NCBI GenBank assembly: GCA_017303675.1
Contig: JAFLBX010000001.1
Location: 383,970 to 447,969 of the forward strand
Direction: 5' to 3'
DNA length: 64,000 nucleotides
DNA from: Ignavibacteria bacterium
Lineage (GTDB): Bacteria > Bacteroidota > Ignavibacteria > Tepidaquicellales > OLB5
The position numbers and the translations under genes are program-made. Positions 1-64,000 of this stretch are shown here, in pieces. The stretch's first letter is position 1. Every line of letters starts with the position of its first letter. The notes under the pieces were generated by a model that saw only the letters and a program-made list of their open reading frames with translations, made no database searches and was not told where the DNA came from.

Positions 1-156
1 GCCGGGCATCATTTTCCGGGAAGCTTCGGGGAAATATGCAATTTCAATTTTTCCCAGTACATCAAGTAATTCATCTTCAGCATCAAGCAGTGAAAGCTGG
101 CAGCCATCACAGGATGAAAGTTTAAATACTGCTAATTTTGGTTTTTTGTTTTTCAT
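1..156 (-). CDS. hydD: Group 3b [NiFe] hydrogenase delta (small) subunit, N-terminal part
   Basis: This is the first 52 codons of a gene that runs off the left edge; the ATG lies at 154-156 on the minus strand. The N-terminus has a CDGC pair (residues 16-19) followed by QLSLLD, the proximal [4Fe-4S]-binding start of the electron-transfer subunit in NiFe hydrogenases and related 20 kDa complex I subunits. In group 3b enzymes this subunit passes electrons between the NiFe catalytic subunit and the diaphorase subunits. It begins 2 bases after the stop of hydG, so the two are surely co-transcribed, and the large subunit hydA would be expected next, outside the window. The identity rests on the motif plus operon context. 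Without the C-terminal half, another complex I-like 20 kDa protein cannot be strictly excluded. Confidence 0.85.
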
Positions 157-158
157 AA

Positions 159-1025
159 TTACAATTCCCAGATATCAAAAATTTTCTTAACCTTTGAAAA
201 ATTGAAGACGGGACCATCTTTACATATGAAGTTTGGCCCGTACTGGCAATGCCCGCAGAATCCTACTGCGCATTTCATATTTCTTTCCATAGAAAGATAA
301 ATACTGCTTTCAGCAAGTCCGGCTTTTTTTAATTCATCAATTGTGAACTTCATCATAATTTCCGGTCCGCATACCATTGCAAGCGTAGAACGCGCATCTA
401 TTTTAATTGTTGTGAAAAGGTTTGTTACCACGCCTATATTACCGCGCCATGAGCTGTCGCCCCTGTCAACAGTAATAAGTATCTCTATGTTATGCTTCTT
501 TTCCCACTCTTCCAGCTCTACCCTGTACAGCATATCAAGCCCGGTGCGTGAACCATAGAGCAGCACAACCCTTCCGTATTCTTTTCTGTGTTTAAAGATA
601 TAATATAGTGCAGGTCTTAACGGAGCGAGCCCTATACCGCCTGCTGCTATGATAACATCTTTGCCTTTTGCTTCATCCACAGGCCAGCTTGAACCGAAAG
701 GTCCGCGCACTCCGATAACATCACCTTTTTTAAGCTGTGAAAGTGCGCTTGTTACATAACCAACTTTGTGAATTGTATGGGAAATAGTATTTGTTTTGGA
801 TGAATCAGAGCTTATGGAAATAGCGGATTCACCAAGCCCGAATTTATAAAGCATATTGAACTGCCCGGGCTTGAAATGGAACCCAAGCTCCCTTTCTTCA
901 TCCGGTTCAAGTATAATGGTGAAAGTATCCTCGGTTTCCCAAAAGTGTTTCTTTACTTTCATTGTAAAAGGAAGCATCGGGTCTGCTTTTGCCTGTGTCC
1001 TTGTTTTTTCTATTATCTTTTCCAT
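159..1025 (-). CDS. hydG: Hydrogenase gamma subunit (FAD/NAD(P)-binding diaphorase)
   Basis: The 288-residue protein resembles ferredoxin-NADP reductase and PyrK. An N-terminal FAD-binding barrel carries an SAISISS stretch in place of the usual RxYS motif. A nucleotide-binding domain carries [10 protein letters not shown] (about residues 129-138). The C-terminus has a four-cysteine [2Fe-2S] site (Cys252, 257, 260, 268). In group 3b hydrogenases (sulfhydrogenase type) this cytoplasmic subunit exchanges electrons with NAD(P)H. It lies between the cNMP-domain gene (28 bases upstream) and hydD (2 bases downstream), on the same strand as hydB. The physiological direction (H2 uptake, H2 evolution or sulfur reduction) cannot be read from sequence. 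Confidence 0.9.
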
Positions 1026-1053
1026 TAAATAACCGCAAATTAATTTTTCTTTT

Positions 1054-1512
1054 TCAGGTATTCGTTATTGCTTTTAAAAGCTGCTGCCTGGCTGACTGAA
1101 GCCTTTGCTCGAGCAGCAAAGAGAACCGTTTATACATCTCATAACCCATTTTTGTATCTTTCTCGCATTTTTTCCTTAAACATTCTCCATCCATTGCAAT
1201 AGCTCTTACTTCTTCTATTACATGTGCAGTAAAATGCCATATATTAGGAGAAACAAGCCAGCTCCAACCAAGCATTTGTCCCGGTCCTATAGTTTCAATA
1301 CGTATCATTCCTTTATCTCTTCCGTTGAATTCCAGTGCTATCATTCCTGTTCTTATCAGGTAAAATTTCTCTGCTTTTTCACCTTCTTTGAATATTATAT
1401 CATTTTCGTGAAAAACTACATTTGAGGCACAGCCTGTTATCTGCTTAACGTACTCCTCACTAAGATCTTCGATAAATGGATGCTGTTTTAAAATTCCTGA
1501 TAGGTCTTCCAT
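1054..1512 (-). CDS. Cyclic-nucleotide-binding-domain protein without DNA-binding domain
   Basis: The 152-residue protein is a single Crp/Fnr-type effector beta-barrel (residues ~10-125: FHENDIIFKEGE, then a GPGQMLGWSWL turn) followed by one amphipathic C-terminal helix. A full Crp/Fnr regulator is about 220-240 residues with a winged helix; here the protein stops before one could fit. It therefore probably does not bind DNA alone. It sits inside the hydrogenase operon between hydB (43 bases) and hydG (28 bases), which suggests a sensory or structural role for the complex. The ligand pocket is not clearly a canonical cAMP site, so the ligand is unknown. Confidence 0.8.
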   Translation of the reverse strand: MEDLSGILKQHPFIEDLSEEYVKQITGCASNVVFHENDIIFKEGEKAEKFYLIRTGMIALEFNGRDKGMIRIETIGPGQMLGWSWLVSPNIWHFTAHVIEEVRAIAMDGECLRKKCEKDTKMGYEMYKRFSLLLEQRLQSARQQLLKAITNT

Positions 1513-1555
1513 TGTTTTATTGTTTTAGTTAAATGAAATTACTTATTTATTCAAT

Positions 1556-2662
1556 TTAATTTCTGTGAGTACTTCTAATCTGTTCAGCCTGTTTTGTAAT
1601 ATCGATACCGACTGGGCACCAGGTAATACACCTGCCGCAGCCCACGCAGCCTAATATGCCGAACTGTTCTTCCCATGAAGCAAGCTTATGGGTCATCCAC
1701 TGCCTGTACCTGGCCTTAGATGTAGTACGGAAATTACCCCCGGCTACTTTTGAGTATTCAAGATTAAAACATGAATCCCACTGCCTCCAGCGCTCGGTAT
1801 GATTTCCGGTAAGATCTGTAACATCTTCAACTGTTGAACAGAAACAGGTTGGGCAAACAAGTGTGCAGTTAGCGCAGCTTAAACATTTTGCCGCTGTCTC
1901 TTCCCACACAGGATGATCAAAATTCTTATAGAGAAGCTCTTTGATCCCCTTTGTATTCAGCTTTCTTCCCATTTTTTCTGCAGCTGCATTAACAGCATCC
2001 TCAGCAGTTTTTTTCTGTTCAGCTGATGCTGCAGGCGCTTCAAGGGCGGCAAGAAGCTTTTTACCTTTTGCGGATCCATCTTCTGCAGTAAAATAATGAT
2101 CTTTGCCTGCTGATACTTCAGTAACAGCAATATCATAGCCAATGTGAGCTTTTGGGCCTGTATTCATGGAAGCGCAGAAGCAGGTAGCCCCTGCTTTTGT
2201 ACAGTTAACTGCAACAATAAAAATGTTATCTCTGATCGCCTTGTAATGGGAGTCTGTGAATGAGCCGTTCATAAAAACTTTATCCTGGATAAGAATTGCA
2301 TTTAGCTCGCATGATCTTACACCAATAAATGCGAATTTTTTATGAGCTTCGCCATTGTGTTTGATATCAAAGCTTTTGCCGTTCTTTTGGGCTGACCATA
2401 ATTTAAGGCGTGAGGGGAATAAAAATTTTTTCCAGGATTGAGGACCAACATTGTAAGAGAATAGAAGATCATTGCCTGTGCTGTTAAGCTTATATTTACC
2501 GGAAGCCTGTTCATCTGTAAATCCGGCCGGCAGATCTTTCACGCTGTTTATTTCATCATAAACTATTGCGCCGTTTTTCAGTAAGGGTCCAATTGTTACA
2601 TAACCATCGTTTTTAAGTGACTGGATGAGCTTATCAAGACTTTTTTTATCAAGTGTTTTCAT
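1556..2662 (-). CDS. hydB: Hydrogenase beta subunit (iron-sulfur electron-transfer)
   Basis: The 368-residue protein matches the beta subunit of group 3b hydrogenases and sulfite-reductase A-like proteins. Its N-terminal two thirds is a distinctive domain without Fe-S motifs. The C-terminal third carries two ferredoxin-type clusters: Cys260/263/266/270 (CLSCANCTLVC) and Cys339/342/345/349 (CVGCGRCITWC). Further cysteines at ~273 and 275 may ligate another centre. It would relay electrons between HydG and HydD in the cytoplasm. Its start overlaps the end of queF by 14 bases, so translation may be coupled. Residues ~200-225 are rich in Ala/Lys and look like a low-complexity linker. Confidence 0.9.
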   Translation of the reverse strand: MKTLDKKSLDKLIQSLKNDGYVTIGPLLKNGAIVYDEINSVKDLPAGFTDEQASGKYKLNSTGNDLLFSYNVGPQSWKKFLFPSRLKLWSAQKNGKSFDIKHNGEAHKKFAFIGVRSCELNAILIQDKVFMNGSFTDSHYKAIRDNIFIVAVNCTKAGATCFCASMNTGPKAHIGYDIAVTEVSAGKDHYFTAEDGSAKGKKLLAALEAPAASAEQKKTAEDAVNAAAEKMGRKLNTKGIKELLYKNFDHPVWEETAAKCLSCANCTLVCPTCFCSTVEDVTDLTGNHTERWRQWDSCFNLEYSKVAGGNFRTTSKARYRQWMTHKLASWEEQFGILGCVGCGRCITWCPVGIDITKQAEQIRSTHRN

Positions 2663-3044
2663 TTTTTATTTTGCCATGACGGGCAATAATGGTAGAGTTT
2701 ACGCCGCCTCTTACGGAAAACTCACCTTTTACTTCCATCCATTTGGGCTTTAATATACCAACAAGATCTTCAAGGATCCGGTTGGTAACGTTTTCATAAA
2801 AAATACCTTCATTTCGAAAAGACTGCAGGTAAAATTTTAGTGATTTGAGCTCTACGCATTTTTTGTTCGCAATATAAGATATACTGATAATGCCAAAATC
2901 CGGCTGGCCAGTTTTGGGGCAAACTGAAGTAAATTCATTAGCACGATGAATAATAAGATAATTTCGATTCGGAAAGGAATTTTCAAATGTCTCTAAAAGC
3001 TTGGTTTTAGCCGGGTTGGTATTAACGGGATTGAACTTTTTCAT
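2649..3044 (-). CDS. queF: NADPH-dependent 7-cyano-7-deazaguanine reductase (QueF, short form)
   Basis: QueF reduces the nitrile of preQ0 to the amine preQ1 in queuosine tRNA-modification synthesis. The 131-residue protein is the short unimodular type (the Bacillus form is ~165 residues, the E. coli form ~280). It has the catalytic cysteine in EFTSVCPKTGQPDF (Cys42, with Asp49 as proton donor). The QueF motif CVELKSLKFYLQSFRNEG follows at residues 63-80. The ATG is preceded by an AAAGGA ribosome-binding element. It is the first gene of the leftward operon and overlaps hydB by 14 bases, an odd metabolic pairing. No preQ1 riboswitch was recognised upstream. Confidence 0.93.
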   Translation of the reverse strand: MKKFNPVNTNPAKTKLLETFENSFPNRNYLIIHRANEFTSVCPKTGQPDFGIISISYIANKKCVELKSLKFYLQSFRNEGIFYENVTNRILEDLVGILKPKWMEVKGEFSVRGGVNSTIIARHGKIKNENT

Positions 3045-3156
3045 AGTTTACTGTTTCCTTTGATAATTTTACATAATTTAATGCAAAATTACCAAAATTT
3101 GCTCAAAAAACTATCCATCTTACACTTCAAAAATATCACTTTTATTGCCGATATAT

Positions 3157-3189
3157 TATGACGCAAATCATAGGTTTTATGGCATAAAA
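3157..3189. promoter_or_regulatory. Two adjacent palindromes, candidate Crp/Fnr-type operator
   Basis: In the divergent gap between queF and the first M1 peptidase, 3157-3172 reads TATGA-N6-TCATA and 3175-3189 reads TTTTATG-N-CATAAAA. The first has the half-site geometry TGA-N6-TCA shared by Crp and Fnr operators. It lies 113 bases before queF and 65 before the peptidase start. The motif is seen in the sequence; that it binds a regulator is inference. Confidence 0.4.
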
Positions 3190-3236
3190 TGTATTATTTT
3201 TAAAAAAATTTTGTTTCTAAAATTAATATTAATGCT

Positions 3237-5279
3237 ATGAAACCCAATATCTACATTCTGATAATCACACTCTTGCTGACAGGCACATTGTTCTCACAAA
3301 TGCCGCTCAAAAGAGGAAGTGAGCTATGTTCTGAAAGGAAAATGTCGCTCCCTCATACATCTTTAGATCACGACTCACCAAATTCTCCGAAACATACATT
3401 TGATGTACTGGATTATAAAATGAACCTGGATATCAGAAATTGTTTTATTTCTCCATATCCCAAAAGCTTTACAGGCAGTATAATAGTAAAATTCAGAATT
3501 GATACTGCACTTAACAATATAAACCTGAATGCAGTAAATACATCATTGGTAATCAGCTCAGTCGGTCTTAGCGGGGTTTCATTTACGCATACAAATAATA
3601 TTCTGAATATAGTATTAAACAGAACATACAATCCCGGTGAAGTAACGGAAGTATTGATAAACTACTCTCACAATAATGTGAGTGACGGCGCTTTTTATAC
3701 AGGCAATGGCGGGTTGTTCACAGATGCAGAACCTGAAGGTGCACGCAAATGGTTCCCCTGCTGGGATAAGCCATCTGATAAAGCCACAGTTGATATTACA
3801 TTAAAAGTGCCGGCAAATGTAAAAATAGGTTCAAACGGCAGACTGAATGATTCAACATTAACCGGTGATACTTTATATTATCACTGGGTAAGCAGGGATC
3901 CAGTTACAACATATTTAACAGTTCTGACAGGTAAAGTTAATTACAATTTAAATATCATATATTGGCCAAAGATTTCAAATCCGTCAGATCTGGTACCTAT
4001 CAGGTTTTACTATAACTCAGGTGAAAATCCGGCTGCTATGATGAATATGTTCCCTAATATGATCACATATTTTTCACAGAAGTTCGGCGAACACGGTTTT
4101 GAAAAAAATGGTTTTACCACAGCCCCGGCATCAGGTTTTACCTGGGGAGGAATGGAAAATCAAACTTTAACAACATTATGTGCCAACTGCTGGAGCGAAA
4201 ATTTAATTTCACATGAATTTGCACACCAGTGGTTTGGCGATATGATATCACCTGCTACCTGGGCAGATATATGGCTTAACGAAGGTTTTGCAACATATTG
4301 CGAAGCGCTTTGGTATGAAAAAACCGGAGGCTATTCTTCATATAAAAGCGATATAAACTCAGATGCCAGCGGTTACTTAAGCTCAAACCCGGGTTGGGCT
4401 ATGTATAATCCGGAGTGGGCAGTAAATACTCCGAATACAAATACACTTTTTAATACAGCGATAACTTATAATAAAGGAGCATGTGTACTCCATATGCTTC
4501 GCTATACTGTCAATGATACAAATGTATTCTTTAACATGATAAGAGGCTATGCTACTGATACAGCAAACTTTAAACATAAATCAGCTGCAACAGATGATTT
4601 TACAGCAAAGATCAGCCAGGTTTACGGACAGGATCTATCCTGGTTCATTAACCAGTGGGTAAAACAGCCGAACCATCCTGTATATGGAAATGTATACCAG
4701 TTTTATAATAACGGCAATGGAACGTGGAAAGTTGGCTTCCAGGCAATACAAACTCAATCCAATTCTCCATTCCACCGTATGCCGTTAACATTAAGGATAT
4801 CTTTCGCAACCGGCTCTGATACTACTTTCAGGGTTGATAATACTGCAAACAGCCAGATCTGGATATGGACCTTTAACCGTCAGCCAACTGCATTCGCATT
4901 TGACCCGAATAACGATATAGTTTTAAAAACCGGTTCAACTGTTGCAGGTACTGTACCGGGGGTTACCGGAATATCATCAACAAATAACGAGCTGCCCACT
5001 GTATTTGCATTACAGCAAAATTATCCTAACCCGTTCAACCCGGTAACAAATATCAGGTTTGATATTCCGAAACGTTCATTTGTTACATTAAGAGTATACG
5101 ATGTAACAGGAAAAGGCGTTAGTGAAATATACAGCGGCTTAAGCGATCCGGGTAAATATACAGCAGATTTCGATGCATCCAGGCTGGCATCAGGAGTATA
5201 TTACTACGAAATCACAGCAAGCTCAGAAAACGGCGGAGTTATTTTTAAAGATGTGAGAAAAATGGTATTGGTAAAATAA
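3237..5279 (+). CDS. Secreted M1-family aminopeptidase with T9SS sorting domain (copy 1)
   Basis: The 680-residue protein starts with a signal peptide ending near LTGTLFSQ. An M1 N-terminal beta domain follows, then the gluzincin catalytic domain. The zinc site is HEFAH (His326, Glu327, His330) with Glu349 in WLNEGFATYCE, and the exopeptidase motif GGMEN is at ~304-308. The last ~85 residues form a T9SS type A sorting domain (NYPNPFNPVTNIRF to KDVRKMVLVK), so the enzyme should cross the outer membrane and be released or surface-attached. It should trim N-terminal residues from peptides outside the cell. A close paralogue follows directly, and a hairpin terminator separates them. Confidence 0.93.
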   Translation: MKPNIYILIITLLLTGTLFSQMPLKRGSELCSERKMSLPHTSLDHDSPNSPKHTFDVLDYKMNLDIRNCFISPYPKSFTGSIIVKFRIDTALNNINLNAVNTSLVISSVGLSGVSFTHTNNILNIVLNRTYNPGEVTEVLINYSHNNVSDGAFYTGNGGLFTDAEPEGARKWFPCWDKPSDKATVDITLKVPANVKIGSNGRLNDSTLTGDTLYYHWVSRDPVTTYLTVLTGKVNYNLNIIYWPKISNPSDLVPIRFYYNSGENPAAMMNMFPNMITYFSQKFGEHGFEKNGFTTAPASGFTWGGMENQTLTTLCANCWSENLISHEFAHQWFGDMISPATWADIWLNEGFATYCEALWYEKTGGYSSYKSDINSDASGYLSSNPGWAMYNPEWAVNTPNTNTLFNTAITYNKGACVLHMLRYTVNDTNVFFNMIRGYATDTANFKHKSAATDDFTAKISQVYGQDLSWFINQWVKQPNHPVYGNVYQFYNNGNGTWKVGFQAIQTQSNSPFHRMPLTLRISFATGSDTTFRVDNTANSQIWIWTFNRQPTAFAFDPNNDIVLKTGSTVAGTVPGVTGISSTNNELPTVFALQQNYPNPFNPVTNIRFDIPKRSFVTLRVYDVTGKGVSEIYSGLSDPGKYTADFDASRLASGVYYYEITASSENGGVIFKDVRKMVLVK

Positions 5280-5342
5280 CGCGGGTATTATTTTATTTGC
5301 TGATCTTTCAGCTGATAAAATAGTTAATATAAATAAATATCT

Positions 5343-5374
5343 AAAGGCGTTCATTAATTTGAACGCCTTTTTTT
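5343..5374 (+). terminator. Rho-independent terminator after M1 peptidase copy 1
   Basis: A ten-base stem (AAAGGCGTTC pairing with GAACGCCTTT, 5343-5352 and 5361-5370) with an 8-base loop is followed by a run of T to 5374. The stem is almost the same as that after copy 2, so it was probably duplicated with the gene. Confidence 0.85.
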
Positions 5375-5433
5375 GTCATCAAAAAAGAGTTATTTTAAGA
5401 AAAATCCATCCAAAGGAAATAATATAATATTAA

Positions 5434-7473
5434 ATGAAATTCATATTTTACATTTTAACAGCTCTCATTCTTGTGCCGGCACTTTTCTCACAGGAAGTTC
5501 AAAAAAGAGGTTCTGATCTTTGTTCTGAAAGAAAAAGATCAATGATACATAACTTTTATGCGGGTGATTCCCCTAACTCTCCGAAACACTCATTTGATGT
5601 GCTTGATTACAAGCTGAACCTGGATATCAGAAGCTGTTTTATTACACCATTCCCCAGATCATTCACAGGAAGCGTGATAGTGAAATTCAGAATTGATACT
5701 GCATTAAGCTCAATTAATCTGAATGCAATAAATACATCCATTACAGTAAGCTCTGTTGGTTTAAGCGGTGTTTCTTTCACTCATACAGGAAATATTCTGA
5801 ATATTACATTAAACCGTGTATATAATCCCGGGGAAATTACCGAAGTGCTTGTAAATTACTCACACAATAATGTAAATGACGGTTCTATTTATACAGGTAA
5901 CGGCGGGTTTTTTACAGATGCTCCTCCGGAAGGAGCGCGCAAGTGGTTCCCATGCTGGGATAAACCCTCTGATAAAGCAACAGTAGATATTACCGTAAAA
6001 GTACCGGCTAATGTAAAAATTGGTTCAAACGGCAAGCTAAACGATTCAACTTTAACAGGTGATACTTTGTATTATCACTGGGTAAGCCGTGACCCTGTTG
6101 CCACTTATCTTGTGGTACTTACGGGTAAGGTAAATTATAATCTGAATATAGTTTACTGGCCTAAAATTTCAAATCCAGCAGACAGTATTCCCCTGAGATT
6201 TTATTTTAATGCAGGAGAAAATCCAACAGCAATGCAATCAGCGCTTGTGAATATGACCACATACTTTTCACAGAAATTCGGTGAGCACGGATTTGAAAAA
6301 AACGGATTTGCAACTGCTCCTGCTCCGGGTTTTAACTGGGCTGGAATGGAAAACCAGACACTTTCTACATTATGCCCTAATTGCTGGAATGAAAACCTTG
6401 TTTCTCACGAATACGCACATCAATGGTTTGGAGACCTTGTGACCTGCGCTACTTGGGCGGATGTTTGGCTGAATGAAGGATTTGCAACTTACTGTGAATC
6501 TTTATGGTACGAAAAAACCGGAGGTTATACTGCGTATAAAAATGATATAAATACCACAGCTGCCGCTTATCTTAACAGTAACCCGGGCTGGCCGATATAT
6601 AATCCGCAGTGGGCTGTAGTAACACCTGATATCAATACCCTGTATAATACAGCAATAACTTATAATAAAGGAGCATGTGTATTGCATATGCTTAGATATG
6701 TGCTTAATGATACCAATGTTTTCTTTAATTGTTTGCGCGGTTATGCAATGGATACTGCCGAGTTTAAATATAAATCTGCAACAACAGATGATTTCACAGC
6801 AAAGATAAGCCAGGTTGCAGGACAGGACCTATCATGGTTCATGGACCAATGGGTCAAACAGCCTAATCACCCGGTTTACGCAAACCTGTACCAGTTTGCA
6901 GATCTCGGAAACGGAAGCTGGAATGTCGGATTCCAGGCAAAGCAGACCCAGTCAAACACGCCGTTTCACAGAATGCCTTTGACAGTAAAAATAACTTTTG
7001 CTTCTGGACCTGATTCAACCTTCCGGGTAGATAACACAACAAATAACCAGATATGGATCTGGACATTCAACAGGCAGCCAACTGCTTTTGCTTTTGACCC
7101 GAACAATGATATAGTATTGAAAACAGGCACTACTACAGCAGGTGTTGTACCGGGAACCATCGGGATTTCTATAAATACCGGCATACTGCCTAAGGTTTTT
7201 TCCCTTCAGCAGAACTACCCGAATCCATTTAACCCGGTTACAAATATAAAGTTTGAAATACCGAAAACTTCAAATGTTACTTTGAATATCTTTGATATCA
7301 CCGGAAAGCTGGTTAATGAATTATATAATGGATATAGTGAACCCGGGGTATATACTGCAGATTTTAACGGAACTGAACTTGCTTCAGGGGTTTATTATTA
7401 TGAATTAACTGCAAGCACAATAAACGGCGGTGTAGTTTTTAAAGATGTAAAGAAGATGGTAATAGTAAAATAA
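5434..7473 (+). CDS. Secreted M1-family aminopeptidase with T9SS sorting domain (copy 2)
   Basis: The 679-residue protein aligns with copy 1 nearly end to end. The signal peptide is followed by the M1 beta domain. The zinc motif is HEYAH (His325, Glu326, His329) with Glu348 in WLNEGFATYCE, and AGMEN replaces GGMEN just before it. The C-terminal T9SS domain (NYPNPFNPVTNIKF to FKDVKKMVIVK) is complete. All catalytic residues are intact in both copies, so neither looks degenerate. Differences concentrate on surface stretches such as residues ~225-265, which may tune substrate preference. It has its own upstream gap of 154 bases and its own terminator, so it is likely transcribed separately. Confidence 0.93.
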   Translation: MKFIFYILTALILVPALFSQEVQKRGSDLCSERKRSMIHNFYAGDSPNSPKHSFDVLDYKLNLDIRSCFITPFPRSFTGSVIVKFRIDTALSSINLNAINTSITVSSVGLSGVSFTHTGNILNITLNRVYNPGEITEVLVNYSHNNVNDGSIYTGNGGFFTDAPPEGARKWFPCWDKPSDKATVDITVKVPANVKIGSNGKLNDSTLTGDTLYYHWVSRDPVATYLVVLTGKVNYNLNIVYWPKISNPADSIPLRFYFNAGENPTAMQSALVNMTTYFSQKFGEHGFEKNGFATAPAPGFNWAGMENQTLSTLCPNCWNENLVSHEYAHQWFGDLVTCATWADVWLNEGFATYCESLWYEKTGGYTAYKNDINTTAAAYLNSNPGWPIYNPQWAVVTPDINTLYNTAITYNKGACVLHMLRYVLNDTNVFFNCLRGYAMDTAEFKYKSATTDDFTAKISQVAGQDLSWFMDQWVKQPNHPVYANLYQFADLGNGSWNVGFQAKQTQSNTPFHRMPLTVKITFASGPDSTFRVDNTTNNQIWIWTFNRQPTAFAFDPNNDIVLKTGTTTAGVVPGTIGISINTGILPKVFSLQQNYPNPFNPVTNIKFEIPKTSNVTLNIFDITGKLVNELYNGYSEPGVYTADFNGTELASGVYYYELTASTINGGVVFKDVKKMVIVK

Positions 7474-7490
7474 AACATGCACCTGATATT

Positions 7491-7522
7491 AAAGGCGTTC
7501 ATTTTAATGAACGCCTTTTTTT
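7491..7522 (+). terminator. Rho-independent terminator after M1 peptidase copy 2
   Basis: AAAGGCGTTCATT (7491-7503) pairs with AATGAACGCCTTT (7506-7518), followed by Ts to 7522. It is a near copy of the terminator after copy 1. Confidence 0.85.
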
Positions 7523-7588
7523 ATGGATTATTGATAAGATATTTTCATTATTTTTGAATAATATTATATGTGATTAAAAGACTATTGA

Positions 7589-8716
7589 ATGAAACATCGG
7601 TATATTTACCTATTATTTTTTCTGCTGTTTCAGCCGGTTACTTTTACAGGTCAAACTGTTATCTTTAACTCAAATGACGATACAACGGATATATCAACTA
7701 CAGATTTTGACGGCCCATATATAATTTACAGGAATAATTCTGCAATAATAAAGCAGGTTCTAAAAGGTACAAACGGTTTCTATGTTAAAACTGATTCAAC
7801 TGATAAAAATATAAAAGGCAGATCAATAACATGTAATATCAATGAATCTCTTTCATTTGCAACTCAGCTCAAAGATACATTAATCAACGAAAGATGCGTT
7901 TTCGAAATGCCGGAAAAGCTGATAGCAATTTCTGATATTGAAGGTAATTTCGCTGCGTTCAGAGATTTTCTTATTAATAACGGTGTAATAAATACCGGTA
8001 ATCAATGGGTATTCGGCAACGGACACCTGGTTCTTGTTGGTGATTTTTTTGACAGGGGTTTGAATGTTACTGAATGCCTCTGGTTCATTTATCACCTTGA
8101 GCAGGAAGCTGTAAAAAACGGGGGCTACGTTCACTTTATACTTGGCAACCATGAAATAATGAATATGAACGATGACATTCGTTATGTCAGGAAAAAATAT
8201 TTCGAAACATCAAAGCTTATGGATGAAGATTACAAAAACCTTTATAAACCAACTACTGAGCTTGGCAGATGGCTTGAGACTAAAAATATCGCTCAAAAGA
8301 TAGGGTCATACTTATTTCTTCATGGGGGTATATCGGAAGAATTGAATTTACTTTATCCCGGTATTGAAGAAATTAATACCAAATCAAGAAATTATTATTT
8401 CAGGAGCAAAGCAGCCAAACAAAGCGGCGATACGCTTGTAAGTACAATTTTCAGGTCAAAGTATTCCCCATTCTGGTACAGGGGTTATGTTCAGCAAACT
8501 ATTAAAGAAGATTCACTCAACTTAACACTGAAAATATTTGATGTAAACAAAATTGTTGTGGGACATACGATAGTTGATGATGTTAAGTATTTCTATAACA
8601 GCAAAGTTATCGCAATAGATACTGATCATGCATCAGGTGATACTGAAGGATTATTAATAGAAAACGGAATTGAATACAGGGTTGATATTTCCGGAAACAG
8701 ATCGACCGTAAAATAA
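7589..8716 (+). CDS. Secreted calcineurin-like metallophosphoesterase (Shewanella-like phosphatase type)
   Basis: The 375-residue protein has a signal peptide (cleavage near FTGQT) and the blocks of a PPP-type metallophosphatase in order: ISDIEGNF (~residue 113), GDFFDRG (~151), GNHEIMNMNDD (~187), LHGGIS (~247) and VVGHTIV (~330). The GNHExMN form is typical of Shewanella-like phosphatases. It probably hydrolyses phosphomonoesters in the periplasm or outside. Oddly, the first block reads DIEG where the family normally has DxHG, so one metal ligand changes from His to Glu. It is a single gene; its stop lies in the left arm of the following terminator. Confidence 0.82.
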   Translation: MKHRYIYLLFFLLFQPVTFTGQTVIFNSNDDTTDISTTDFDGPYIIYRNNSAIIKQVLKGTNGFYVKTDSTDKNIKGRSITCNINESLSFATQLKDTLINERCVFEMPEKLIAISDIEGNFAAFRDFLINNGVINTGNQWVFGNGHLVLVGDFFDRGLNVTECLWFIYHLEQEAVKNGGYVHFILGNHEIMNMNDDIRYVRKKYFETSKLMDEDYKNLYKPTTELGRWLETKNIAQKIGSYLFLHGGISEELNLLYPGIEEINTKSRNYYFRSKAAKQSGDTLVSTIFRSKYSPFWYRGYVQQTIKEDSLNLTLKIFDVNKIVVGHTIVDDVKYFYNSKVIAIDTDHASGDTEGLLIENGIEYRVDISGNRSTVK

Positions 8717-8744
8717 AAAGGAAAGCTATTGCCTTCCTTTTTTA
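8715..8744. terminator. Bidirectional terminator between phosphatase and tRNA-Leu
   Basis: AAAAAGGAA (8715-8723) pairs with TTCCTTTTT (8734-8742). T runs follow on the plus strand, and on the minus strand the A arm gives Ts too. It can end both the phosphatase transcript and the converging tRNA transcript. Confidence 0.75.
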
Positions 8745-8748
8745 GTGT

Positions 8749-8830
8749 GCGGGAAGGGGGACTTGAACCCCCATGCCTTGTGAGCGCCACCCCCTCAAGA
8801 TGGTGCGTCTGCCAATTTCGCCATTCCCGC
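8749..8830 (-). tRNA. tRNA-Leu (anticodon GAG)
   Basis: On the minus strand the 82-nt sequence folds as a class II tRNA. The acceptor stem is GCGGGAA/TTCCCGC. The D arm contains TTGGCAGACGC. The anticodon stem CCATC/GGTGG encloses the loop TTGAGGG, giving anticodon GAG. A long variable arm follows, and the T arm is GGGGG-TTCAAGT-CCCCC. The 3' CCA is not encoded (ACA follows). It reads CUC and CUU leucine codons. Confidence 0.95.
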
Positions 8831-9061
8831 AAAACCCGCAAAAATACCTGATTTTCAAGGTATTTTGCATGTTGAATTACAAATTTAATAAATTTGAAAT
8901 TGATTTAAAAGATAAAAAATTATTCAGCAAACCATATATAATGAAATTAATCTGTATTTGGAACTTAAATTATATAAAATTAATCATATTTATACTGAAT
9001 ATTTTTAAAGATTAAAATCATAAGAATTGAAAAAGCAATTAATAATTTTTGAACGATTGTT

Positions 9062-9634
9062 ATGCAAAAATCTGTAGCATTAAAATACATCCTTCCTTTT
9101 GTTCAATGGTTCGGCCTGATGGTTTTAACAGCTATCTTCTTTGATTACCTGCTCCATAAATTTAATCTTTTATCAATAGGTTACTGGTTAAGCTATCCCG
9201 GAACACTTCTTATTATACTTTCTTTTTTGTACTCACTGCGTAAACGCAAATTAATAGAAAGAGGTTCGCCCAAAAAGTTGCTTTCTATTCACGAATATTT
9301 TGCATGGGCTGGTTCAATACTGATATTAGTTCACGCAGGAATACATTTTAATGCGATATTACCCTGGCTTGGCATAATTATGATGCTTGTAACCGTGGGC
9401 AGCGGACTAACCGGCAAATATCTTTTAAAAAAATCAACTGAAATATTAAAAGCTAAAAAAAAGAGTCTAAAAGAGCTTGGTATAACTGATGAAGATGCCT
9501 CTAAACAGCTTTTTTTTGATTCGATTTCAGTTGATCTTATGAAGAAATGGCGCGTAGTCCATATACCTATTACAATTCTATTTACAATACTTGCTTTACT
9601 GCATATAATAACGATATTAATGTTTATAAAATGA
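9062..9634 (+). CDS. b-type cytochrome membrane protein (putative quinol-linked partner of a multiheme cytochrome)
   Basis: The 190-residue protein has about four to five membrane helices. Histidines sit in helices where heme b ligands are found: HEYFAWAGSILILVHAGIHF and VHIPITILFTILALLHI. A charged cytoplasmic loop (KKSTEILKAKKKSLKEL) lies between helices. The size and histidine pattern resemble small cytochrome b561 or ferric-reductase-like subunits. Its stop overlaps the start of the ten-heme cytochrome gene (ATGA at 9631-9634), so the pair is almost certainly one complex moving electrons between the membrane quinone pool and periplasmic heme. The exact family is not certain. Confidence 0.7.
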   Translation: MQKSVALKYILPFVQWFGLMVLTAIFFDYLLHKFNLLSIGYWLSYPGTLLIILSFLYSLRKRKLIERGSPKKLLSIHEYFAWAGSILILVHAGIHFNAILPWLGIIMMLVTVGSGLTGKYLLKKSTEILKAKKKSLKELGITDEDASKQLFFDSISVDLMKKWRVVHIPITILFTILALLHIITILMFIK

Positions 9635-10506
9635 AAAAAATTTACGTTACAATTGTTACCCTAATTATATTAGGACTAATGTATGTATACCCGCATATTA
9701 TGTTAAACCCGGGAGAGCTTGTCAGCGGGCATCAAAATATTAAAACAGAATGCTTTTCATGCCATAAACCCTTTTGGGGAATATCAAATGAGAAATGTAT
9801 TGTATGCCATAACATTTCTGAAATTGGTTCAGAAAAAACAAACGGTATAATCAGCAATAAAATACTCTTTCATAAAAGTTTAACAACACAAAGTTGTTCG
9901 TCCTGTCATACCGATCATATTGGTTTAAAACCACTGAATTCCATCAGCAAATTTTATCATGAATTGGTTTCTGAAGATATACTAAACAATTGTAAGGGTT
10001 GTCATATAACACCTGCTGATAACAAACATATAAAATATAAAACTGAATGCGGAAGCTGTCATACAACAAAAAAATGGAATGATATAAATGCCTTCAAACA
10101 TGAATTCATTCTTGAGAATGAAGTACAAAACTGCAATACTTGTCATAAAAATCCGGGTGATGAATTCCATTCCGGAATTACTGAAAATTGCAATGCTTGC
10201 CATAGCACCATCAAATGGAAACCATCAACCTTTGATCATTCTTCTAAGTTCATTCTGGATAGTGACCATAACACGAAGTGCATAACATGCCACACAAATA
10301 ATAATTACAAAGCCTATACATGCTACGGTTGCCACGAACACACTGCAGGAAACATCTTAAGTGAACACAATGAAGAAGGAATAAACAATATTGATGATTG
10401 TGTTTCCTGTCATAAAAGCGCAGATGAAAAAGATATGAAAGAACAAAATAACAAGAAGAACAAAATGGAAAATAACCGTAACGATGAAGAAGAAGATGAA
10501 GATTAA
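9631..10506 (+). CDS. Membrane-anchored decaheme c-type cytochrome
   Basis: The protein starts at the ATG at 9631, overlapping the upstream stop; the longer frame from 9547 is rejected because the anchor helix would then be internal. The 291 residues consist of one N-terminal helix (YVTIVTLIILGLMYVYP) and a periplasmic part with ten CxxCH heme sites: CFSCH, CIVCH, CSSCH, CKGCH, CGSCH, CNTCH, CNACH, CITCH, CYGCH and CVSCH. Many further histidines could give bis-His coordination. The tail is very acidic and Asn/Lys-rich (EEEDED end). It most resembles class III/NapC-like multiheme cytochromes that take electrons from a quinol-oxidising subunit. The terminal acceptor is unknown. Confidence 0.88.
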   Translation: MKKIYVTIVTLIILGLMYVYPHIMLNPGELVSGHQNIKTECFSCHKPFWGISNEKCIVCHNISEIGSEKTNGIISNKILFHKSLTTQSCSSCHTDHIGLKPLNSISKFYHELVSEDILNNCKGCHITPADNKHIKYKTECGSCHTTKKWNDINAFKHEFILENEVQNCNTCHKNPGDEFHSGITENCNACHSTIKWKPSTFDHSSKFILDSDHNTKCITCHTNNNYKAYTCYGCHEHTAGNILSEHNEEGINNIDDCVSCHKSADEKDMKEQNNKKNKMENNRNDEEEDED

Positions 10507-10513
10507 ATCAAAA

Positions 10514-10546
10514 GAAAAATAAAACCGCGGTCCATAAGACCGCGGT
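10514..10546 (-). terminator. Rho-independent terminator for the transketolase-like gene
   Basis: ACCGCGGTC and GACCGCGGT (10524-10532 and 10538-10546) form a 9-bp stem with a 5-base loop. Read on the minus strand it is followed by TTTTATTTTTC, so it ends leftward transcripts. Confidence 0.8.
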
Positions 10547-10607
10547 CAGCATCATACCCTGTAATATATCAGCAATTTATCAACATTTCCGCATGGGCAG
10601 GAGCTTT

Positions 10608-12998
10608 TTAATTCACTGAAAGCTTTTCTCTTGATCTTGTTTCAATGTATTTTTTTACTTCTGCATACATTGTTTCTGCATCAAGTCCGGCCTGGTGAAG
10701 CACGCTTTCTGCAGAACCGCTGCCGAGGTAATAACCTTTACGGAACGGATGCAGAATGTTATAACGGGCTTCAAAGCCTGTTATCCATTTATACATTGTT
10801 GGCAGCGTAAAGCCTGTAATTCCCAAAGCTTCGCGTCTAACAGTATAAGGAAGCAATGCTTCTCTTTCTTCCTTCGGATGAGCATCATAAAGCTCTGCGC
10901 TGGAAATATGATATATATTCATATTATAGCCGTCTTTATCAAGCATTGGCAGAACCTTTGTAACAAATCCAATTGTTACACCGCTTTCCTGAAGTATAAT
11001 TGAACCATCAAGCGGCTGGTTTGGATCGGCTTTTCTTAAAGCGTAAACGCCTTTAGCAGCATCTGCTGCGGGAGCTATTCCCAGTTTTGCCCTGTCAATA
11101 ATCAGCTCATTTGGACGTGTAACAAATGGTGAAAGTATTGCCGGCCTTTGTTTTAATCCTGCTGCAAGAAGTGTCCATATCTCACCGGGTTCCCAGGGAG
11201 TGAGCGTTATCAATATTCCCGGAGGAAAGTTTTCCTGAATTAGCTGCAGGCACTGCGGGTCAGCATGTGTAGGACCGTCTTCACCGGTCTTTAACCCTGC
11301 ATGCGCATTTATAAGTATCCAGGTATTATAGTTACCGCCAAAATGCATTACTTTATTTTGCTCCCCTATGCCATGCAGTCTTGCTGCAGTATGCTCCATA
11401 GCGCTTATAAACGCACCATAGGAGGAGCTGACACCAATATGTTTGCCAAAAGCTGCAAGTCCTGACATCATTCCGCCGATAGCATCTTCGCAAATTCCGC
11501 CCACTGCAAGGATGCGGGATTCAGGGTTATCTACTGTATCATAAAATCCTTCATGAAATCCTGTCCCAACAAGATTAACAGAAGTTGAGCCCAGCAGATC
11601 AGCAGCTACGCCAAGAACTGCGCCTTTTGATTTTTTATTGATATAACCAAGTGATGAGCCAAGGACTCCGCGAAGCGTTGTAGTTTCTCCGGGAACAATA
11701 TTTAATTCAGCGGGAATTTCTTTTTCATTAAGTATATCATTTTTATACAGCGCATTAATATCAGAACCTTCTCCTTTAGGTTTCCTGTTATCTTCAGTTA
11801 ACCTGGCTTTGCTTTTTTCGATCGCTTCAGCGAAATATTTCAGGTAATTTTCTTTTTCAATTACTCCGCGAATGGTCATCAAAGTATCAAAGAAACATTT
11901 TTCTATATTATTTAGAGTTGCTTCGCCTTCAAAACGCGGAACCTTAACTCCGAATGCTGTTTCAAATTCACTGCAAGCCTGGTAATAACCTTCAGAGTTC
12001 ATCTTATGTCCGGCACCGTGCGAAGCTCTTCCTTCTATTCCGTATTTCCATCCCTTTACTGTGCGGTAAACAATGGCAGTCGGCATTTTATTATCTATTT
12101 TTTTGGCAAAAAGCTGGGCAGCGGCAATTTTATTAAAGTCTTTTCCGTCATCTACATATATCACATTAAAATCATGAAGATAACAAAGCTCCATCGGATT
12201 CCATTGTACGTAATCGCCTTTTAATTCACCTTCACGACAAACACGGTTCGAATCAATTGAAGCCTGGTTAAAATCGATATGGAACTTAATATTATGCAGC
12301 CTCATAGCTGATGCTGCAGCAAGCGCTTCAGCTACCCTTCCGGGTGTTAAACCGCCTTCGCCTTCTATTACATGAATTTGCGGAGCATTCTCACCAAAAT
12401 AATCTATTGCGCCAAGGGCAAGTCCGAAAGCAGCAGTATCTCCGACACCGCTTGCACCGGTAGCTATTTTTACATGAGGTGTTGCCGGGGTCGGATGACC
12501 ATCCAGCGCTTTGGCGTTATATTTATGGAAGAGCGGAAGTTCATTTTCAGGATTTCTTCTGAAACCAAGCAGGTCTTCAAGCCTCATCTGGAATTTTTCT
12601 TCAGGAAGCAGTTCAGGCTTAAATGCTCTTACAAGCTCATTTCTGAGAGCATACATTGCATAAAGTCCAAGTGCTTTATGACCGGCTGCATAGACAACCA
12701 GGTCAGAATCATCACGGAAAGGATCTTTTATATCAAGATCCAGAATGTTATATAATATTGATGAAACAAATCTGCCTGATGAGATTGAGCCTCCTGGGTG
12801 TCCGCTTGTCGGCACAAAGTTAAAAAGTACAGCACATAAAGTTCTGTATATTAAATCAAGTTTTTCAAAATTTTCTGCTTCTTTATCTTTTAAAGGTAAA
12901 CCGGATTTCAATACATCGTTTATATCGTAATATTTTCCTCTTCTTGCTGCAAATCCAAGATCTTTAGAAACTACCTTTTTATAATCAATTGTTTCCAT
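10608..12998 (-). CDS. Transketolase-family thiamine-diphosphate enzyme
   Basis: The 796-residue protein has both transketolase halves. The N-terminal TPP domain carries GHPGGSISSG (~residue 66) and the ThDP motif GEGGLTPG followed ~25 residues later by FN (GDG-X-NN type). The middle pyrimidine-binding domain carries GEDGPTHADPQ, matching the transketolase DGPTH block. A C-terminal transketolase-C-like domain follows (GVTIGFVTKVLPML). It is over 100 residues longer than ordinary transketolases (~660), and lacks the usual SKGH string (AAGHKALGLYA instead). It likely transfers two-carbon ketol units in sugar-phosphate metabolism, but the substrate cannot be read. It stands alone on the minus strand with its own terminator. 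Confidence 0.78.
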   Translation of the reverse strand: METIDYKKVVSKDLGFAARRGKYYDINDVLKSGLPLKDKEAENFEKLDLIYRTLCAVLFNFVPTSGHPGGSISSGRFVSSILYNILDLDIKDPFRDDSDLVVYAAGHKALGLYAMYALRNELVRAFKPELLPEEKFQMRLEDLLGFRRNPENELPLFHKYNAKALDGHPTPATPHVKIATGASGVGDTAAFGLALGAIDYFGENAPQIHVIEGEGGLTPGRVAEALAAASAMRLHNIKFHIDFNQASIDSNRVCREGELKGDYVQWNPMELCYLHDFNVIYVDDGKDFNKIAAAQLFAKKIDNKMPTAIVYRTVKGWKYGIEGRASHGAGHKMNSEGYYQACSEFETAFGVKVPRFEGEATLNNIEKCFFDTLMTIRGVIEKENYLKYFAEAIEKSKARLTEDNRKPKGEGSDINALYKNDILNEKEIPAELNIVPGETTTLRGVLGSSLGYINKKSKGAVLGVAADLLGSTSVNLVGTGFHEGFYDTVDNPESRILAVGGICEDAIGGMMSGLAAFGKHIGVSSSYGAFISAMEHTAARLHGIGEQNKVMHFGGNYNTWILINAHAGLKTGEDGPTHADPQCLQLIQENFPPGILITLTPWEPGEIWTLLAAGLKQRPAILSPFVTRPNELIIDRAKLGIAPAADAAKGVYALRKADPNQPLDGSIILQESGVTIGFVTKVLPMLDKDGYNMNIYHISSAELYDAHPKEEREALLPYTVRREALGITGFTLPTMYKWITGFEARYNILHPFRKGYYLGSGSAESVLHQAGLDAETMYAEVKKYIETRSREKLSVN

Positions 12999-13185
12999 TT
13001 TTATGATTTTCTTAATTTTTTTGATAAGAATATATTTTTTACCAATACTAAATTAACGTGCACGGTCATAATATCATATGATTTATACTATATAATGAAC
13101 TGACATTTATCAGGTTTTATGCTGAATTTTATGTCATTTTTTCAATGTTTAAAATCTCCATTTAAAACCCTAATTTCGTGTGAAA

Positions 13186-14316
13186 ATGACAGATAATAAG
13201 CCATTAAACATTCTTCTTTTAAACGCACTTGATATATATGGAGGCGGTGAGTTTTTTGTATATCAGCTGGCAAAGCTTCTTACACAGAAAGGCCACAAAG
13301 TCTGGGTATCCTGCAGAAAAGATAACATAATTTACGGCAGATGTATAAATGAAGGTATTGGTGTTTTTCCGCTGGATTATCCCGAACATTCCGGAAAAAG
13401 CGACCTATGGAAAAATTCAAGGATACTGGGCAGGTTCATCAAGGAAAATAATATTGATATTGTTCATTCAAACACTAATTACGATAGAACTGCCGGCGCT
13501 TTTGCTGCAAAATTTGCAGGTGTAAAACACGTTTCAAATGTGCACAGCTTTCACAGCATATCTCATAACATAACTCATTGGTACAGGAATAAATTTCTGA
13601 TAAATCATTTTATGGTTGACGGGGTGTGCACAAAAGATCTTCTGATAAACGAAGATAAAATAGACCAGGCTAAAATTACGCTTCTTCACCTGGGACTTGA
13701 CCCCGAACAAAATAAGAAAGACCCTGAAACAAGAAGACAAATAAGGAAAGAATTTGATGTAAAAGATGATGAAATACTTATAGGCAATGCCGCAAGGATG
13801 GTGCCTTTTAAAGGACAGGAATACCTTATTCGTGCATACCCTGAGGTAATGAAAAAATTTCCGCAAAGCAGGCTTATGATTATTGGTGACGGTGAGTTAA
13901 GAGATAAGCTTCACAAACTTGCCGGCGAGCTTGGAATAAGCGAAAGAACTATATTTCCCGGTTTCAGAAGTGATATTAAAGCTATGTATTCAGCATTTGA
14001 TATTTACGCACATACATCAGTCGAAGGGGGCGGTGAGACTTTTCCTTATGCTATGCTTCATGCGCTAGCGCAGGGACTACCCATGGTTATTACGCGTGTT
14101 GGCGATATGCCCGCCATGGTTGAAGAAGGTGTAAACGGATTTATTCTGGATGATAAAGATGTAAATGGTATTTCTGAAAAACTTATGGTACTATGCTCCG
14201 ATGAAAAGCTGAGGCTGGATATGGGTAAAAAAAGCTGCGAATTAATGCTTAAGAAATTTACTGTCGATATAATGGCAGCAAATATAGAAAAAGTTTACAG
14301 AAAGGTTTTAAAATAA
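13186..14316 (+). CDS. Family GT4 glycosyltransferase
   Basis: The ~376-residue protein has the two-domain GT-B fold. The N-terminal acceptor domain begins ILLLNALDIYGGGEFFVYQLA, with the glycine-rich loop of GT4 enzymes. The C-terminal donor domain carries GNAARMVPFKGQEYLIRA, a loop ending LMIIGDGELR, and the sugar-nucleotide site EGGGETFPYAMLHALAQGLP, the EX7E-like motif. It would add a sugar from an NDP-sugar to a lipid- or polymer-linked acceptor on the cytoplasmic membrane face. The start is either GTG 13180 or ATG 13186; the ATG is chosen. No polysaccharide cluster surrounds it. It converges with the next gene, 15 bases apart. Confidence 0.85.
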   Translation: MTDNKPLNILLLNALDIYGGGEFFVYQLAKLLTQKGHKVWVSCRKDNIIYGRCINEGIGVFPLDYPEHSGKSDLWKNSRILGRFIKENNIDIVHSNTNYDRTAGAFAAKFAGVKHVSNVHSFHSISHNITHWYRNKFLINHFMVDGVCTKDLLINEDKIDQAKITLLHLGLDPEQNKKDPETRRQIRKEFDVKDDEILIGNAARMVPFKGQEYLIRAYPEVMKKFPQSRLMIIGDGELRDKLHKLAGELGISERTIFPGFRSDIKAMYSAFDIYAHTSVEGGGETFPYAMLHALAQGLPMVITRVGDMPAMVEEGVNGFILDDKDVNGISEKLMVLCSDEKLRLDMGKKSCELMLKKFTVDIMAANIEKVYRKVLK

Positions 14317-14331
14317 TTCACATTATCTTCT

Positions 14332-15807
14332 TTATACCCTTAAACTATACTCATCAAACCACTTATCAACCTGTTCGTTTTCAAATACCGGCCTGCTTTT
14401 ATGAATAAAATTATTTTCATGAGGATCATATTCATAATCAAGAGCCCATGTTTTGAAATTTTCTGCAAGCTGTTTAACTGAATCACATATAAAATTTATT
14501 TCATCATCTCTCATTACCGGATGCATAGACATCCTTATCCAGCCGGGTTTTTCTGAAAGGTCATGATGTTCTATCATTTCTGTGATATGATGTGAAAGCT
14601 GCTTTGAAACATGGAGCAGGTAATGGCCGTATGTACCGGCACATGAGCAACCGCCGCGAACCTGTATTCCGAACCTGTCATTTAAGAGTCTTACGCCTAA
14701 GTTATAATGCATTCCTTCTATATAAAAAGAAATGACCGGCAGCCTCTCTTCGATATTTTCTGCAAGAAGCCTGAGCCCTGAAACTTGTTTAAGATTTTTA
14801 AATATTAATTCAGTTATTTGTTTTTCTCTGTTCCTAATATTAAGTACGCCTGTTTTTTCTTTTAATTTTACAGCCAGCGCAGCTTTGATAGTTTGCATAA
14901 AAGGCGGAGTGCCGCCATCTTCACGCAGCTCTACATCTTCATAAAAACTGTGTTCGCCCCAGGGATTTGTCCATTTAACAGTTCCACCGCCCGGCTGGTC
15001 AGGTGAAAAATGGCTGTCATACAGATTGCGGTCAAAAATAAGTATTCCGCTTGAACCCGGACCGCCTAAAAATTTATGCGGTGAAAAGAAAATTGCATCC
15101 AGCTTTTCAGCAGCATTTTCAGGATGCATATCGATATTTATATATGGGGCAGAACATGCAAAATCAACAAAACACCATCCATTATTTGCATGCATAATTT
15201 CCGCAATTTTATGATACGGAGTAAAAATACCGGTAACATTGCTGCATGATGTCACAGAAGCGATTTTTATCGAACGGTCTGAATATTTTTTCAATAAGTG
15301 TTCCAGGCTTGCCAGATCTACAAGTCCGTTTATATCTGCATCAATAATTTCAACATCTGCAATTGTTTCAAGCCACGTCGTTTGGTTTGAATGATGTTCC
15401 ATATGCGTGATAAAGACTATCGGTCTTTGTTCCCCGGGAATATTAAGAAATTTTCTCAGTCTTGAAGGGACCTTGAAGCCAAGCATTCTCTGCAGTTTTA
15501 ACATCGCTCCTGTCATTCCCGAGCCGGTTCCGATAATAGCATCGCTATCATTTGCATTTACATGCTTTTTAATAATTTGTTTGGCTTTAAGATATGAAAG
15601 GGTCATACTTGAACCGGTCACATTGGTTTCTGTGTGCGTATTGCCAATTAATGAACCGAATTCATTTGATAATTTATCTTCAATAGGTTTGTAAAGTCTC
15701 CCGCTGGCTGTCCAGTCAGCGTAAACCAGCTTTTTAAAGCCAAATGGAGTCTTAAACTCCGCGTCATAGCCGATAATGTTTCTTCTTATTTCATCAAAAA
15801 TATCCAT
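14332..15807 (-). CDS. Class V PLP-dependent aminotransferase (cysteine desulfurase-like)
   Basis: The 491-residue enzyme has a class V (NifS/Csd-like) fold. The PLP lysine lies in FFSPHKFLGGPGSSG, the substrate-binding segment is EHHSNQTTW, and a C-terminal RGGCSCAGTYGHYLL loop lies where desulfurases carry their catalytic cysteine. It could be a cysteine or selenocysteine desulfurase, but the loop differs from canonical SufS (RxGHHCA), so another amine or sulfur substrate is possible. The frame opens at 15900. The ATG at 15805-15807 (MDIFDEIRRN) is preferred because the upstream 31 residues look non-coding and the family begins near this point. It is divergent from trhO. Confidence 0.8.
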   Translation of the reverse strand: MDIFDEIRRNIIGYDAEFKTPFGFKKLVYADWTASGRLYKPIEDKLSNEFGSLIGNTHTETNVTGSSMTLSYLKAKQIIKKHVNANDSDAIIGTGSGMTGAMLKLQRMLGFKVPSRLRKFLNIPGEQRPIVFITHMEHHSNQTTWLETIADVEIIDADINGLVDLASLEHLLKKYSDRSIKIASVTSCSNVTGIFTPYHKIAEIMHANNGWCFVDFACSAPYINIDMHPENAAEKLDAIFFSPHKFLGGPGSSGILIFDRNLYDSHFSPDQPGGGTVKWTNPWGEHSFYEDVELREDGGTPPFMQTIKAALAVKLKEKTGVLNIRNREKQITELIFKNLKQVSGLRLLAENIEERLPVISFYIEGMHYNLGVRLLNDRFGIQVRGGCSCAGTYGHYLLHVSKQLSHHITEMIEHHDLSEKPGWIRMSMHPVMRDDEINFICDSVKQLAENFKTWALDYEYDPHENNFIHKSRPVFENEQVDKWFDEYSLRV

Positions 15808-15935
15808 ATACAAAAATAATTTGTCAAAAATCGCTATCCAATGATTAATATCATAATAAAAACCATTAAAATACCGTGTTTTAATCAAAAATGTTGTCAT
15901 TTTATATTCAATGAATAATTAATATTTTGCTAATC

Positions 15936-16829
15936 ATGTATAGAATATTACTATATTACAAATATGTAAAAATCGATAATCCTGAATTTTTTGCAGAAGA
16001 ACATTTGGGTTATTGCAGAGATCTTGGACTACGGGGCAGAATTTTAATTTCACCCGAAGGAATAAACGGCACATGCAGCGGTTCATACAGCCAGACTGAA
16101 AAATATATGGCTCATATGAAGCTTGATGAAAGATTCAAAGATCTTTGGTTTAAAATGGATGACTCACCGGGTCATGTATTTAAAAAAATGCATGTAAGAT
16201 ATAAAGAAGAGCTTGTTACTTTCAGGCTGCCACAAGATCTTGACCCGAATGTATTAAGCGGCAAACATCTTGAGCCAAAAGAGTGGCTTGAGCTGATGCA
16301 GCAGGATGACGTTATCATTCTGGACGGAAGGACAGATTATGAGTTTGACCTTGGTCATTTTAAGAATGCTATCAGGCCGCCTGTTAAATCATTCCGTGAA
16401 TTCCCCGAATGGGTAGAAAAAGATTTTAAAATATATAAAGATAAAAAAGTTTTAACATACTGCACCGGAGGTGTAAGATGTGAAAAGCTTTCAGGTTACC
16501 TGCTGCAGCAGGGATTTAAGGATGTTTACCAGCTAAATGGCGGCATTGTAAATTATTCCCACGATCCTGAAGTAAAGGGAAAGCTCTTCGAAGGCAAATG
16601 TTATGTTTTTGATGAAAGAATATCCATACCCATCAACTTTGCCGATGAATACACTATTACCGGAAAGTGCCTGCATTGCGGAACTCCTTCTGACAGGTAC
16701 GTTAACTGCGCAAACCTTGATTGCCATAAACAGCATTTTGAATGCGAAGCATGCGAAGAAAAGTGGTCCCGTTCATGCAGCGAGGAATGTATGCAGGCCC
16801 CAAGGCATGAGCTCCTTCAAAATGCTTAA
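15936..16829 (+). CDS. trhO: tRNA uridine(34) hydroxylase TrhO (rhodanese family)
   Basis: TrhO (YceA) makes 5-hydroxyuridine at the wobble position of certain tRNAs using molecular oxygen. The 297-residue protein has the UPF0176 N-terminal ferredoxin-like domain (YRILLYYKYV, ISPEGINGTCSG). A rhodanese domain follows with active-site cysteine in YCTGGVRCEK. The C-terminus holds a cysteine-rich zinc-like tail (CLHCG, CANLDCHKQH, CEACEEKW). The frame can start at TTG 15927; ATG 15936 is chosen since MYRILLYYKYV matches the family start. It sits 128 bases from the divergent aminotransferase. Confidence 0.92.
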   Translation: MYRILLYYKYVKIDNPEFFAEEHLGYCRDLGLRGRILISPEGINGTCSGSYSQTEKYMAHMKLDERFKDLWFKMDDSPGHVFKKMHVRYKEELVTFRLPQDLDPNVLSGKHLEPKEWLELMQQDDVIILDGRTDYEFDLGHFKNAIRPPVKSFREFPEWVEKDFKIYKDKKVLTYCTGGVRCEKLSGYLLQQGFKDVYQLNGGIVNYSHDPEVKGKLFEGKCYVFDERISIPINFADEYTITGKCLHCGTPSDRYVNCANLDCHKQHFECEACEEKWSRSCSEECMQAPRHELLQNA

Positions 16830-16893
16830 AACACTGTGATTCTTAATTTTCGAAATTAAGCGGTTTAATCTGTAAATTTTAAAGCAAAAAATT

Positions 16894-17571
16894 ATGCAGC
16901 TATTAAACAGAACCAGCCTGTACAAAACCGTTGATAATGTTAATGAAGCATTGTTCTACGGAAAAAAGATCACAAAAAACGATGCTAAGGAAATTATATC
17001 GTGGATATCAACCCGTTATGATACTGAATATTCCTACAATCACAGTTACGGATTAACAGATAAAGATATGCGGTCATCGGTCCATACATTTACAGGTGAA
17101 CGCCTGTTGTGCGCATCGATGAGACATATTATGGCAGAAGAATCTGCGAGAGTGGTAAAGCAGCTTTCAAAAATTGTAGGAGTAACTCCTGGAACTCTGA
17201 AGAAAACTGATGAGTGGTTCTACAAAATGCTTGAAGCATCTGAAGCTGCCGGAAAACCACTTGGTACTTTCTGCTGCGGACCCTGTACCATTGGGTTATG
17301 GAGATATTTAAATTCAGGGGGACTGCCAAAATACCATAAATATATTACAGACGGAATACGGTCACTGCACAGTAACCGCGATGAGGCAGGGAAATGGGGA
17401 AGGTTCCCGTTCTACTATACACTCCTGGCGCTTTCTGAAATTGACGATGAAGCTGCGCTGAAAGAAATAAATTACGCGATGACAGCATGTGAAAGAGCTT
17501 TGAAAAGAATGAACAAAACAAACATGTTTTCAAAACGAAAACGTGACCTGTTGTTAAAAATTATGAATTAA
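16894..17571 (+). CDS. Uncharacterised soluble protein with CCGPC motif
   Basis: The 225-residue protein shows no signal peptide or membrane helix and is predominantly helical. One stretch stands out: GTFCCGPCTIGLWRYL (~residues 127-142), with three cysteines that could bind a metal or form a redox centre. The C-terminus is strongly basic (SKRKRDLLLK). I do not recognise a family. It follows trhO by 64 bases and precedes the small membrane protein by 9 bases, so it may be co-transcribed with the latter. Confidence 0.6.
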   Translation: MQLLNRTSLYKTVDNVNEALFYGKKITKNDAKEIISWISTRYDTEYSYNHSYGLTDKDMRSSVHTFTGERLLCASMRHIMAEESARVVKQLSKIVGVTPGTLKKTDEWFYKMLEASEAAGKPLGTFCCGPCTIGLWRYLNSGGLPKYHKYITDGIRSLHSNRDEAGKWGRFPFYYTLLALSEIDDEAALKEINYAMTACERALKRMNKTNMFSKRKRDLLLKIMN

Positions 17572-17580
17572 TACAATATA

Positions 17581-17985
17581 ATGGAAGGTTCAACACTGTA
17601 TTTTGCAGTACTGATTCCGCTTGCAATTATAATATTGCTTGCGCTTTTTTTCTACAGGCTGTTTAATAAAAATATGAAACGGGATGAAGTAGAAAGAGAA
17701 AAATTAAGGGAGCTTGAAGAAATAAAAAAAAAGGCGGAATACCGCGAAGCAAGGATAGTGAGCGTTAGAGCGGAACCGCAATCAAATACCAGCCCTTCAT
17801 TCAGGTTTGCAAATATTCGGTTTGAAATTAAGGATAATTCCGGAGAGTATAAGCTCCTGACGGCAAGATGGAATGCGGACACTTACTATCTATCAAGCCT
17901 GCAGCCCGATACCATTATACAGGTTAAGGTTTATGATGAATATGTCTTCCCGGTAAGTGATGATGCCAGATTGTATCCGGATTGA
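17581..17985 (+). CDS. Small single-pass membrane protein, unknown function
   Basis: The 134-residue protein starts with one hydrophobic helix (TLYFAVLIPLAIIILLALFFY), then a charged coiled-coil-like segment (DEVEREKLRELEEIKKKAEYR). A C-terminal beta-rich domain of ~75 residues follows that could be an OB-like fold. The topology suggests a short N-terminus outside and the domain in the cytoplasm. It is 9 bases after the CCGPC protein gene and abuts the converging flavoprotein gene, whose stop starts at the very next base. No function can be named. Confidence 0.6.
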   Translation: MEGSTLYFAVLIPLAIIILLALFFYRLFNKNMKRDEVEREKLRELEEIKKKAEYREARIVSVRAEPQSNTSPSFRFANIRFEIKDNSGEYKLLTARWNADTYYLSSLQPDTIIQVKVYDEYVFPVSDDARLYPD

Positions 17986-19161
17986 TCAGACAAACTCTCC
18001 TGCTGCAAATCCGGAAGACCATGCCCACTGAAAGTTATAACCGCCAAGCCAGCCGGTAACATCGACCACTTCACCAATAAAATAGAGGCCGGGTACTTTT
18101 TTTGACTCCATGGTTTTGCTTGATAGCTCATTTGTATCAACTCCACCTTTTGTTACTTCCGCTTTGCCAAATCCTTCGGTTCCTTTAGGAACTAACTTCC
18201 AGCAGTGCAGCATTATTTCTATCATTTCAATTTCTTTATCAGAGAGTTTATTAACCGGTTTTGTTGGAAAATTAAGCTCACACCATTTTTCGGCAAATCT
18301 TTTCGGGAAAAATTTTGAAAGAACATTCACAAGCTCTGTTTTGTTGGGTTTATGTTCATTTAAAACTGATGGCAGATCTGTTTCAGGCAATAGATCGATG
18401 TTTACTGTATCTCCCCCGTTCCAATAGCTTGAAATCTGTAAAATTGCGGGACCGCTCAATCCTTTATGTGTGAACAATATGTTTTCACGGAAGCTGATAT
18501 TGTTACAGCTGACAATAGAGTCTATGGAAAGCCCTGAAAGTTCGCTGTATGCTTTTTCATTCAGTGTGAAAGGTACAAGTGCCGGGACAGTTTTGGTTAA
18601 TTTTAAACCAAATTGTTTGGCGATCTTGTAACCCAGATCACTTGCGCCCATTTGCGGAATTGAAATTCCGCCCGTAGCAATGACAAGTGATTCGGTTATA
18701 AACTCTCCAATATTACTTGTAATACGGAATGATGTTTCGCTGCCTGAATTGTTAATTTGTTCAATGTTATCAATGGTACAGTTTACCTTGATTTCAACAC
18801 CCGCATCATCGCATTCATTTTGCAGCATTTGGACAATTTCTTTGGCGGAGCCGTCACAAAAAAGCTGTCCCAGCTTTTTTTCGTGATACTTGATGCCGTG
18901 ATTTTCAACAAGTGATATGAAATCCTGCGGGGTATACCTAGCCAAAGCTGATTTGCAGAAATGCGGATTATTTGAAATAAAATTTTCGGGTTTAACATCA
19001 AGATTTGTGAAGTTGCACCTTCCTCCGCCGGAAATAAGTATTTTCTTCCCTATCTTTTCAGCATGCTCCAGCACCAGTACTTTCCTGCCGCGTTTTCCGG
19101 CTTCAATTGCACACATAAGTCCCGCAGCGCCCGCGCCGATTATGATGGTGTTGAAGTTCAT
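17986..19161 (-). CDS. HI0933-family NAD(P)/FAD-dependent oxidoreductase
   Basis: The 391-residue flavoprotein starts with the dinucleotide-binding motif IIIGAGAAGLMCAIEAG. The family-specific KKILISGGGRCNFTN follows at ~40, and a C-terminal GLYFIGEVVDVTGWLGGYNFQWAWSSG return motif completes the FAD site. Length and motifs match the HI0933/YhiN family, whose physiological reaction is not established. It is the last gene of the leftward run starting at asnS, 4 bases after the peptidase gene. Confidence 0.88.
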   Translation of the reverse strand: MNFNTIIIGAGAAGLMCAIEAGKRGRKVLVLEHAEKIGKKILISGGGRCNFTNLDVKPENFISNNPHFCKSALARYTPQDFISLVENHGIKYHEKKLGQLFCDGSAKEIVQMLQNECDDAGVEIKVNCTIDNIEQINNSGSETSFRITSNIGEFITESLVIATGGISIPQMGASDLGYKIAKQFGLKLTKTVPALVPFTLNEKAYSELSGLSIDSIVSCNNISFRENILFTHKGLSGPAILQISSYWNGGDTVNIDLLPETDLPSVLNEHKPNKTELVNVLSKFFPKRFAEKWCELNFPTKPVNKLSDKEIEMIEIMLHCWKLVPKGTEGFGKAEVTKGGVDTNELSSKTMESKKVPGLYFIGEVVDVTGWLGGYNFQWAWSSGFAAGEFV

Positions 19162-19165
19162 TTAA

Positions 19166-20674
19166 TTATTTTTTCCATCGTTCTTCATAAATATCTAAAT
19201 ATGTTTCTAATATTTCACCACTAAGAACAAAACCATTATTATTGAATCGTATCAAGATATCTTTTTTAATGAAGAATTCAAAAACATTTCCTACGATAGG
19301 TACAAACTCGTTTGAGTATGATAAATTCTTCAAATAATTAACAATGATTTCGTCATTAAAGAAGTTTACCACTTTCACAGAAACGCTGTCAACAAATATT
19401 CCTATCTCAGGGGGATTTGTTGCCGACAAAGAATCTTTAGGAAACATTGATAAAAAAAGTCTGCTTGTATAATTATTTTCAGTCTCATTTAGTTTGTCAA
19501 ATCCAATAAATTGATAATAACTTACAAAGAATTTGATTTTATCTTTTTTGAAAATTGGAACGTATCCAATATTGCCAACTCTTGATGGTTTACTGGTATC
19601 GGTAATTATAAAATTTAAATCTGGATTTTTATTATATTCATATAAATATACATTCCAATTATTGATTTTGGGAAAACGCAGGGAATTCATTTCAATATTC
19701 TTCACATATTCCAAATCCCCATTCGCTTTCTTATACAATTCCAGATATTTCTTGCCACCTAGCTCGTTAAGCAAAAACGAGTTATACAATCCGGCTACCG
19801 AGTAGCTCATGCTTGCATCGTTGTTATAAAAGCCATCGTTAGTAATAATTGAATCATATGTTAGTATGGCTGATTTTTGAAGATAGTAGCCAAGATCCGT
19901 AACTACACGCGGAGCCATACCGCCCCGGCCGCCAACTGCTACTGCAAATCCTTCCATAAAGAAAGGAAGCGTGTACAATCCCAGTTTTTTGAGTTTGTAG
20001 TTAATTAAAATATGAGCGACTTCATGAAAATGCGTTTGATATGATGTAACTACCTCATCGGTGCCGAGCATTGCCATACCTTTTGCCTTAAAGCCTGTAA
20101 TTTTTTCTACACTCGCCTCATCTTTACAGAAAATGTATCCTATCTTTTCTTTTTCAAGTATGCGTCTTTCTGCAATTGTAAAACCAAGAGTATCAGCAAT
20201 CATATCAACAAACTGGTCAAGCCGCTTGATGCAGTAGTCATTGAAATATCTCGGCTCCTCTATGCGAAAAGTGAAATACTTGCTTTCCTGTTTTTCCCAA
20301 AATCCCGAATGATAAGTGCCGTTTGTTACAAAACCATTATTAAAGTAATATTTACGTGAATAATTCGCTGCAGATACATTGAATATTACTTCTTTGTAAT
20401 TATCACTAAGGGGTTGTTCTTTGAGCTCATATTTATATTTTCCGCTTATGATGCCAGATTTTATTTCATCTGGTAATTCATAGCCAATCAGGATTTTGCT
20501 ATTTACACCGGTGTATTCAATACCAAGCCTGTTGCTTAGAATACGCTCTTCAGCACTGATATAATTGATGATCTCGGATTTATCATAAATAAGTGCATCA
20601 ATAAACTTTTCAGGAATTGATTGAGAAAAAGTAAAAGGGGCTAAAAATAATAGTATTAAAAGGTATTTGTACAT
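19166..20674 (-). CDS. Secreted gluzincin-type metallopeptidase-like protein
   Basis: The protein starts at ATG 20672-20674; the frame is open to 20770 but the extra residues precede a good signal peptide (YKYLLILLFLAPFTFSQ) and overlap yifB. The ~502-residue product has HEVAHIL in its centre and FFMEGFAVAVGG about 25 residues later. Together these give the HExxH plus downstream Glu arrangement of gluzincin (peptidase MA) zinc proteases. No T9SS sorting tail is present, so it probably stays in the periplasm or outer membrane. The family is not otherwise recognised. It ends 4 bases before the flavoprotein gene. Confidence 0.7.
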   Translation of the reverse strand: MYKYLLILLFLAPFTFSQSIPEKFIDALIYDKSEIINYISAEERILSNRLGIEYTGVNSKILIGYELPDEIKSGIISGKYKYELKEQPLSDNYKEVIFNVSAANYSRKYYFNNGFVTNGTYHSGFWEKQESKYFTFRIEEPRYFNDYCIKRLDQFVDMIADTLGFTIAERRILEKEKIGYIFCKDEASVEKITGFKAKGMAMLGTDEVVTSYQTHFHEVAHILINYKLKKLGLYTLPFFMEGFAVAVGGRGGMAPRVVTDLGYYLQKSAILTYDSIITNDGFYNNDASMSYSVAGLYNSFLLNELGGKKYLELYKKANGDLEYVKNIEMNSLRFPKINNWNVYLYEYNKNPDLNFIITDTSKPSRVGNIGYVPIFKKDKIKFFVSYYQFIGFDKLNETENNYTSRLFLSMFPKDSLSATNPPEIGIFVDSVSVKVVNFFNDEIIVNYLKNLSYSNEFVPIVGNVFEFFIKKDILIRFNNNGFVLSGEILETYLDIYEERWKK

Positions 20675-20757
20675 TGTTGATAGTTTTTTTGTAACCTCAT
20701 ACCACGAGAGACAATTTTTGACATTTGGATTTTGGCATTTTGAAATTACGATTCTAA

Positions 20758-22296
20758 TTATCCCATCCACATGGTTCTGTCAAGCGAGCGGTATTGTATA
20801 GCCTCGCTGATGTGAGCAGAAGATATATTTTCTTCACCTGAAAGATCAGCAATTGTTCGGGCGACTTTAAGTATCCTGTCATAAGCACGTGCAGATAGCC
20901 CAAGTTTGGTAATTGCCATTTTCATAAGTTCTTCACTTGCACTATCAATTTTACAGAATTCCCGGATATCTTTTGACTGCATATCAGCATTACTGAAAAT
21001 ATTTTTTTTATCCTTAAATCTTTTCAGCTGTATCTCCCGGGCTTTAATGACCCTTGCTCTGATATCTGCTGAAGGCTCACCGGTTTGAGCGCTTGAAAGC
21101 TCCTTATATTTAACAGCCTGAACCTGTATATGAATATCTATCCTGTCAAGCAAAGGCCCCGAAATTTTTGACATATACCGCTGTATCTGCTGCGGCTGGC
21201 AGCTGCAATCCTGGTTCGGATTGCCGTAATTGCCGCACGGGCATGGGTTCATTGCCGATGCCAGCATAAAATTACATGGGTAATCTACGGTGATTTTTGA
21301 TCTGGAAATTGTCACCCTTCCGTCTTCAAGCGGCTGGCGCATAACTTCAAGTACATTCTTTTTAAACTCCGGAAGCTCATCAAGAAAAAGTACTCCGTGA
21401 TGAGCGAAGGAGATCTCTCCCGGCTTTGCCGCGGGTCCCCCGCCAACAAGCGCAACATCACTTATAGTATGATGCGGTGAACGGTAGGGTCTGATCGATA
21501 CCAGTGCAGTATTCGAAGGAAGAAGTCCGGCAACTGAATGGATTTTAGTAGTCTCAAGGGCTTCATCAAAAGACATTGGCGGAAGGATAGTTGGTATACG
21601 CTTTGCAAGCATTGTTTTACCCGAGCCCGGGGGACCAACCATTATAATATTATGCCCGCCTGCTGCTGCAACTTCGAGCGCACGTTTTACTTCTATCTGC
21701 CCTTTAACATCGGCAAAATCAACAATACTTTTCTGGTCAACATTAAATATTTCATCCAGGTTAACCCTGAACGGCTCCAGGCCGCCTCCGTTGTTCAGGA
21801 ATTCCACAACTTCAATTAATGAACCAAGCGGATGTACATCAATACCTTCAACCATGGCTGCTTCGCGTGCATTCTCTTCAGGTATGATCATGCCTTTCAG
21901 ACCCTGCCTTTTAGCTTCTATTGCTATTGGCAGGATACCTTTTACAGGTCTAAGCTTGCCATCTAAAGAAAGTTCGCCTGCAAAAAGGTAATCACCCAGC
22001 ATATCAGGCTTAACCTGTTCTGTTTCGCACAATATTCCGATTGCTATAGGCAGGTCAAATCCGCTGCCTTCTTTTCTTACATCGGCGGGAGCTAAATTAA
22101 CTGTAACTTTCTGTACCGGAAAGAATAAAGAAGAATTTTTGATAGCTGCGCTTACTCTTTCTGCAGATTCTTTTACAGCGCTGTCCGGAAGTCCTACAAT
22201 AATTATTTTTGGCAGGGATTTTTCAACATGCGTTTCAATTGTTACCCTGAAAGCATTCACACCAACTGTGGTTGAGCCAATTACAGATGATATCAT
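20758..22296 (-). CDS. comM: YifB/ComM-family Mg-chelatase-like AAA+ ATPase
   Basis: The 512-residue protein has the three ComM parts. The N-terminal Lon-protease-like fold carries VGLPDSAVKESAERV and the NLAPADVRKEGSGFDLP motif. The AAA+ core has Walker A GPPGSGKTML (~residue 220) and LFLDELPEF as Walker B, and the ATPase insert holds NPCPCGNYG with further cysteines. A C-terminal Mg-chelatase domain follows. ComM is a hexameric helicase that promotes branch migration during natural transformation. Other competence genes are not in this window. It lies 44 bases after the lipoprotein gene in the same leftward run. Confidence 0.92.
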   Translation of the reverse strand: MISSVIGSTTVGVNAFRVTIETHVEKSLPKIIIVGLPDSAVKESAERVSAAIKNSSLFFPVQKVTVNLAPADVRKEGSGFDLPIAIGILCETEQVKPDMLGDYLFAGELSLDGKLRPVKGILPIAIEAKRQGLKGMIIPEENAREAAMVEGIDVHPLGSLIEVVEFLNNGGGLEPFRVNLDEIFNVDQKSIVDFADVKGQIEVKRALEVAAAGGHNIIMVGPPGSGKTMLAKRIPTILPPMSFDEALETTKIHSVAGLLPSNTALVSIRPYRSPHHTISDVALVGGGPAAKPGEISFAHHGVLFLDELPEFKKNVLEVMRQPLEDGRVTISRSKITVDYPCNFMLASAMNPCPCGNYGNPNQDCSCQPQQIQRYMSKISGPLLDRIDIHIQVQAVKYKELSSAQTGEPSADIRARVIKAREIQLKRFKDKKNIFSNADMQSKDIREFCKIDSASEELMKMAITKLGLSARAYDRILKVARTIADLSGEENISSAHISEAIQYRSLDRTMWMG

Positions 22297-22340
22297 TAAA
22301 TATTATTTTAAAGCCATAAAGGCAGGTTTATAAATTTATT

Positions 22341-23417
22341 TCAAAATATCCTTTGCAGCCGTATTTCCCTAATATCCTTTTCGCTTAGCTTTGCTTCAAT
22401 TACTACAGTTTTATCAAATACATTTGTTTCAACATTATCCAGCAGCTTTATTGCCGGAGGCGGCTTTTTACCGCTTAATGTGGTCGAAAGCTTTGCAAGT
22501 GCAATTACAGCTTCCATTCTGTTCTTTAACTCAACTGCAGAATTGTTATCCTCGCATTCATTCTGCATAACTATATCAATTTCATCTGTCATCTTAACTG
22601 AAAAGGCGACAGAATTTATCTTTTTATAAATAGAAAATAATTCAGCCATTTCTTCACTTTGCGTGGTATCATTCAGGTTCAGTGAATCACCGCTCTCGCT
22701 ACCGGGCATTACAGGCTGTTTCTTTTTGTTCATATCAGAAAAATTCTCAAATATTCCCCTGATAAAAAGCTTTTGATTTGAGATCATCCATAGATTTTCC
22801 TTGTACTTTATCATTTCAATCTCTTTCATAAGATTAAAATTCGTTAAAAGACCGGAGTTTGAAGTATCTGTAACAGTAAATGTATTTTCTATAAGCTTAA
22901 GGTAATTGCTGGCACAAAGAGTGAAATCATCTTTAAAATAAAAATTCAGGTTGGCATCTAGCTGTTTATAAACAGTAATTCCGTTAGGATATTCTATTTT
23001 AGTATAAAGGGTATCGGCTGAAACGTAATCGTTAACTCTTTTACGGTCAAATGTGCCTTTTACCACTATGGCGTTATCGCCTATCCATGAATTTGAAAAA
23101 TACATTTCATCAATACCGTTTGATATGCTAACGCCTGCTGCCTGGTTTATGAGACTAAGAAACCCCCCGAAGTTGCGTTCCGCGCTGAAAACAGAATCCG
23201 AAAGGAACTGTTCCCAGAACCGGGTATCACGCATTTTTTTGAAGTTGAAATACATTACAAACTGCGGGTCATTTTGCAGTAAGGCCAGATTTTGCTTAAC
23301 TGTCAGCGGTAACGGGTCAGGATCAAGCTTCTTTCCGCAATTTACAATGAACAATGAGCAATTAACAATAATTACGAGGTAAGCAATACTTCTGTACAGT
23401 CTCTTTTTATTGTTCAT
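22341..23417 (-). CDS. Putative lipoprotein, unknown function
   Basis: The 358-residue protein has a hydrophobic N-terminus ending IVNCSLFIVNCGKK, whose second cysteine could be a lipobox Cys, although Asn at -1 is poor. The mature part is mixed alpha/beta with no motif I recognise. The signal sequence is built on a short tandem DNA repeat (two ATTGT-AATTGC units). Related AT-rich copies lie inverted around it (see the repeat entry), so this start may have been shaped by repeat insertion. It follows the ABC permease by 26 bases and may be a substrate-linked envelope component of that exporter. Confidence 0.6.
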   Translation of the reverse strand: MNNKKRLYRSIAYLVIIVNCSLFIVNCGKKLDPDPLPLTVKQNLALLQNDPQFVMYFNFKKMRDTRFWEQFLSDSVFSAERNFGGFLSLINQAAGVSISNGIDEMYFSNSWIGDNAIVVKGTFDRKRVNDYVSADTLYTKIEYPNGITVYKQLDANLNFYFKDDFTLCASNYLKLIENTFTVTDTSNSGLLTNFNLMKEIEMIKYKENLWMISNQKLFIRGIFENFSDMNKKKQPVMPGSESGDSLNLNDTTQSEEMAELFSIYKKINSVAFSVKMTDEIDIVMQNECEDNNSAVELKNRMEAVIALAKLSTTLSGKKPPPAIKLLDNVETNVFDKTVVIEAKLSEKDIREIRLQRIF

Positions 23418-23439
23418 TGTTAATTGACAATTGTAAATT
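23339..23439. repeat. Inverted AT-rich repeat within and before the lipoprotein signal sequence
   Basis: At 23339-23374 and 23409-23439 lie related sequences in opposite orientation, both built from AATTTACAAT, CAATTAACAAT and AATGAACAAT modules. The left copy encodes the signal peptide end; the right copy straddles the ATG. Confidence 0.55.
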
Positions 23440-23443
23440 AAAA

Positions 23444-24277
23444 TTAATAGTCTTTCTTAGCGAAATAATAAACTGAATAAGCCATAGTTACCAGTAAAAA
23501 TAACACTGAGCTTACAGGTGAAAGCCATGATACAGTAAAGATTCCCGTTTCAGCATTAGAAGAACTTTTCCACATATTAATGGTATCTCCGTTTATCATA
23601 GAAGTGGTAACATCCCTGAATTCACCCGGCTTCGGAAGCAGGTAATACAGGAAATCAAATATAAATTTAACTGTTTCATTGCTTACCAGCGAAAATATAA
23701 CAGCTTCTCTTACAGAAAGAAGCGGGCACAGAACAAATATCAGGAAAAAATTCACCAGAATAGCCACTACTGTGCTTTGGGTTGTTAAACCTATTATTAC
23801 TACTATGCTGTACATTACTGCAAATGCCAGGGTTAACCATACAATTGAAAGCAGAAATGTCGGATCCCAGAAACCTGATTTTAGCGAAAGTATCAGCCAA
23901 ATTGAACCCAATAAGAAAACCATACTGATAAATACGAACAGAACAGCACCTAAATACTTTGAAATCAGGATCATCGGTCTTGATATCGGTTTTGATATCA
24001 GCAGATCAATGGTGCCTTTTTCAAGCATTGAGGGGATGAAAGATGCAGTGGATATCAGTGAGAAAAAAATGATCAGGTTCCATGATATTGTCAAAAAGCC
24101 GGTTTCAACCTGCAGAACAAGCATTTTGGAATCAGCCAGGCTCATCACGCCTTCGACGGAATCCATGTTCACCAGAAATATCATAATTAGAATAACAATG
24201 GCATAGAATATATAATAACCTATAAATATTTTCTTTGCCAGCGCTTCACGGAAAGTATTTTGAATTATTGTCAGCAT
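23444..24277 (-). CDS. ABC-2 type transporter permease
   Basis: The 277-residue membrane protein has about six hydrophobic helices and an N-terminal amphipathic start (TIIQNTFREALAKKIFIGYYIF), typical of NosY/ABC-2 permeases. The conserved KGTIDLLISKPISRPMILISKYLGA segment follows helix 2. It overlaps no neighbour but is only 9 bases after the ATPase gene, so the two form one exporter. The substrate is not deducible. Confidence 0.88.
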   Translation of the reverse strand: MLTIIQNTFREALAKKIFIGYYIFYAIVILIMIFLVNMDSVEGVMSLADSKMLVLQVETGFLTISWNLIIFFSLISTASFIPSMLEKGTIDLLISKPISRPMILISKYLGAVLFVFISMVFLLGSIWLILSLKSGFWDPTFLLSIVWLTLAFAVMYSIVVIIGLTTQSTVVAILVNFFLIFVLCPLLSVREAVIFSLVSNETVKFIFDFLYYLLPKPGEFRDVTTSMINGDTINMWKSSSNAETGIFTVSWLSPVSSVLFLLVTMAYSVYYFAKKDY

Positions 24278-24286
24278 TATATATCC

Positions 24287-25219
24287 TTAGTTGGTATTAT
24301 CCTTTTTGATTACGTTTATAAATAATTCCTCAAGAGTACTTGTTTTCTGATTTACGGTCTGTATCTTAACACCGCTTGAGCGCAGAGTATCAATTATAAC
24401 ATTCAGTTTATCGATACCTGATTCAGTATTAATTTCCTTTTCACCAATGCCTGCACTGCCATCAACTGCAAGAACCTTCTGCTTTACATCCATTGTTAAT
24501 GCATCTACAGTATGAACGGCAAAAATATTTTCAGCCTTCGTAAGGTCATCAACATTACCTTCTTTTATAAGGTCTCCCTTATTTAAGATAGCAACCCTGT
24601 CACAAATCATTTCAACTTCTGAAAGCAGGTGAGAGTTTAGAAATATTGTCTTGCCTCTTGATTTGATCTGAGCAAGTATATCACGTATCTCTTTCCTTCC
24701 AATTGGGTCAACACCATCGGTCGGTTCATCAAGGAAGATCAGGTCGGGATCGCTTAACATTGACTGTGCAAGACCCAGCTTCTGCATCATACCTTTAGAA
24801 TACTTCTTGATCCTGGTTTTGCGCCATTGCGTAAGATTCATCATACCAAGCATTTCATCGATGCGTTTATTCATATCAGCACCGGCCTTCATTCCTGAGA
24901 GCTGACCGTAATACATCAGCACCTGTTCTCCGGTCAAATAACTGGGAAACTTATGATTTTCAGGCAAATATCCTACCTTAGTTTTGGCTTTATGGTTCTT
25001 TACATCAGTACCAAAAAGCTTTGCTGAACCGTTTGTTGGAAATGTAATTGCAAGAAGTATCTTTATGAGTGTCGTTTTACCGGCTCCGTTCGGACCCAGC
25101 AAGCCAAAGATCTCTCCCTGCTCAACATTGAAAGTAAAATCATTCAAAGCATTAACTTTCTGCTTTGAAAACTTTTGGGTGTACTCTTTGTACAGATTCT
25201 GCGTTTCTATTACGTGCAT
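24287..25219 (-). CDS. ABC transporter ATP-binding protein
   Basis: The 310-residue cytoplasmic ATPase has all nucleotide-site motifs in order: Walker A GLLGPNGAGKTTLIK (~residue 38), the signature YSKGMMQKLGLAQ (~140), Walker B LIFLDEPTDGVDP (~160) and the switch histidine in NSHLLSEVE (~195). The C-terminal ~80 residues form the extra domain common in ABC-2 export ATPases. With the following permease gene it makes an exporter, and the lipoprotein gene downstream may belong with it. It starts 3 bases after the NYN protein gene. Confidence 0.92.
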   Translation of the reverse strand: MHVIETQNLYKEYTQKFSKQKVNALNDFTFNVEQGEIFGLLGPNGAGKTTLIKILLAITFPTNGSAKLFGTDVKNHKAKTKVGYLPENHKFPSYLTGEQVLMYYGQLSGMKAGADMNKRIDEMLGMMNLTQWRKTRIKKYSKGMMQKLGLAQSMLSDPDLIFLDEPTDGVDPIGRKEIRDILAQIKSRGKTIFLNSHLLSEVEMICDRVAILNKGDLIKEGNVDDLTKAENIFAVHTVDALTMDVKQKVLAVDGSAGIGEKEINTESGIDKLNVIIDTLRSSGVKIQTVNQKTSTLEELFINVIKKDNTN

Positions 25220-25222
25220 ATA

Positions 25223-25714
25223 TTATTTTTTAGTAAATTCCTTTAGTAAAAATTCAAATTCGCCGCGGGTAACTACTGATGGTTTTTCCTTTGATTCACG
25301 AATAGCTTCAACCCGCTCAGTTCTTCTATCCTTTACTTCCCCCCAAAAGCTTTCCGATGTAAGTATCCTTGAACCGCATTCTTTTGCGAAGGATGATACT
25401 TCCCTGTCACTTGAGACTACTTTTAAAAGCTTTGGGTTTCTTGATTTTTCTATCAGGTGTTTTATCAATGCGTCAGCGTGGCCGTAGTCGGGTCCAACGC
25501 CTGTTTTAGAGAACTTTACGCTGATATTGCCTTCATGTTTATTCTGCCCGAAACCATCAAATACAATAATACATTTAGTGCTTCTGCCGTGGTAATGGTT
25601 GCGAAGCTTCTGTATCATGGTATCTACACATATATCCTGTGACTGAGCCAGCAGTATCCTAAGCTCGGTTACCTTATGCATCAGGTTATATGCGTCTATT
25701 ATTATGGTTTCCAT
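25223..25714 (-). CDS. NYN-domain protein (YacP-like, predicted RNase)
   Basis: The 163-residue protein has the PIN-like NYN fold. It opens IIIDAYNLMHKV with the first acidic residue, then CIIVFDGFGQNKHEG, and DYGHADALIKHLIEK, and VVSSDREVSSFAKECG. The conserved aspartates of PIN/NYN nucleases are present. YacP-like proteins are predicted endoribonucleases; activity here is inferred. It sits between asnS (35 bases) and the ABC ATPase gene (3 bases). Confidence 0.82.
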   Translation of the reverse strand: METIIIDAYNLMHKVTELRILLAQSQDICVDTMIQKLRNHYHGRSTKCIIVFDGFGQNKHEGNISVKFSKTGVGPDYGHADALIKHLIEKSRNPKLLKVVSSDREVSSFAKECGSRILTSESFWGEVKDRRTERVEAIRESKEKPSVVTRGEFEFLLKEFTKK

Positions 25715-25749
25715 CTGATCTGTATAATTTCACTGAGCCAGCTAAAAAT

Positions 25750-27090
25750 TTACGGCCGGTTCCTGTACATCAGCCTTGGGAACGGAATTGACTCTCTAAC
25801 ATGATCAAGCTTACATAACCAGCAAACAACACGTTCTATACCCATGCCGAACCCGCTGTGCGGCACGCTGCCGAACCTGCGGAGATCCAGATACCACTGA
25901 AACGCATCCATAGGCAGATTATGTTCCTTAATTCTTGTTTCAAGAAGCTGCAGGTCATCTTCACGTTCACTCCCGCCAACTATTTCACCGTAACCTTCAG
26001 GCGCAAGCACATCAACTCCTCGCACCACTTTTGGATTTTCAGGATCACGTTTCATATAAAATGCCTTTGCTTCAGAAGGCCAGTTGTATACCATTACAGG
26101 CCTGTCATAATCTTCAACAACTGCTTCTTCATGGGGAGCTCCAAAATCTTCACCCCATGGGAATGGCCTGATCTCCTCTTCACCGCCATCAGCTTTTTTA
26201 CGGATTAGCGGAACATTCTTTTTATTGATTATCTCAACAGCTTCATCGTAAGTTATTCTTGGAAACGGTTTTTTGACCGCCTCAAGTTTTGATATATCAC
26301 GCTCAAGTATTTCAAGCTCTTTTTTTCTGTTCTTAATTACGCGCTCAACTATATATACAATAAAATCCTCAATAAGATCCATATCATCGTAAATATCATA
26401 GAATGCCATTTCAGGCTCTATCATCCAGAACTCGGTTAAATGCCTGCGGGTCTTTGATTTTTCGGCGCGGAAAGTTGGGCCGAAATCATATACTTTACCC
26501 AATGCCATTGCGCCGGCTTCGGCATATAATTGACCTGTCTGCGCAAGATAAGCCTTGCCAAGATCGAAATAATCTGATGAGAACAATGTTGTTGTACCTT
26601 CAGCAGCGTTTGGTGTAAATATAGGTGAATCAAAAAGCGTAAAGCCGTTATCATACATGTAATCACGGCATGCCTTAATAATTTCTTCACGAACTTTAAT
26701 TATCGCAGTCTGCCTTTGCGAGCGCACCCACAAATGCCTGTGGTCAGCAAGGAATTCAATCCCGTGATCCTTTGGTGTTATAGGATATGGATCTGCTATC
26801 TGCACAATTTCAATATCTTTAACATGCAGCTCATACTCTTCCTTCTTGGGATGTTTAGCAACAGTACCTGTTACAATGAGTGATGATTCCTGTGTAAGCT
26901 TTTTAAAATCTTCCCAAACTTTTTCTGTTACTTCTTTCTGTGATACAACTCCCTGAATGATCCCGGTACCATCTCTTAACTGCGGGAACATTAATTTACC
27001 TGAAGTACGGATATTATACAGCCATCCCCGGATAATTACTTCCTGGCCTACGAAATCTGCAATTTTATCTATGTAATAGCGATTTTTCAC
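25750..27090 (-). CDS. asnS: Asparaginyl-tRNA synthetase
   Basis: The 446-residue class IIb synthetase starts with the OB-fold anticodon domain ([16 protein letters not shown]). Its catalytic core carries motif 2 ([17 protein letters not shown]), with [19 protein letters not shown] just before it, and motif 3 ([14 protein letters not shown]). The AsnRS-type string EKSKTRRHL and the length favour asparagine over aspartate specificity. The first gene of the long leftward run, preceded by a 247-base gap holding a repeat. Confidence 0.93.
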
Positions 27091-27183
27091 GATTTTCTCC
27101 CTGAAAATATAGGTTTTCTGTTGATATTACGGAAATTACCGAAAATTTGAGAGTGTTACAATGAATAAAATGGAAGGCAATAA

Positions 27184-27240
27184 GCATCGTCAAAGACGGA
27201 TTTCAATCTGCAAAAGCAGATTTCAAGAAGTGAAAAAGCA
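27184..27240. repeat. Left copy of a ~57-bp REP-like inverted repeat
   Basis: GCATCGTCAAAGACGGATTT begins a unit with an internal perfect hairpin AATCTGC-AAAA-GCAGATT. It matches, in opposite orientation, the unit at 28046-28103 with about 49 of 57 bases identical. Confidence 0.8.
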
Positions 27241-27337
27241 AAAAATCAACAGTTGTTTCTACATTTAATATTACTAAAAATTGAAGTAATTTAGTTATAA
27301 GTTTAATTGAAGTAAAACCTTGAACAAAAAAATTATC

Positions 27338-28027
27338 ATGAAAAACTTATTTTATATAACTGCTTCCTTAACTATACTTCTTTTTTTATCGTCATGCACA
27401 ACAGTTTATATTCCAACTGAAGTAAATGCTCCCGCATTTAATGAAGCTAACCAGTTCAAAGGCGGAGTTTCTATAGGGAACAGCGGTACCAACCTGCAGG
27501 CAGGTTATTCATTTTACACTAATTTTGCTGTAATAGGTGATTTATCATATCTTGATAAAAGAAGCAGTGAGCCGCGCTTCCAAAGGCAGTGGGGTTTTGG
27601 GCTGGGGTATTTTACCCGGATGAGTAAAAAGGATTCAATGTTCTATGAGATATTCGGAGGATATGGTAAAATCAGAATAAACTCTTCTTATGAAGACCAG
27701 GCTTTAACAAACGGACCCGGTTTCGAAAATGCTGATTACCACCGGTTTTTTGTTATACAGAATTTTTCAGTCCAGCAGGAATTTATAGACTTTATTGTTT
27801 CTGTCAGGTTAAGCTATTATAATTTTATCAGGTATGAATTTCATGAAATAAAGGATCCCCTAATGCCGCAGGCAATTGGAATTGAACCCGCTTTCAAAAT
27901 AAGAATGGGCGGAGAGTTCCTTAAGATTAAAATTCAATTGGGATATAACCTGATCAATTCCATTAAGGGGCCAGATTTCAATTATGACAGAGGCTTCGGG
28001 CTTGTAGGCCTTGAGTGCAGCTTCTAG
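27338..28027 (+). CDS. Outer-membrane-type lipoprotein, unknown function
   Basis: The ~229-residue protein has a lipoprotein signal (ITASLTILLFLSSC, lipobox LSSC) then alternating beta strands ending in LVGLECSF, with an aromatic C-terminal residue typical of outer-membrane barrels. It may be a small barrel or outer-membrane-associated lipoprotein. TTG 27320 gives six more residues; ATG 27338 (KNLFYITAS) is chosen as it opens the signal peptide directly. The gene is flanked by two inverted copies of a REP-like repeat, so the unit may have moved as a block. Confidence 0.65.
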   Translation: MKNLFYITASLTILLFLSSCTTVYIPTEVNAPAFNEANQFKGGVSIGNSGTNLQAGYSFYTNFAVIGDLSYLDKRSSEPRFQRQWGFGLGYFTRMSKKDSMFYEIFGGYGKIRINSSYEDQALTNGPGFENADYHRFFVIQNFSVQQEFIDFIVSVRLSYYNFIRYEFHEIKDPLMPQAIGIEPAFKIRMGGEFLKIKIQLGYNLINSIKGPDFNYDRGFGLVGLECSF

Positions 28028-28045
28028 ATAAACCTTAACTTGTTT

Positions 28046-28103
28046 TGCCTTTTTACTTCTTGAAATCTGCGCTAGCAGATTGAAATCCGGCTTTGCCGGA
28101 TGC
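28046..28103. repeat. Right copy of the ~57-bp REP-like inverted repeat
   Basis: The reverse complement of this unit aligns with 27184-27240. It holds the hairpins CCGGC-AAA-GCCGG and AATCTGC-TAGC-GCAGATT. The loop bases and a few stem bases differ between copies, with stem pairing preserved. Confidence 0.8.
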
Positions 28104-28106
28104 CTT

Positions 28107-28748
28107 TTATTTTTTTAAAGGTCTTCTAACAACATAATCACCGCTAATTTTGTATTTGCCGTATATTACATTGTTGCGGATATTATCGCCGTTATCCTTT
28201 TGCCTGGTGCCGGCCCACCATGCTTTAACATAAACATCCTTTTTTGACTGAACAAGTTCTTCAAATATTATAACATGACCTTTCCACACAATAAGATCGC
28301 CTTTTTGAGCTGATGAAATATCTTTTACACCGACTACAGGAAGTATATCAGTAAATTTTTCTGTATCAACAAGATCTCGGCATAATGCATTTTGTTTCGG
28401 TGTTTTAAAGCCTGATTTATACAATACATTCAGCGCAAAAATATTACACTTTGTTGAACCGTTTAAAACTATAAGCTGATTATTAAGCCAGTATAAATAA
28501 GTTGAGTCCACGCTAGGTGAATACCATTCCACATTCTGCTCACTGGCAGCAATTCTCATTATCCTGGCACCGCCTGCATCACTAACATCGGTAACTTCTT
28601 TCTCTTTTTCTTCTTCCTTTTTCTCTTCTGTGGTTGTTTCAGTAGTTGGCTCTGAATCTTCTTCAGTTCTGGATGCCGGAAAACACCCGGTTAAATATAT
28701 GCTTAATGAAAAGATTAGCGATATATATAGTAATTTTCTGTTTTTCAT
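28107..28748 (-). CDS. Lipoprotein with papain-like (NlpC/P60 or CHAP-type) amidase core
   Basis: The 213-residue protein has a lipoprotein signal (SLIFSLSIYLTGC), then a Glu/Thr/Lys-rich linker (residues ~25-55). A C-terminal domain follows with STKCNIFALNVLYKSGF and, ~60 residues later, GDLIVWKGHVIIFEE. The cysteine and histidine order and the GD...GHV string resemble NlpC/P60 or CHAP peptidoglycan amidases, but the match is loose and no third residue is certain. It probably sits on the outer-membrane inner face. Confidence 0.6.
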   Translation of the reverse strand: MKNRKLLYISLIFSLSIYLTGCFPASRTEEDSEPTTETTTEEKKEEEKEKEVTDVSDAGGARIMRIAASEQNVEWYSPSVDSTYLYWLNNQLIVLNGSTKCNIFALNVLYKSGFKTPKQNALCRDLVDTEKFTDILPVVGVKDISSAQKGDLIVWKGHVIIFEELVQSKKDVYVKAWWAGTRQKDNGDNIRNNVIYGKYKISGDYVVRRPLKK

Positions 28749-28834
28749 AACCTGTATAATTATATACGTTATACCAAAATAACCTAAAGATTATATTTAA
28801 ACAAATGGTTGCTATACCGTAATTTGGGTATGAC

Positions 28835-28867
28835 AAAAAAAGCCCCATTTTTAATAAAAAATGGGGC
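28835..28867 (-). terminator. Rho-independent terminator after the serine hydrolase gene
   Basis: GCCCCATTTTT and AAAAATGGGGC (28842-28867) form a stem; on the minus strand seven Ts follow (28835-28841). Confidence 0.85.
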
Positions 28868-28892
28868 AGAAATTATGTGAAATTTTGTAAAT

Positions 28893-29978
28893 TTACTCAA
28901 GCATTGGTAATATCGCCTTCAAAAAATCGTCAGGTGAGCGGTTTGACTGAGTATTATAGAATATAATCGCGGTTATTCCGGTTTTGGGTGAATGAACTGA
29001 AATGTTATGAAATCCGGGATAAGAACCGTTATGCCCTATATATGAATCACCAAGTATGAACATACCAAAACAGTATTTCAAGCCGTCCCTTTCCAGTCCG
29101 GGTTTCATTCTTTCAGCCATTGTTTCTTTGCTGATTAGCGTTCCTTCAGCCAAAGCCTTTAGATAGATCTTTAGATCTTCGATTGTTGAAACCATTGCTC
29201 CTGCTGCCCAGCCCCAGCTTGGATTATACTTTGTGGTAACATCCACCAGCGGGTAAACCCATGTGCCGTCATCTTCGCCGTATCCTTCTGGATGTGAGCC
29301 CCAAATTTCCGGCACTTCGGGGAAATCGGTATTTTTCATTCCGAGCTTATCGGTGATACGGGTTTTAATTTCCTGCGGTAAAGAATTACCCGTTACTTTT
29401 TCAATTATCATTCCAATTAACGCAGTATTTGTATTGCTGTAATGCCAGCCTTTGCCGGGTTCAAAATACGTTCCGTTACGAACCGATACTTCAATAAGCT
29501 CTTCGGGTTTCCATAATTTTTTTGGATGTGACTTCATGGAATCATCAAACTCTTTGGCTTCACTGTAATTATATAAACCGCTTGTCATATCGCCAAGCAT
29601 TCTTACTGTAATGTTTTTTGCATTCGGAAGATTTGGAAAGTATTTATCAATTTGCTCATCAAGCGTAAGTTTTTTTTCGTCAACAAGCTGCAGCAGCACA
29701 GTGCATGTAAAAGTTTTGGTTAAGCTTCCTATTCTGAAACGGAAATCAGTCACCATTGGCGCTTTTGTTTCAATGTTGGCAAGACCTTTGGATTTTTCGT
29801 AAATTACTTTATCCCCTTTTGTGATACTGATTATCATTCCCGGCTGCAGCGCAGTGGTAAGTATGGAATCAGAATAATGTTCGATAAATTCTGTTAATTT
29901 ATCATTCTGCGCATTTATATATGCTGAGCTGAAAACGACCAATAATGCAATAAAACGTGTAAACTTCATATATTTCAT
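28893..29978 (-). CDS. Secreted serine hydrolase, beta-lactamase/penicillin-binding (class C, S12) family
   Basis: The ~361-residue protein has a signal peptide (FTRFIALLVVFSSAYINAQ). The S12 motifs follow: SLTK (SxxK, nucleophile), YSNTNTALIG (YxN), and HNGSYPGF (HxG in place of KTG). It most likely cleaves a D-alanyl peptide or ester in the periplasm; true beta-lactamase activity is not implied. The frame opens with TTG 29996, but ATG 29978 puts the signal helix close to the start and is chosen. Single gene between two terminators. Confidence 0.85.
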   Translation of the reverse strand: MKYMKFTRFIALLVVFSSAYINAQNDKLTEFIEHYSDSILTTALQPGMIISITKGDKVIYEKSKGLANIETKAPMVTDFRFRIGSLTKTFTCTVLLQLVDEKKLTLDEQIDKYFPNLPNAKNITVRMLGDMTSGLYNYSEAKEFDDSMKSHPKKLWKPEELIEVSVRNGTYFEPGKGWHYSNTNTALIGMIIEKVTGNSLPQEIKTRITDKLGMKNTDFPEVPEIWGSHPEGYGEDDGTWVYPLVDVTTKYNPSWGWAAGAMVSTIEDLKIYLKALAEGTLISKETMAERMKPGLERDGLKYCFGMFILGDSYIGHNGSYPGFHNISVHSPKTGITAIIFYNTQSNRSPDDFLKAILPMLE

Positions 29979-30019
29979 TGTTTTAGTTATATGCAAAATA
30001 ACAATTTATTTCCATAAAT

Positions 30020-30050
30020 AAAAAAGCCATCCCCAACTTCGGGATGGCTT
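30020..30050 (-). terminator. Rho-independent terminator after dnaK
   Basis: AAGCCATCCC (30024-30033) pairs with GGGATGGCTT (30041-30050) with a 7-base loop. Read leftward it is followed by six Ts. Confidence 0.85.
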
Positions 30051-30100
30051 ATTTTGCTTTAATGGAGAATATATGATATTAAAGCTATGGGTACAACAAG

Positions 30101-32038
30101 TTACTTCTTTTCATCATCAACAACTTCGAAGTCGGCATTTTCAACCTTTTTGTCATCAGGCTGCTGGCCTTCAGCGCCGGCATTTGGATTTGCCTGCTGC
30201 TCACCGCCAGCTCCTGGCGCGCCGGTTGCCTGGCTGTACATCTGGGTTGAAGCTTCATTCCATGCAGCATTCATCGCATCCATTGCAGATTTTATTTCAT
30301 CGGTATTTGTTCCCTTAACAGATTCTTTAAGTCTGCCAAGTGCTGTCTCCAGCTTGCCCTTCATATCGGGGGTAAGCTTTTCACCGAATTCTTTCATCTG
30401 CTTTTCAGTCTGGAATATCAAACTGTCTGCATGATTCTTAGTATCAACTTCTTCACGTCTTTTTTTATCTTCGCCTTCATGTTCTTTGGCATCTTTACGC
30501 ATCTTTTCAATTTCAGCATCACTTAATCCGCTTGAGTGAGTTATTTTTATTGACTGTTCCTTGCCGGATGCTTTATCCTTGGCGCTTACGTGCAGTATAC
30601 CGTTTGCATCGATATCAAATGTAACTTCGATCTGCGGTATCCCGCGCGGAGCAGGCGGAATTCCGTCTAAATGGAATCTTCCGATAGTCCTGTTATCCTG
30701 CGCCATTGGACGCTCACCCTGCAGTATATGAATTTCAACTGAAGGCTGGTTATCTGATGCTGTTGAATATACTTCTGTTTTCTTTGTAGGAATTGTTGTA
30801 TTGGCATCAATCATCTTTGTCATGACTCCGCCAAGAGTTTCAATTCCAAGAGAAAGCGGTGTAACATCAAGCAGCAATACATCCTTAACATCACCCGTCA
30901 ATACGCCGCCCTGTATAGCTGCGCCTATTGCTACAACTTCATCAGGATTAACGCCTTTATGCGGTTCTTTTTTGAAGAAGTTTTTCACTGCTTCCTGAAC
31001 CTTAGGGATCCTGGTTGAACCACCGACAAGAATTACTTCATCAATCTGGTCAACTGTAAATCCTGAATCAGCTAGAGCTTTTTTGCATGGCTCCATTGTC
31101 CTTTGAATAAGATCATCTACAAGCTGTTCAAACTTAGCGCGGGTTACAGTCATATCAATGTGTTTGGGCACACCGTCAATTGCCGTAATGTACGGAAGTT
31201 TCACATCAGCCTGGGTCTGGCTTGAAAGGTCACATTTAACCCTTTCAGCTTCAACTTTTAATCTCTGTAATGCCATCGGGTCTTTTCTCAGGTCAATGCC
31301 TTCGAGCTTCTGGAATTCTTCAGCAAGATAGTCCATAAGCCTCTGGTCAAAGTCATCACCGCCAAGGTGTGTATCACCGTTGGTTGATTTAACCTGGAAG
31401 TTGCCTGTACCTTCGATATCATATAACTCTAAAATGGAAATATCAAATGTACCTCCGCCAAGATCATAAACAGCTACTTTTTCATCTTTTTTCTTTTTAT
31501 CAAGACCGTATGCAAGTGCAGCTGCAGTAGGCTCATTGATAATTCTTTTTACTTCAAGCCCTGCAATTTTACCTGCATCTGTGGTAGCCTGTCTTTGCGC
31601 GTCATTAAAATAAGCCGGCACTGTAATAACAGCTTCTGTGACTTTTTGGCCTAAATAATCTTCAGCGGTCTGTTTCATTTTCTGAAGTACCATTGCTGAA
31701 ATTTCAGGTGGTGAGTAAACCCTGTCACCAATTTCAACTCTCGCAGTATCATTTTCGCCTTTAACAACTTTATAAGATACCTTTGAGATCTCATCTGTTA
31801 CTTCATTGTACCTTCTGCCCATAAATCTCTTTATGGATGATACAGTGTTCTGCGGATTGGTAACTGACTGCCTCTTTGCCGCCTGTCCCACGAGGCGCTC
31901 GCCGCCTTTGGTGAAAGCAACAACAGAAGGTGTAGTTCTGTGTCCTTCCGCATTAGGAATTACAACAGGGTCATTGCCTTCCATTACGGCAACTACCGAG
32001 TTAGTCGTTCCTAAATCGATTCCGATAATTTTTCCCAT
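30101..32038 (-). CDS. dnaK: Molecular chaperone DnaK (Hsp70)
   Basis: The 645-residue Hsp70 opens with [18 protein letters not shown] and has [17 protein letters not shown] and [12 protein letters not shown] in the ATPase domain. A substrate domain and a helical lid follow, ending in a Gly/Ala/Gln-rich linker and [14 protein letters not shown]. It binds unfolded segments with ATP and works with DnaJ and GrpE, whose genes are not here. No CIRCE element (HrcA box) was found upstream. Confidence 0.97.
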
Positions 32039-32125
32039 AGTTTTTATTCTTTCTGTTTTTTTAGATACAGTTAATCATAAGTAACCGCATCAATTTATTT
32101 TTTTTTAAAACTCTTTAGTATAAAT

Positions 32126-32524
32126 TTATTTATTTAATTCTTCAAATTCTTTTAATGCTTCAGCTTTTTCGGGGATATCCATTTCCGAAGCCATTTTAAA
32201 AAGTTCTTTTGCAATTTCTAAACTTTTTAAGCTGTCATCAGTTTTTCCCTGGGATCTCAATATCAACCCCTCTTCTTTAAGTATTCTTGCAGCAAGATAG
32301 ATTTTTTCAGCTTCTGATTCTTTGTTCTGGCTGAAAACATATTTAATTCCAGCTGCGCCAAGTGATCTTAAATGTCCTGTACCAAATCCGGTTACAAGCT
32401 TGCTTAATCCGTCCAGCTCTGATTTGGCATCGGTGTAGCTTTTTTGTTCCCTCAAAAGAATTATCTTAGCCATTGCTTTGATAAATTCTTCGATCATACG
32501 CATAATGTAATCTTTCCTGAACAT
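32126..32524 (-). CDS. Small helical (TPR-like) protein, unknown function
   Basis: The 132-residue protein is almost fully helical, with repeats such as AKIILLREQKSYTDAKSELD and AARILKEEGLILRSQGKTDDSLKSLEIAKELF, which read like TPR hairpins. There is no signal peptide. The ATG at 32524 lies 3 bases after the stop of the protease gene, so translation is probably coupled; ATGs at 32503 and 32497 are alternatives. The function is unknown; the position between dnaK and a protease suggests a cofactor of protein quality control. Confidence 0.55.
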   Translation of the reverse strand: MFRKDYIMRMIEEFIKAMAKIILLREQKSYTDAKSELDGLSKLVTGFGTGHLRSLGAAGIKYVFSQNKESEAEKIYLAARILKEEGLILRSQGKTDDSLKSLEIAKELFKMASEMDIPEKAEALKEFEELNK

Positions 32525-32526
32525 AT

Positions 32527-32970
32527 TTATTTCAGGTAAAGTGTTTTTTCAGCGTAATCGATCAGAGCCCTGTGTTTTTTAAGCAGGTCAGCACCCAAAA
32601 CACCATCAATTTTTTTACTGCGTGATTTTTCCAGAGCATTGTTTACATGAGTAAGATCAACTGTTATAATAACTTTGTTAATAACAGAAAATTCCTTGAT
32701 CCTGATAGTGTTACCCCTGCTTTTCCTGGTTTTTAATTGCGCAGTGCCAAGACCGCCAGCATCTTTTGAAACACTTTTTGAGATTTTCAGCAGGAATTTT
32801 TCAGCAGCTGATTCATCAATTACGGTATGTGAAGCGCCTGTATCCAGAATAAAGCTGCCGGTTTTACCGTTAATTTCCGCATTAAGCTTAAAGTGTCCGG
32901 CTCCGTTACTTTTAAGTGGAATTTTATGATAACCCTGTTTTACGAGTAAGCTGCTTATATTATTTTTCAT
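32527..32970 (-). CDS. Retropepsin-like aspartic protease (clan AA)
   Basis: The 147-residue protein has the single-domain retropepsin arrangement: FILDTGASHTVID with the catalytic Asp (DTG), then ITVDLTHVN, and a C-terminal KIDGVLGADLLKKHRALIDYAEKTL, the ILG-type block before the second psi loop. Retropepsins act as dimers, each subunit giving one Asp. It lacks a signal peptide or membrane helix, so it would be cytoplasmic. It lies between hsp20 and dnaK on the same strand. Confidence 0.8.
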   Translation of the reverse strand: MKNNISSLLVKQGYHKIPLKSNGAGHFKLNAEINGKTGSFILDTGASHTVIDESAAEKFLLKISKSVSKDAGGLGTAQLKTRKSRGNTIRIKEFSVINKVIITVDLTHVNNALEKSRSKKIDGVLGADLLKKHRALIDYAEKTLYLK

Positions 32971-33007
32971 AAAAATTTTCCTTAAAAATAACTTGTTTCA
33001 TAAAATC

Positions 33008-33036
33008 AGCGCCGGAGGACCATCAACTCCGGCGCT
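33008..33036 (-). terminator. Hairpin after hsp20, probable terminator
   Basis: AGCGCCGGA (33008-33016) pairs with TCCGGCGCT (33028-33036) across an 11-base loop. Leftward it is followed by GATTTTAT, a weak T tract. Confidence 0.55.
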
Positions 33037-33121
33037 TTTAAACTATAAGACAAGTATCTGTCTTATTTACTTCAATTAACCAAATAATAACTAACTTAGA
33101 AACATTCTTCTAAAAATCAGA

Positions 33122-33577
33122 TTATTTTATATCGATCTGTTTTTCAACTATTTTTGCCTCTTCTGTTTTAGGAAGAGTAATGTTCAAAACACCTTCTTTA
33201 TATTCAGCAGAAATCTTGTCATAAATTACTTCAGCCGGAAGTGTGAAGCTTCTTGAAAACGCTCCGTAATTTCTTTCTATCCTGTAGTAATTTTTCTTTT
33301 CATCTTTCTGTTCTGATTTCTTTTCACCGCTGATAGTTAATACATCGCCTACCAGGTTGATCTTAATATCATTCTTATCAACACCGGGTACTTCAGCATG
33401 AACATATAAATTTTCATTATCTTCAGTAACATCAACCCTGGGTGTAAATGCATTATTGCCGAAAGGTTTAATGCCCCAGTCACCGTTAAAAGGTGAATCA
33501 AAATCTTCAAAGAACTTTTTAATTTTCTTATCGATGTTTGAAAGTTCTGATGCGGGTCTGAATTTTACTAATGTCAT
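33122..33577 (-). CDS. Small heat-shock protein (Hsp20/alpha-crystallin)
   Basis: The 151-residue protein has an alpha-crystallin domain (residues ~45-140): FTPRVDVTEDNENLYVHAEVPGV, an NYYRIERNYGAFSRSFTLP strand and the closing GVLNITLPK. The C-terminus VEKQIDIK provides the IxI anchor that drives oligomer assembly. It holds unfolding proteins ATP-independently for DnaK-type refolding, and dnaK lies about 1.1 kb further along the same strand. A sigma-54-like promoter motif lies 58 bases upstream. Confidence 0.93.
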   Translation of the reverse strand: MTLVKFRPASELSNIDKKIKKFFEDFDSPFNGDWGIKPFGNNAFTPRVDVTEDNENLYVHAEVPGVDKNDIKINLVGDVLTISGEKKSEQKDEKKNYYRIERNYGAFSRSFTLPAEVIYDKISAEYKEGVLNITLPKTEEAKIVEKQIDIK

Positions 33578-33634
33578 TTTTAAAATCTCCTTTTATATTT
33601 TTATTTTTTATTTTTTCTTTCGCTTTAGTACATT

Positions 33635-33649
33635 ACAATAGCTGTGCCA
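33635..33649 (-). promoter_or_regulatory. Sigma-54-like (-24/-12) promoter element upstream of hsp20
   Basis: The minus strand reads TGGCAC-AGCTA-TTGT, matching the RpoN consensus TGGCAC-N5-TTGC in spacing and all but the last base. The expected transcript start (~33624) would leave a leader of about 47 bases before the hsp20 ATG at 33577. Confidence 0.45.
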
Positions 33650-33841
33650 AACTTTTTTTGCCTTTAAATCAAAATTTAAGGCATTTGTGTATATTTGAGA
33701 TTGACAAAATGTACATAAATATAAGCGATTTTTCCACAATTATGATAAATTTTACAATTTATATGTAATTTTGTCAGTGAATTGATTTTCACAAAATTAT
33801 TGATTTACTTTGTATATCCTAAAAACTTAAATATCATTAAA

Positions 33842-34234
33842 ATGCAAAAAAATATTATATATAGTAAAAATGCACCCGAGCCAATTGGTCCTTATTCACA
33901 GGCAATTAAATTAACGATGGATTCAGGTAAAATACTTTATACATCAGGGCAGGTTGCAATTGATCCGAAAACCGGAAATTTCATTTCCGGTGGAATAAAA
34001 GAACAAACAAGGCAGGTTATTGAAAACCTTAAGGCTTTGCTAAATGAAGCAGGTACAGAGTTAAATAAAGTGATAAAAACAACAGTTTTTTTAAAAGATA
34101 TGAACGATTTTACTGTTATGAATGAAATTTACTCTGAATACTTCGGAGATTCAAAACCTGCACGTTCAACAGTTGAAGTGGCCAGGCTTCCTAAGGATGC
34201 ATTGGTTGAGATCGAAGTTATTGCTGTTATATAA
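33842..34234 (+). CDS. ridA: RidA family enamine/imine deaminase
   Basis: The 130-residue protein matches RidA end to end: [41 protein letters not shown], and the C-terminal [22 protein letters not shown], containing the arginine that holds the substrate carboxylate and the essential glutamate. RidA hydrolyses reactive 2-aminoacrylate formed by PLP enzymes. A frame from 33782 would add 20 residues; ATG 33842 fits the usual ~128-residue length. A PLP aminotransferase gene follows 131 bases later. Confidence 0.93.
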
Positions 34235-34365
34235 AATCTAATCAGACTTCCTTAGTCTAATATCGGGTTAAGAGTTTAACTATTAATATAGTTCTTCACT
34301 TTTCGGATTTTCAATGTTGTATAAAATAGTTAAGTTTGTAAATACACAAACCTATTTAAAATCCT

Positions 34366-35661
34366 ATGCATACAGATATATTAGAAGTAAAGGAAAAGAC
34401 CCTTAGAGTCTCTAAGATGGCAGAGACATTGATAGCATCTGAGATCATTAAGCTTGCCGGTGAAATTAACGAAAAAATAAAACAGGGAGAAAAGATCTAT
34501 AACTTAACTATTGGAGATTTTGATCCAAAAGTTTTTCCTATCCCGGCAGAGCTAGAAGAAGAAATAATAAAAGCATACACTAACCACGAAACAAACTACC
34601 CTCCTGCCGACGGAATGCTTGAAACAAGGAAAGCAGTTTCTAAATTTTTAAAAGATAAAGAAGGTGTAGATTACAACCCTGCAACAGAAATTTTAATGTC
34701 AGCAGGCGCCCGCCCGCTTATATATGCTACATTCCAGACATTGGTTCAGCCGGGTGATACTGTACTTTTCCCTGTGCCTTCATGGAATAACAATCATTAC
34801 ACACACCTTTCACATGCGCATAAAATTGAGATTAACACAAAACCTGAAAATCATTTTATGCCAACTGCTGCCGAACTGAAAGAGCATATTAAAGATGCTG
34901 CATTGGTAGCTCTTTGCTCACCTCTGAACCCGACAGGCACAACATTTTCAAAAAAAGATCTCACTGAAATATGCGAAATGATAGTTGAAGAAAATCATTC
35001 CAGAGGCGAGAACGAAAAACCTGTTTACCTGATGTATGACCAGATTTACTGGGTTTTGACATATGGTGAAACAGAACATTTTAACCCCGTTAGCCTTGTG
35101 CCTGAAATGAAAAATTACACAATCTTTATAGATGGCTTATCCAAAGCATTCGCAGCAACAGGGGTAAGAGTAGGCTGGTCAGTCGGACCCGCACGTGTAA
35201 TTGGCAAAATGAAATCAATTCTCTCGCACCTTGGTGCATGGGCTCCAAAAGCAGAGCAGGTTGCAACAGCAAAGTATCTAGCCAGAACAGAAGATGTTGA
35301 CAATTATTTAAACAGATTCAAAAAGGAAGTTCACGACAGGCTTGACGGATTTTATGAAGGTTTCATGTCATTAAAATCAGAAGGTTTTAAAGTGGATGCA
35401 ATTGCTCCGCAGGCTGCAATATACCTGACGGTTCAGTTTGACCTGCACGGTAAGAAAAAAGCTGACGGAACAGTGCTTGCTACAACAAAAGACGTTACAA
35501 AATACCTGCTGGAAGAAGCGCGTGTTGCTATAGTGCCGTTTTCAGCTTTTGGTGATTCCGAAGATTCCACATGGTACCGTTTATCTGTTGGCACCTGCAG
35601 GCTTGATGAAGTTACCAAAGTCATTGAAAGCCTGAGAAATGCATTAAGGAAGCTTTCCTGA
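34366..35661 (+). CDS. Class I/II PLP-dependent aminotransferase
   Basis: The 431-residue enzyme has the fold-type I motifs: ALCSPLNPTGTTFSKKDL, a MYDQIYW block with the pyridine-binding Asp, and the PLP lysine in DGLSKAFAATGVRVGWSVGP. The C-terminal RLSVGTCRLDEV holds the carboxylate-binding arginine. It resembles aspartate/aromatic aminotransferases, but substrate is not resolved. It is probably monocistronic, located between ridA and the subtilisin gene. Confidence 0.88.
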   Translation: MHTDILEVKEKTLRVSKMAETLIASEIIKLAGEINEKIKQGEKIYNLTIGDFDPKVFPIPAELEEEIIKAYTNHETNYPPADGMLETRKAVSKFLKDKEGVDYNPATEILMSAGARPLIYATFQTLVQPGDTVLFPVPSWNNNHYTHLSHAHKIEINTKPENHFMPTAAELKEHIKDAALVALCSPLNPTGTTFSKKDLTEICEMIVEENHSRGENEKPVYLMYDQIYWVLTYGETEHFNPVSLVPEMKNYTIFIDGLSKAFAATGVRVGWSVGPARVIGKMKSILSHLGAWAPKAEQVATAKYLARTEDVDNYLNRFKKEVHDRLDGFYEGFMSLKSEGFKVDAIAPQAAIYLTVQFDLHGKKKADGTVLATTKDVTKYLLEEARVAIVPFSAFGDSEDSTWYRLSVGTCRLDEVTKVIESLRNALRKLS

Positions 35662-35717
35662 AAAGATTTGGTGCAGCGCTGTTTTTAATTTCAGCCTGAA
35701 ATTTAATTTCTGAAAAT

Positions 35718-38471
35718 TTGAAAAAAAATACGGGATATATTTTCCTGACGGCAATTATTTTCCTGCTCGCGATCTCTTTATTCAGCGGCTTCCAGCGCAG
35801 CACAGAAAACCGGATCACAAATTATTATTATTTCATGGGAAATAAATTTTTCCTGAAAGAACGTACTGATCTTGTTTTCCTGAAATTTAAAACAGGTGTC
35901 ACTAACAATTCTGCTTTTAATATCCTTTCCAAATATCCACAGATCGATCTCAGCAGATCTCAAATCAGGGTTGATGATGATAATTTCATTAAATTAACAG
36001 GTGAATTATCCCAGGCAGAATACATTGAGCTTATAAACAGACTTAAGCTTGATAATAACTTTGAAAATGCATCATTTGCATATTCACCATTCGGCATTAA
36101 TGATGAAAAAACATTTTTCGGTTTAAATAATAACCTGATATTGCAGTTCAAGCCCGGTTATTCAAGGCAGCAAATTGATGAAATAAACCGCAAGTTCGGT
36201 GTTGAAATTGTTCAGAAAATAGATGTTACCGGCGGTGAGACTTTTTTGGCAAAAGTCACAACCTCTTCTGAGCATAATGCCATGGAAACTGCCAACAGGT
36301 ATTATGAGAACGGTTTTGTAAACTATTCAGAGCCGAGCCTTTATTTTACCAACGCCGCATGTGATACGGTGAATGATCCTTTTTATCCTATGCAGTGGGC
36401 GCTTCGAAACACCGGAAGTAACGTCCCATCTAATCCGCCTAATATAATTGCTGATGCCGATATGGATGTTGACAGCGCCTGGAATATAACTAAAGGTGAC
36501 AGTAATATTATTATCGCAATACTTGATACAGGTGTTGATACAACTCACCCTGATCTCAGGCGTGTTTACGGTTACGATTTTGTTAATAATGACGGCAACC
36601 CTAATGACGACGGTAATCACGGCACTGCATGTGCCGGCATAGTTGCTGCAATAGGAAATAATAATCTTGGAGTAACCGGAGTAGCATACAGGTGTAAAAT
36701 AATGCCAATAAAAATATTGAATGATGCCGGAAATGTACCGGGTTACCATGTACCTGCATTCGGCACAATATGGGCATATCAGCACGGTGCCGATGTTATG
36801 AGCAATTCCTGGGGAATAGTAGGAGGTAACAGCTCACTCCTGCTGAACGCAATTAACGATGCAGCCCGGTACGGCAGGAACGGCAAAGGAACAGTGATGT
36901 GTTATGCAGCAGGCAATGAAGATACAAACCCTATGCGCTTTCCCGCAATTTACCAGGGAATTGATATTATTGTTGTCGGAGGATTAACTCCCTGCAACAA
37001 GCGTAAAAGTCCAACCGATGGCTGCTCACTTGAAACCTGGGGTGCATGTTTCGGCTCAACCCTTGATATTGTTGCACCGTGTATGAAGATATATACTACC
37101 GATAGAGTTGGACCGTTTGGCTATAACGGAACCGACTATACAAGTTCATTTAACGGCACATCAAGCGCAACGCCAAACGCGGCCGGAGTTTGCGCTCTGC
37201 TTCTTTCAGCAGCACCGGAATTAAAAGCCAGAGAAGTTGAAGCATTGATCTCTCTTAGCGCAGAAAAAGTAGGCGGATACAGCTATTCAACAAATTATCC
37301 TTATGGTTTATGGAACAACGAAATGGGATACGGGAGGCTGAATGCCAGGCTTTCACTTGGGTTAATATCAAATTTAGCAGATCCCGTAAAGCCGGAGATA
37401 TACCATGATAATCCGGAACTTTCCGGTCCTGATTCACTTGCCAGAACAATTACAGCAATAATATGTGATAATAAAAAAATTGCATTCGGTGTTAATGCAC
37501 CGAGGATCTATTACAGGATAAATGGCGGTTCTTTCAATTTTTCAAACGCATATTCAATTAGCATTGATACTTTCCGATTTTCAATTCCGGCACAAGTGCA
37601 AAACACAACAATTGATTATTATTTCGCTGCGCAGGATACAGCATTAACACCTAATGTAACCACATTGCCTTCAGGCGGTTCGGGTATAAATCCACCTGGG
37701 ACAAACCAGCCTAATGTTTACTTTACTTACACAGTTGGCAGGTATAAAATCCAGCAGAGTGTAACAACTCCAAAGGTCTGCATAAATAATTCATTCATTC
37801 TGGATACAATAAATATTTCAGGCATACCAGGAAATGTTATAGATGTTAACGTAAGACTGAATATTTCGACCCGCGATGCGCAGGATGCAGACGTTTATCT
37901 AATTAAAGGGATAAACAGCTGCGAGCTTACAACCGATAACGGCGGTACCGGCGATGGTTATGTTGGAACTGTTTTTGATGATGAAGCACAGATCCCAATA
38001 ATACAGGGTTCTGTACCTTTCAGGGGAAGTTTCAGGCCTGAAGCTCCTCTCAGCCAATTTGACGGTATATCTATGGAAGGCTTATGGATACTGCAGTACA
38101 CCGATGATACCAATACAGGTTACAACAGCTCACTTGATAGCTGGACCATTGAGATAACTTATGAAACAGTTAACGGAATTATTCAAACATCGACTGTTCC
38201 TTCAGAATTTTCACTGTCTCAAAACTATCCTAACCCTTTTAATCCGGTTACAAAAATAACATACGGATTACCAAAGAATTCATCCGTAAATATCCGGCTT
38301 TTTGATATTACAGGAAAGGAAATAGCCATCCTGATAAATGAATACAGGCAAGCCGGTATATATGAAATTGAATTAAACTCTGATAATTATTTACTAAGCT
38401 CGGGCGTTTATTTTTACAGAATGGAATCAGGCAATTTTTCATTTGTAAAAAAGATGATACTTATAAAATAA
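35718..38471 (+). CDS. Secreted subtilisin-like protease with P-domain and T9SS sorting domain
   Basis: The 917-residue protein starts at TTG 35718; this start is required to include the signal peptide (GYIFLTAIIFLLAISLFSG). A propeptide of ~200 residues follows, then an S8 domain with Asp270 (AILDTGVD), His301 (GNHGTACAGI) and Ser482 (FNGTSSATPNAAG). A proprotein-convertase P-domain (~700-830, GIPGNVIDVNVRLNIS) follows and the last ~80 residues are a T9SS tail (NYPNPFNPVTKITY to FVKKMILIK). It should be an extracellular endoprotease, activated by propeptide removal. Confidence 0.93.
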   Translation: MKKNTGYIFLTAIIFLLAISLFSGFQRSTENRITNYYYFMGNKFFLKERTDLVFLKFKTGVTNNSAFNILSKYPQIDLSRSQIRVDDDNFIKLTGELSQAEYIELINRLKLDNNFENASFAYSPFGINDEKTFFGLNNNLILQFKPGYSRQQIDEINRKFGVEIVQKIDVTGGETFLAKVTTSSEHNAMETANRYYENGFVNYSEPSLYFTNAACDTVNDPFYPMQWALRNTGSNVPSNPPNIIADADMDVDSAWNITKGDSNIIIAILDTGVDTTHPDLRRVYGYDFVNNDGNPNDDGNHGTACAGIVAAIGNNNLGVTGVAYRCKIMPIKILNDAGNVPGYHVPAFGTIWAYQHGADVMSNSWGIVGGNSSLLLNAINDAARYGRNGKGTVMCYAAGNEDTNPMRFPAIYQGIDIIVVGGLTPCNKRKSPTDGCSLETWGACFGSTLDIVAPCMKIYTTDRVGPFGYNGTDYTSSFNGTSSATPNAAGVCALLLSAAPELKAREVEALISLSAEKVGGYSYSTNYPYGLWNNEMGYGRLNARLSLGLISNLADPVKPEIYHDNPELSGPDSLARTITAIICDNKKIAFGVNAPRIYYRINGGSFNFSNAYSISIDTFRFSIPAQVQNTTIDYYFAAQDTALTPNVTTLPSGGSGINPPGTNQPNVYFTYTVGRYKIQQSVTTPKVCINNSFILDTINISGIPGNVIDVNVRLNISTRDAQDADVYLIKGINSCELTTDNGGTGDGYVGTVFDDEAQIPIIQGSVPFRGSFRPEAPLSQFDGISMEGLWILQYTDDTNTGYNSSLDSWTIEITYETVNGIIQTSTVPSEFSLSQNYPNPFNPVTKITYGLPKNSSVNIRLFDITGKEIAILINEYRQAGIYEIELNSDNYLLSSGVYFYRMESGNFSFVKKMILIK

Positions 38472-38491
38472 TTTCAATTTAATTTTTAAAT

Positions 38492-38514
38492 GGAGCTTTT
38501 TGTAAGCTCCTTTT
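38492..38514 (+). terminator. Rho-independent terminator after the subtilisin gene
   Basis: GGAGCTT (38492-38498) pairs with AAGCTCC (38504-38510), then TTTT. It lies in the convergent gap with the BNR-repeat gene. Confidence 0.7.
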
Positions 38515-38538
38515 AATACTATAATTTATGAATAGTTT

Positions 38539-39990
38539 TTATTTAATTAAGATCATTTTCTTTGTTTCAAAAAAATCACCTGTTATAAGTTTATAAAAAT
38601 AAACTCCGCTTGAATTTTTGCTGCCGTCAAAATCAACCTCATAAGTACCCGGCTTCATATTTTCATTAACCAAAGTTTCAATTTCTTTGCCAAGCATATC
38701 AAATACTGTCAATTTTACAAAGCCACTAATTGGCATTTGGAATTTGAACTTAGTCATTGGGTTAAAAGGATTAGGGTAATTTTGAGAAAGCGAATATTCA
38801 GCAGGGATTTCTGTACTTATATTTGTAACTCCAATTGTATTACCTGTAGGATTAAAGTCATAATAAAGTTCTGAATTTGTACTTCCATTACGCACATCGT
38901 GCCAGATAATATGAGCTTTACTTCCGGTAACTGCAATATTAGGGTAATACGCGCCGCTGAATGAACTTGATACTTGTGTACTTGTTTCCCAGCTATTACC
39001 GCTGTTTGTTGAGCGCTTGTAATGAATTTCTGAACCTGATGGCAAAACTCCCCATATAACATGCACAATAGTTCCTGAAAGCAAAATTGAGGGATTACCT
39101 GCATAAGCATAAACTGTCAATCTGGTATCCGGGCTCCAGGAATTTCCGTTATCAGTTGAACGTTTGTAATAAACTTCAGCATTAATATTTGAATCACGCA
39201 GGTCAACCCATGTTATATGTACATCTGAAGAATTACATTTAATTGAAGGAGATTCTGAAATCCTTAATTCATTAGTTAAACGTGTATCGGCGCCCCAGCT
39301 TAAACCACCATTTGTTGACCGTTTATAAAATATTTCGTAATCATCATTGTGACGAGTATCAGACCAGGCAATATGAAGATTAGAGCCATATACAGCCAAT
39401 GAATTTAACGAAGCTAAACCTGTTGAGTGGGCTGTTAACATTGTATCTGAAGACCATGTGATTCCTCCATCAATTGAGCGTTTGTAAAACATCTCATATG
39501 TACCGCTTCTTGTATCACGCCAAATTACATTCACCGAAGAACCCTCTGCTTTGATTATTGGATCCTGCGAAACACCGGAACTATTAGTCAGTCGAACTTC
39601 AGACTCCCAGGTAACGCCATTATCAGTTGAACGCTTATAATAGATTTCCACATCATTGGTACGATTTTCCTGCCACACGATATGAACACTAGAGCCGGTT
39701 GACGAAATTGTTGGTAATGCTTTACTGGTTGGTTGATTTGTAAGCTGTAAATCAGATTCCCAGGTAACACCTTCGTTTGTTGATCTTTTATAGAATATTT
39801 CAGTATTACCATCTCTGGTATCCTGCCAAACAGCATGTAAAAAGCTGCCGCTTGATGAAAGATCTGAGTTAGTTGAAAACCCTGCTGCATTTGTCAGGCG
39901 AATATCGGGTTGCTGCCACTGTGCATAACAAATTCCAAATAACAATGAATAAAAACCAAATAAAATTGAAAATTTAAATATCTTTTTCAT
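38539..39990 (-). CDS. Secreted BNR (Asp-box) repeat beta-propeller with T9SS sorting domain
   Basis: The 483-residue protein has a signal peptide (SILFGFYSLLFGICYAQ), then seven or so repeats of ~50 residues. Each carries an Asp-box-like unit (RSTNEGVTWES, RSTDNGVTWES, RSIDGGITWSS and so on) and a preceding IVWQDTR/HIAWSDTR strand, as in sialidase-type six-bladed propellers. The C-terminal T9SS tail runs NYPNPFNPMTKFKF to TKKMILIK. No sialidase arginine triad is clear, so it is more likely a binding protein than an enzyme. It is the last gene of the four-gene leftward cargo operon and overlaps the upstream gene by 4 bases. Confidence 0.85.
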   Translation of the reverse strand: MKKIFKFSILFGFYSLLFGICYAQWQQPDIRLTNAAGFSTNSDLSSSGSFLHAVWQDTRDGNTEIFYKRSTNEGVTWESDLQLTNQPTSKALPTISSTGSSVHIVWQENRTNDVEIYYKRSTDNGVTWESEVRLTNSSGVSQDPIIKAEGSSVNVIWRDTRSGTYEMFYKRSIDGGITWSSDTMLTAHSTGLASLNSLAVYGSNLHIAWSDTRHNDDYEIFYKRSTNGGLSWGADTRLTNELRISESPSIKCNSSDVHITWVDLRDSNINAEVYYKRSTDNGNSWSPDTRLTVYAYAGNPSILLSGTIVHVIWGVLPSGSEIHYKRSTNSGNSWETSTQVSSSFSGAYYPNIAVTGSKAHIIWHDVRNGSTNSELYYDFNPTGNTIGVTNISTEIPAEYSLSQNYPNPFNPMTKFKFQMPISGFVKLTVFDMLGKEIETLVNENMKPGTYEVDFDGSKNSSGVYFYKLITGDFFETKKMILIK

Positions 39991-41276
39991 TTTACTAATA
40001 CCATCTTTCTGGTTTGTGTAAAATCATCTGCAGTAAGCTTATAAAAATATACACCGCTTGAAGAGTTAGCTGCGTTCCAATCGGCAGAATATGTTCCTGC
40101 ATTCAGTTTTTGGTTAACAAGGGTTTGAAGCTCTTTTCCGTTAACGTCATATATTACTATCTTAACTTCAGAACTTTGTTTAATCTGAAACTGAATATTA
40201 GTTACGGGATTAAACGGATTTGGATAGTTCTGCAATAGTGAAAATTCCTTTGGGATTTCATTGCTAATGTTTTTTATGCCGATAAATGGCGGGTCTTCTG
40301 ATATGAGATATAACCCGCTCCCGTTTGAAAGCGCTGAAAATGTTTTTGAAGAGCGGGGTATTTCGGAAATAGATGTTATTGAACCATTTAAACCGTTAAA
40401 TACGGGGTCTGAAAACCATGTTTCGCCGGCATTTGTTGTTATTCTGACTGTTCCGTTATCCCCGGAAACTGCTCCGCTGTCATTCCCACTGAAGAAAATT
40501 GAACGCAGTGTATTTGTTGTGCCGCTGTTTTTTAAAGACCATGTTGCGCCGTTATCGGTTGATTTAAATATCTTTCCCTGTGAACCCGCTATATAAAAAT
40601 TAGTTGCATTAAAGTTCTGTCTCGTTCTTTGTGAAACACAGTACAGGTTAATTGTAGAGTCGGGCAGGCTTACGTTCATCCAGTTCTGACCTGAATTTGT
40701 AGTTCTTAATATTGTTCCTTTTTCGCCTACTGCAACAACAAAACCGCCATTCATACCTATTCCTTTAAGATTTCTGGTTGTTCCGCTCTGCTGAGCAGTC
40801 CAGTTAGCCCCAAGATTATAGCTAATCAGCAGCACGCCGTTATCGCCAGCACAATGCTGCGTGGCTGAACTAATATCAACAGCAAATAAATTTAAAGCGG
40901 TTACCTGTGGTGAAACCGCCCAGTTTTCTCCAAGATTAGTTGAACGAGTTATAGTTCCGTTATTGCCAACTGCAATTACTAACGGCTGAAAGGTTGTTGG
41001 CTGTATTTTCAATGCATTCAGGTTTTGTGATGTGCCGCTGTTTCTGGGAGTATAAATTATAGTGTCACCGCTTGATGTTTTATATATTGTACCGTTTGGA
41101 CCAACGGTTATTCCAAAAGCAAAATCTGCGGCATTTGAATCTCCCACATTTACTTTTCCAAATGCTTCTGCAAATGCTGCAAATAACGTATGATATATTG
41201 ATTTACACCCGCTGCTAAATGTAAAAGACATAGAAATACAGCAGCATAATGTTAAAATTGAAATAAATTTTTTCAT
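39987..41276 (-). CDS. Secreted YCF48-like beta-propeller protein with T9SS sorting domain (copy A)
   Basis: The 429-residue protein has a signal peptide (SILTLCCCISMSFTFSSGC; a lipobox-like C is possible). Repeats of VGNNGTITRSTNLGENW, VGEKGTILRTTNSGQNW and similar follow, i.e. the Asp-box-like repeat of YCF48/HCF136 propellers. The tail NYPNPFNPVTNIQF to TRKMVLVK is a T9SS sorting domain. The next gene upstream encodes a paralogue of the same build. YCF48 proteins in plastids assist photosystem II, but in T9SS bacteria such propellers are surface proteins of unknown ligand. It overlaps the BNR gene by 4 bases (ATGA). Confidence 0.83.
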   Translation of the reverse strand: MKKFISILTLCCCISMSFTFSSGCKSIYHTLFAAFAEAFGKVNVGDSNAADFAFGITVGPNGTIYKTSSGDTIIYTPRNSGTSQNLNALKIQPTTFQPLVIAVGNNGTITRSTNLGENWAVSPQVTALNLFAVDISSATQHCAGDNGVLLISYNLGANWTAQQSGTTRNLKGIGMNGGFVVAVGEKGTILRTTNSGQNWMNVSLPDSTINLYCVSQRTRQNFNATNFYIAGSQGKIFKSTDNGATWSLKNSGTTNTLRSIFFSGNDSGAVSGDNGTVRITTNAGETWFSDPVFNGLNGSITSISEIPRSSKTFSALSNGSGLYLISEDPPFIGIKNISNEIPKEFSLLQNYPNPFNPVTNIQFQIKQSSEVKIVIYDVNGKELQTLVNQKLNAGTYSADWNAANSSSGVYFYKLTADDFTQTRKMVLVK

Positions 41277-41283
41277 TTTTTTC

Positions 41284-42591
41284 TCACTTTACTAAAACCA
41301 TTTTTTTTGTTTGGATAATATCACCTGCAATTATTTTATAAAAATAAACGCCGCTTGAGTATTTACTGCCGTTAAAATCAACCTCGTAAGTACCGGGTTT
41401 TAAATGTTTATTAACAAGAGTTTCAACTTCTCTGCCTGATAGATCATAAATAATAAGCTTAACATCACTGCTATTTGTTAATTGAAAATTGATAATTGTA
41501 TTGGGGTTAAACGGGTTGGGATAGTTTTGTGAAAGCGAAAACTCTTTCGGAATTTCTGTGCTGATCTGATTAATACCTATAACAGATATTACACTGTCTT
41601 CCGAGGCGACATATAAGGTGTTCGAATCTGACAGCGCAATAAATTTTTGCGGAAACAGGCTAAAAAGCGTTGGTGTTTTTATGCTTCCCGTTACATTAGA
41701 AAAATATGTATCTGTAAACCATAAATTGCCTCCGTTAGTTGTCATTCTGATGGTTCCGTTATCACCTGTAACAAATCCACTATCATCACTTGTAAAATAA
41801 ATTGAACGCAACGTATTAGTGGTTCCGCTGTCTATCAATACCCAGTTTGCGCCGTAGTTTGTTGATTTATAAATCCTGCCCTGCGAACCGCAAATATAAA
41901 AAGGGTTAATATACGTTATTCCAATAGAGGCTGGATTAATTCCGTAAAAGTTTATGTTTGTATCAGCAAGGCTGACATTAATCCAGTTGAGACCTGAATT
42001 AGTGCTTCTCAAAATTGTTCCCTTATCTCCGGCTGCAACCACAAATTCTGTTTCGTCAAGATGAGCTGAGACTGCATTCAGTTTTCTTGAGGAACCGCTT
42101 GGGATAACAGCCCAGTTTAATCCAAAATTTGTTCCTCTGAGTATTGTACCATTATCACCAGCTGCAAATTGGTAGAATCTACCCCATCTAACAGCATTTA
42201 GATTTGCAGAAGTTACGGAATTAACAACATTCCATGTATTTCCGAAACTTAATGAACGAACTATAGTACCGTTATTGCCAACAGCAATCATCTCTTCACC
42301 GCTAGAGCGTATATCAAGGCTGTTTAGGTTTTGCGTAGTACCGCTTGCTTTAGGTATAAAATTAATAGTATCACTACCGGAAGATTTATAAATTGTGCCG
42401 TTTGGACCTATTCCAATTATAAATGATGATTCAAGACCTGATACATCAGTTTTACGATCAAAATGACTTGTTAATGCCAAGAAAAAAAAACTGTAAAACA
42501 ATTGCTGGCTGCTTGTATTGCTGCAATTACCGTCTATCAAGCCTAAAGAAAGTGATGAACAAACCAAAATGTATGTAATAATTTTTTTCAT
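41284..42591 (-). CDS. Secreted YCF48-like beta-propeller protein with T9SS sorting domain (copy B)
   Basis: The 435-residue paralogue of the next gene shares the repeat phrases VGNNGTIVRSLSFGNTW, AGDKGTILRSTNSGLNW, and the T9SS tail NYPNPFNPNTIINF to TKKMVLVK. It has a signal peptide (YILVCSSLSLGLIDGNCS). The two copies arose by tandem duplication and have diverged in the middle blades. It is separated by 7 bases from copy A and 19 bases from the lipoprotein gene, so one transcript is likely. Confidence 0.83.
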   Translation of the reverse strand: MKKIITYILVCSSLSLGLIDGNCSNTSSQQLFYSFFFLALTSHFDRKTDVSGLESSFIIGIGPNGTIYKSSGSDTINFIPKASGTTQNLNSLDIRSSGEEMIAVGNNGTIVRSLSFGNTWNVVNSVTSANLNAVRWGRFYQFAAGDNGTILRGTNFGLNWAVIPSGSSRKLNAVSAHLDETEFVVAAGDKGTILRSTNSGLNWINVSLADTNINFYGINPASIGITYINPFYICGSQGRIYKSTNYGANWVLIDSGTTNTLRSIYFTSDDSGFVTGDNGTIRMTTNGGNLWFTDTYFSNVTGSIKTPTLFSLFPQKFIALSDSNTLYVASEDSVISVIGINQISTEIPKEFSLSQNYPNPFNPNTIINFQLTNSSDVKLIIYDLSGREVETLVNKHLKPGTYEVDFNGSKYSSGVYFYKIIAGDIIQTKKMVLVK

Positions 42592-42610
42592 AATAATTTT
42601 CTAATTTTAA

Positions 42611-43093
42611 TTACTGAGTTCTTCTTACAGTAAATACTGCTATTATATTGTAGGTTGTAGTCCCGTCAGAAAAGATTCCGTTATATGTACCTTTTATCAA
42701 TCCGCCAACACTTTCATACAAAGAAACCGTACCGGTAATTGAGCTTCCATTAAAGCTGCCGCCCTGGTAAGTCATAAACCCGAATGTAAACACAAAGCTG
42801 CCCGAAGTATTACCCGGAAAACTTACGGAAATATTCTGCTGTGTTGCCGTATCGTTTAACAAACAGTATGTGGAATTAGTAGAGCTGCTGTAAGATCCAA
42901 TACATAGATTCCTGTCGTTAAAATGTAATGTATCTACTGGAACTGCACCATTATAAAGAATTACATACGCTGTAAATGATGTATCAACGGGATTGTTGCC
43001 GCCGCTATTTTGAAACGGGCTATCGCCGCCGCAAGAATAAACTATTATAGTTATTGCTGTAATTAACGGGAAAAATATTTTAAGTGTTTTCAT
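42611..43093 (-). CDS. Small lipoprotein, first gene of the cargo operon
   Basis: The 160-residue protein has a lipoprotein signal (PLITAITIIVYSC, lipobox VYSC) then a Gly/Asn-rich linker and a beta-rich domain with little recognisable motif. Two cysteines (in NLCIGS and TYCLLN) could pair. As first gene it carries the long structured 5' region (43094-43260) as its leader. It could anchor or chaperone the secreted propellers encoded downstream, which is only an inference from order. Confidence 0.6.
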   Translation of the reverse strand: MKTLKIFFPLITAITIIVYSCGGDSPFQNSGGNNPVDTSFTAYVILYNGAVPVDTLHFNDRNLCIGSYSSSTNSTYCLLNDTATQQNISVSFPGNTSGSFVFTFGFMTYQGGSFNGSSITGTVSLYESVGGLIKGTYNGIFSDGTTTYNIIAVFTVRRTQ

Positions 43094-43121
43094 ATTTTGA
43101 GAAGTTAAATTTATTTAAACA

Positions 43122-43231
43122 GGCAAAAGCGCTTTGTAAAATGGATCTCACTCAGCGCTTTTTGCCTTGGTCGTCCTCTTTTTGGGGAGGTTCAAACTAT
43201 TATTGATTAATTTAAGCGGACGACCAGATCC
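43122..43231. other. Interleaved inverted repeats in divergent gap A (potential pseudoknot)
   Basis: Three pairs of complementary arms lie between the cargo operon and helical paralogue 1. GGCAAAAGCGCT (43122-43133) pairs with AGCGCTTTTTGCC (43154-43166, one extra T). TGGTCGTCC (43168-43176) pairs with GGACGACCA (43218-43226). GGATCT (43143-43148), inside the loop of the first stem, matches AGATCC (43226-43231). The last pair crosses the first, so the whole can form a pseudoknot in RNA or a cruciform in DNA. Confidence 0.6.
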
Positions 43232-43385
43232 TGTGCAATTATATAGCTTAAAGTTTAACTCAGCAAAGAAATTTTTACTTGATTGTGGCAAGAATTTCTG
43301 TGCTTCAAGCTTAATAATGTGAATTTATATTGAATTTTAAATATTTATGTGAGATTTTACGGCAATTCTTTGTGGCACAAAAAAT

Positions 43386-44795
43386 ATGAAAAAAATACAG
43401 TTATTTGATTCTCTTAAATCTTTAAATAAAATAGAATTCCGTGAATTCGGGAAATTTGTAAGATCTCCTTACTTCAACAACAGGAGCGAGGTAATAAGAT
43501 TTTATGATGCTATAAAAAAATACTACCCTGATTTCAAAACAGAAAAAATAGATGAGAGTAAGGTTTTTGAAGAAATATATCCGGGGAAAAAGTTTAGCAG
43601 CGTTTTGATGAGAAAAATTTACTCTTTATTTGTTAATCTGCTGATGGATTATATTGTAACTACCGGCTTCCGGAAAAACACACTCGAATATAATGTTAAG
43701 CTTTTATACTTTCTCTATGAAAGAAAACTTCCTGCCGAATTGGTAAAAAAATCTAAGCTAATAACCAATTTACTAAAGAACTCTTTTCACACTATTGAGT
43801 ATTACGAATATAAATTTAAACATACAAGTAAGCTTAACGGCCATCTATCTGATTATGTAAGTATACCAGATTACCAGAAAGAACTGGATGACTTCATAGA
43901 GCAGTTTCTGGTTATAGCACTAGTATTATATCACAGATTATTAACAACCTCTAACCTGCATAAAATCAAATATGACCTGAAATTATATAAAGAGGTGCTT
44001 TTATTTATTGAAAACAATAATTTTGAAAACGTTACAATTGTTGCCATATATTACAACCTGGTAAAGCTTCTGGAAACACAGGATGAAAAGTATTTTTTAA
44101 AATTAATTAAACTTCGGGAAAAATTTAAGAAGAAATTAACACCTATTCTGCAATACAATATTTTCGTAACATTAGTAGATTACTCTTTAAACAGAATTTA
44201 CAAGGGTGATATTGGTTTTAGAAAACATTTATATTTGCTGACCAAAAATTACTTTGAAAAGTTTACTTTCCCGGAAGAGAATAGCTATTTGAATCCGATT
44301 TTATACACTGGCGCAATCAGAAATGCAGCATATTTAAAGGAATTTGGGTGGATAAATAACTTTAAAAACAAGTATACAAAAGCAATTGACCCCGAAATAC
44401 TAGAAGAAACTCTTAATTATTCAAATGCATTTATTGAGTTTGAAAAAGGTAATTATAAAGAATCCTTAAATTATGTTTGCAAAGTTAACCCGGTAAAAAT
44501 AGCCGCTAAAACAAATTCAAAGAATTTATTTATTATGCTGTTTTATGAACTGGGATATTATGATGAGCTTGTTTCACAAATTGATTCATATAAGCATTTT
44601 CTCAGAAATAACGATGTGGGAGAGACTATCAGAAACAGATGTCTGCCATTTTTAAAATATCTTTCGGATTTACTGAAAATAAAGCAATCAGGCAATAAAA
44701 ACAATCTGACATTGTTTTTAAAAAAACTAAATAATTCTGAATATTTTAACTTAAAAGAATGGATATTAAATAAAGCAGAAGAATTAATAAAATGA
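43386..44795 (+). CDS. Uncharacterised ~470-residue helical protein, paralogue 1 (SPYFN family)
   Basis: The 469-residue protein has no signal peptide or membrane helix and reads as an all-helical repeat protein. The first 40 residues hold the family signature IEFREFGKFVRSPYFNNRSEV, and the YYPDF and IYPGKKF motifs follow. The C-terminal part has TPR-like phrases (NAFIEFEKGNYKESLNYVCKV, DELVSQIDSYKHFL). It is one of four paralogues in the window; 1 and 2 are closest. No enzymatic motif is visible. It overlaps paralogue 2 by 4 bases. Confidence 0.75.
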   Translation: MKKIQLFDSLKSLNKIEFREFGKFVRSPYFNNRSEVIRFYDAIKKYYPDFKTEKIDESKVFEEIYPGKKFSSVLMRKIYSLFVNLLMDYIVTTGFRKNTLEYNVKLLYFLYERKLPAELVKKSKLITNLLKNSFHTIEYYEYKFKHTSKLNGHLSDYVSIPDYQKELDDFIEQFLVIALVLYHRLLTTSNLHKIKYDLKLYKEVLLFIENNNFENVTIVAIYYNLVKLLETQDEKYFLKLIKLREKFKKKLTPILQYNIFVTLVDYSLNRIYKGDIGFRKHLYLLTKNYFEKFTFPEENSYLNPILYTGAIRNAAYLKEFGWINNFKNKYTKAIDPEILEETLNYSNAFIEFEKGNYKESLNYVCKVNPVKIAAKTNSKNLFIMLFYELGYYDELVSQIDSYKHFLRNNDVGETIRNRCLPFLKYLSDLLKIKQSGNKNNLTLFLKKLNNSEYFNLKEWILNKAEELIK

Positions 44796-46219
44796 AAAAC
44801 TCTCAGATATATAATGCTTTAAGATCTTTAACTCAAAATGAATTTCACGAGTTCGGAAAATTTATTAATTCACCATATTTTAATAACCGAAGCGAGGTAA
44901 TAAGATTTTATGATGCCGTTAAAAAGCATTACCCTGATTTTAACATAAAAAAAGTTAACGAAGAAATGATATTTTCTAAAATTTATCCGAAGAAAATATT
45001 TAATGATGTACTGTTAAGGAAAGTTTTTTCGTTAACAACTAATTTGGTTGCAGATTTTCTTGCAATTTCTTCATTTAAAGAAAATGAACTTGAGTATAAT
45101 GTGAAAATTGCTGATAAACTTCGCGAGAAAAAACTTTCCGTTATGTTCGAAAAAAGATCAAAGATAATAGAAAGCTTGTTTGATACTTTTCCGCATACTT
45201 TTGCTTACTATGAATCCAAATTCAATTTCACCACACTTAAAAACGGTTACTTTCTGCATACCGATGAAGGTAAAATGATAAAAGGGTTCCAGAAAGAAAT
45301 TGACGATTTTATGGAATATTTTCTTTCGGTCAGTCTTTTGCTTTACATAAGACTTTCAGAATGGTCAAAAGCAAGAAGCATAAAATTTGATCTGAAATTT
45401 TATGATGAGGTATTAAATCATATTAAAAAGTATGATTATAATAATAACCCTTTAATAAACCTGTATTATAATATGCTGATGCTCTTGAATACAGAAGAGG
45501 AAAAATATTTTTATGAACTGCAGCAGGGAAGAAAAAACTTTGAAAACAAGCTGAGTCCCGGCGACGATTATAATGCAGTAATAACTTTAATGCAGTATTG
45601 TTATAAAAAAGTACAAAAGGGCGATAGTGACTTCAGAAGAAGACAGTTTGAGATGGTAAACATTGTACTAGATAAAAACATGCTGCCACCCGGGAATATT
45701 GAACCATATTTTTTCATTAACAGCGTCAGGAATGCAGCATTTATCAGAGAATTTGAATGGTGCACTAATTTCATTGAAAAATATAAATCACGATTAAACA
45801 AAGAAAGATTAAGCGAAACTGTCAGTTTTTCAAATGCATTGTTGGAATTTTGTAAAGGTAATTATGACACTGCACTTAATTGCATTTCCGCATTTAATAC
45901 AGAGCGTTCAACAATAAAAACAGAGTTCAGGAATATACAGCTTATAATATATTATGAACTAAATTTTACCGATGAGCTATATTCACTAATAGATTCATAT
46001 AAACATTTTCTCTCACGTGATAAGGATATAGCAGAAAAAACCAAAGAAATGTGTTCTGATTTCATAAAAATGTTCGTTAAGCTTGAAAAAATTAAACATG
46101 ATGAAAATTCAGAAGCAGCTATTTTGCTTAAAAATGAAGTGGAAAAAAAACCATATTTCAATATGAAAGAGTGGTTTTTCTTAAAGCTTGATGAAATTAT
46201 AAAAAAAAGCCGGAAGTGA
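44792..46219 (+). CDS. Uncharacterised helical protein, paralogue 2 (SPYFN family)
   Basis: The 475-residue protein starts with the same signature (NEFHEFGKFINSPYFNNRSEV, then HYPDF and IYPKKIF) and matches paralogue 1 along its length, including SNALLEFCKGNYDTALNCI and DELYSLIDSYKHFL. Start and stop of the pair overlap as ATGA (44792-44795), so they are made together. Its 3' end overlaps a terminator that serves the converging cargo gene. Confidence 0.75.
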   Translation: MKNSQIYNALRSLTQNEFHEFGKFINSPYFNNRSEVIRFYDAVKKHYPDFNIKKVNEEMIFSKIYPKKIFNDVLLRKVFSLTTNLVADFLAISSFKENELEYNVKIADKLREKKLSVMFEKRSKIIESLFDTFPHTFAYYESKFNFTTLKNGYFLHTDEGKMIKGFQKEIDDFMEYFLSVSLLLYIRLSEWSKARSIKFDLKFYDEVLNHIKKYDYNNNPLINLYYNMLMLLNTEEEKYFYELQQGRKNFENKLSPGDDYNAVITLMQYCYKKVQKGDSDFRRRQFEMVNIVLDKNMLPPGNIEPYFFINSVRNAAFIREFEWCTNFIEKYKSRLNKERLSETVSFSNALLEFCKGNYDTALNCISAFNTERSTIKTEFRNIQLIIYYELNFTDELYSLIDSYKHFLSRDKDIAEKTKEMCSDFIKMFVKLEKIKHDENSEAAILLKNEVEKKPYFNMKEWFFLKLDEIIKKSRK

Positions 46220-46227
46220 TCCGGCTT
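46201..46227 (-). terminator. Rho-independent terminator of the SBBP/P-domain cargo gene
   Basis: AAGCCGG (46207-46213) pairs with CCGGCTT (46221-46227). Leftward it is followed by eight Ts. It lies within the last codons of paralogue 2. Confidence 0.75.
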
Positions 46228-46250
46228 ATATTCATTCTATTATTCAGATA

Positions 46251-48326
46251 TTATTTTATTAAAATCATCTTCTTCACCGCTGAAAATTCATTCATTTCCA
46301 GTTTGTAAAAATACACCCCGCTTGAATAATTCGATGCGTTCCAGTCAAAATTGTAACTTCCGGCATCAAGATTATTATTCAGCAGGGATGCAACTTCCCT
46401 GCCAAGAATATCATACACGGAAAGTTTTACTAATCCTGCCTTAGGTAATTGAAATTTTATATTTGTAACCGGGTTGAAAGGGTTTGGAAAGTTTTGAGAA
46501 AGCGAATAACCCGAAGGTATTTCGCTTGAGATATTATTTATGCCAATAGGATTAGTACCTATCACAAAATTCAGAGACCACGCTTTAAGCATACCAGTAT
46601 TTCCGGAGGTTCTGTCGTATATTTTCAGTATCCACGATCCGTTAACATTTGAGTTATTGAACACTGAAAGTTCTTTAGTTGGTCTAAATGAACCGGTAAA
46701 TGGCGCCGTACCGCCGGAAATTGGATTTGCAGCGGAATCGTTAAGCACGGTATTAATAAAATTATCACCTGAGCCTCCGACCTGGTAAATAGCTGTATCA
46801 GTGATTCCGTTATGAACTAAATAGAATTCAAGGTCACCGTCATTTGGATGCAGTACAGTATCAATTTTGAGATTAACATCATAAACATAATAATTCGCCG
46901 GTGCGGTATAATCAACAGATATAGTATCATAAGCATTTTGAAGGTCTCCAATAGTTTTTGTTAATCCGCTTTTGGTGAACTCATTTGTAAATACTGATAC
47001 CGGAGAATATTTGATTATCGCAATATCATTGCCGGTAGTATAATTATTGCTGTTACTGTTACCTGTAGTGTAAACATTTCCGTTCTGGTCAACGCCTACT
47101 GAAATAGCCAGATCAGTACTGTTTGTAGATAAACCGTTATATATCTTTGCCCACTGAAGTGATCCATTAGTATTGTATTTAACAGTCGCTATATTAGTAT
47201 TGCCGTAAATATTTCCTATCACACAAACTCCGTTGTTATTATCAACTGCAATATCATAACCTGAATAACCATCCGGCACTGACCCGCCGTTGTAATTCCT
47301 TAACCATTGCAGGTTTCCGGCCGGGTCATATTTAATTGTAGTAATAGAGTATGAAAGCGGAAAGCCTGGCGCGCCGCTTTCCCCGGTAACATATACATTG
47401 CCTGAATTATCGGTAACTATAGCTCTTGGAATATCCGAGGAGTAATGATAAAAATTATTCCATGATAATGTTCCATCCGGATTGATCTTAAATACTGCGT
47501 AATCACTATTGTTTATGCCCGTTAAAAGTATATTGCTGTTAATATCAACCGTCATATCAAACGGTGAAGCCGGTGAACCTGAGCCTTTGCTGCCGCATCT
47601 TGCTGCCCAAACGAAATCAAGATTCTGTTCATACTTTAACACAACAAACCTTGAAGAATCCGGTAGATTAATATTACAGTATCCGCCAACAATTATCTTT
47701 CCGGCACCGTCTAAGGCAATTCTTCTTCCGCCTTCGCTTCCATAGTTATAGAATGTTTGTCCAATCAATGCACCTGCCGGGCTGAATTTTGCAATAAACA
47801 CATTGTTTAAAGTAGTAACATTGGTAGCATATTCGCCTGTTACATAAACATTACCAGTGAGATCAGTTACAATATCATAGCCTCCGTTATAGGCAGAGCT
47901 GTATGAAAACCTGTATGACCATAATTGTGTTCCGTCGGCATCATATTTAATAACCAGCATTTTATTAGCTCCCCCTGAAACAATGTCGCTTTCACCTGTT
48001 ACGTAGACATTTCCCGATGCATCAACATGTATAGCCCTTGTGAAAGCTCCGTTATCATTTGGTGCAATATAGTTCTGTATCCATTGCTGCACACCCTGGG
48101 AATTGTATTTAACAGTTACTGACTGAATATTGGTATTAGTTGTCTGCCTTTGAGAACCTGTAACATAAACATTACCCTGTGCATCTACAAACATGTCGTT
48201 AACGGCTTCATTTCTTACACTGTCAGAAGTGAATCTCTGCACCCATTCCTGTTGAACCTGTGCCTGCAATTGAACGCTGCATAAAAAACAAAATGTCATT
48301 ATCAAAAAACGGTTAATAATTTTCAT
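46251..48326 (-). CDS. Secreted SBBP-repeat propeller with P-domain and T9SS sorting domain
   Basis: The ~691-residue protein starts at ATG 48326, which is preceded at 7 bases by a strong ribosome-binding site (AAGGAG, 48334-48339); the longer frame to 48428 is rejected. The signal peptide (FLIMTFCFLCSVQLQAQ) is followed by ~10 seven-bladed-type repeats (GNVYVTGES and similar). A P-domain follows (YDVNLKIDTVLHPNDGDLEFYL to LKAWSLNFVIG) and the T9SS tail NFPNPFNPVTNIKF to AVKKMILIK. It is likely an adhesin or surface-binding protein. It sits alone between paralogue pairs, divergent from paralogue 3. Confidence 0.87.
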   Translation of the reverse strand: MKIINRFLIMTFCFLCSVQLQAQVQQEWVQRFTSDSVRNEAVNDMFVDAQGNVYVTGSQRQTTNTNIQSVTVKYNSQGVQQWIQNYIAPNDNGAFTRAIHVDASGNVYVTGESDIVSGGANKMLVIKYDADGTQLWSYRFSYSSAYNGGYDIVTDLTGNVYVTGEYATNVTTLNNVFIAKFSPAGALIGQTFYNYGSEGGRRIALDGAGKIIVGGYCNINLPDSSRFVVLKYEQNLDFVWAARCGSKGSGSPASPFDMTVDINSNILLTGINNSDYAVFKINPDGTLSWNNFYHYSSDIPRAIVTDNSGNVYVTGESGAPGFPLSYSITTIKYDPAGNLQWLRNYNGGSVPDGYSGYDIAVDNNNGVCVIGNIYGNTNIATVKYNTNGSLQWAKIYNGLSTNSTDLAISVGVDQNGNVYTTGNSNSNNYTTGNDIAIIKYSPVSVFTNEFTKSGLTKTIGDLQNAYDTISVDYTAPANYYVYDVNLKIDTVLHPNDGDLEFYLVHNGITDTAIYQVGGSGDNFINTVLNDSAANPISGGTAPFTGSFRPTKELSVFNNSNVNGSWILKIYDRTSGNTGMLKAWSLNFVIGTNPIGINNISSEIPSGYSLSQNFPNPFNPVTNIKFQLPKAGLVKLSVYDILGREVASLLNNNLDAGSYNFDWNASNYSSGVYFYKLEMNEFSAVKKMILIK

Positions 48327-48374
48327 TTTAGATCTCCTTATATATAGTTTTGTTTGTTGTGTCATTATAATATT

Positions 48375-48493
48375 CCGCCAAACCCCGCTAATAAAGAAGA
48401 GGTCTTCGGCTATGAATTGCTCAAACAAATAGCGGGATATTTTGGCGGTAATAAGCTTGATTTAGAATTTGAACACCGGAAGACATAGCCGAA
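48375..48493. other. Interleaved inverted repeats in divergent gap B (potential pseudoknot)
   Basis: CCGCCAAACCCCGCT (48375-48389) pairs with AGCGGGATATTTTGGCGG (48431-48448, with a small bulge). TTCGGCTATG (48405-48414), inside that loop, pairs with CATAGCCGAA (48484-48493) further on. The order 1-2-1'-2' is the same topology as in gap A, though sequences differ. It lies between the P-domain cargo gene and paralogue 3. Confidence 0.6.
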
Positions 48494-48622
48494 CGATTCA
48501 AACTTACCCTGCATAGCTTTGGTAAACAAAGAAAGTTTTGCATATTTTTAGAAGCCTGATTTTGATATTATTGTGTTTATAGCTAAATTTGACAATATTT
48601 AATTGAATTTTTAGAGTCATTT

Positions 48623-50059
48623 ATGCAAAAAACAAAATTGATAGGCTTATTAAGAATGTTTTCAAAACAGGAAATAAGCAGGTTTAATGAATTTATCCGG
48701 TCACCTTTTTTTAACAAAAATGAAAACAACGTAAAACTTGCCGAAACTGTTATAAAATACTGGCCTGAATTTGAATCAACTGAGCTTACCGAAGAAAATA
48801 TCTATAAACAAATATTCCCAAAAGAAAAGTTCGAATACTTTAAAATCAAAAATATTATTTCTGATGTATATGGACTTGCAGCTGAATTTCTTAAAGTGAC
48901 AATTTCTCAAAGCAGGAAACAGGATGGGGAAATAAATCTGCTGAATGCTCTTCATGACAGAAAGCTTGATAACATTTACAAACAGCGTGAAAAAAAGATC
49001 CAGAATGAATTATTAAACTCCAAAGTAAAAGATGAAGATAATTATTTACGGCAATACCAGCTTGAAAGGGTTAACATTGCACATTACAAATTCGCAGGTT
49101 CATCATATTCATTTAACAGCATTCAAAAAGAATTTGACAGCTTCCTCCAGTATTCTTTAACCGGCCTGCTTAGGCTTTACTCAAAAATGCTTCACAACAA
49201 AAATCACGGAAATATAAATTTTGATATGAAGATGTTTAATAATGTTTGGGATTATGTTAAAAATTCTGACCTGAGCAATAATCCTTCATGTATGGTTTAC
49301 GAACAAATAATTAAACTAGAGCTTAGCAAGGATGAAAAGGAATACCGAAAACTAATTGAGATCAAAACTAAGTATAAAAACTACATTCCCGATGAGGAAT
49401 TATATTACATTTTACTTGTCCAGAATTCATTTGCCGCCTACAAGTTAAAATCCGGGGATGAGAGTTACTACCAGGAACGGTTTTTAATTTTCAAAGAAAT
49501 GGTAGAGCTTGGATTCATGTCTTACAAATATGTCATTTATCCCAATTTCATTTCTGCTTTTACTTCTGCCTGTATGGCAGGAGAATATATTTGGGCTGAA
49601 GAATTTCTCAAAAAAGCATCAAACGGGATCTCGCCAACAGAGGAAAAGTTCAATACACTGAATTACTGCAGGGGATTCATTGCATTCAGGCAAAAAGAAT
49701 ACGGGAAGGCATTGCAGTATTTTTCCAAAACAAACTTCAGGCTTTATTTAATGAAAGTAATGGTAAAAAGCTATTCTGCCCGTATATATTACGAACAGAA
49801 CCTATATGAACAGACTATTTCTTCTGTCGATACTTTCAGGCATTACCTAAAGACAGAAAAAATGATGGATGAAGAACAGAAAAATGCGCACTATGAGTTT
49901 TTGAGGAACCTGGCTGAGCTTGCCAGGCTGAAGTTTGAAGGAATGGACAAAAAAAACAGGGAAGACCTTGCGATTCTCATAAAACAGATAAAAAGTATGA
50001 GCGCTAATCCGCTTGGAGCTAAGAACTGGCTGCTTGATAAAGCTGGGGAGCTGAATTGA
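48623..50059 (+). CDS. Uncharacterised helical protein, paralogue 3 (SPYFN family)
   Basis: The 478-residue protein carries QEISRFNEFIRSPFFNKNENNV, YWPEF and IFPKEKFEYFKIKNI. It is closest to paralogue 4. Mostly helical, without signal peptide or membrane segment; the C-terminal region repeats the SFRHYL/GKALQYF type of TPR-like phrases. It is 35 bases before paralogue 4. Function unknown. Confidence 0.75.
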   Translation: MQKTKLIGLLRMFSKQEISRFNEFIRSPFFNKNENNVKLAETVIKYWPEFESTELTEENIYKQIFPKEKFEYFKIKNIISDVYGLAAEFLKVTISQSRKQDGEINLLNALHDRKLDNIYKQREKKIQNELLNSKVKDEDNYLRQYQLERVNIAHYKFAGSSYSFNSIQKEFDSFLQYSLTGLLRLYSKMLHNKNHGNINFDMKMFNNVWDYVKNSDLSNNPSCMVYEQIIKLELSKDEKEYRKLIEIKTKYKNYIPDEELYYILLVQNSFAAYKLKSGDESYYQERFLIFKEMVELGFMSYKYVIYPNFISAFTSACMAGEYIWAEEFLKKASNGISPTEEKFNTLNYCRGFIAFRQKEYGKALQYFSKTNFRLYLMKVMVKSYSARIYYEQNLYEQTISSVDTFRHYLKTEKMMDEEQKNAHYEFLRNLAELARLKFEGMDKKNREDLAILIKQIKSMSANPLGAKNWLLDKAGELN

Positions 50060-50094
50060 ACTTTAAAAACATAAAAATTCATTAAAGGATAAGT

Positions 50095-51528
50095 TTGAAG
50101 AATACCAAGTTAATATTACTGCTAAAGACATTTTCCAAAGAAGAAATCAAGAGGTTCAGGGATTTTGTAATCTCACCATATTTTAATAAAAATAAAAATG
50201 TTCAGAAATTAAATGAGACCCTGTTTAAATTTCACCCGAAGTATGATTCTTTGCTTCCGGATGAAGAAACAATTTACAAAGAAATATTTCCAGATGAAAA
50301 ATTTGATTATTTTAAGATCAAAAATATTTCTTCTGATCTTTATAACCTGGGACTGGATTTTTTACGATTTACTTCTAATCCCGCCACTGAGTTTACATCT
50401 GAGTATAATCTTATAGTACAGCTGCGGCAGCGCAAACTATTTAATCTTCACAGAAAGCTTGTTAAATCTCTGGAAAAATCTTTCAAAGAAAAAAAAATAA
50501 AGGATAATCCTTTTCTTTACAATAATTACCTTGTCGCAATTGAAAGCCAGTTTGTAGATCTATTTGAAAAACCCAGCAGCATATCAGGTATTGTTAATGA
50601 ATTTGATAGTTTTTTTGAATACTTCATCAATAATCTACTTTTCTATTATAACCTGTTTATCCATATCAGCAAGGATAACAATATCAAGCTTGATGTTAAA
50701 ATGATGGATGAAGTAATTTCATTCCTTGAAAAAGGTCCGGTAAGCAGCCATCCAGTTACATTATCATACAGCTATCTCATCCTGCTTAAGATAAAAGGAA
50801 ATGATGAGTATTTTTTCAGATTAAAGGAACACTATTTCAATAATTTTGAGTTTATGAATGAATTTTCCGCATATACAGTTCATATGTATATGTTCGGTTA
50901 CTGCGCTGATAAATATAATATAGAAGGAGACAGGCGATATGTAAACGAAGGTTATGAACTTTACAGGCATTCATACTTAAACAACAGGGTTACATCCGGG
51001 GAACTTCTTTATCCGGATTTTGTGAATTACATAAAGATCTTTGTAAGAGCCGGCGATATTGAGCTTGCAAGAAAATTTATTGCTGATTTTGCAGCACAGC
51101 TGCCGAAAGACCAGCTTGATAACTGCCTGAATTATTCAAATGCTTACATTGCTCATTATGAAGGTGACTATAACAAAGCTTTGAAGCTTATAACAATGGT
51201 GAATTTTCCCCTCGCTATTTTAAAGGTACAGGTCAGGCTGATAGAAGTCCAGCTGAATTTCCAGCTTGAATATTATGAAGAAACACGAAGTATTATAGAA
51301 TCATTTAAGAAAACATTTATGAAGGAAGCCGTTATTTCAGAAAGCTTGAAAGAATCGATACTTGGTTTTTTGAAATCCACGATAACCCTTATAAATCTAA
51401 AACAGGAATCTGACAGGAATAAACGGCAAACTGATCTATCTATGCTTAAAGACACGATATCAAAGAATCAAATGAATCATTTCGGAGTAAAATTCTGGCT
51501 TGAAGACAGGATTAAAGAGGTATTGTAG
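50095..51528 (+). CDS. Uncharacterised helical protein, paralogue 4 (SPYFN family)
   Basis: The 477-residue protein begins at TTG 50095, since KNTKLILLLKTFSKEE aligns with the other paralogues from this point. It has EIKRFRDFVISPYFNKNKNV, FHPKY, IFPDEKFDYFKIKNI, and the helical C-terminus with NAYIAHYEGDYNKALKLI. All four paralogues conserve the SPxFN signature, the aromatic-Pro-acidic/aromatic site and the F/Y-P pair. The gene ends at a good terminator. Confidence 0.75.
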   Translation: MKNTKLILLLKTFSKEEIKRFRDFVISPYFNKNKNVQKLNETLFKFHPKYDSLLPDEETIYKEIFPDEKFDYFKIKNISSDLYNLGLDFLRFTSNPATEFTSEYNLIVQLRQRKLFNLHRKLVKSLEKSFKEKKIKDNPFLYNNYLVAIESQFVDLFEKPSSISGIVNEFDSFFEYFINNLLFYYNLFIHISKDNNIKLDVKMMDEVISFLEKGPVSSHPVTLSYSYLILLKIKGNDEYFFRLKEHYFNNFEFMNEFSAYTVHMYMFGYCADKYNIEGDRRYVNEGYELYRHSYLNNRVTSGELLYPDFVNYIKIFVRAGDIELARKFIADFAAQLPKDQLDNCLNYSNAYIAHYEGDYNKALKLITMVNFPLAILKVQVRLIEVQLNFQLEYYEETRSIIESFKKTFMKEAVISESLKESILGFLKSTITLINLKQESDRNKRQTDLSMLKDTISKNQMNHFGVKFWLEDRIKEVL

Positions 51529-51540
51529 TTTTGACAATCA

Positions 51541-51566
51541 AAAAAGGAGCTAAATAGCTCCTTTTT
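51541..51566. terminator. Rho-independent terminator after paralogue 4
   Basis: AAAAAGGAGCT (51541-51551) pairs with AGCTCCTTTTT (51556-51566) around AAAT. The A/T ends make it effective in both directions, so it can also end rpsT. Confidence 0.85.
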
Positions 51567-51619
51567 CAGTTATACTTTGTACATTCACACGATACTATTT
51601 AGATAAAGTGTGAGAAGAA

Positions 51620-51877
51620 TTATTTCAGCTTATTAACAGCTTTTGTAAGTTTTGATTTCTTGTTAGCAGCGTTATTTTTGTGAATTATGCCTTTTACTGC
51701 AGCTCTATCAAGAACCTTAACGGCTTTTTTAAGCTCTTTTTCAGCTTCGTCTTTTTTCTTTGCAGCTGTCACGTTCTTTAATGCGGATTTAATTTTCGCT
51801 TTAAAGTGTTTATTATATTCAGTTCTCTTAGGGGTCTGCCTTGCTCTTTTTTGAGCTGATTTATGTCTTAATGGCAT
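51620..51877 (-). CDS. rpsT: 30S ribosomal protein bS20
   Basis: The 85-residue basic protein matches S20: PLRHKSAQKRARQTPKR at the start, an NKHFKAKIKSALKNV helix, and KGIIHKNNAANKKSKLTKAVN at the end. It binds 16S rRNA early in 30S assembly. Monocistronic, with the shared terminator downstream; divergent from porX. Confidence 0.97.
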   Translation of the reverse strand: MPLRHKSAQKRARQTPKRTEYNKHFKAKIKSALKNVTAAKKKDEAEKELKKAVKVLDRAAVKGIIHKNNAANKKSKLTKAVNKLK

Positions 51878-52029
51878 CTAATTTTTATCCTTTTTATACT
51901 ATTAATATTGATTTATTTTTACTTAATTTAAACTTAATTCCAAAAATAGCCATATCTTATAAGAAAATCAATTTACTATTTAACGCCCGCCTCTAAATCC
52001 GGGTAATTTTCAAACAAAAACACTAAAAA

Positions 52030-53598
52030 ATGGAAAAATTGAAGAACAAAATCCTCTGGGTTGATGATGAGATTGAGCTTTTACGCTCAAATATCCTCTT
52101 TCTGGAAGATAAAGGCTATTTTGTTGAAAAGGCTACAAACGGGGAAGATGCCATTGACCTTGTGAAAGAAAAAGATTTTGACCTGATTTTTCTTGATGAA
52201 ATGATGGCCGGTATGGGCGGACTTAAAACTCTTGCTTCTATTAAAGAAGTGCAGCCTAATGTTCCGGTGGTTATGGTAACCAAAAATGAAACGGAATCCC
52301 TAATGGAAGATGCTATCGGAGCTAAAATTTCCGATTACCTGCTCAAGCCCGTTAACCCCAACCAGATTCTGCTCGTCTGTAAAAAATTCCTCGAAGGCAA
52401 ACGTATAAAAAGCGAAACAGTTTCGCGTGATTACATCCAGGAGCTCAACAAGATAAATATGGCTATGATGGAGCCTCTTGATTACAATGACTGGATAAAA
52501 ATTAACAGCGATCTTACCCAATGGGAAATGGAGCTTGATGAACATCCCGAGCTTGGATTAAAAGATACTGTACTTGCTACACGTAAGGAATGTAACGCCG
52601 AGTTCTGCAGATTTTTTGAAAGAAATTACGTAGAATGGATCCACGGCAAAAAAGAAGGTCCGACATTTTCAAATGGAATTGTTGAAAAATACGTTCTGCC
52701 TGAGCTGGATTCAAATAAATCGGTTTTCTTTTTTGTAATTGACTGCCTGAGGCTTGATCAGTGGATGCTGATGGAAAAAATGCTGTATGATTACTTCAAG
52801 ATCACAAAGGATTTTCATTATGGCATAATCCCTTCGGCAACACCATATGCAAGAAATTCAATTTTCAGCGGTCTCTTCCCGAGTGAAATAGAAAAACATT
52901 ACCCTGAGCTTTTTGCCAAAGGAGAAGATGATGAGAACAGCAAGAACAATTACGAAAAAGAATTCCTGCAAAAACTGCTCGATAGAAAACGCATTAAGCT
53001 TAAAAACGAGCTGCGATATGTTAAGATACTTGATGCTGATTTTGGCAAAGGGATAGAAAATAAAATTTCGAGCTTTTCAAATACCCACCTGAATGCTATT
53101 GTTGTAAATTTTGTAGATATACTTGCACACAACCGTTCAGATAATGCCGTACTTAAAGAAATCGCGCCTGATGAATCAGCTTACCGCTCATTAACTCAAT
53201 CATGGTTCGAGCATTCATCACTCTTCAGTATGTTCAAAATACTTTCTCAGCAGAAGGATATCAAGATAATTGTGACTACAGATCACGGCAGCATTCGCTG
53301 TATGCGCGGCTCTAAAGTACTGGGAGACAGGGAAACCTCTACAAATCTGCGGTATAAATACGGCAGAAATGTAAAAATAGATGACCGCCAGGCGATATTC
53401 ATTCGCAATCCCCAGGATTACAAATTACCTAAACGGGGGGGAATAGTTAATTACGTGGTAACAAAAGAAGATTTTTACTTTGTTTACCCAACTGATTACC
53501 ATTATTACCTCAGTCATTATAAAAATACTTTCCAGCATGGCGGTATTTCAATGGAAGAATTGATATTGCCGGTAGTAACCTTGGAGCCCAAAGTATAA
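52030..53598 (+). CDS. porX: PorX-type T9SS regulator: receiver plus PglZ domain
   Basis: The 522-residue protein has an N-terminal receiver with acidic pair in LWVDDEIEL, phospho-accepting Asp56 (LIFLDEMMAG), the KPVNP lysine at ~105, and a linker. A PglZ (alkaline-phosphatase-superfamily) domain of ~300 residues follows: FFVIDCLRLDQWMLM, ATPYARNSIFSG, VTTDHGSIRC and the C-terminal FQHGGISMEELILPVV. This fusion is the hallmark of PorX, the response regulator of type IX secretion; its PglZ domain is a zinc phosphodiesterase acting on oligonucleotides in studied homologues. Its partner PorY is not in the window. Eight T9SS cargo genes are. Confidence 0.92.
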   Translation: MEKLKNKILWVDDEIELLRSNILFLEDKGYFVEKATNGEDAIDLVKEKDFDLIFLDEMMAGMGGLKTLASIKEVQPNVPVVMVTKNETESLMEDAIGAKISDYLLKPVNPNQILLVCKKFLEGKRIKSETVSRDYIQELNKINMAMMEPLDYNDWIKINSDLTQWEMELDEHPELGLKDTVLATRKECNAEFCRFFERNYVEWIHGKKEGPTFSNGIVEKYVLPELDSNKSVFFFVIDCLRLDQWMLMEKMLYDYFKITKDFHYGIIPSATPYARNSIFSGLFPSEIEKHYPELFAKGEDDENSKNNYEKEFLQKLLDRKRIKLKNELRYVKILDADFGKGIENKISSFSNTHLNAIVVNFVDILAHNRSDNAVLKEIAPDESAYRSLTQSWFEHSSLFSMFKILSQQKDIKIIVTTDHGSIRCMRGSKVLGDRETSTNLRYKYGRNVKIDDRQAIFIRNPQDYKLPKRGGIVNYVVTKEDFYFVYPTDYHYYLSHYKNTFQHGGISMEELILPVVTLEPKV

Positions 53599-53682
53599 AG
53601 CATTAAAAATATCCTTTTATTACATTCTAAATTATAAGAAATATATTCATATTATAATGTGGTGTGATAATTTAGTCATAAT

Positions 53683-53706
53683 GTAGTCGCAGCCTTCAGG
53701 CTGCGC
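53683..53706 (+). repeat. REP hairpin with 5' GTAG (left of transposase)
   Basis: GTAG is followed by T and the palindrome CGCAGCCT-TC-AGGCTGCG. It is the same 23-base unit, in inverted orientation, as at 54190-54212. GTAG next to a hairpin is the known guide of REP elements recognised by RAYT transposases. Confidence 0.85.
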
Positions 53707-53714
53707 TTATTAAA

Positions 53715-54227
53715 ATGAAAAAAACAGAAAAAAAGCATAGGTTAGATAAAAACAATTATCTTGGTTTTCAATCTGTTTCTTTTACAGGTTGTGTATTTGA
53801 TATGAATAATTTATTTATTAATGATATGATGTTTGAAATTGTTCAGAAATATCTGCTGAAAGAAGCTGAATACTGTAAGATTGATCTAATCGTTTATTTA
53901 TTTATGCCAGATCATTTTCATCTAATCACTTGTGGTAATACGCCTGAATCAGATCCATTGGACTTTATGAAAAGATTTAAACAGGATACCGGATATTGGT
54001 TTTCGCAAAACAAAATTGGGGAAAAATGGCAGAAAGATTTCTACGACCACATAATTCGAAGCGATGAAGACATAAAAAATCAGGTTTGTTATATTTTAAA
54101 TAACCCGGTAAGAAAAGGTCTTGTATCAGATTGGAAAGACTATCCTTATAAAGGATCAACTATTTATGATTTAAACCATTTTATTATATCGCAGCCTGAA
54201 GGCTGCGACTACCGTATCTTTAATTAA
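53715..54227 (+). CDS. REP-associated tyrosine transposase (RAYT, Y1/HUH family)
   Basis: The 170-residue protein is a single-domain HUH nuclease. MPDHFHLIT carries the two metal-binding histidines (HxH), and NQVCYILNNPVRKGLV carries the catalytic tyrosine. The start HRLDKNNYLGFQSVSFTGCV and the W(Q)KDFYDHIIRSDED block fit the IS200-like RAYT group, which recognise REP hairpins as single strands. It is flanked by a perfect inverted pair of such hairpins, the right one lying inside the last codons of the gene. It is probably a domesticated mobiliser rather than a free insertion sequence. Confidence 0.9.
   Translation: MKKTEKKHRLDKNNYLGFQSVSFTGCVFDMNNLFINDMMFEIVQKYLLKEAEYCKIDLIVYLFMPDHFHLITCGNTPESDPLDFMKRFKQDTGYWFSQNKIGEKWQKDFYDHIIRSDEDIKNQVCYILNNPVRKGLVSDWKDYPYKGSTIYDLNHFIISQPEGCDYRIFN
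54190..54212 (-). repeat. REP hairpin with GTAG (right of transposase, inside its coding end)
   Basis: The 23-base unit is the exact reverse complement of the left copy. It encodes the QPEGCDY part of the transposase C-terminus, so gene and repeat are fused at this edge. Confidence 0.85.
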
Positions 54228-54258
54228 GATAAACGTATCAGTGTAATTTACCTATCTT

Positions 54259-54702
54259 ATGGAACACGATTTTGCAGTAACCACAAAAAACGAAACTGAA
54301 ACTATTGAACTTGGAATAAAAATTGCATCTTCCCTTAAGAACGGAGATGTAATTTCTTTATACGGCGATCTTGGTTCAGGCAAAACCCGCCTGGTAAAAG
54401 GTATCTGTACCGGCTTAGGAATAAATAATGTAGTGAACTCCCCTACTTTTATATTAGTAAATGAGTACATTTCACCGGTTATTGGAAACGTTTATCACTT
54501 TGATCTGTACAGGCTGAGATCTGAAGATGAAATTCTCGCAATGGGTTTTGAAGATTACATGAATAACCGGGGCTTAATTTTAATTGAATGGCCTGAACAT
54601 GCCGAACGGCTTTTGCCATCAGGAAATATTAAAATCCATATCTCCCACTCTGTTGAAAATGAAAATGAACGATGGATCAAGATAAGGGGATTAAGCATAT
54701 GA
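54259..54702 (+). CDS. tsaE: tRNA threonylcarbamoyladenosine synthesis ATPase TsaE
   Basis: The 147-residue protein has the TsaE P-loop (YGDLGSGKTRLVKGIC), a switch NSPTFILVNEY and VYHFDLYRL. The C-terminus holds LILIEWPEHAERLLP. TsaE supports TsaB and TsaD in making t6A37 in tRNA, and tsaB overlaps its stop by 4 bases (ATGA). Confidence 0.95.
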   Translation: MEHDFAVTTKNETETIELGIKIASSLKNGDVISLYGDLGSGKTRLVKGICTGLGINNVVNSPTFILVNEYISPVIGNVYHFDLYRLRSEDEILAMGFEDYMNNRGLILIEWPEHAERLLPSGNIKIHISHSVENENERWIKIRGLSI

Positions 54703-55361
54703 ACCTTCTTCTAATTAATTCCTCCGATAAAAATGCATTCGTTGCTTTTTACTGCAACGGAGTTTTAAAAACAGTATATGCTGAAGAATTTACCTCTAAA
54801 ACAAATACTCCGGGAAGAAAAGCAGATAAACTTATCCATTGCCTGGATAAACTTTCCCGTGAAAACAGCCTGGAAGAAATTGATGCAATTGCAATTACAA
54901 TTGGACCCGGTTCTTTTACCGGAATTCGTGTCGGGTTATCACTTGCCAAAGGTTTGGCATTTGGACTGGGTAAAAAAATTATCCCTGTTAACAATTTTGA
55001 GCTTACATTGGACAGATTAACGAAAATTAACAGGGATGCAGAATACTGCATTCTGCTTGAAGCAAAATTGCCTGAATATTATTACGCTGTTCGCAAAAAT
55101 GGTGAAATTAGTTCAAAAGGATCTCTGGATCTGGAAAATATTCTAAAAAATCTCCAAAAAAACACTATAATTGTGGGAGATTTTGACGATGAAACTCAAA
55201 TAAAACATTGTTATTTTAAGTATATTAATGTTAAAAATCTCAAAAGCGAAGCGGAATCATTTAGCCGGCTGGCTGAAGAAAAATTCCATAACAATGAATT
55301 GATAGATTCTGCTGAAGCAGAACCGCTTTATCTGAAAGATTTTAATTTTAAGAAAGTGTAA
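54699..55361 (+). CDS. tsaB: tRNA threonylcarbamoyladenosine synthesis protein TsaB
   Basis: The 220-residue protein has the ASKHA-type core: LLLINSSDKNAFVAFY at the start and IDAIAITIGPGSFTGIRVGLSLAKGLAFGLG as the phosphate-2-like loop typical of TsaB. It is the scaffold subunit that supports TsaD; it lacks the iron site itself. The start at ATG 54699 is chosen over an in-frame ATG 54672 within tsaE because the family begins MNLLLINSS. The next gene, accD, starts 29 bases on. Confidence 0.93.
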   Translation: MNLLLINSSDKNAFVAFYCNGVLKTVYAEEFTSKTNTPGRKADKLIHCLDKLSRENSLEEIDAIAITIGPGSFTGIRVGLSLAKGLAFGLGKKIIPVNNFELTLDRLTKINRDAEYCILLEAKLPEYYYAVRKNGEISSKGSLDLENILKNLQKNTIIVGDFDDETQIKHCYFKYINVKNLKSEAESFSRLAEEKFHNNELIDSAEAEPLYLKDFNFKKV

Positions 55362-55389
55362 CTATTTAGAAATTTTATTATGAATTAAG

Positions 55390-56232
55390 ATGGCCTGGTT
55401 TAAGAGAACAAAACAGAATATAGCTACTCAGGAAAAAAAAGAGCTCGGAGAAGGACACTGGATAAAATGTCCAAAATGCGACGAGATAATGCATAAAAAA
55501 CAGTGGGAAAATAATTTTTATCTCTGTACTAAATGCGACTATCACTTCAGGATAGGAAGTGAAGAATATTTCAAGCTATTGTTTGATAATGGTGATTTCA
55601 AAGAATTCGATAAAAAAGTTATTTCAAAAGACCCGCTGGATTTTGTGGATACTAAAAAATATAAAGACAGAATAAATGATACGATAAAAAAAACCGGTCT
55701 TTATGATGCAATTAGAAATGCTATCGGCGAAATTCACGGCAAAGAATGCGTGATTAGCGCGATGGATTTCAACTTTATCGGCGGTTCAATGGGCTCGGTT
55801 GTAGGTGAAAAGATAGCAAGAGGTATTCAAAAAGCCATTAAGGAAAAATGCCCGTACATAATTATATCTAAATCAGGCGGTGCAAGAATGATGGAAGCTG
55901 CTATTTCCCTGATGCAGCTAGCAAAATCTTCTGCCTGGCTTGCCAAGCTAGCGGAACATAAACTTCCGTATATTTCCGTGTTAACAGATCCCACAACAGG
56001 GGGAGCTTCAGCAAGCTTTTCTATGCTTGGCGATGTGAACATTGCAGAACCTGACGCTCTGATAGGATTTGCTGGACCAAGAGTTGTAAGGCAGGCAACG
56101 GGTAAGGATCTTCCCAAAGGTTTTCAGCATGCGGAATTCGTTCAGGAGCATGGTTTCCTGGATTGCGTAGTTAACCGAAAAGACCTGAAAGAAAAGCTGT
56201 ATCAATTTATGGTTTACATGCATGATAAATAA
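55390..56232 (+). CDS. accD: Acetyl-CoA carboxylase carboxyltransferase subunit beta
   Basis: The 280-residue protein starts with a zinc ribbon ([27 protein letters not shown]) and has the crotonase-like carboxyltransferase core: [34 protein letters not shown], and [16 protein letters not shown]. It carries out the transfer of carboxyl from biotin to acetyl-CoA together with AccA, which is not in the window. It leads into panC-panD with short gaps (33 and 49 bases). Confidence 0.95.
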
Positions 56233-56265
56233 CAGCGGTAAATCAAATTCTATGCAGCCCGGTAA

Positions 56266-57132
56266 ATGAAAATTCTCCGCACAATTGCAGAAACACAAAA
56301 GCTTACAACAAAACTCAGGCTTGAAAATAAAATAATAGGTTTTGTTCCAACAATGGGCTACCTTCACGAAGGGCACTTATCTCTGGTTAAGGAAGCCGCG
56401 AAAAAAGCAGATAAGGTTTTTTTAAGTATTTATGTAAATCCGCTTCAGTTCTCTCCAACAGAAGATCTTTCCCGATATCCCCGTGATTTTAAGCGTGATG
56501 AAATGCTTTGCCGTAAAGCCAGCGTGGATTATATATTTTATCCTTCCAATGAAATAATGTATCCGGAAGGATATTCAACTTACGCAATTGTTGAAAAGTT
56601 AACCGCAAAGCTTGAAGGAAAGATAAGACCGGAACATTTTAAAGGTGTAACTACAATTGTATTAAAGCTTTTTAATATTGTGCAGCCCCATTTTTCGGTT
56701 TTTGGTCAGAAAGATGCTCAGCAGGCTGCTGTGATCAAAAAAATGGTAAAAGATCTTAATGTTAATACATTGGTGAAAGTTCACCCAACTATCCGTGAAT
56801 CCAACGGACTTGCAATGAGCTCGCGAAACGTCTATCTTACAAAAGAACAGCGTGAAGATGCTCCATTCCTTTATAAATCTTTGCAGTACGCTAAACGCAA
56901 AATAGAGCTTGAAAATTATAACAGAGATATTGATTTTCTTCGCGGACAGATGTCAAAACTGATAAAATCCAGGAAGACTGCAACAAAAATTGATTATATT
57001 TCGTTTAATGATTACGAAACACTTGAAGACATAAAATCGCTTAAAAATGCGGAAAATAGAAATATTTTAGTAAGCTTGGCAGTTAGATTTGGTAAAGTCA
57101 GGTTAATTGATAATATTGTAATTAAGCGTTAA
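56266..57132 (+). CDS. panC: Pantoate-beta-alanine ligase
   Basis: The 288-residue cytoplasmic enzyme joins pantoate with beta-alanine through a pantoyl-adenylate. It has VPTMGYLHEGHLSLV with the HxGH ATP site, a VNPLQFSPTEDL block, FGQKDAQQAAVIKKMV, and the KMSKS-like SSRNVYLTKEQR. panD follows directly, so beta-alanine supply and use are co-encoded. Confidence 0.96.
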   Translation: MKILRTIAETQKLTTKLRLENKIIGFVPTMGYLHEGHLSLVKEAAKKADKVFLSIYVNPLQFSPTEDLSRYPRDFKRDEMLCRKASVDYIFYPSNEIMYPEGYSTYAIVEKLTAKLEGKIRPEHFKGVTTIVLKLFNIVQPHFSVFGQKDAQQAAVIKKMVKDLNVNTLVKVHPTIRESNGLAMSSRNVYLTKEQREDAPFLYKSLQYAKRKIELENYNRDIDFLRGQMSKLIKSRKTATKIDYISFNDYETLEDIKSLKNAENRNILVSLAVRFGKVRLIDNIVIKR

Positions 57133-57181
57133 TTTTGTATTCATGCTGGATTTATAAGGCAATAGAAAGAGGTATCAAATC

Positions 57182-57562
57182 ATGGAAAGAATAATGTGTA
57201 AATCCAAGCTTCACCGGGCAACAGTTACCCAGGCAGAGCTATATTACGAAGGCAGCGTTACAATTGATGCGGACCTGCTGGATGCTGCGGATATATTACC
57301 GTATGAAAAGATCCAGGTTGTTAATATAAATAACGGTTCAAGGTTTGAAAGCTATGCTATTGAAGGAAAACGCAGAAGCGGAACTATTTGTATAAACGGC
57401 GCTGCTGCAAGAAATGCCGCTGTTGGTGATCATATTATAATAATTACCTACGCAAATTATACCGAAGAAGAGCTTAAAACCTTTAAGCCTACCATTATTT
57501 TAATGGATAAAGATAACAAGATTAAAGATATTAAACATACAAACGAGATCCTGGAAGTTTAA
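57182..57562 (+). CDS. panD: Aspartate 1-decarboxylase precursor
   Basis: The 126-residue pro-enzyme cleaves itself between Gly24 and Ser25 (YYEGSVTID) to form the pyruvoyl cofactor. Lys9-Leu-His-Arg and the [19 protein letters not shown] block fit the family. It makes beta-alanine from aspartate for PanC. The start [12 protein letters not shown] aligns with the canonical PanD N-terminus. Confidence 0.96.
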
Positions 57563-57576
57563 CCCGTTCCAATAAT

Positions 57577-57927
57577 ATGAAAAAGCTCACATTCCAAGCG
57601 CTTGTAACATTCTTTATACTTTGCAGTTCTGTGTTTGCACAGAAAATGTATAAAGTAAATTATGAATCACAGGCTGATCTAAAAATTTACGTAGTTTCGT
57701 ATGAATCTCAAGCCGATCTGAACGTTTTCATGGTAAATTATGAATCACAGGCAAACAAAGATGGCCTGTGGTACAATGTATCATATGAAAGCCAGGCGGA
57801 TTTTAAATTATATTTCGTAGATTATGAATCACAGGCTGATCTGAAGATTTATTTTGTAGATTACGAATCCCAGGCCGGCTGGCGTAACAAATCAAAGGAA
57901 TACCTTCTGAAGTTCAAAAATCAATAA
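57577..57927 (+). CDS. Small secreted protein built from YESQA repeats
   Basis: The 116-residue protein has a signal peptide (FQALVTFFILCSSVFAQ) and six copies of a ~13-residue unit: xYESQADLKIYxV, with YESQA almost unchanged and the residues between alternating in a beta-like pattern. The unit resembles the small DUF6150-type proteins seen in Bacteroidota, by recollection and not search. The repeats would stack as short strands. No enzyme function is apparent. It lies 14 bases after panD and could be co-transcribed. Confidence 0.7.
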   Translation: MKKLTFQALVTFFILCSSVFAQKMYKVNYESQADLKIYVVSYESQADLNVFMVNYESQANKDGLWYNVSYESQADFKLYFVDYESQADLKIYFVDYESQAGWRNKSKEYLLKFKNQ

Positions 57928-57984
57928 TAATGAACCTGAAAATGATTTATCCTTCCCTTTTCTTCTTAATAAAACCAATTTAAC

Positions 57985-58833
57985 ATGCCGATAACTGATA
58001 CAGATTTTAACAATAAAAAATCCGCTTTCCTTGAAAACAAGCTTGCGGAGCTTATGAAAAAAGTTAAAGATACTGAAGGTGAAATGAATAAAAAGCTTGC
58101 TGTTGCAATTCTAGCTGCTGGACTTGGCAAAAGAATGAAGAGTCCGGATAAACCCAAAGTGATGTTTGAGATAAACTCACGCCCAATGATAGATTATGTT
58201 GTAGAGCTGGCATTTAAAGTAAATGCAGATCTTGTGGTACCTATTGTTGGCCACCACAGGGAACAGGTAATTAACTATTTGGATAATAAATTTACCGGAA
58301 AAGATATAAAGTATGCAGTACAGTCTGAACAGCTTGGAACCGGCCATGCAGTGATCCAGACAGCTGAATTGCTTAAGGATTTTGAAGGCGAGATCCTTAT
58401 CTTATCAGGTGATGTGCCGCTTTTGAAATTTGAAACCGTTGAAAAGCTTATCAATGAACATTTTTCTCAAGGAAATGAAGCAACATTGCTCACTACGGTA
58501 TTTGATAATTCCTACGGTTACGGAAGGATAGTAAGGGATAGTGACGGTAATTTTACCGGTATAGTTGAAGAAAAAGACGCCACGGATGAACAAAAACAGA
58601 TAAAAGAAATAAATCCAGCAATATATATAGTTAATTCAAAAGTATTATTTGATGCTCTTTCTAAAATATCACCAGAAAATAACCAGAAAGAATATTACCT
58701 GACCGATATATTCAGGTTTATTCCAAAGGAAAAGATCGGTACTGTTGTTACCAATGATGAGCTGGAAGTTACCGGTGTGAATTCGATTGAGCAGCTCAAA
58801 GAAATGGAAGATTCACTCAATTCAAGAACCTGA
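57985..58833 (+). CDS. GlmU-type nucleotidyltransferase (uridyltransferase domain only)
   Basis: The 282-residue protein has the N-terminal GlmU fold: AVAILAAGLGKRMKSPDKPKVMFEI (signature LxxGxGxRM), AVQSEQLGTGHAVIQTAE, and ILSGDVPLL with the metal Asp. The left-handed beta-helix acetyltransferase half of bifunctional GlmU (~450 residues) is absent. It likely makes a UDP-sugar from a sugar 1-phosphate. It has a ~33-residue N-terminal extension before NKKLAVAIL. The next gene begins right at its end. Confidence 0.85.
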   Translation: MPITDTDFNNKKSAFLENKLAELMKKVKDTEGEMNKKLAVAILAAGLGKRMKSPDKPKVMFEINSRPMIDYVVELAFKVNADLVVPIVGHHREQVINYLDNKFTGKDIKYAVQSEQLGTGHAVIQTAELLKDFEGEILILSGDVPLLKFETVEKLINEHFSQGNEATLLTTVFDNSYGYGRIVRDSDGNFTGIVEEKDATDEQKQIKEINPAIYIVNSKVLFDALSKISPENNQKEYYLTDIFRFIPKEKIGTVVTNDELEVTGVNSIEQLKEMEDSLNSRT

Positions 58834-58834
58834 A

Positions 58835-59743
58835 TTGGAAACTCGTGCTGTTAAATCACAAAAGTTGAATAAACTTTACCCCGAAGATATCATAGCAATG
58901 TCATTTTCGGGTATTACCATATTTATTCTCGCATACTATATTTCAGCAGGGAAAATTAATAATACTTCATCTATTATTGCCCCGGTTGTATCGCTGCTTA
59001 TATTATCATTTCTTGCAGTTTACCAAAATAGCTCAGGTTCCAGAGTTTTAAAATTTCTTCGGAGCTATCTTCACATTCCGCTGTACGGAATTATTTTCAG
59101 CGCTTTCCAGGTATTTGTGCATATTCTTAACCCTACCGATTATGATACCCTGCTGTTAAAGTGGGATTATTCCGTATTCGGTTTTGATATTACCCGTTGG
59201 CTTGAGCAGTATGTAAGTAAAGTTTTAACAGAAATATTAACGCTTTCATATTTTTCTTATTACGTATTTCCATCATTAACCTTTGTAATGTTATATTTCA
59301 GCAAAAACACTTCCGCATTTGCAAACGCCCGAAATTATTTGCTTGCAATAGTAATTGGCTGGTATGGAGCATTTATATTCTATATAGTACTGCCTGCAGC
59401 GGGTCCCGATATTGCTTTCCCTGAAAATTACTCCGTACCGTTACAGGGACTCTCTCCATTAACCAACACTTATCTTGAAAACTTAGCAAAGTATTTGAAA
59501 GAATCATTTGTAAGAAACACTTTTCCAAGCATGCATTTTGCAATAATCCTGATAACGAACTATTTTGCTTACAGGTACAAAAGAAAATATTTCTGGTTTG
59601 CAACCCTGCCTGTAGGTACTCTTCTTGCAATAGCTACTGTTTATCTGAGGCAGCATTACCTTATCGACCTGGTTGGCGCTTTGCCTGTAGCAGCGTTAAG
59701 TATTTATCTTGCAGGTAAATTTATGAAAATTAAAACAAATTGA
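58835..59743 (+). CDS. PAP2-like (Aur1/inositolphosphotransferase type) membrane protein
   Basis: The ~302-residue protein has about six or more membrane helices and ends with the PAP2 phosphatase motifs: RNTFPSMHFAIIL (SxxxH, second box) and VYLRQHYLIDLVGALP (HxxxD box). It likely moves a phospho-head-group on membrane lipids. No ATG is found before the first helix except M at 58898; TTG codons at 58787 (overlapping glmU-type gene), 58835 or 58865 are possible, and 58835 is chosen as the first after that stop. Confidence 0.75.
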   Translation: METRAVKSQKLNKLYPEDIIAMSFSGITIFILAYYISAGKINNTSSIIAPVVSLLILSFLAVYQNSSGSRVLKFLRSYLHIPLYGIIFSAFQVFVHILNPTDYDTLLLKWDYSVFGFDITRWLEQYVSKVLTEILTLSYFSYYVFPSLTFVMLYFSKNTSAFANARNYLLAIVIGWYGAFIFYIVLPAAGPDIAFPENYSVPLQGLSPLTNTYLENLAKYLKESFVRNTFPSMHFAIILITNYFAYRYKRKYFWFATLPVGTLLAIATVYLRQHYLIDLVGALPVAALSIYLAGKFMKIKTN

Positions 59744-59762
59744 ATTCTAAAAAGAATAAAAC

Positions 59763-59789
59763 AAAAGGGGCTTATTAAGCCCCTTTTTT
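59763..59789. terminator. Bidirectional terminator between PAP2 and T9SS cargo gene
   Basis: AAAAGGGGCTT (59763-59773) pairs with AAGCCCCTTTT (59777-59787), and T runs follow in both directions. Confidence 0.85.
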
Positions 59790-59819
59790 GCTGCTGAAAG
59801 TGATGTTAACCCGGAGGTA

Positions 59820-61496
59820 TTACTTGATCAACATCATCTTTTTTGTATCTGAGAATCCCTCAGTTTTAAATTCATACAGGTAAATTCCGCTTGCAAGTCC
59901 TTCACCGTTAAAATCAATGCTGTGGCTGCCGCTTAACATGTAATTGTTCAGCAGAGTTTTAACAAGCTTACCGGATATGTCATATACCTTAACAGTAACA
60001 TTTCCTCCTTCAGGCAGCGAAAATTCAATTTTAGTTACCGGATTGAACGGGTTAGGATAGTTCTGTTTCAGGCTGAATTCATCAGCTATTTCCGGGTTGC
60101 CGTTTATACCTGTTAAGCTTCCGCAGAAGCTTCTGATTACTGGAACCGGGTTGGTAACAACCGGTGTAACAGTTATTTCTGTTAGTGGAACAGTTGACCT
60201 TTGGCAATTACCAGACCACTGACCTGGTCTTACCTGGAACATCAGTGAATCCTGGCAAACAGAACTAACATTCCCCACAGTATTTGTTTTAATAAAAAGT
60301 ACATCTTCTCCGGCGCTTGAAGAATTGAAGAATCTTCCTGTAACTGCATATCCTGCCGGGGAACCAGCTTCTTTAAGATCGTAGCCATTATCGGCACCTG
60401 CGGAATTGGGAAATCTTTTTATCCAAACCGGCACTCCAACTGCAAGTGTAACTTTAGAAAGGATCACGTCCTCAGTGGCTGCAGCTTTTAAGCTGCCTGT
60501 ATATACCAGTGATGCATCACTTGACTGAAAGATCAGGCTTTCACTTTTTTCTGTAGCTCCAATGCTGCCGTAAGTATTCTGCCAAATAACCAATCCTGTT
60601 GGGCCAACCCTTAACATGTAAATATCACCGGCTGGATCAAACGCTGTGCTGTTTCCGGTTACTGCGAAACCGCCGTCAGGCAGCGCAACAATTTTTTTGC
60701 CTTCAGAATGCAGTCCTGCCATTGGTGCGTAGCCATAAAACCAAATCGGTGCGCCTGCAGCTGAAATTTTCATTATAAAAGCCTGGTATATTCCGCCTGC
60801 TCCTGTAAACCTGTTCGTTACACCGGTAATTGCGTAACTTCCGTCAACGGGCTGATATGTAATTGAGTAGGCTTTTTCATCAACCCATGGAAATGGTGGA
60901 ATATAGTTATACGCCCAAAGTAATGCTCCTGCAGATGAATGTTGAGATGCAAGGATATGATTCTGATAAACACCTGATGTAATGAAACTTCTTATGCATC
61001 CTGCTGCTGTAAATGCGTCAGAAGTATTTTTTACAACCTGCCTGTATTCATGATTTAATGAGTCAGAGATCTGTTTTGTTAAAACATGTCCGCAGGATGT
61101 ATCAATAATTGAAAATGAAGCCTTTTGCCTTCCGGCTGGGTTATTATAAAATCCTGCAAGAACATTATTTCTGTTTCCCGAAAGCTGAATATGCGAGAAA
61201 CATGAATCTGATTGACTGAATCCCAATAAAACGGAACAGCTTATTGAACCAGAGTTATCAAGTTTCAGGAACATCCAGTCATAACTGCCGGCGTTCGGGG
61301 TTGAATTGGAAACTCCTGCAATAGACCACTTTCCCGCTACTGTTCCGTCAAAATTTCTTTCAATTGAGTAACCGTAATCTGTTTTACTGCTGTAAGGAGG
61401 AAAGTCATAAGTATTTACAAAATACTGTGAGTTTGCCTGTAAAGTGATTAAGAGGAAAAATACAAAAGCTGTGATTTTGAGTACTAAGTTATTCAT
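59820..61496 (-). CDS. Secreted beta-propeller-like protein with T9SS sorting domain
   Basis: The ~558-residue protein has a signal peptide (NNLVLKITAFVFFLLITLQANSQ), about eight repeats of GGFAVTGNS / AVTGRF type, each ~50 residues, and the T9SS tail NYPNPFNPVTKIEF to DTKKMMLIK. ATG 61496 is chosen because GGAGA lies 9 bases before it; ATG 61511 adds MENKK but sits directly on a palindrome (61512-61526) with no spacing. Ligand unknown. Confidence 0.82.
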   Translation of the reverse strand: MNNLVLKITAFVFFLLITLQANSQYFVNTYDFPPYSSKTDYGYSIERNFDGTVAGKWSIAGVSNSTPNAGSYDWMFLKLDNSGSISCSVLLGFSQSDSCFSHIQLSGNRNNVLAGFYNNPAGRQKASFSIIDTSCGHVLTKQISDSLNHEYRQVVKNTSDAFTAAGCIRSFITSGVYQNHILASQHSSAGALLWAYNYIPPFPWVDEKAYSITYQPVDGSYAITGVTNRFTGAGGIYQAFIMKISAAGAPIWFYGYAPMAGLHSEGKKIVALPDGGFAVTGNSTAFDPAGDIYMLRVGPTGLVIWQNTYGSIGATEKSESLIFQSSDASLVYTGSLKAAATEDVILSKVTLAVGVPVWIKRFPNSAGADNGYDLKEAGSPAGYAVTGRFFNSSSAGEDVLFIKTNTVGNVSSVCQDSLMFQVRPGQWSGNCQRSTVPLTEITVTPVVTNPVPVIRSFCGSLTGINGNPEIADEFSLKQNYPNPFNPVTKIEFSLPEGGNVTVKVYDISGKLVKTLLNNYMLSGSHSIDFNGEGLASGIYLYEFKTEGFSDTKKMMLIK

Positions 61497-61728
61497 TTTT
61501 TTGTTCTCCATCCTCTTTTAAAGAGGAAATTTAAGTTTGTTGGTTTTAATTAATTGGTTATACAAACTTAAATTCAGAGCATACAAAAACCTTATCAGAA
61601 TCCTTATCGGCTTATTAACTTATGTTTTATCAGTATTTTATCGTTAATATTATAGAGTTCACATTTTATTAATTGTATATTTTAAATCAATGAATAGTTA
61701 TATTTATGTAAATACTTAGCTTATATAA

Positions 61729-64000
61729 ATGCAAAGCCAGATAAATTATACCCGGATCACACTTCCATCGCAACCGGCAGGTATTATAAAACGGGATGAG
61801 CTTATTTTAAAGCTGAATGAAAATTCAGATAAAAAGTTGATATTGCTGAATGCTCCTGCAGGTTACGGTAAATCTACTCTTATAAATTACTTTTTGCGAA
61901 ATCAAAAGAAGGATTACGGGTGGATAAGACTGCAGCAGGATATTGATTCATCATATATATTGTTATTATATATAATAGAAGCACTTAAAAAGATAAACAA
62001 TGATTTCGGAAAAGAAACATTACAAACACTTGAACTCCTCGGAAATGATCCCAAAAAGATCATCTCGCAGGAACCAGCTCTTCTAAGCATCATTAATACA
62101 TTCAGCAATGAATTTTCTGCCGTATTCAACAGTGATATAACAATAGTGCTTGATGATATCCACGAACTTTCTCAGCAAATCTGGATAAAAAAATTCATTG
62201 ATCTGCTGCTTAATGAAACACCTGATAACCTTCGAATAATTATTACAACAAGATTTCTTGCAGAAATTAATATCTCGTCCCTTAAAGCAAAAAGGAAAAT
62301 CCTCGAGATCACACAGAATGAACTGGCGCTGAGTCCGGAAGAATTTTCTGAGCTGGCTAAAAAACTGTATAATATAAAATATTCGGCTGAAGATTCTTTA
62401 AATCTGGTAAAATATATGGGAGGCTGGGTAACCGGCATTCATTTATTGCTTCAGGTATCCGAACCCGGCAATATTCTTTCATTTGCCGGTAAAAGTGTGC
62501 TGCCTGAAAATTTATTTGAATTTTTCGCTGCAGAAGTTTACTCAAAACTTGATGAAACTGTACAGGATTTTCTTTTAAAAACTTCATTAGTTGTTGAATA
62601 TGATATCGAATTCTGCAATGAGCTGTTAAATATCAGCAACAGCGGCGAAATAATAGAATTGCTGGCCGGAAGAAATATTTTCATAGAATCAATAAGAAGC
62701 TTTGATTCAGATACTCATCACCAGGTTAAATTCACTTATAACAGACTGTTCAGAGACTTTCTTAGGCAAAAAGCAATGGAAATGCCGGAAAATATATTAA
62801 CGGATATCTATAATAAAATTGCATTTCTTTATCTCGCAAAAAATCAACCCGGCACTGCATTTGAATATTTTATTCTTGCAAAAGAATATGAAAAGGCCTT
62901 TGATCAGTTACAGATATTTTTTAACGATTATTTTAATCAAAGTAACTTTGAAAAACTTTGGCAGTGTATTTCTGCTTTCAAAACTGATTTTACTGATAAC
63001 AATAAATTGCTTTTATATTATAAAGGTATACTGTTAAAGTTTTACAAAGGAGAAATTGACCAGGCATTAAATTGTTTTAATTCAGCTTTGAAGCTGAATG
63101 ATAAAGATCTGAAATTTAAAATATTATGTACACAGGCTAAAGCCGGTATATTATTAACCCTGGGTAAAGGCAGAATAAATGAAGCGATCGAAATATTAAA
63201 CGATATCCTGATAAGCGAACCAAACCGGCTTGAAAATGCAAAAACATATCATTTGCTCGGAAATTCCTATTTCAATATAAATAAACCGGAAGTTTCAGAA
63301 ACATACCTGGAAAAAGCGCTGCAAATCTGCAATGAACATCCTGATGCGGAATTGGAACATGATGTTTACAGTATGCTGGGAAATATTAAAATTACCAATG
63401 GCGATTTTATACAGTCACATCATTATTACGAGCTGGCTCTCAACAAAACAAACGGGCTGTTTAAAAAAATAGTAATACTCGGAAATCTCACAGTATTGTA
63501 TTCACGCTCAGGAAAATTTTCAAAAGCGGCAGAATTTTTACAAAAATCAAAGGAATTATTAAAAAAATTTAAAACTCCCATATTTGAAATAATTGTAAAA
63601 ATGACCGAATATTCACTTTTATTTGAAACAGGAGATTATGCTGCTGGTATAAAACTTGCTGAAGAAATTAAAGAACTTGCGCTACGCTCCAATAACAGTA
63701 ACTTTATTTTTCTGAGTTATCAATTTTTGGGTGAATGCTGTTATTATTCCGGAAATCCCTCCAAATCAATCGAATTTTATAAACTTGCAGGAAGATTTAT
63801 AGATGAATCAAATGAATCAGATGAAATACTGCTCTCACTTTTAATTGTAATTAGTGAAATGCAGCTTAAGTTAAACCCTGAAATTGAAACCAAACTTTTA
63901 AGAGCATATACGTTTTTAGATGCTGTAAATTCAAATTATGATAAAACCATTGCAGGTTACTATCTTGCCAAATATTATTTTAACACCGGGCAACCATTAA
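61729..64000 (+). CDS. MalT-like STAND ATPase transcriptional regulator, 5' part
   Basis: The open frame runs from ATG 61729 to the right edge without stop (757 codons). The protein has a P-loop (APAGYGKST, Lys48) and Walker B (ITIVLDDIHEL, Asp142-143) near the N-terminus, a winged helix-like segment, and from ~residue 360 on many TPR-type helical repeats. This is the build of MalT/LuxR-type regulators, whose DNA-binding domain would be at the C-terminus beyond the window. The inducer and target genes are unknown. Confidence 0.85.
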   Translation, partial: MQSQINYTRITLPSQPAGIIKRDELILKLNENSDKKLILLNAPAGYGKSTLINYFLRNQKKDYGWIRLQQDIDSSYILLLYIIEALKKINNDFGKETLQTLELLGNDPKKIISQEPALLSIINTFSNEFSAVFNSDITIVLDDIHELSQQIWIKKFIDLLLNETPDNLRIIITTRFLAEINISSLKAKRKILEITQNELALSPEEFSELAKKLYNIKYSAEDSLNLVKYMGGWVTGIHLLLQVSEPGNILSFAGKSVLPENLFEFFAAEVYSKLDETVQDFLLKTSLVVEYDIEFCNELLNISNSGEIIELLAGRNIFIESIRSFDSDTHHQVKFTYNRLFRDFLRQKAMEMPENILTDIYNKIAFLYLAKNQPGTAFEYFILAKEYEKAFDQLQIFFNDYFNQSNFEKLWQCISAFKTDFTDNNKLLLYYKGILLKFYKGEIDQALNCFNSALKLNDKDLKFKILCTQAKAGILLTLGKGRINEAIEILNDILISEPNRLENAKTYHLLGNSYFNINKPEVSETYLEKALQICNEHPDAELEHDVYSMLGNIKITNGDFIQSHHYYELALNKTNGLFKKIVILGNLTVLYSRSGKFSKAAEFLQKSKELLKKFKTPIFEIIVKMTEYSLLFETGDYAAGIKLAEEIKELALRSNNSNFIFLSYQFLGECCYYSGNPSKSIEFYKLAGRFIDESNESDEILLSLLIVISEMQLKLNPEIETKLLRAYTFLDAVNSNYDKTIAGYYLAKYYFNTGQPL

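Follow-up and report, generated by a model that had tools for sequence, protein, structure and literature searches.

What do four paralogous genes do when they stand tandemly among genes for secreted proteins of the type IX secretion system (T9SS)? The window, a stretch of 64,000 nucleotides from an Ignavibacteria bacterium, raises this question with the rightward genes P1 to P4 (Table 1). The initial annotation described them as four tandem paralogues sharing an N-terminal SP[YF]FN signature and a P-x-[FY] site (P48), and the open reading frames, the shared motifs and a helical structure model bore this out: the four proteins of what we call the SPYFN family are all-helical and TPR-like, and by eye none of them has a signal peptide. 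P1 and P2 overlap by 4 nt (ATGA), and 35 nt separate P3 from P4. The further statement that each pair starts beside a T9SS cargo gene holds directly for P3, and P1 faces a lipoprotein gene heading a run that contains T9SS cargos. A related genome (L060) has a T9SS cargo gene between the P3 and P4 orthologues, and, as far as the gene order tells, P4's own divergent cargo gene appears to have been lost in the source genome.

Table 1. Positions in the window of the SPYFN-family genes, the genes divergent from them and the predicted control elements
Feature	Position	Strand	Remarks
P1, SPYFN-family regulator candidate	43386..44795	+	469 aa
P2, SPYFN-family paralogue	44792..46219	+	475 aa; 43% identity to P1
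P3, SPYFN-family paralogue	48623..50059	+	478 aa
P4, SPYFN-family paralogue	50095..51528	+	477 aa; TTG start
T9SS cargo, SBBP-type beta-propeller and C-terminal sorting domain	46251..48428	-	Divergent from P3, directly facing; start likelier at ATG 48326, behind AAGGAG, than at the ORF-start TTG 48428
Lipoprotein	42611..43093	-	160 aa; heads the leftward run divergent from P1
T9SS cargo, YCF48-like repeats	41284..42591	-	In the P1-divergent run
T9SS cargo, YCF48-like repeats	39987..41276	-	In the P1-divergent run
T9SS cargo, BNR/exo-alpha-sialidase-like repeats	38539..39990	-	In the P1-divergent run; NYPNPFNP C-terminal sorting domain by eye
-33 box TTTCTTTG, P3-facing cargo promoter	48527..48534	-	
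-7 box TAAGTTTG, P3-facing cargo promoter	48499..48506	-	20-nt spacer to -33 box
-33-like box TTTCTTTG, P1-facing operon	43264..43271	-	
Cargo mRNA leader pseudoknot, P3-facing	48375..48493	-	A1 48484-48493/48405-48414; A2 48468-48475/48418-48425; B 48430-48448/48375-48390
Structured leader, P1-facing operon	43121..43231	-	GGTCGTCC 43218-43225/GGACGACC 43169-43176; AGGCAAAAAGCGC 43155-43167/GCGCTTTTGCCT 43121-43132

The initial annotation regarded the locus as the best candidate in the window for an undescribed system. The family is real, but the four genes are not a special set; they are one instance of a genome-wide pattern. The source genome encodes about 48 full-length SPYFN paralogues (47 in the loci examined and one spanning a locus boundary) of about 480 aa and 20–30% identity, and 51 places in the genome match in a tblastn search, far more than chance would give. 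Pfam and NCBIfam hold no family for these proteins, and literature searches found neither the family nor local regulators of T9SS cargo described. Alignments of the whole family (A1 and A2) proved too heterogeneous for scanning sequence collections; the motif-restricted subset A3 worked. The viral contigs searched contained no relatives. The PADLOC HMMs gave no consistent match to anti-phage systems among 88 members, and a defence function was ranked low.

Association with T9SS cargo beyond this locus, on which the initial annotation had let its reading stand or fall, proved to be present and strong, both in the source genome and in other classes of Bacteroidota. Divergent orientation to the 5' neighbour holds for 40 of 42 SPYFN units in the source genome, against 66 of 266 background genes, and the divergent run contains T9SS cargo for 30/42 units, against 4/266 (odds ratio 164, p=1e-27). 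Ten of the 40 divergent partners lack a sorting domain, several of them being secreted-protein- or lipoprotein-like by eye. The same orientation was found for 92 of 94 units in other genomes (Ignavibacteria, Saprospiraceae, Chitinophagales and Kapabacteria), and nine of the ten Saprospiraceae-type partners tested score above the TIGR04183 cut-off. The suggestion that these proteins pair with, or exert control over, the secreted proteins encoded beside them thus has strong support from genomic association, and we consider it likely that they are dedicated ligand-sensing regulators of divergent T9SS-cargo or envelope-protein operons, switching the cargo promoter. For these proteins, regulation itself, its sign, the ligand and any binding to DNA or RNA are what we infer.

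Distant homologues show the same gene arrangement. A leu-linked homologue is divergent from leuA in 28 of 30 genomes, despite varying downstream genes. Its family profile aligns with that of the SPYFN proteins with a probability of 96% and E=2.7e-9 in hhalign (E=8.7e-5 for the N-domain alone), and the homologue matches NF058569, the BT2802 family, at E~1e-47; a direct comparison of NF058569 with the 88 SPYFN members listed none at E<=1. Judged from these profiles, SPYFN proteins are distantly related to the BT2802-like family in both N-domain and TPR region, via the leu-linked intermediates. BT2802-like sister genes in the source genome likewise face T9SS cargo. BT2802 of Bacteroides thetaiotaomicron, which also adjoins BT2803-2809, we take to be RusR. 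RusR has been reported as the regulator of the Rus ribose locus BT2803-2809 (PMC12596196). The BT2802 family resembles the SPYFN family in length class, in its N-terminal helical domain followed by TPRs and in a gene that adjoins or diverges from the target locus; the SPYFN family differs in its SP[YF]FN motif, its approximately 48 copies per genome and its facing of T9SS cargo.

In our reading, the cargo promoter would be an element under control. The arrangement TTTCTTTG-N20-TAnnTTTG is frequent in promoters facing SPYFN genes and absent from controls; TTTG-N17-23-TAnnTTTG occurs in 24/40 facing leaders, against 3/106 control divergent regions and 1/30 leaders of T9SS genes without a SPYFN neighbour. 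P3 has orthologues in seven relatives (57–74% identity). Among P3 orthologues, a stretch of 170 nt that ends at the pseudoknot described below remains 71–78% identical (51–55% after shuffling), and in the next 400 nt the identity drops to or near the shuffled level where the cargo differs. Promoter and leader stay in place, and the cargo is swapped.

This exchange argues against a cytosolic chaperone or targeting factor that binds the nascent secreted chain of its partner before Sec/T9SS export, which would correspond to the help in export that was also suggested for this locus. Peptide binding is common among TPR proteins and the genomic association with secreted proteins is strong, but the genes are divergent rather than co-operonic, the same orthologue faces unrelated cargo behind an unchanged promoter and leader, T9SS cargo is abundant in relatives lacking the family, and the leu-linked homologues face the gene for a cytosolic enzyme, LeuA, rather than secreted proteins. 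We therefore ranked this reading low and think it improbable. The layout might also be a mere by-product of cassette mobility, in which regulator and cargo move together with no regulation between them, as the many divergent paralogues dispersed across both contigs and the observed cargo replacement could suggest; since what is conserved is the intergenic promoter and leader and what is exchanged is the cargo, and since the layout recurs in distant families and with leuA, we give this account hardly any credence.

A subset of the facing cargo leaders, including that of P3, fold as an H-type pseudoknot that begins where the 5' end of the cargo mRNA is predicted. Stem and loop sequences are unrelated between unrelated loci, compensatory changes are present, and wobble pairs on the cargo strand are G-U in 20 cases and A-C in 3 under symmetric scoring. 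The helices of the P1-facing leader are mostly retained in orthologue L071. Intermolecular duplex folding was saturated and scored leaders like their shuffles; contiguous-helix scoring separated the two. Because the bare pseudoknot descriptor is unspecific, firing also within coding regions, the scan does not carry the case for the pseudoknot, which rests instead on conservation among orthologues, the asymmetry of the wobbles and the compensatory changes. In clade A6 the covariation was modestly supported by permutation, owing to stems that are nearly invariant there. Rfam 15 found only a tRNA in the window and no leader match, and among four leader-bearing loci it gave one sub-threshold chance match elsewhere and no curated family.

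These leaders suggest that SPYFN proteins might be cognate RNA-binding regulators, which recognise the folded leader and control translation or elongation instead of initiation. The position of the pseudoknots at the mRNA start, the G-U excess and the conservation of the leader with the SPYFN gene while the cargo changes all speak for this, as does the finding that none of 30 T9SS leaders not facing a SPYFN gene reaches -35 kcal/mol, a cut-off for a strong pseudoknot that was picked after the first examples were seen. Only about 6 of the 40 own leaders have a strong pseudoknot, however, and the approximately 34 others mean that it cannot be a universal target; moreover, the leuA leaders of the homologues have none, and no fold known to bind DNA or RNA was recognised when the N-domain was compared with PDB structures. 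We regard this reading as possible but unlikely. The pseudoknot could also work without SPYFN proteins, as a riboswitch or thermosensor, and these proteins would then act only on promoter DNA or elsewhere. A structured leader by the start site is typical of ligand-binding RNAs, and SPYFN proteins occur also without pseudoknots; a conserved ligand pocket, however, is hard to reconcile with stems and loops wholly different between loci, and the pseudoknot is tied to SPYFN neighbours, so that we find this explanation quite unlikely.

The AlphaFold model of P4 (pLDDT 93) consists of an N-domain without a recognised fold and a TPR superhelix closest to Rap/NprR, the top structural matches being Rap (Z 15.5 over 283 residues), NprR (13.4) and PlcR (11.1), with 7–12% sequence identity for Rap/NprR; as TPR superhelices are mutually alike, the Rap score is weak evidence for peptide sensing. 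The N-domain (pLDDT 88) has no clear HTH match, and its best PDB match, VP30 (Z 6.2), is within noise; the similarity to domains of filovirus VP30 and of metapneumovirus M2-1 was set aside as weak and below the noise level of the tool. We propose that one cytosolic SPYFN regulator per target, a T9SS-cargo or other envelope-protein operon, would act on the control region of about 300 bp that both share head to head. The conserved N-terminal helical domain of 95 residues would contact nucleic acid or the machinery of transcription or translation. The C-terminal TPR superhelix, which is divergent, would sense a ligand inside the cell, either a peptide or a metabolite, in the manner of Rap/NprR, and the ligand-sensing protein would switch the strong TTTCTTTG-N20-TAnnTTTG cargo promoter. 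In a subset, the pseudoknot leader would add another point of control, at the level of RNA, where either the regulator or an independent ligand may act.

Such regulators would have partial counterparts in known systems. By the model, the closest solved fold to the C-terminal superhelix is that of the RRNPP sensors (Rap, NprR, PlcR, AimR), which are likewise dedicated regulators of neighbouring genes; the SPYFN N-terminus differs in having no recognised XRE helix-turn-helix, and the phylum is another. PorX/PorY-SigP, which regulates T9SS-linked genes in Bacteroidota, exerts global two-component/ECF control of the machinery, whereas the SPYFN proteins are proposed to be local, one per cargo operon. 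The regulators of polysaccharide utilization loci (SusR, hybrid two-component systems and ECF sigma/anti-sigma pairs) sense glycans, are usually membrane-linked and operate glycan-uptake loci; they resemble the SPYFN family in numbering dozens of copies, one per surface-protein locus, and have unrelated folds.

Bacteroidota have hundreds of secreted T9SS proteins, and for most of these we know of no locus-specific control that has been described. More tentatively, and with rather low expectation, one may suppose that a genome's TPR regulators, several dozen paralogues with their cognate elements, partly sequence-diversified pseudoknots, allow each T9SS surface protein to be addressed individually in its expression, as an orthogonal protein-RNA regulator set with cargo genes as exchangeable cassettes. 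If there is one regulator per cargo, an unnamed family whose copies number dozens in a genome would gain a function and a link to BT2802-like proteins; the question of locus-specific control would become testable in Saprospiraceae, Chitinophagales and Ignavibacteria through a shared, alignable architecture; and naturally diversified pairs of regulator and leader would be available as a set.

The four ORFs claimed by the initial annotation (P1–P4) are present as it stated. With P2 as tblastn query, the window's own genome (3.65 Mb, two contigs) gave 51 places; a profile made from the proteins of the window recovered 47 full-length members among the loci fetched, beside one split by a fetch boundary and one fragment of 223 aa. 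Members of this SPYFN family are 469–505 aa long and can be aligned end to end throughout, with identities to P2 mostly of 20–28% in this genome; the most conserved columns are E17, F21, S27, P28, F30, N31, K32 and P48 within residues 1–50, together with a C-terminal tryptophan. Pfam, NCBIfam and PADLOC assigned no family to these proteins, and weak TPR matches were found at residues ~310–405. The AlphaFold model of P4 (pLDDT 93) consists of an N-terminal domain of 5–6 helices, for which no convincing structural match was found, and a C-terminal superhelix, whose nearest folds are Rap (Z 15.5) and NprR (Z 13.4), with an rmsd of 6–7 Å over 280 residues.

The family occurs in 12/12 relatives from the same genus and in most of the order's genomes, where copies range from 0 to several dozen; among 15 more distant genomes sampled from the class it was found in one, a borderline case, and full-length matches are rare across the phylum (sample of 296 genomes). 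Named relatives bearing SPYFN genes belong to Ignavibacteria, Saprospiraceae (including Lewinella and Aureispira MAGs), Chitinophagales and a Kapaibacterium. T9SS sorting domains, in contrast, are present in all 59 relatives, including those that lack SPYFN genes; a first look gave ~338 candidates for such domains in the window's whole genome.

For analysing gene layout, genes were called around every member, tandem copies were collapsed into units, and 266 genes from 20 spread-out 20-kb regions served as background. The nearest 5' gene is divergent in 40/42 units of the own genome (median gap 308 nt) against 66/266 background genes, and in 92/94 units of other genomes (median gap 292 nt). In 30/42 units a T9SS cargo gene is among the three genes that lead the divergent run, compared with 4/266 background genes (p = 1e-27 by Fisher's test, odds ratio 164) and 7/217 other genes of the same loci (p = 5e-23). 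The sorting-domain model used for other genomes was trained on the window's genome and undercounts Saprospiraceae; there, 9/10 tested partners passed the curated cut-off of TIGR04183. Overlaps of 4–8 nt between tandem SPYFN genes are frequent and preserved between genomes. P4 starts only 35 nt behind P3 (window 50059–50095): the divergent cargo and the control region, both present at its orthologue in locus L060, have apparently been lost.

Some SPYFN-facing cargo operons begin with a small ribbon-helix-helix-like ORF (GYRLKPETHKMI), around whose start GTGCAC repeats are found, a possible second, autoregulatory layer. Another small first ORF, which lacks a signal peptide, resembles a single fibronectin type III domain. 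The window also encodes an MPDHFHLI-motif protein resembling a REP-associated tyrosine transposase.

The motif TTTG-N17-23-TAnnTTTG, which we take to be the Bacteroidota promoter consensus, was found in 24/40 own leaders facing SPYFN genes, against 3/106 divergent regions used as controls and 1/30 T9SS leaders not facing one; the extended -33 box TTTCTTTG was found in 14/40 against 0/106 (p = 2e-9).

Alignment of orthologues exposed a conserved element in the intergenic regions. On the cargo strand, the 5' arm of helix A starts ~5 nt past the -7 box, hence near the predicted transcript 5' end; helix B has its 5' arm in the loop of A and its 3' arm downstream of A, giving an H-type pseudoknot. 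Stems are unrelated in sequence between unrelated loci, with similar spacing in most. Pseudoknots at <= -35 kcal/mol were found in ~6/40 own SPYFN-facing leaders and 17/91 from other genomes, against 2/106 controls (one region in its two orientations) and 0/30 T9SS leaders without SPYFN. Interior wobbles on the cargo strand are 20 G-U versus 3 A-C under a scoring that treats both alike, which points to RNA of this strand and not to an inverted repeat in the DNA. Within the L046 clade, pairing holds in 95.9% of cells versus 38–44% for slid structures, with double changes at two pairs; the shuffle test is weak there because most pairs are invariant. By eye, the inner part of helix A in P3 orthologues changes from G-C to U-A in L161 and apparently to A-U in L165. 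Rfam gave no match to the pseudoknot. G+C-rich interspersed inverted repeats of the CCCCTCTCC/GGGTGAGG type, resembling a miniature repeat element, mimic pseudoknots in scans.

P3 was compared with orthologues of 57–74% identity in seven relatives. The facing gene encodes the same SBBP cargo (72–89% identical) in three, a different SBBP protein (30%) in two, and proteins without BLAST similarity to it in two. The 170 nt ending at the pseudoknot are 71–78% identical in 6/7 (shuffles 51–55%), and past it identity drops to 56–61% (shuffled 53–55%) exactly at loci with differing cargo. Locus L162 (one genome) kept the P3-type cargo and lost the pseudoknot. Because promoter and leader keep their identity while the cargo differs, what remains joined in most cases is the unit of SPYFN gene, promoter and leader.

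Positions and stem sequences of features at SPYFN and related loci
Feature	Position	Strand	Stem pair
-33 box, P3-facing cargo promoter	window 48527–48534	minus	
-7 box, P3-facing cargo promoter	window 48499–48506	minus	
P3 leader pseudoknot			TTCGGCTATG/CATAGCCGAA
L039 leader pseudoknot			CTAATGGCGTTAA/TTAACGCCATTAG
L036 leader pseudoknot			AGCGCATAAATTT/AAATTTATGCGCT
L039 leader pseudoknot			TACGGGACAGTC/GACTGTCCCGTA
L046 leader pseudoknot			AGGCTATACG/CGTATAGCCT
BT2802-like sister and facing gene	L147:10912–14008 facing 14766–16859	minus facing plus	
BT2802-like sister and facing gene	L036:1981–3492 facing 3744–5105		
BT2802-like sister and facing gene	L141:19659 facing 18776–19270		
Ribbon-helix-helix-like ORFs	L037; L043:8074–8283; L048:5536–5721; L048:9001–9204; L050; L052:15735		
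Fibronectin type III-like ORFs	L041:15812–16081; L044:5734–6057; L052:5204–5539; L115; L119; L127		
Interspersed inverted repeats	L047:1931–2057; L056:25–1704; L142:18681–18846		
MPDHFHLI-motif protein	window 53715–54227	plus	

Sub-threshold SPYFN matches in the phylum sample led to a mostly single-copy protein of ~515 aa, encoded head-to-head with leuA in 28/30 genomes with varying downstream neighbours; such pairs (L188, L189, L196–L225) span several Bacteroidota families. Its family matches the SPYFN profile with 96% probability (E 2.7e-9; N-domain alone, 8.7e-5), and the protein matches NCBIfam NF058569, "BT2802 family ribose utilization protein", over the full length at ~1e-47, with a score under the model's strict cut-off. 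It is a candidate regulator of leucine biosynthesis. RusR is presumably BT2802, with which the gene numbers are consistent. The ribose locus BT2803–2809 is reported to be regulated by RusR (PMC12596196). BT2802-like sister genes (~515 aa) number at least five in the window's genome, and those checked are likewise divergent from a gene for a T9SS cargo or a secreted protein.

We favour the view that each SPYFN protein is dedicated to regulating the operon it faces, because the divergent layout extends across class-level distances, the control region rather than the cargo is conserved, the promoter is special, and the BT2802-like homologues likewise face a metabolic operon. The pseudoknot suggests that some targets, at least a subset, are also under mRNA-leader control.
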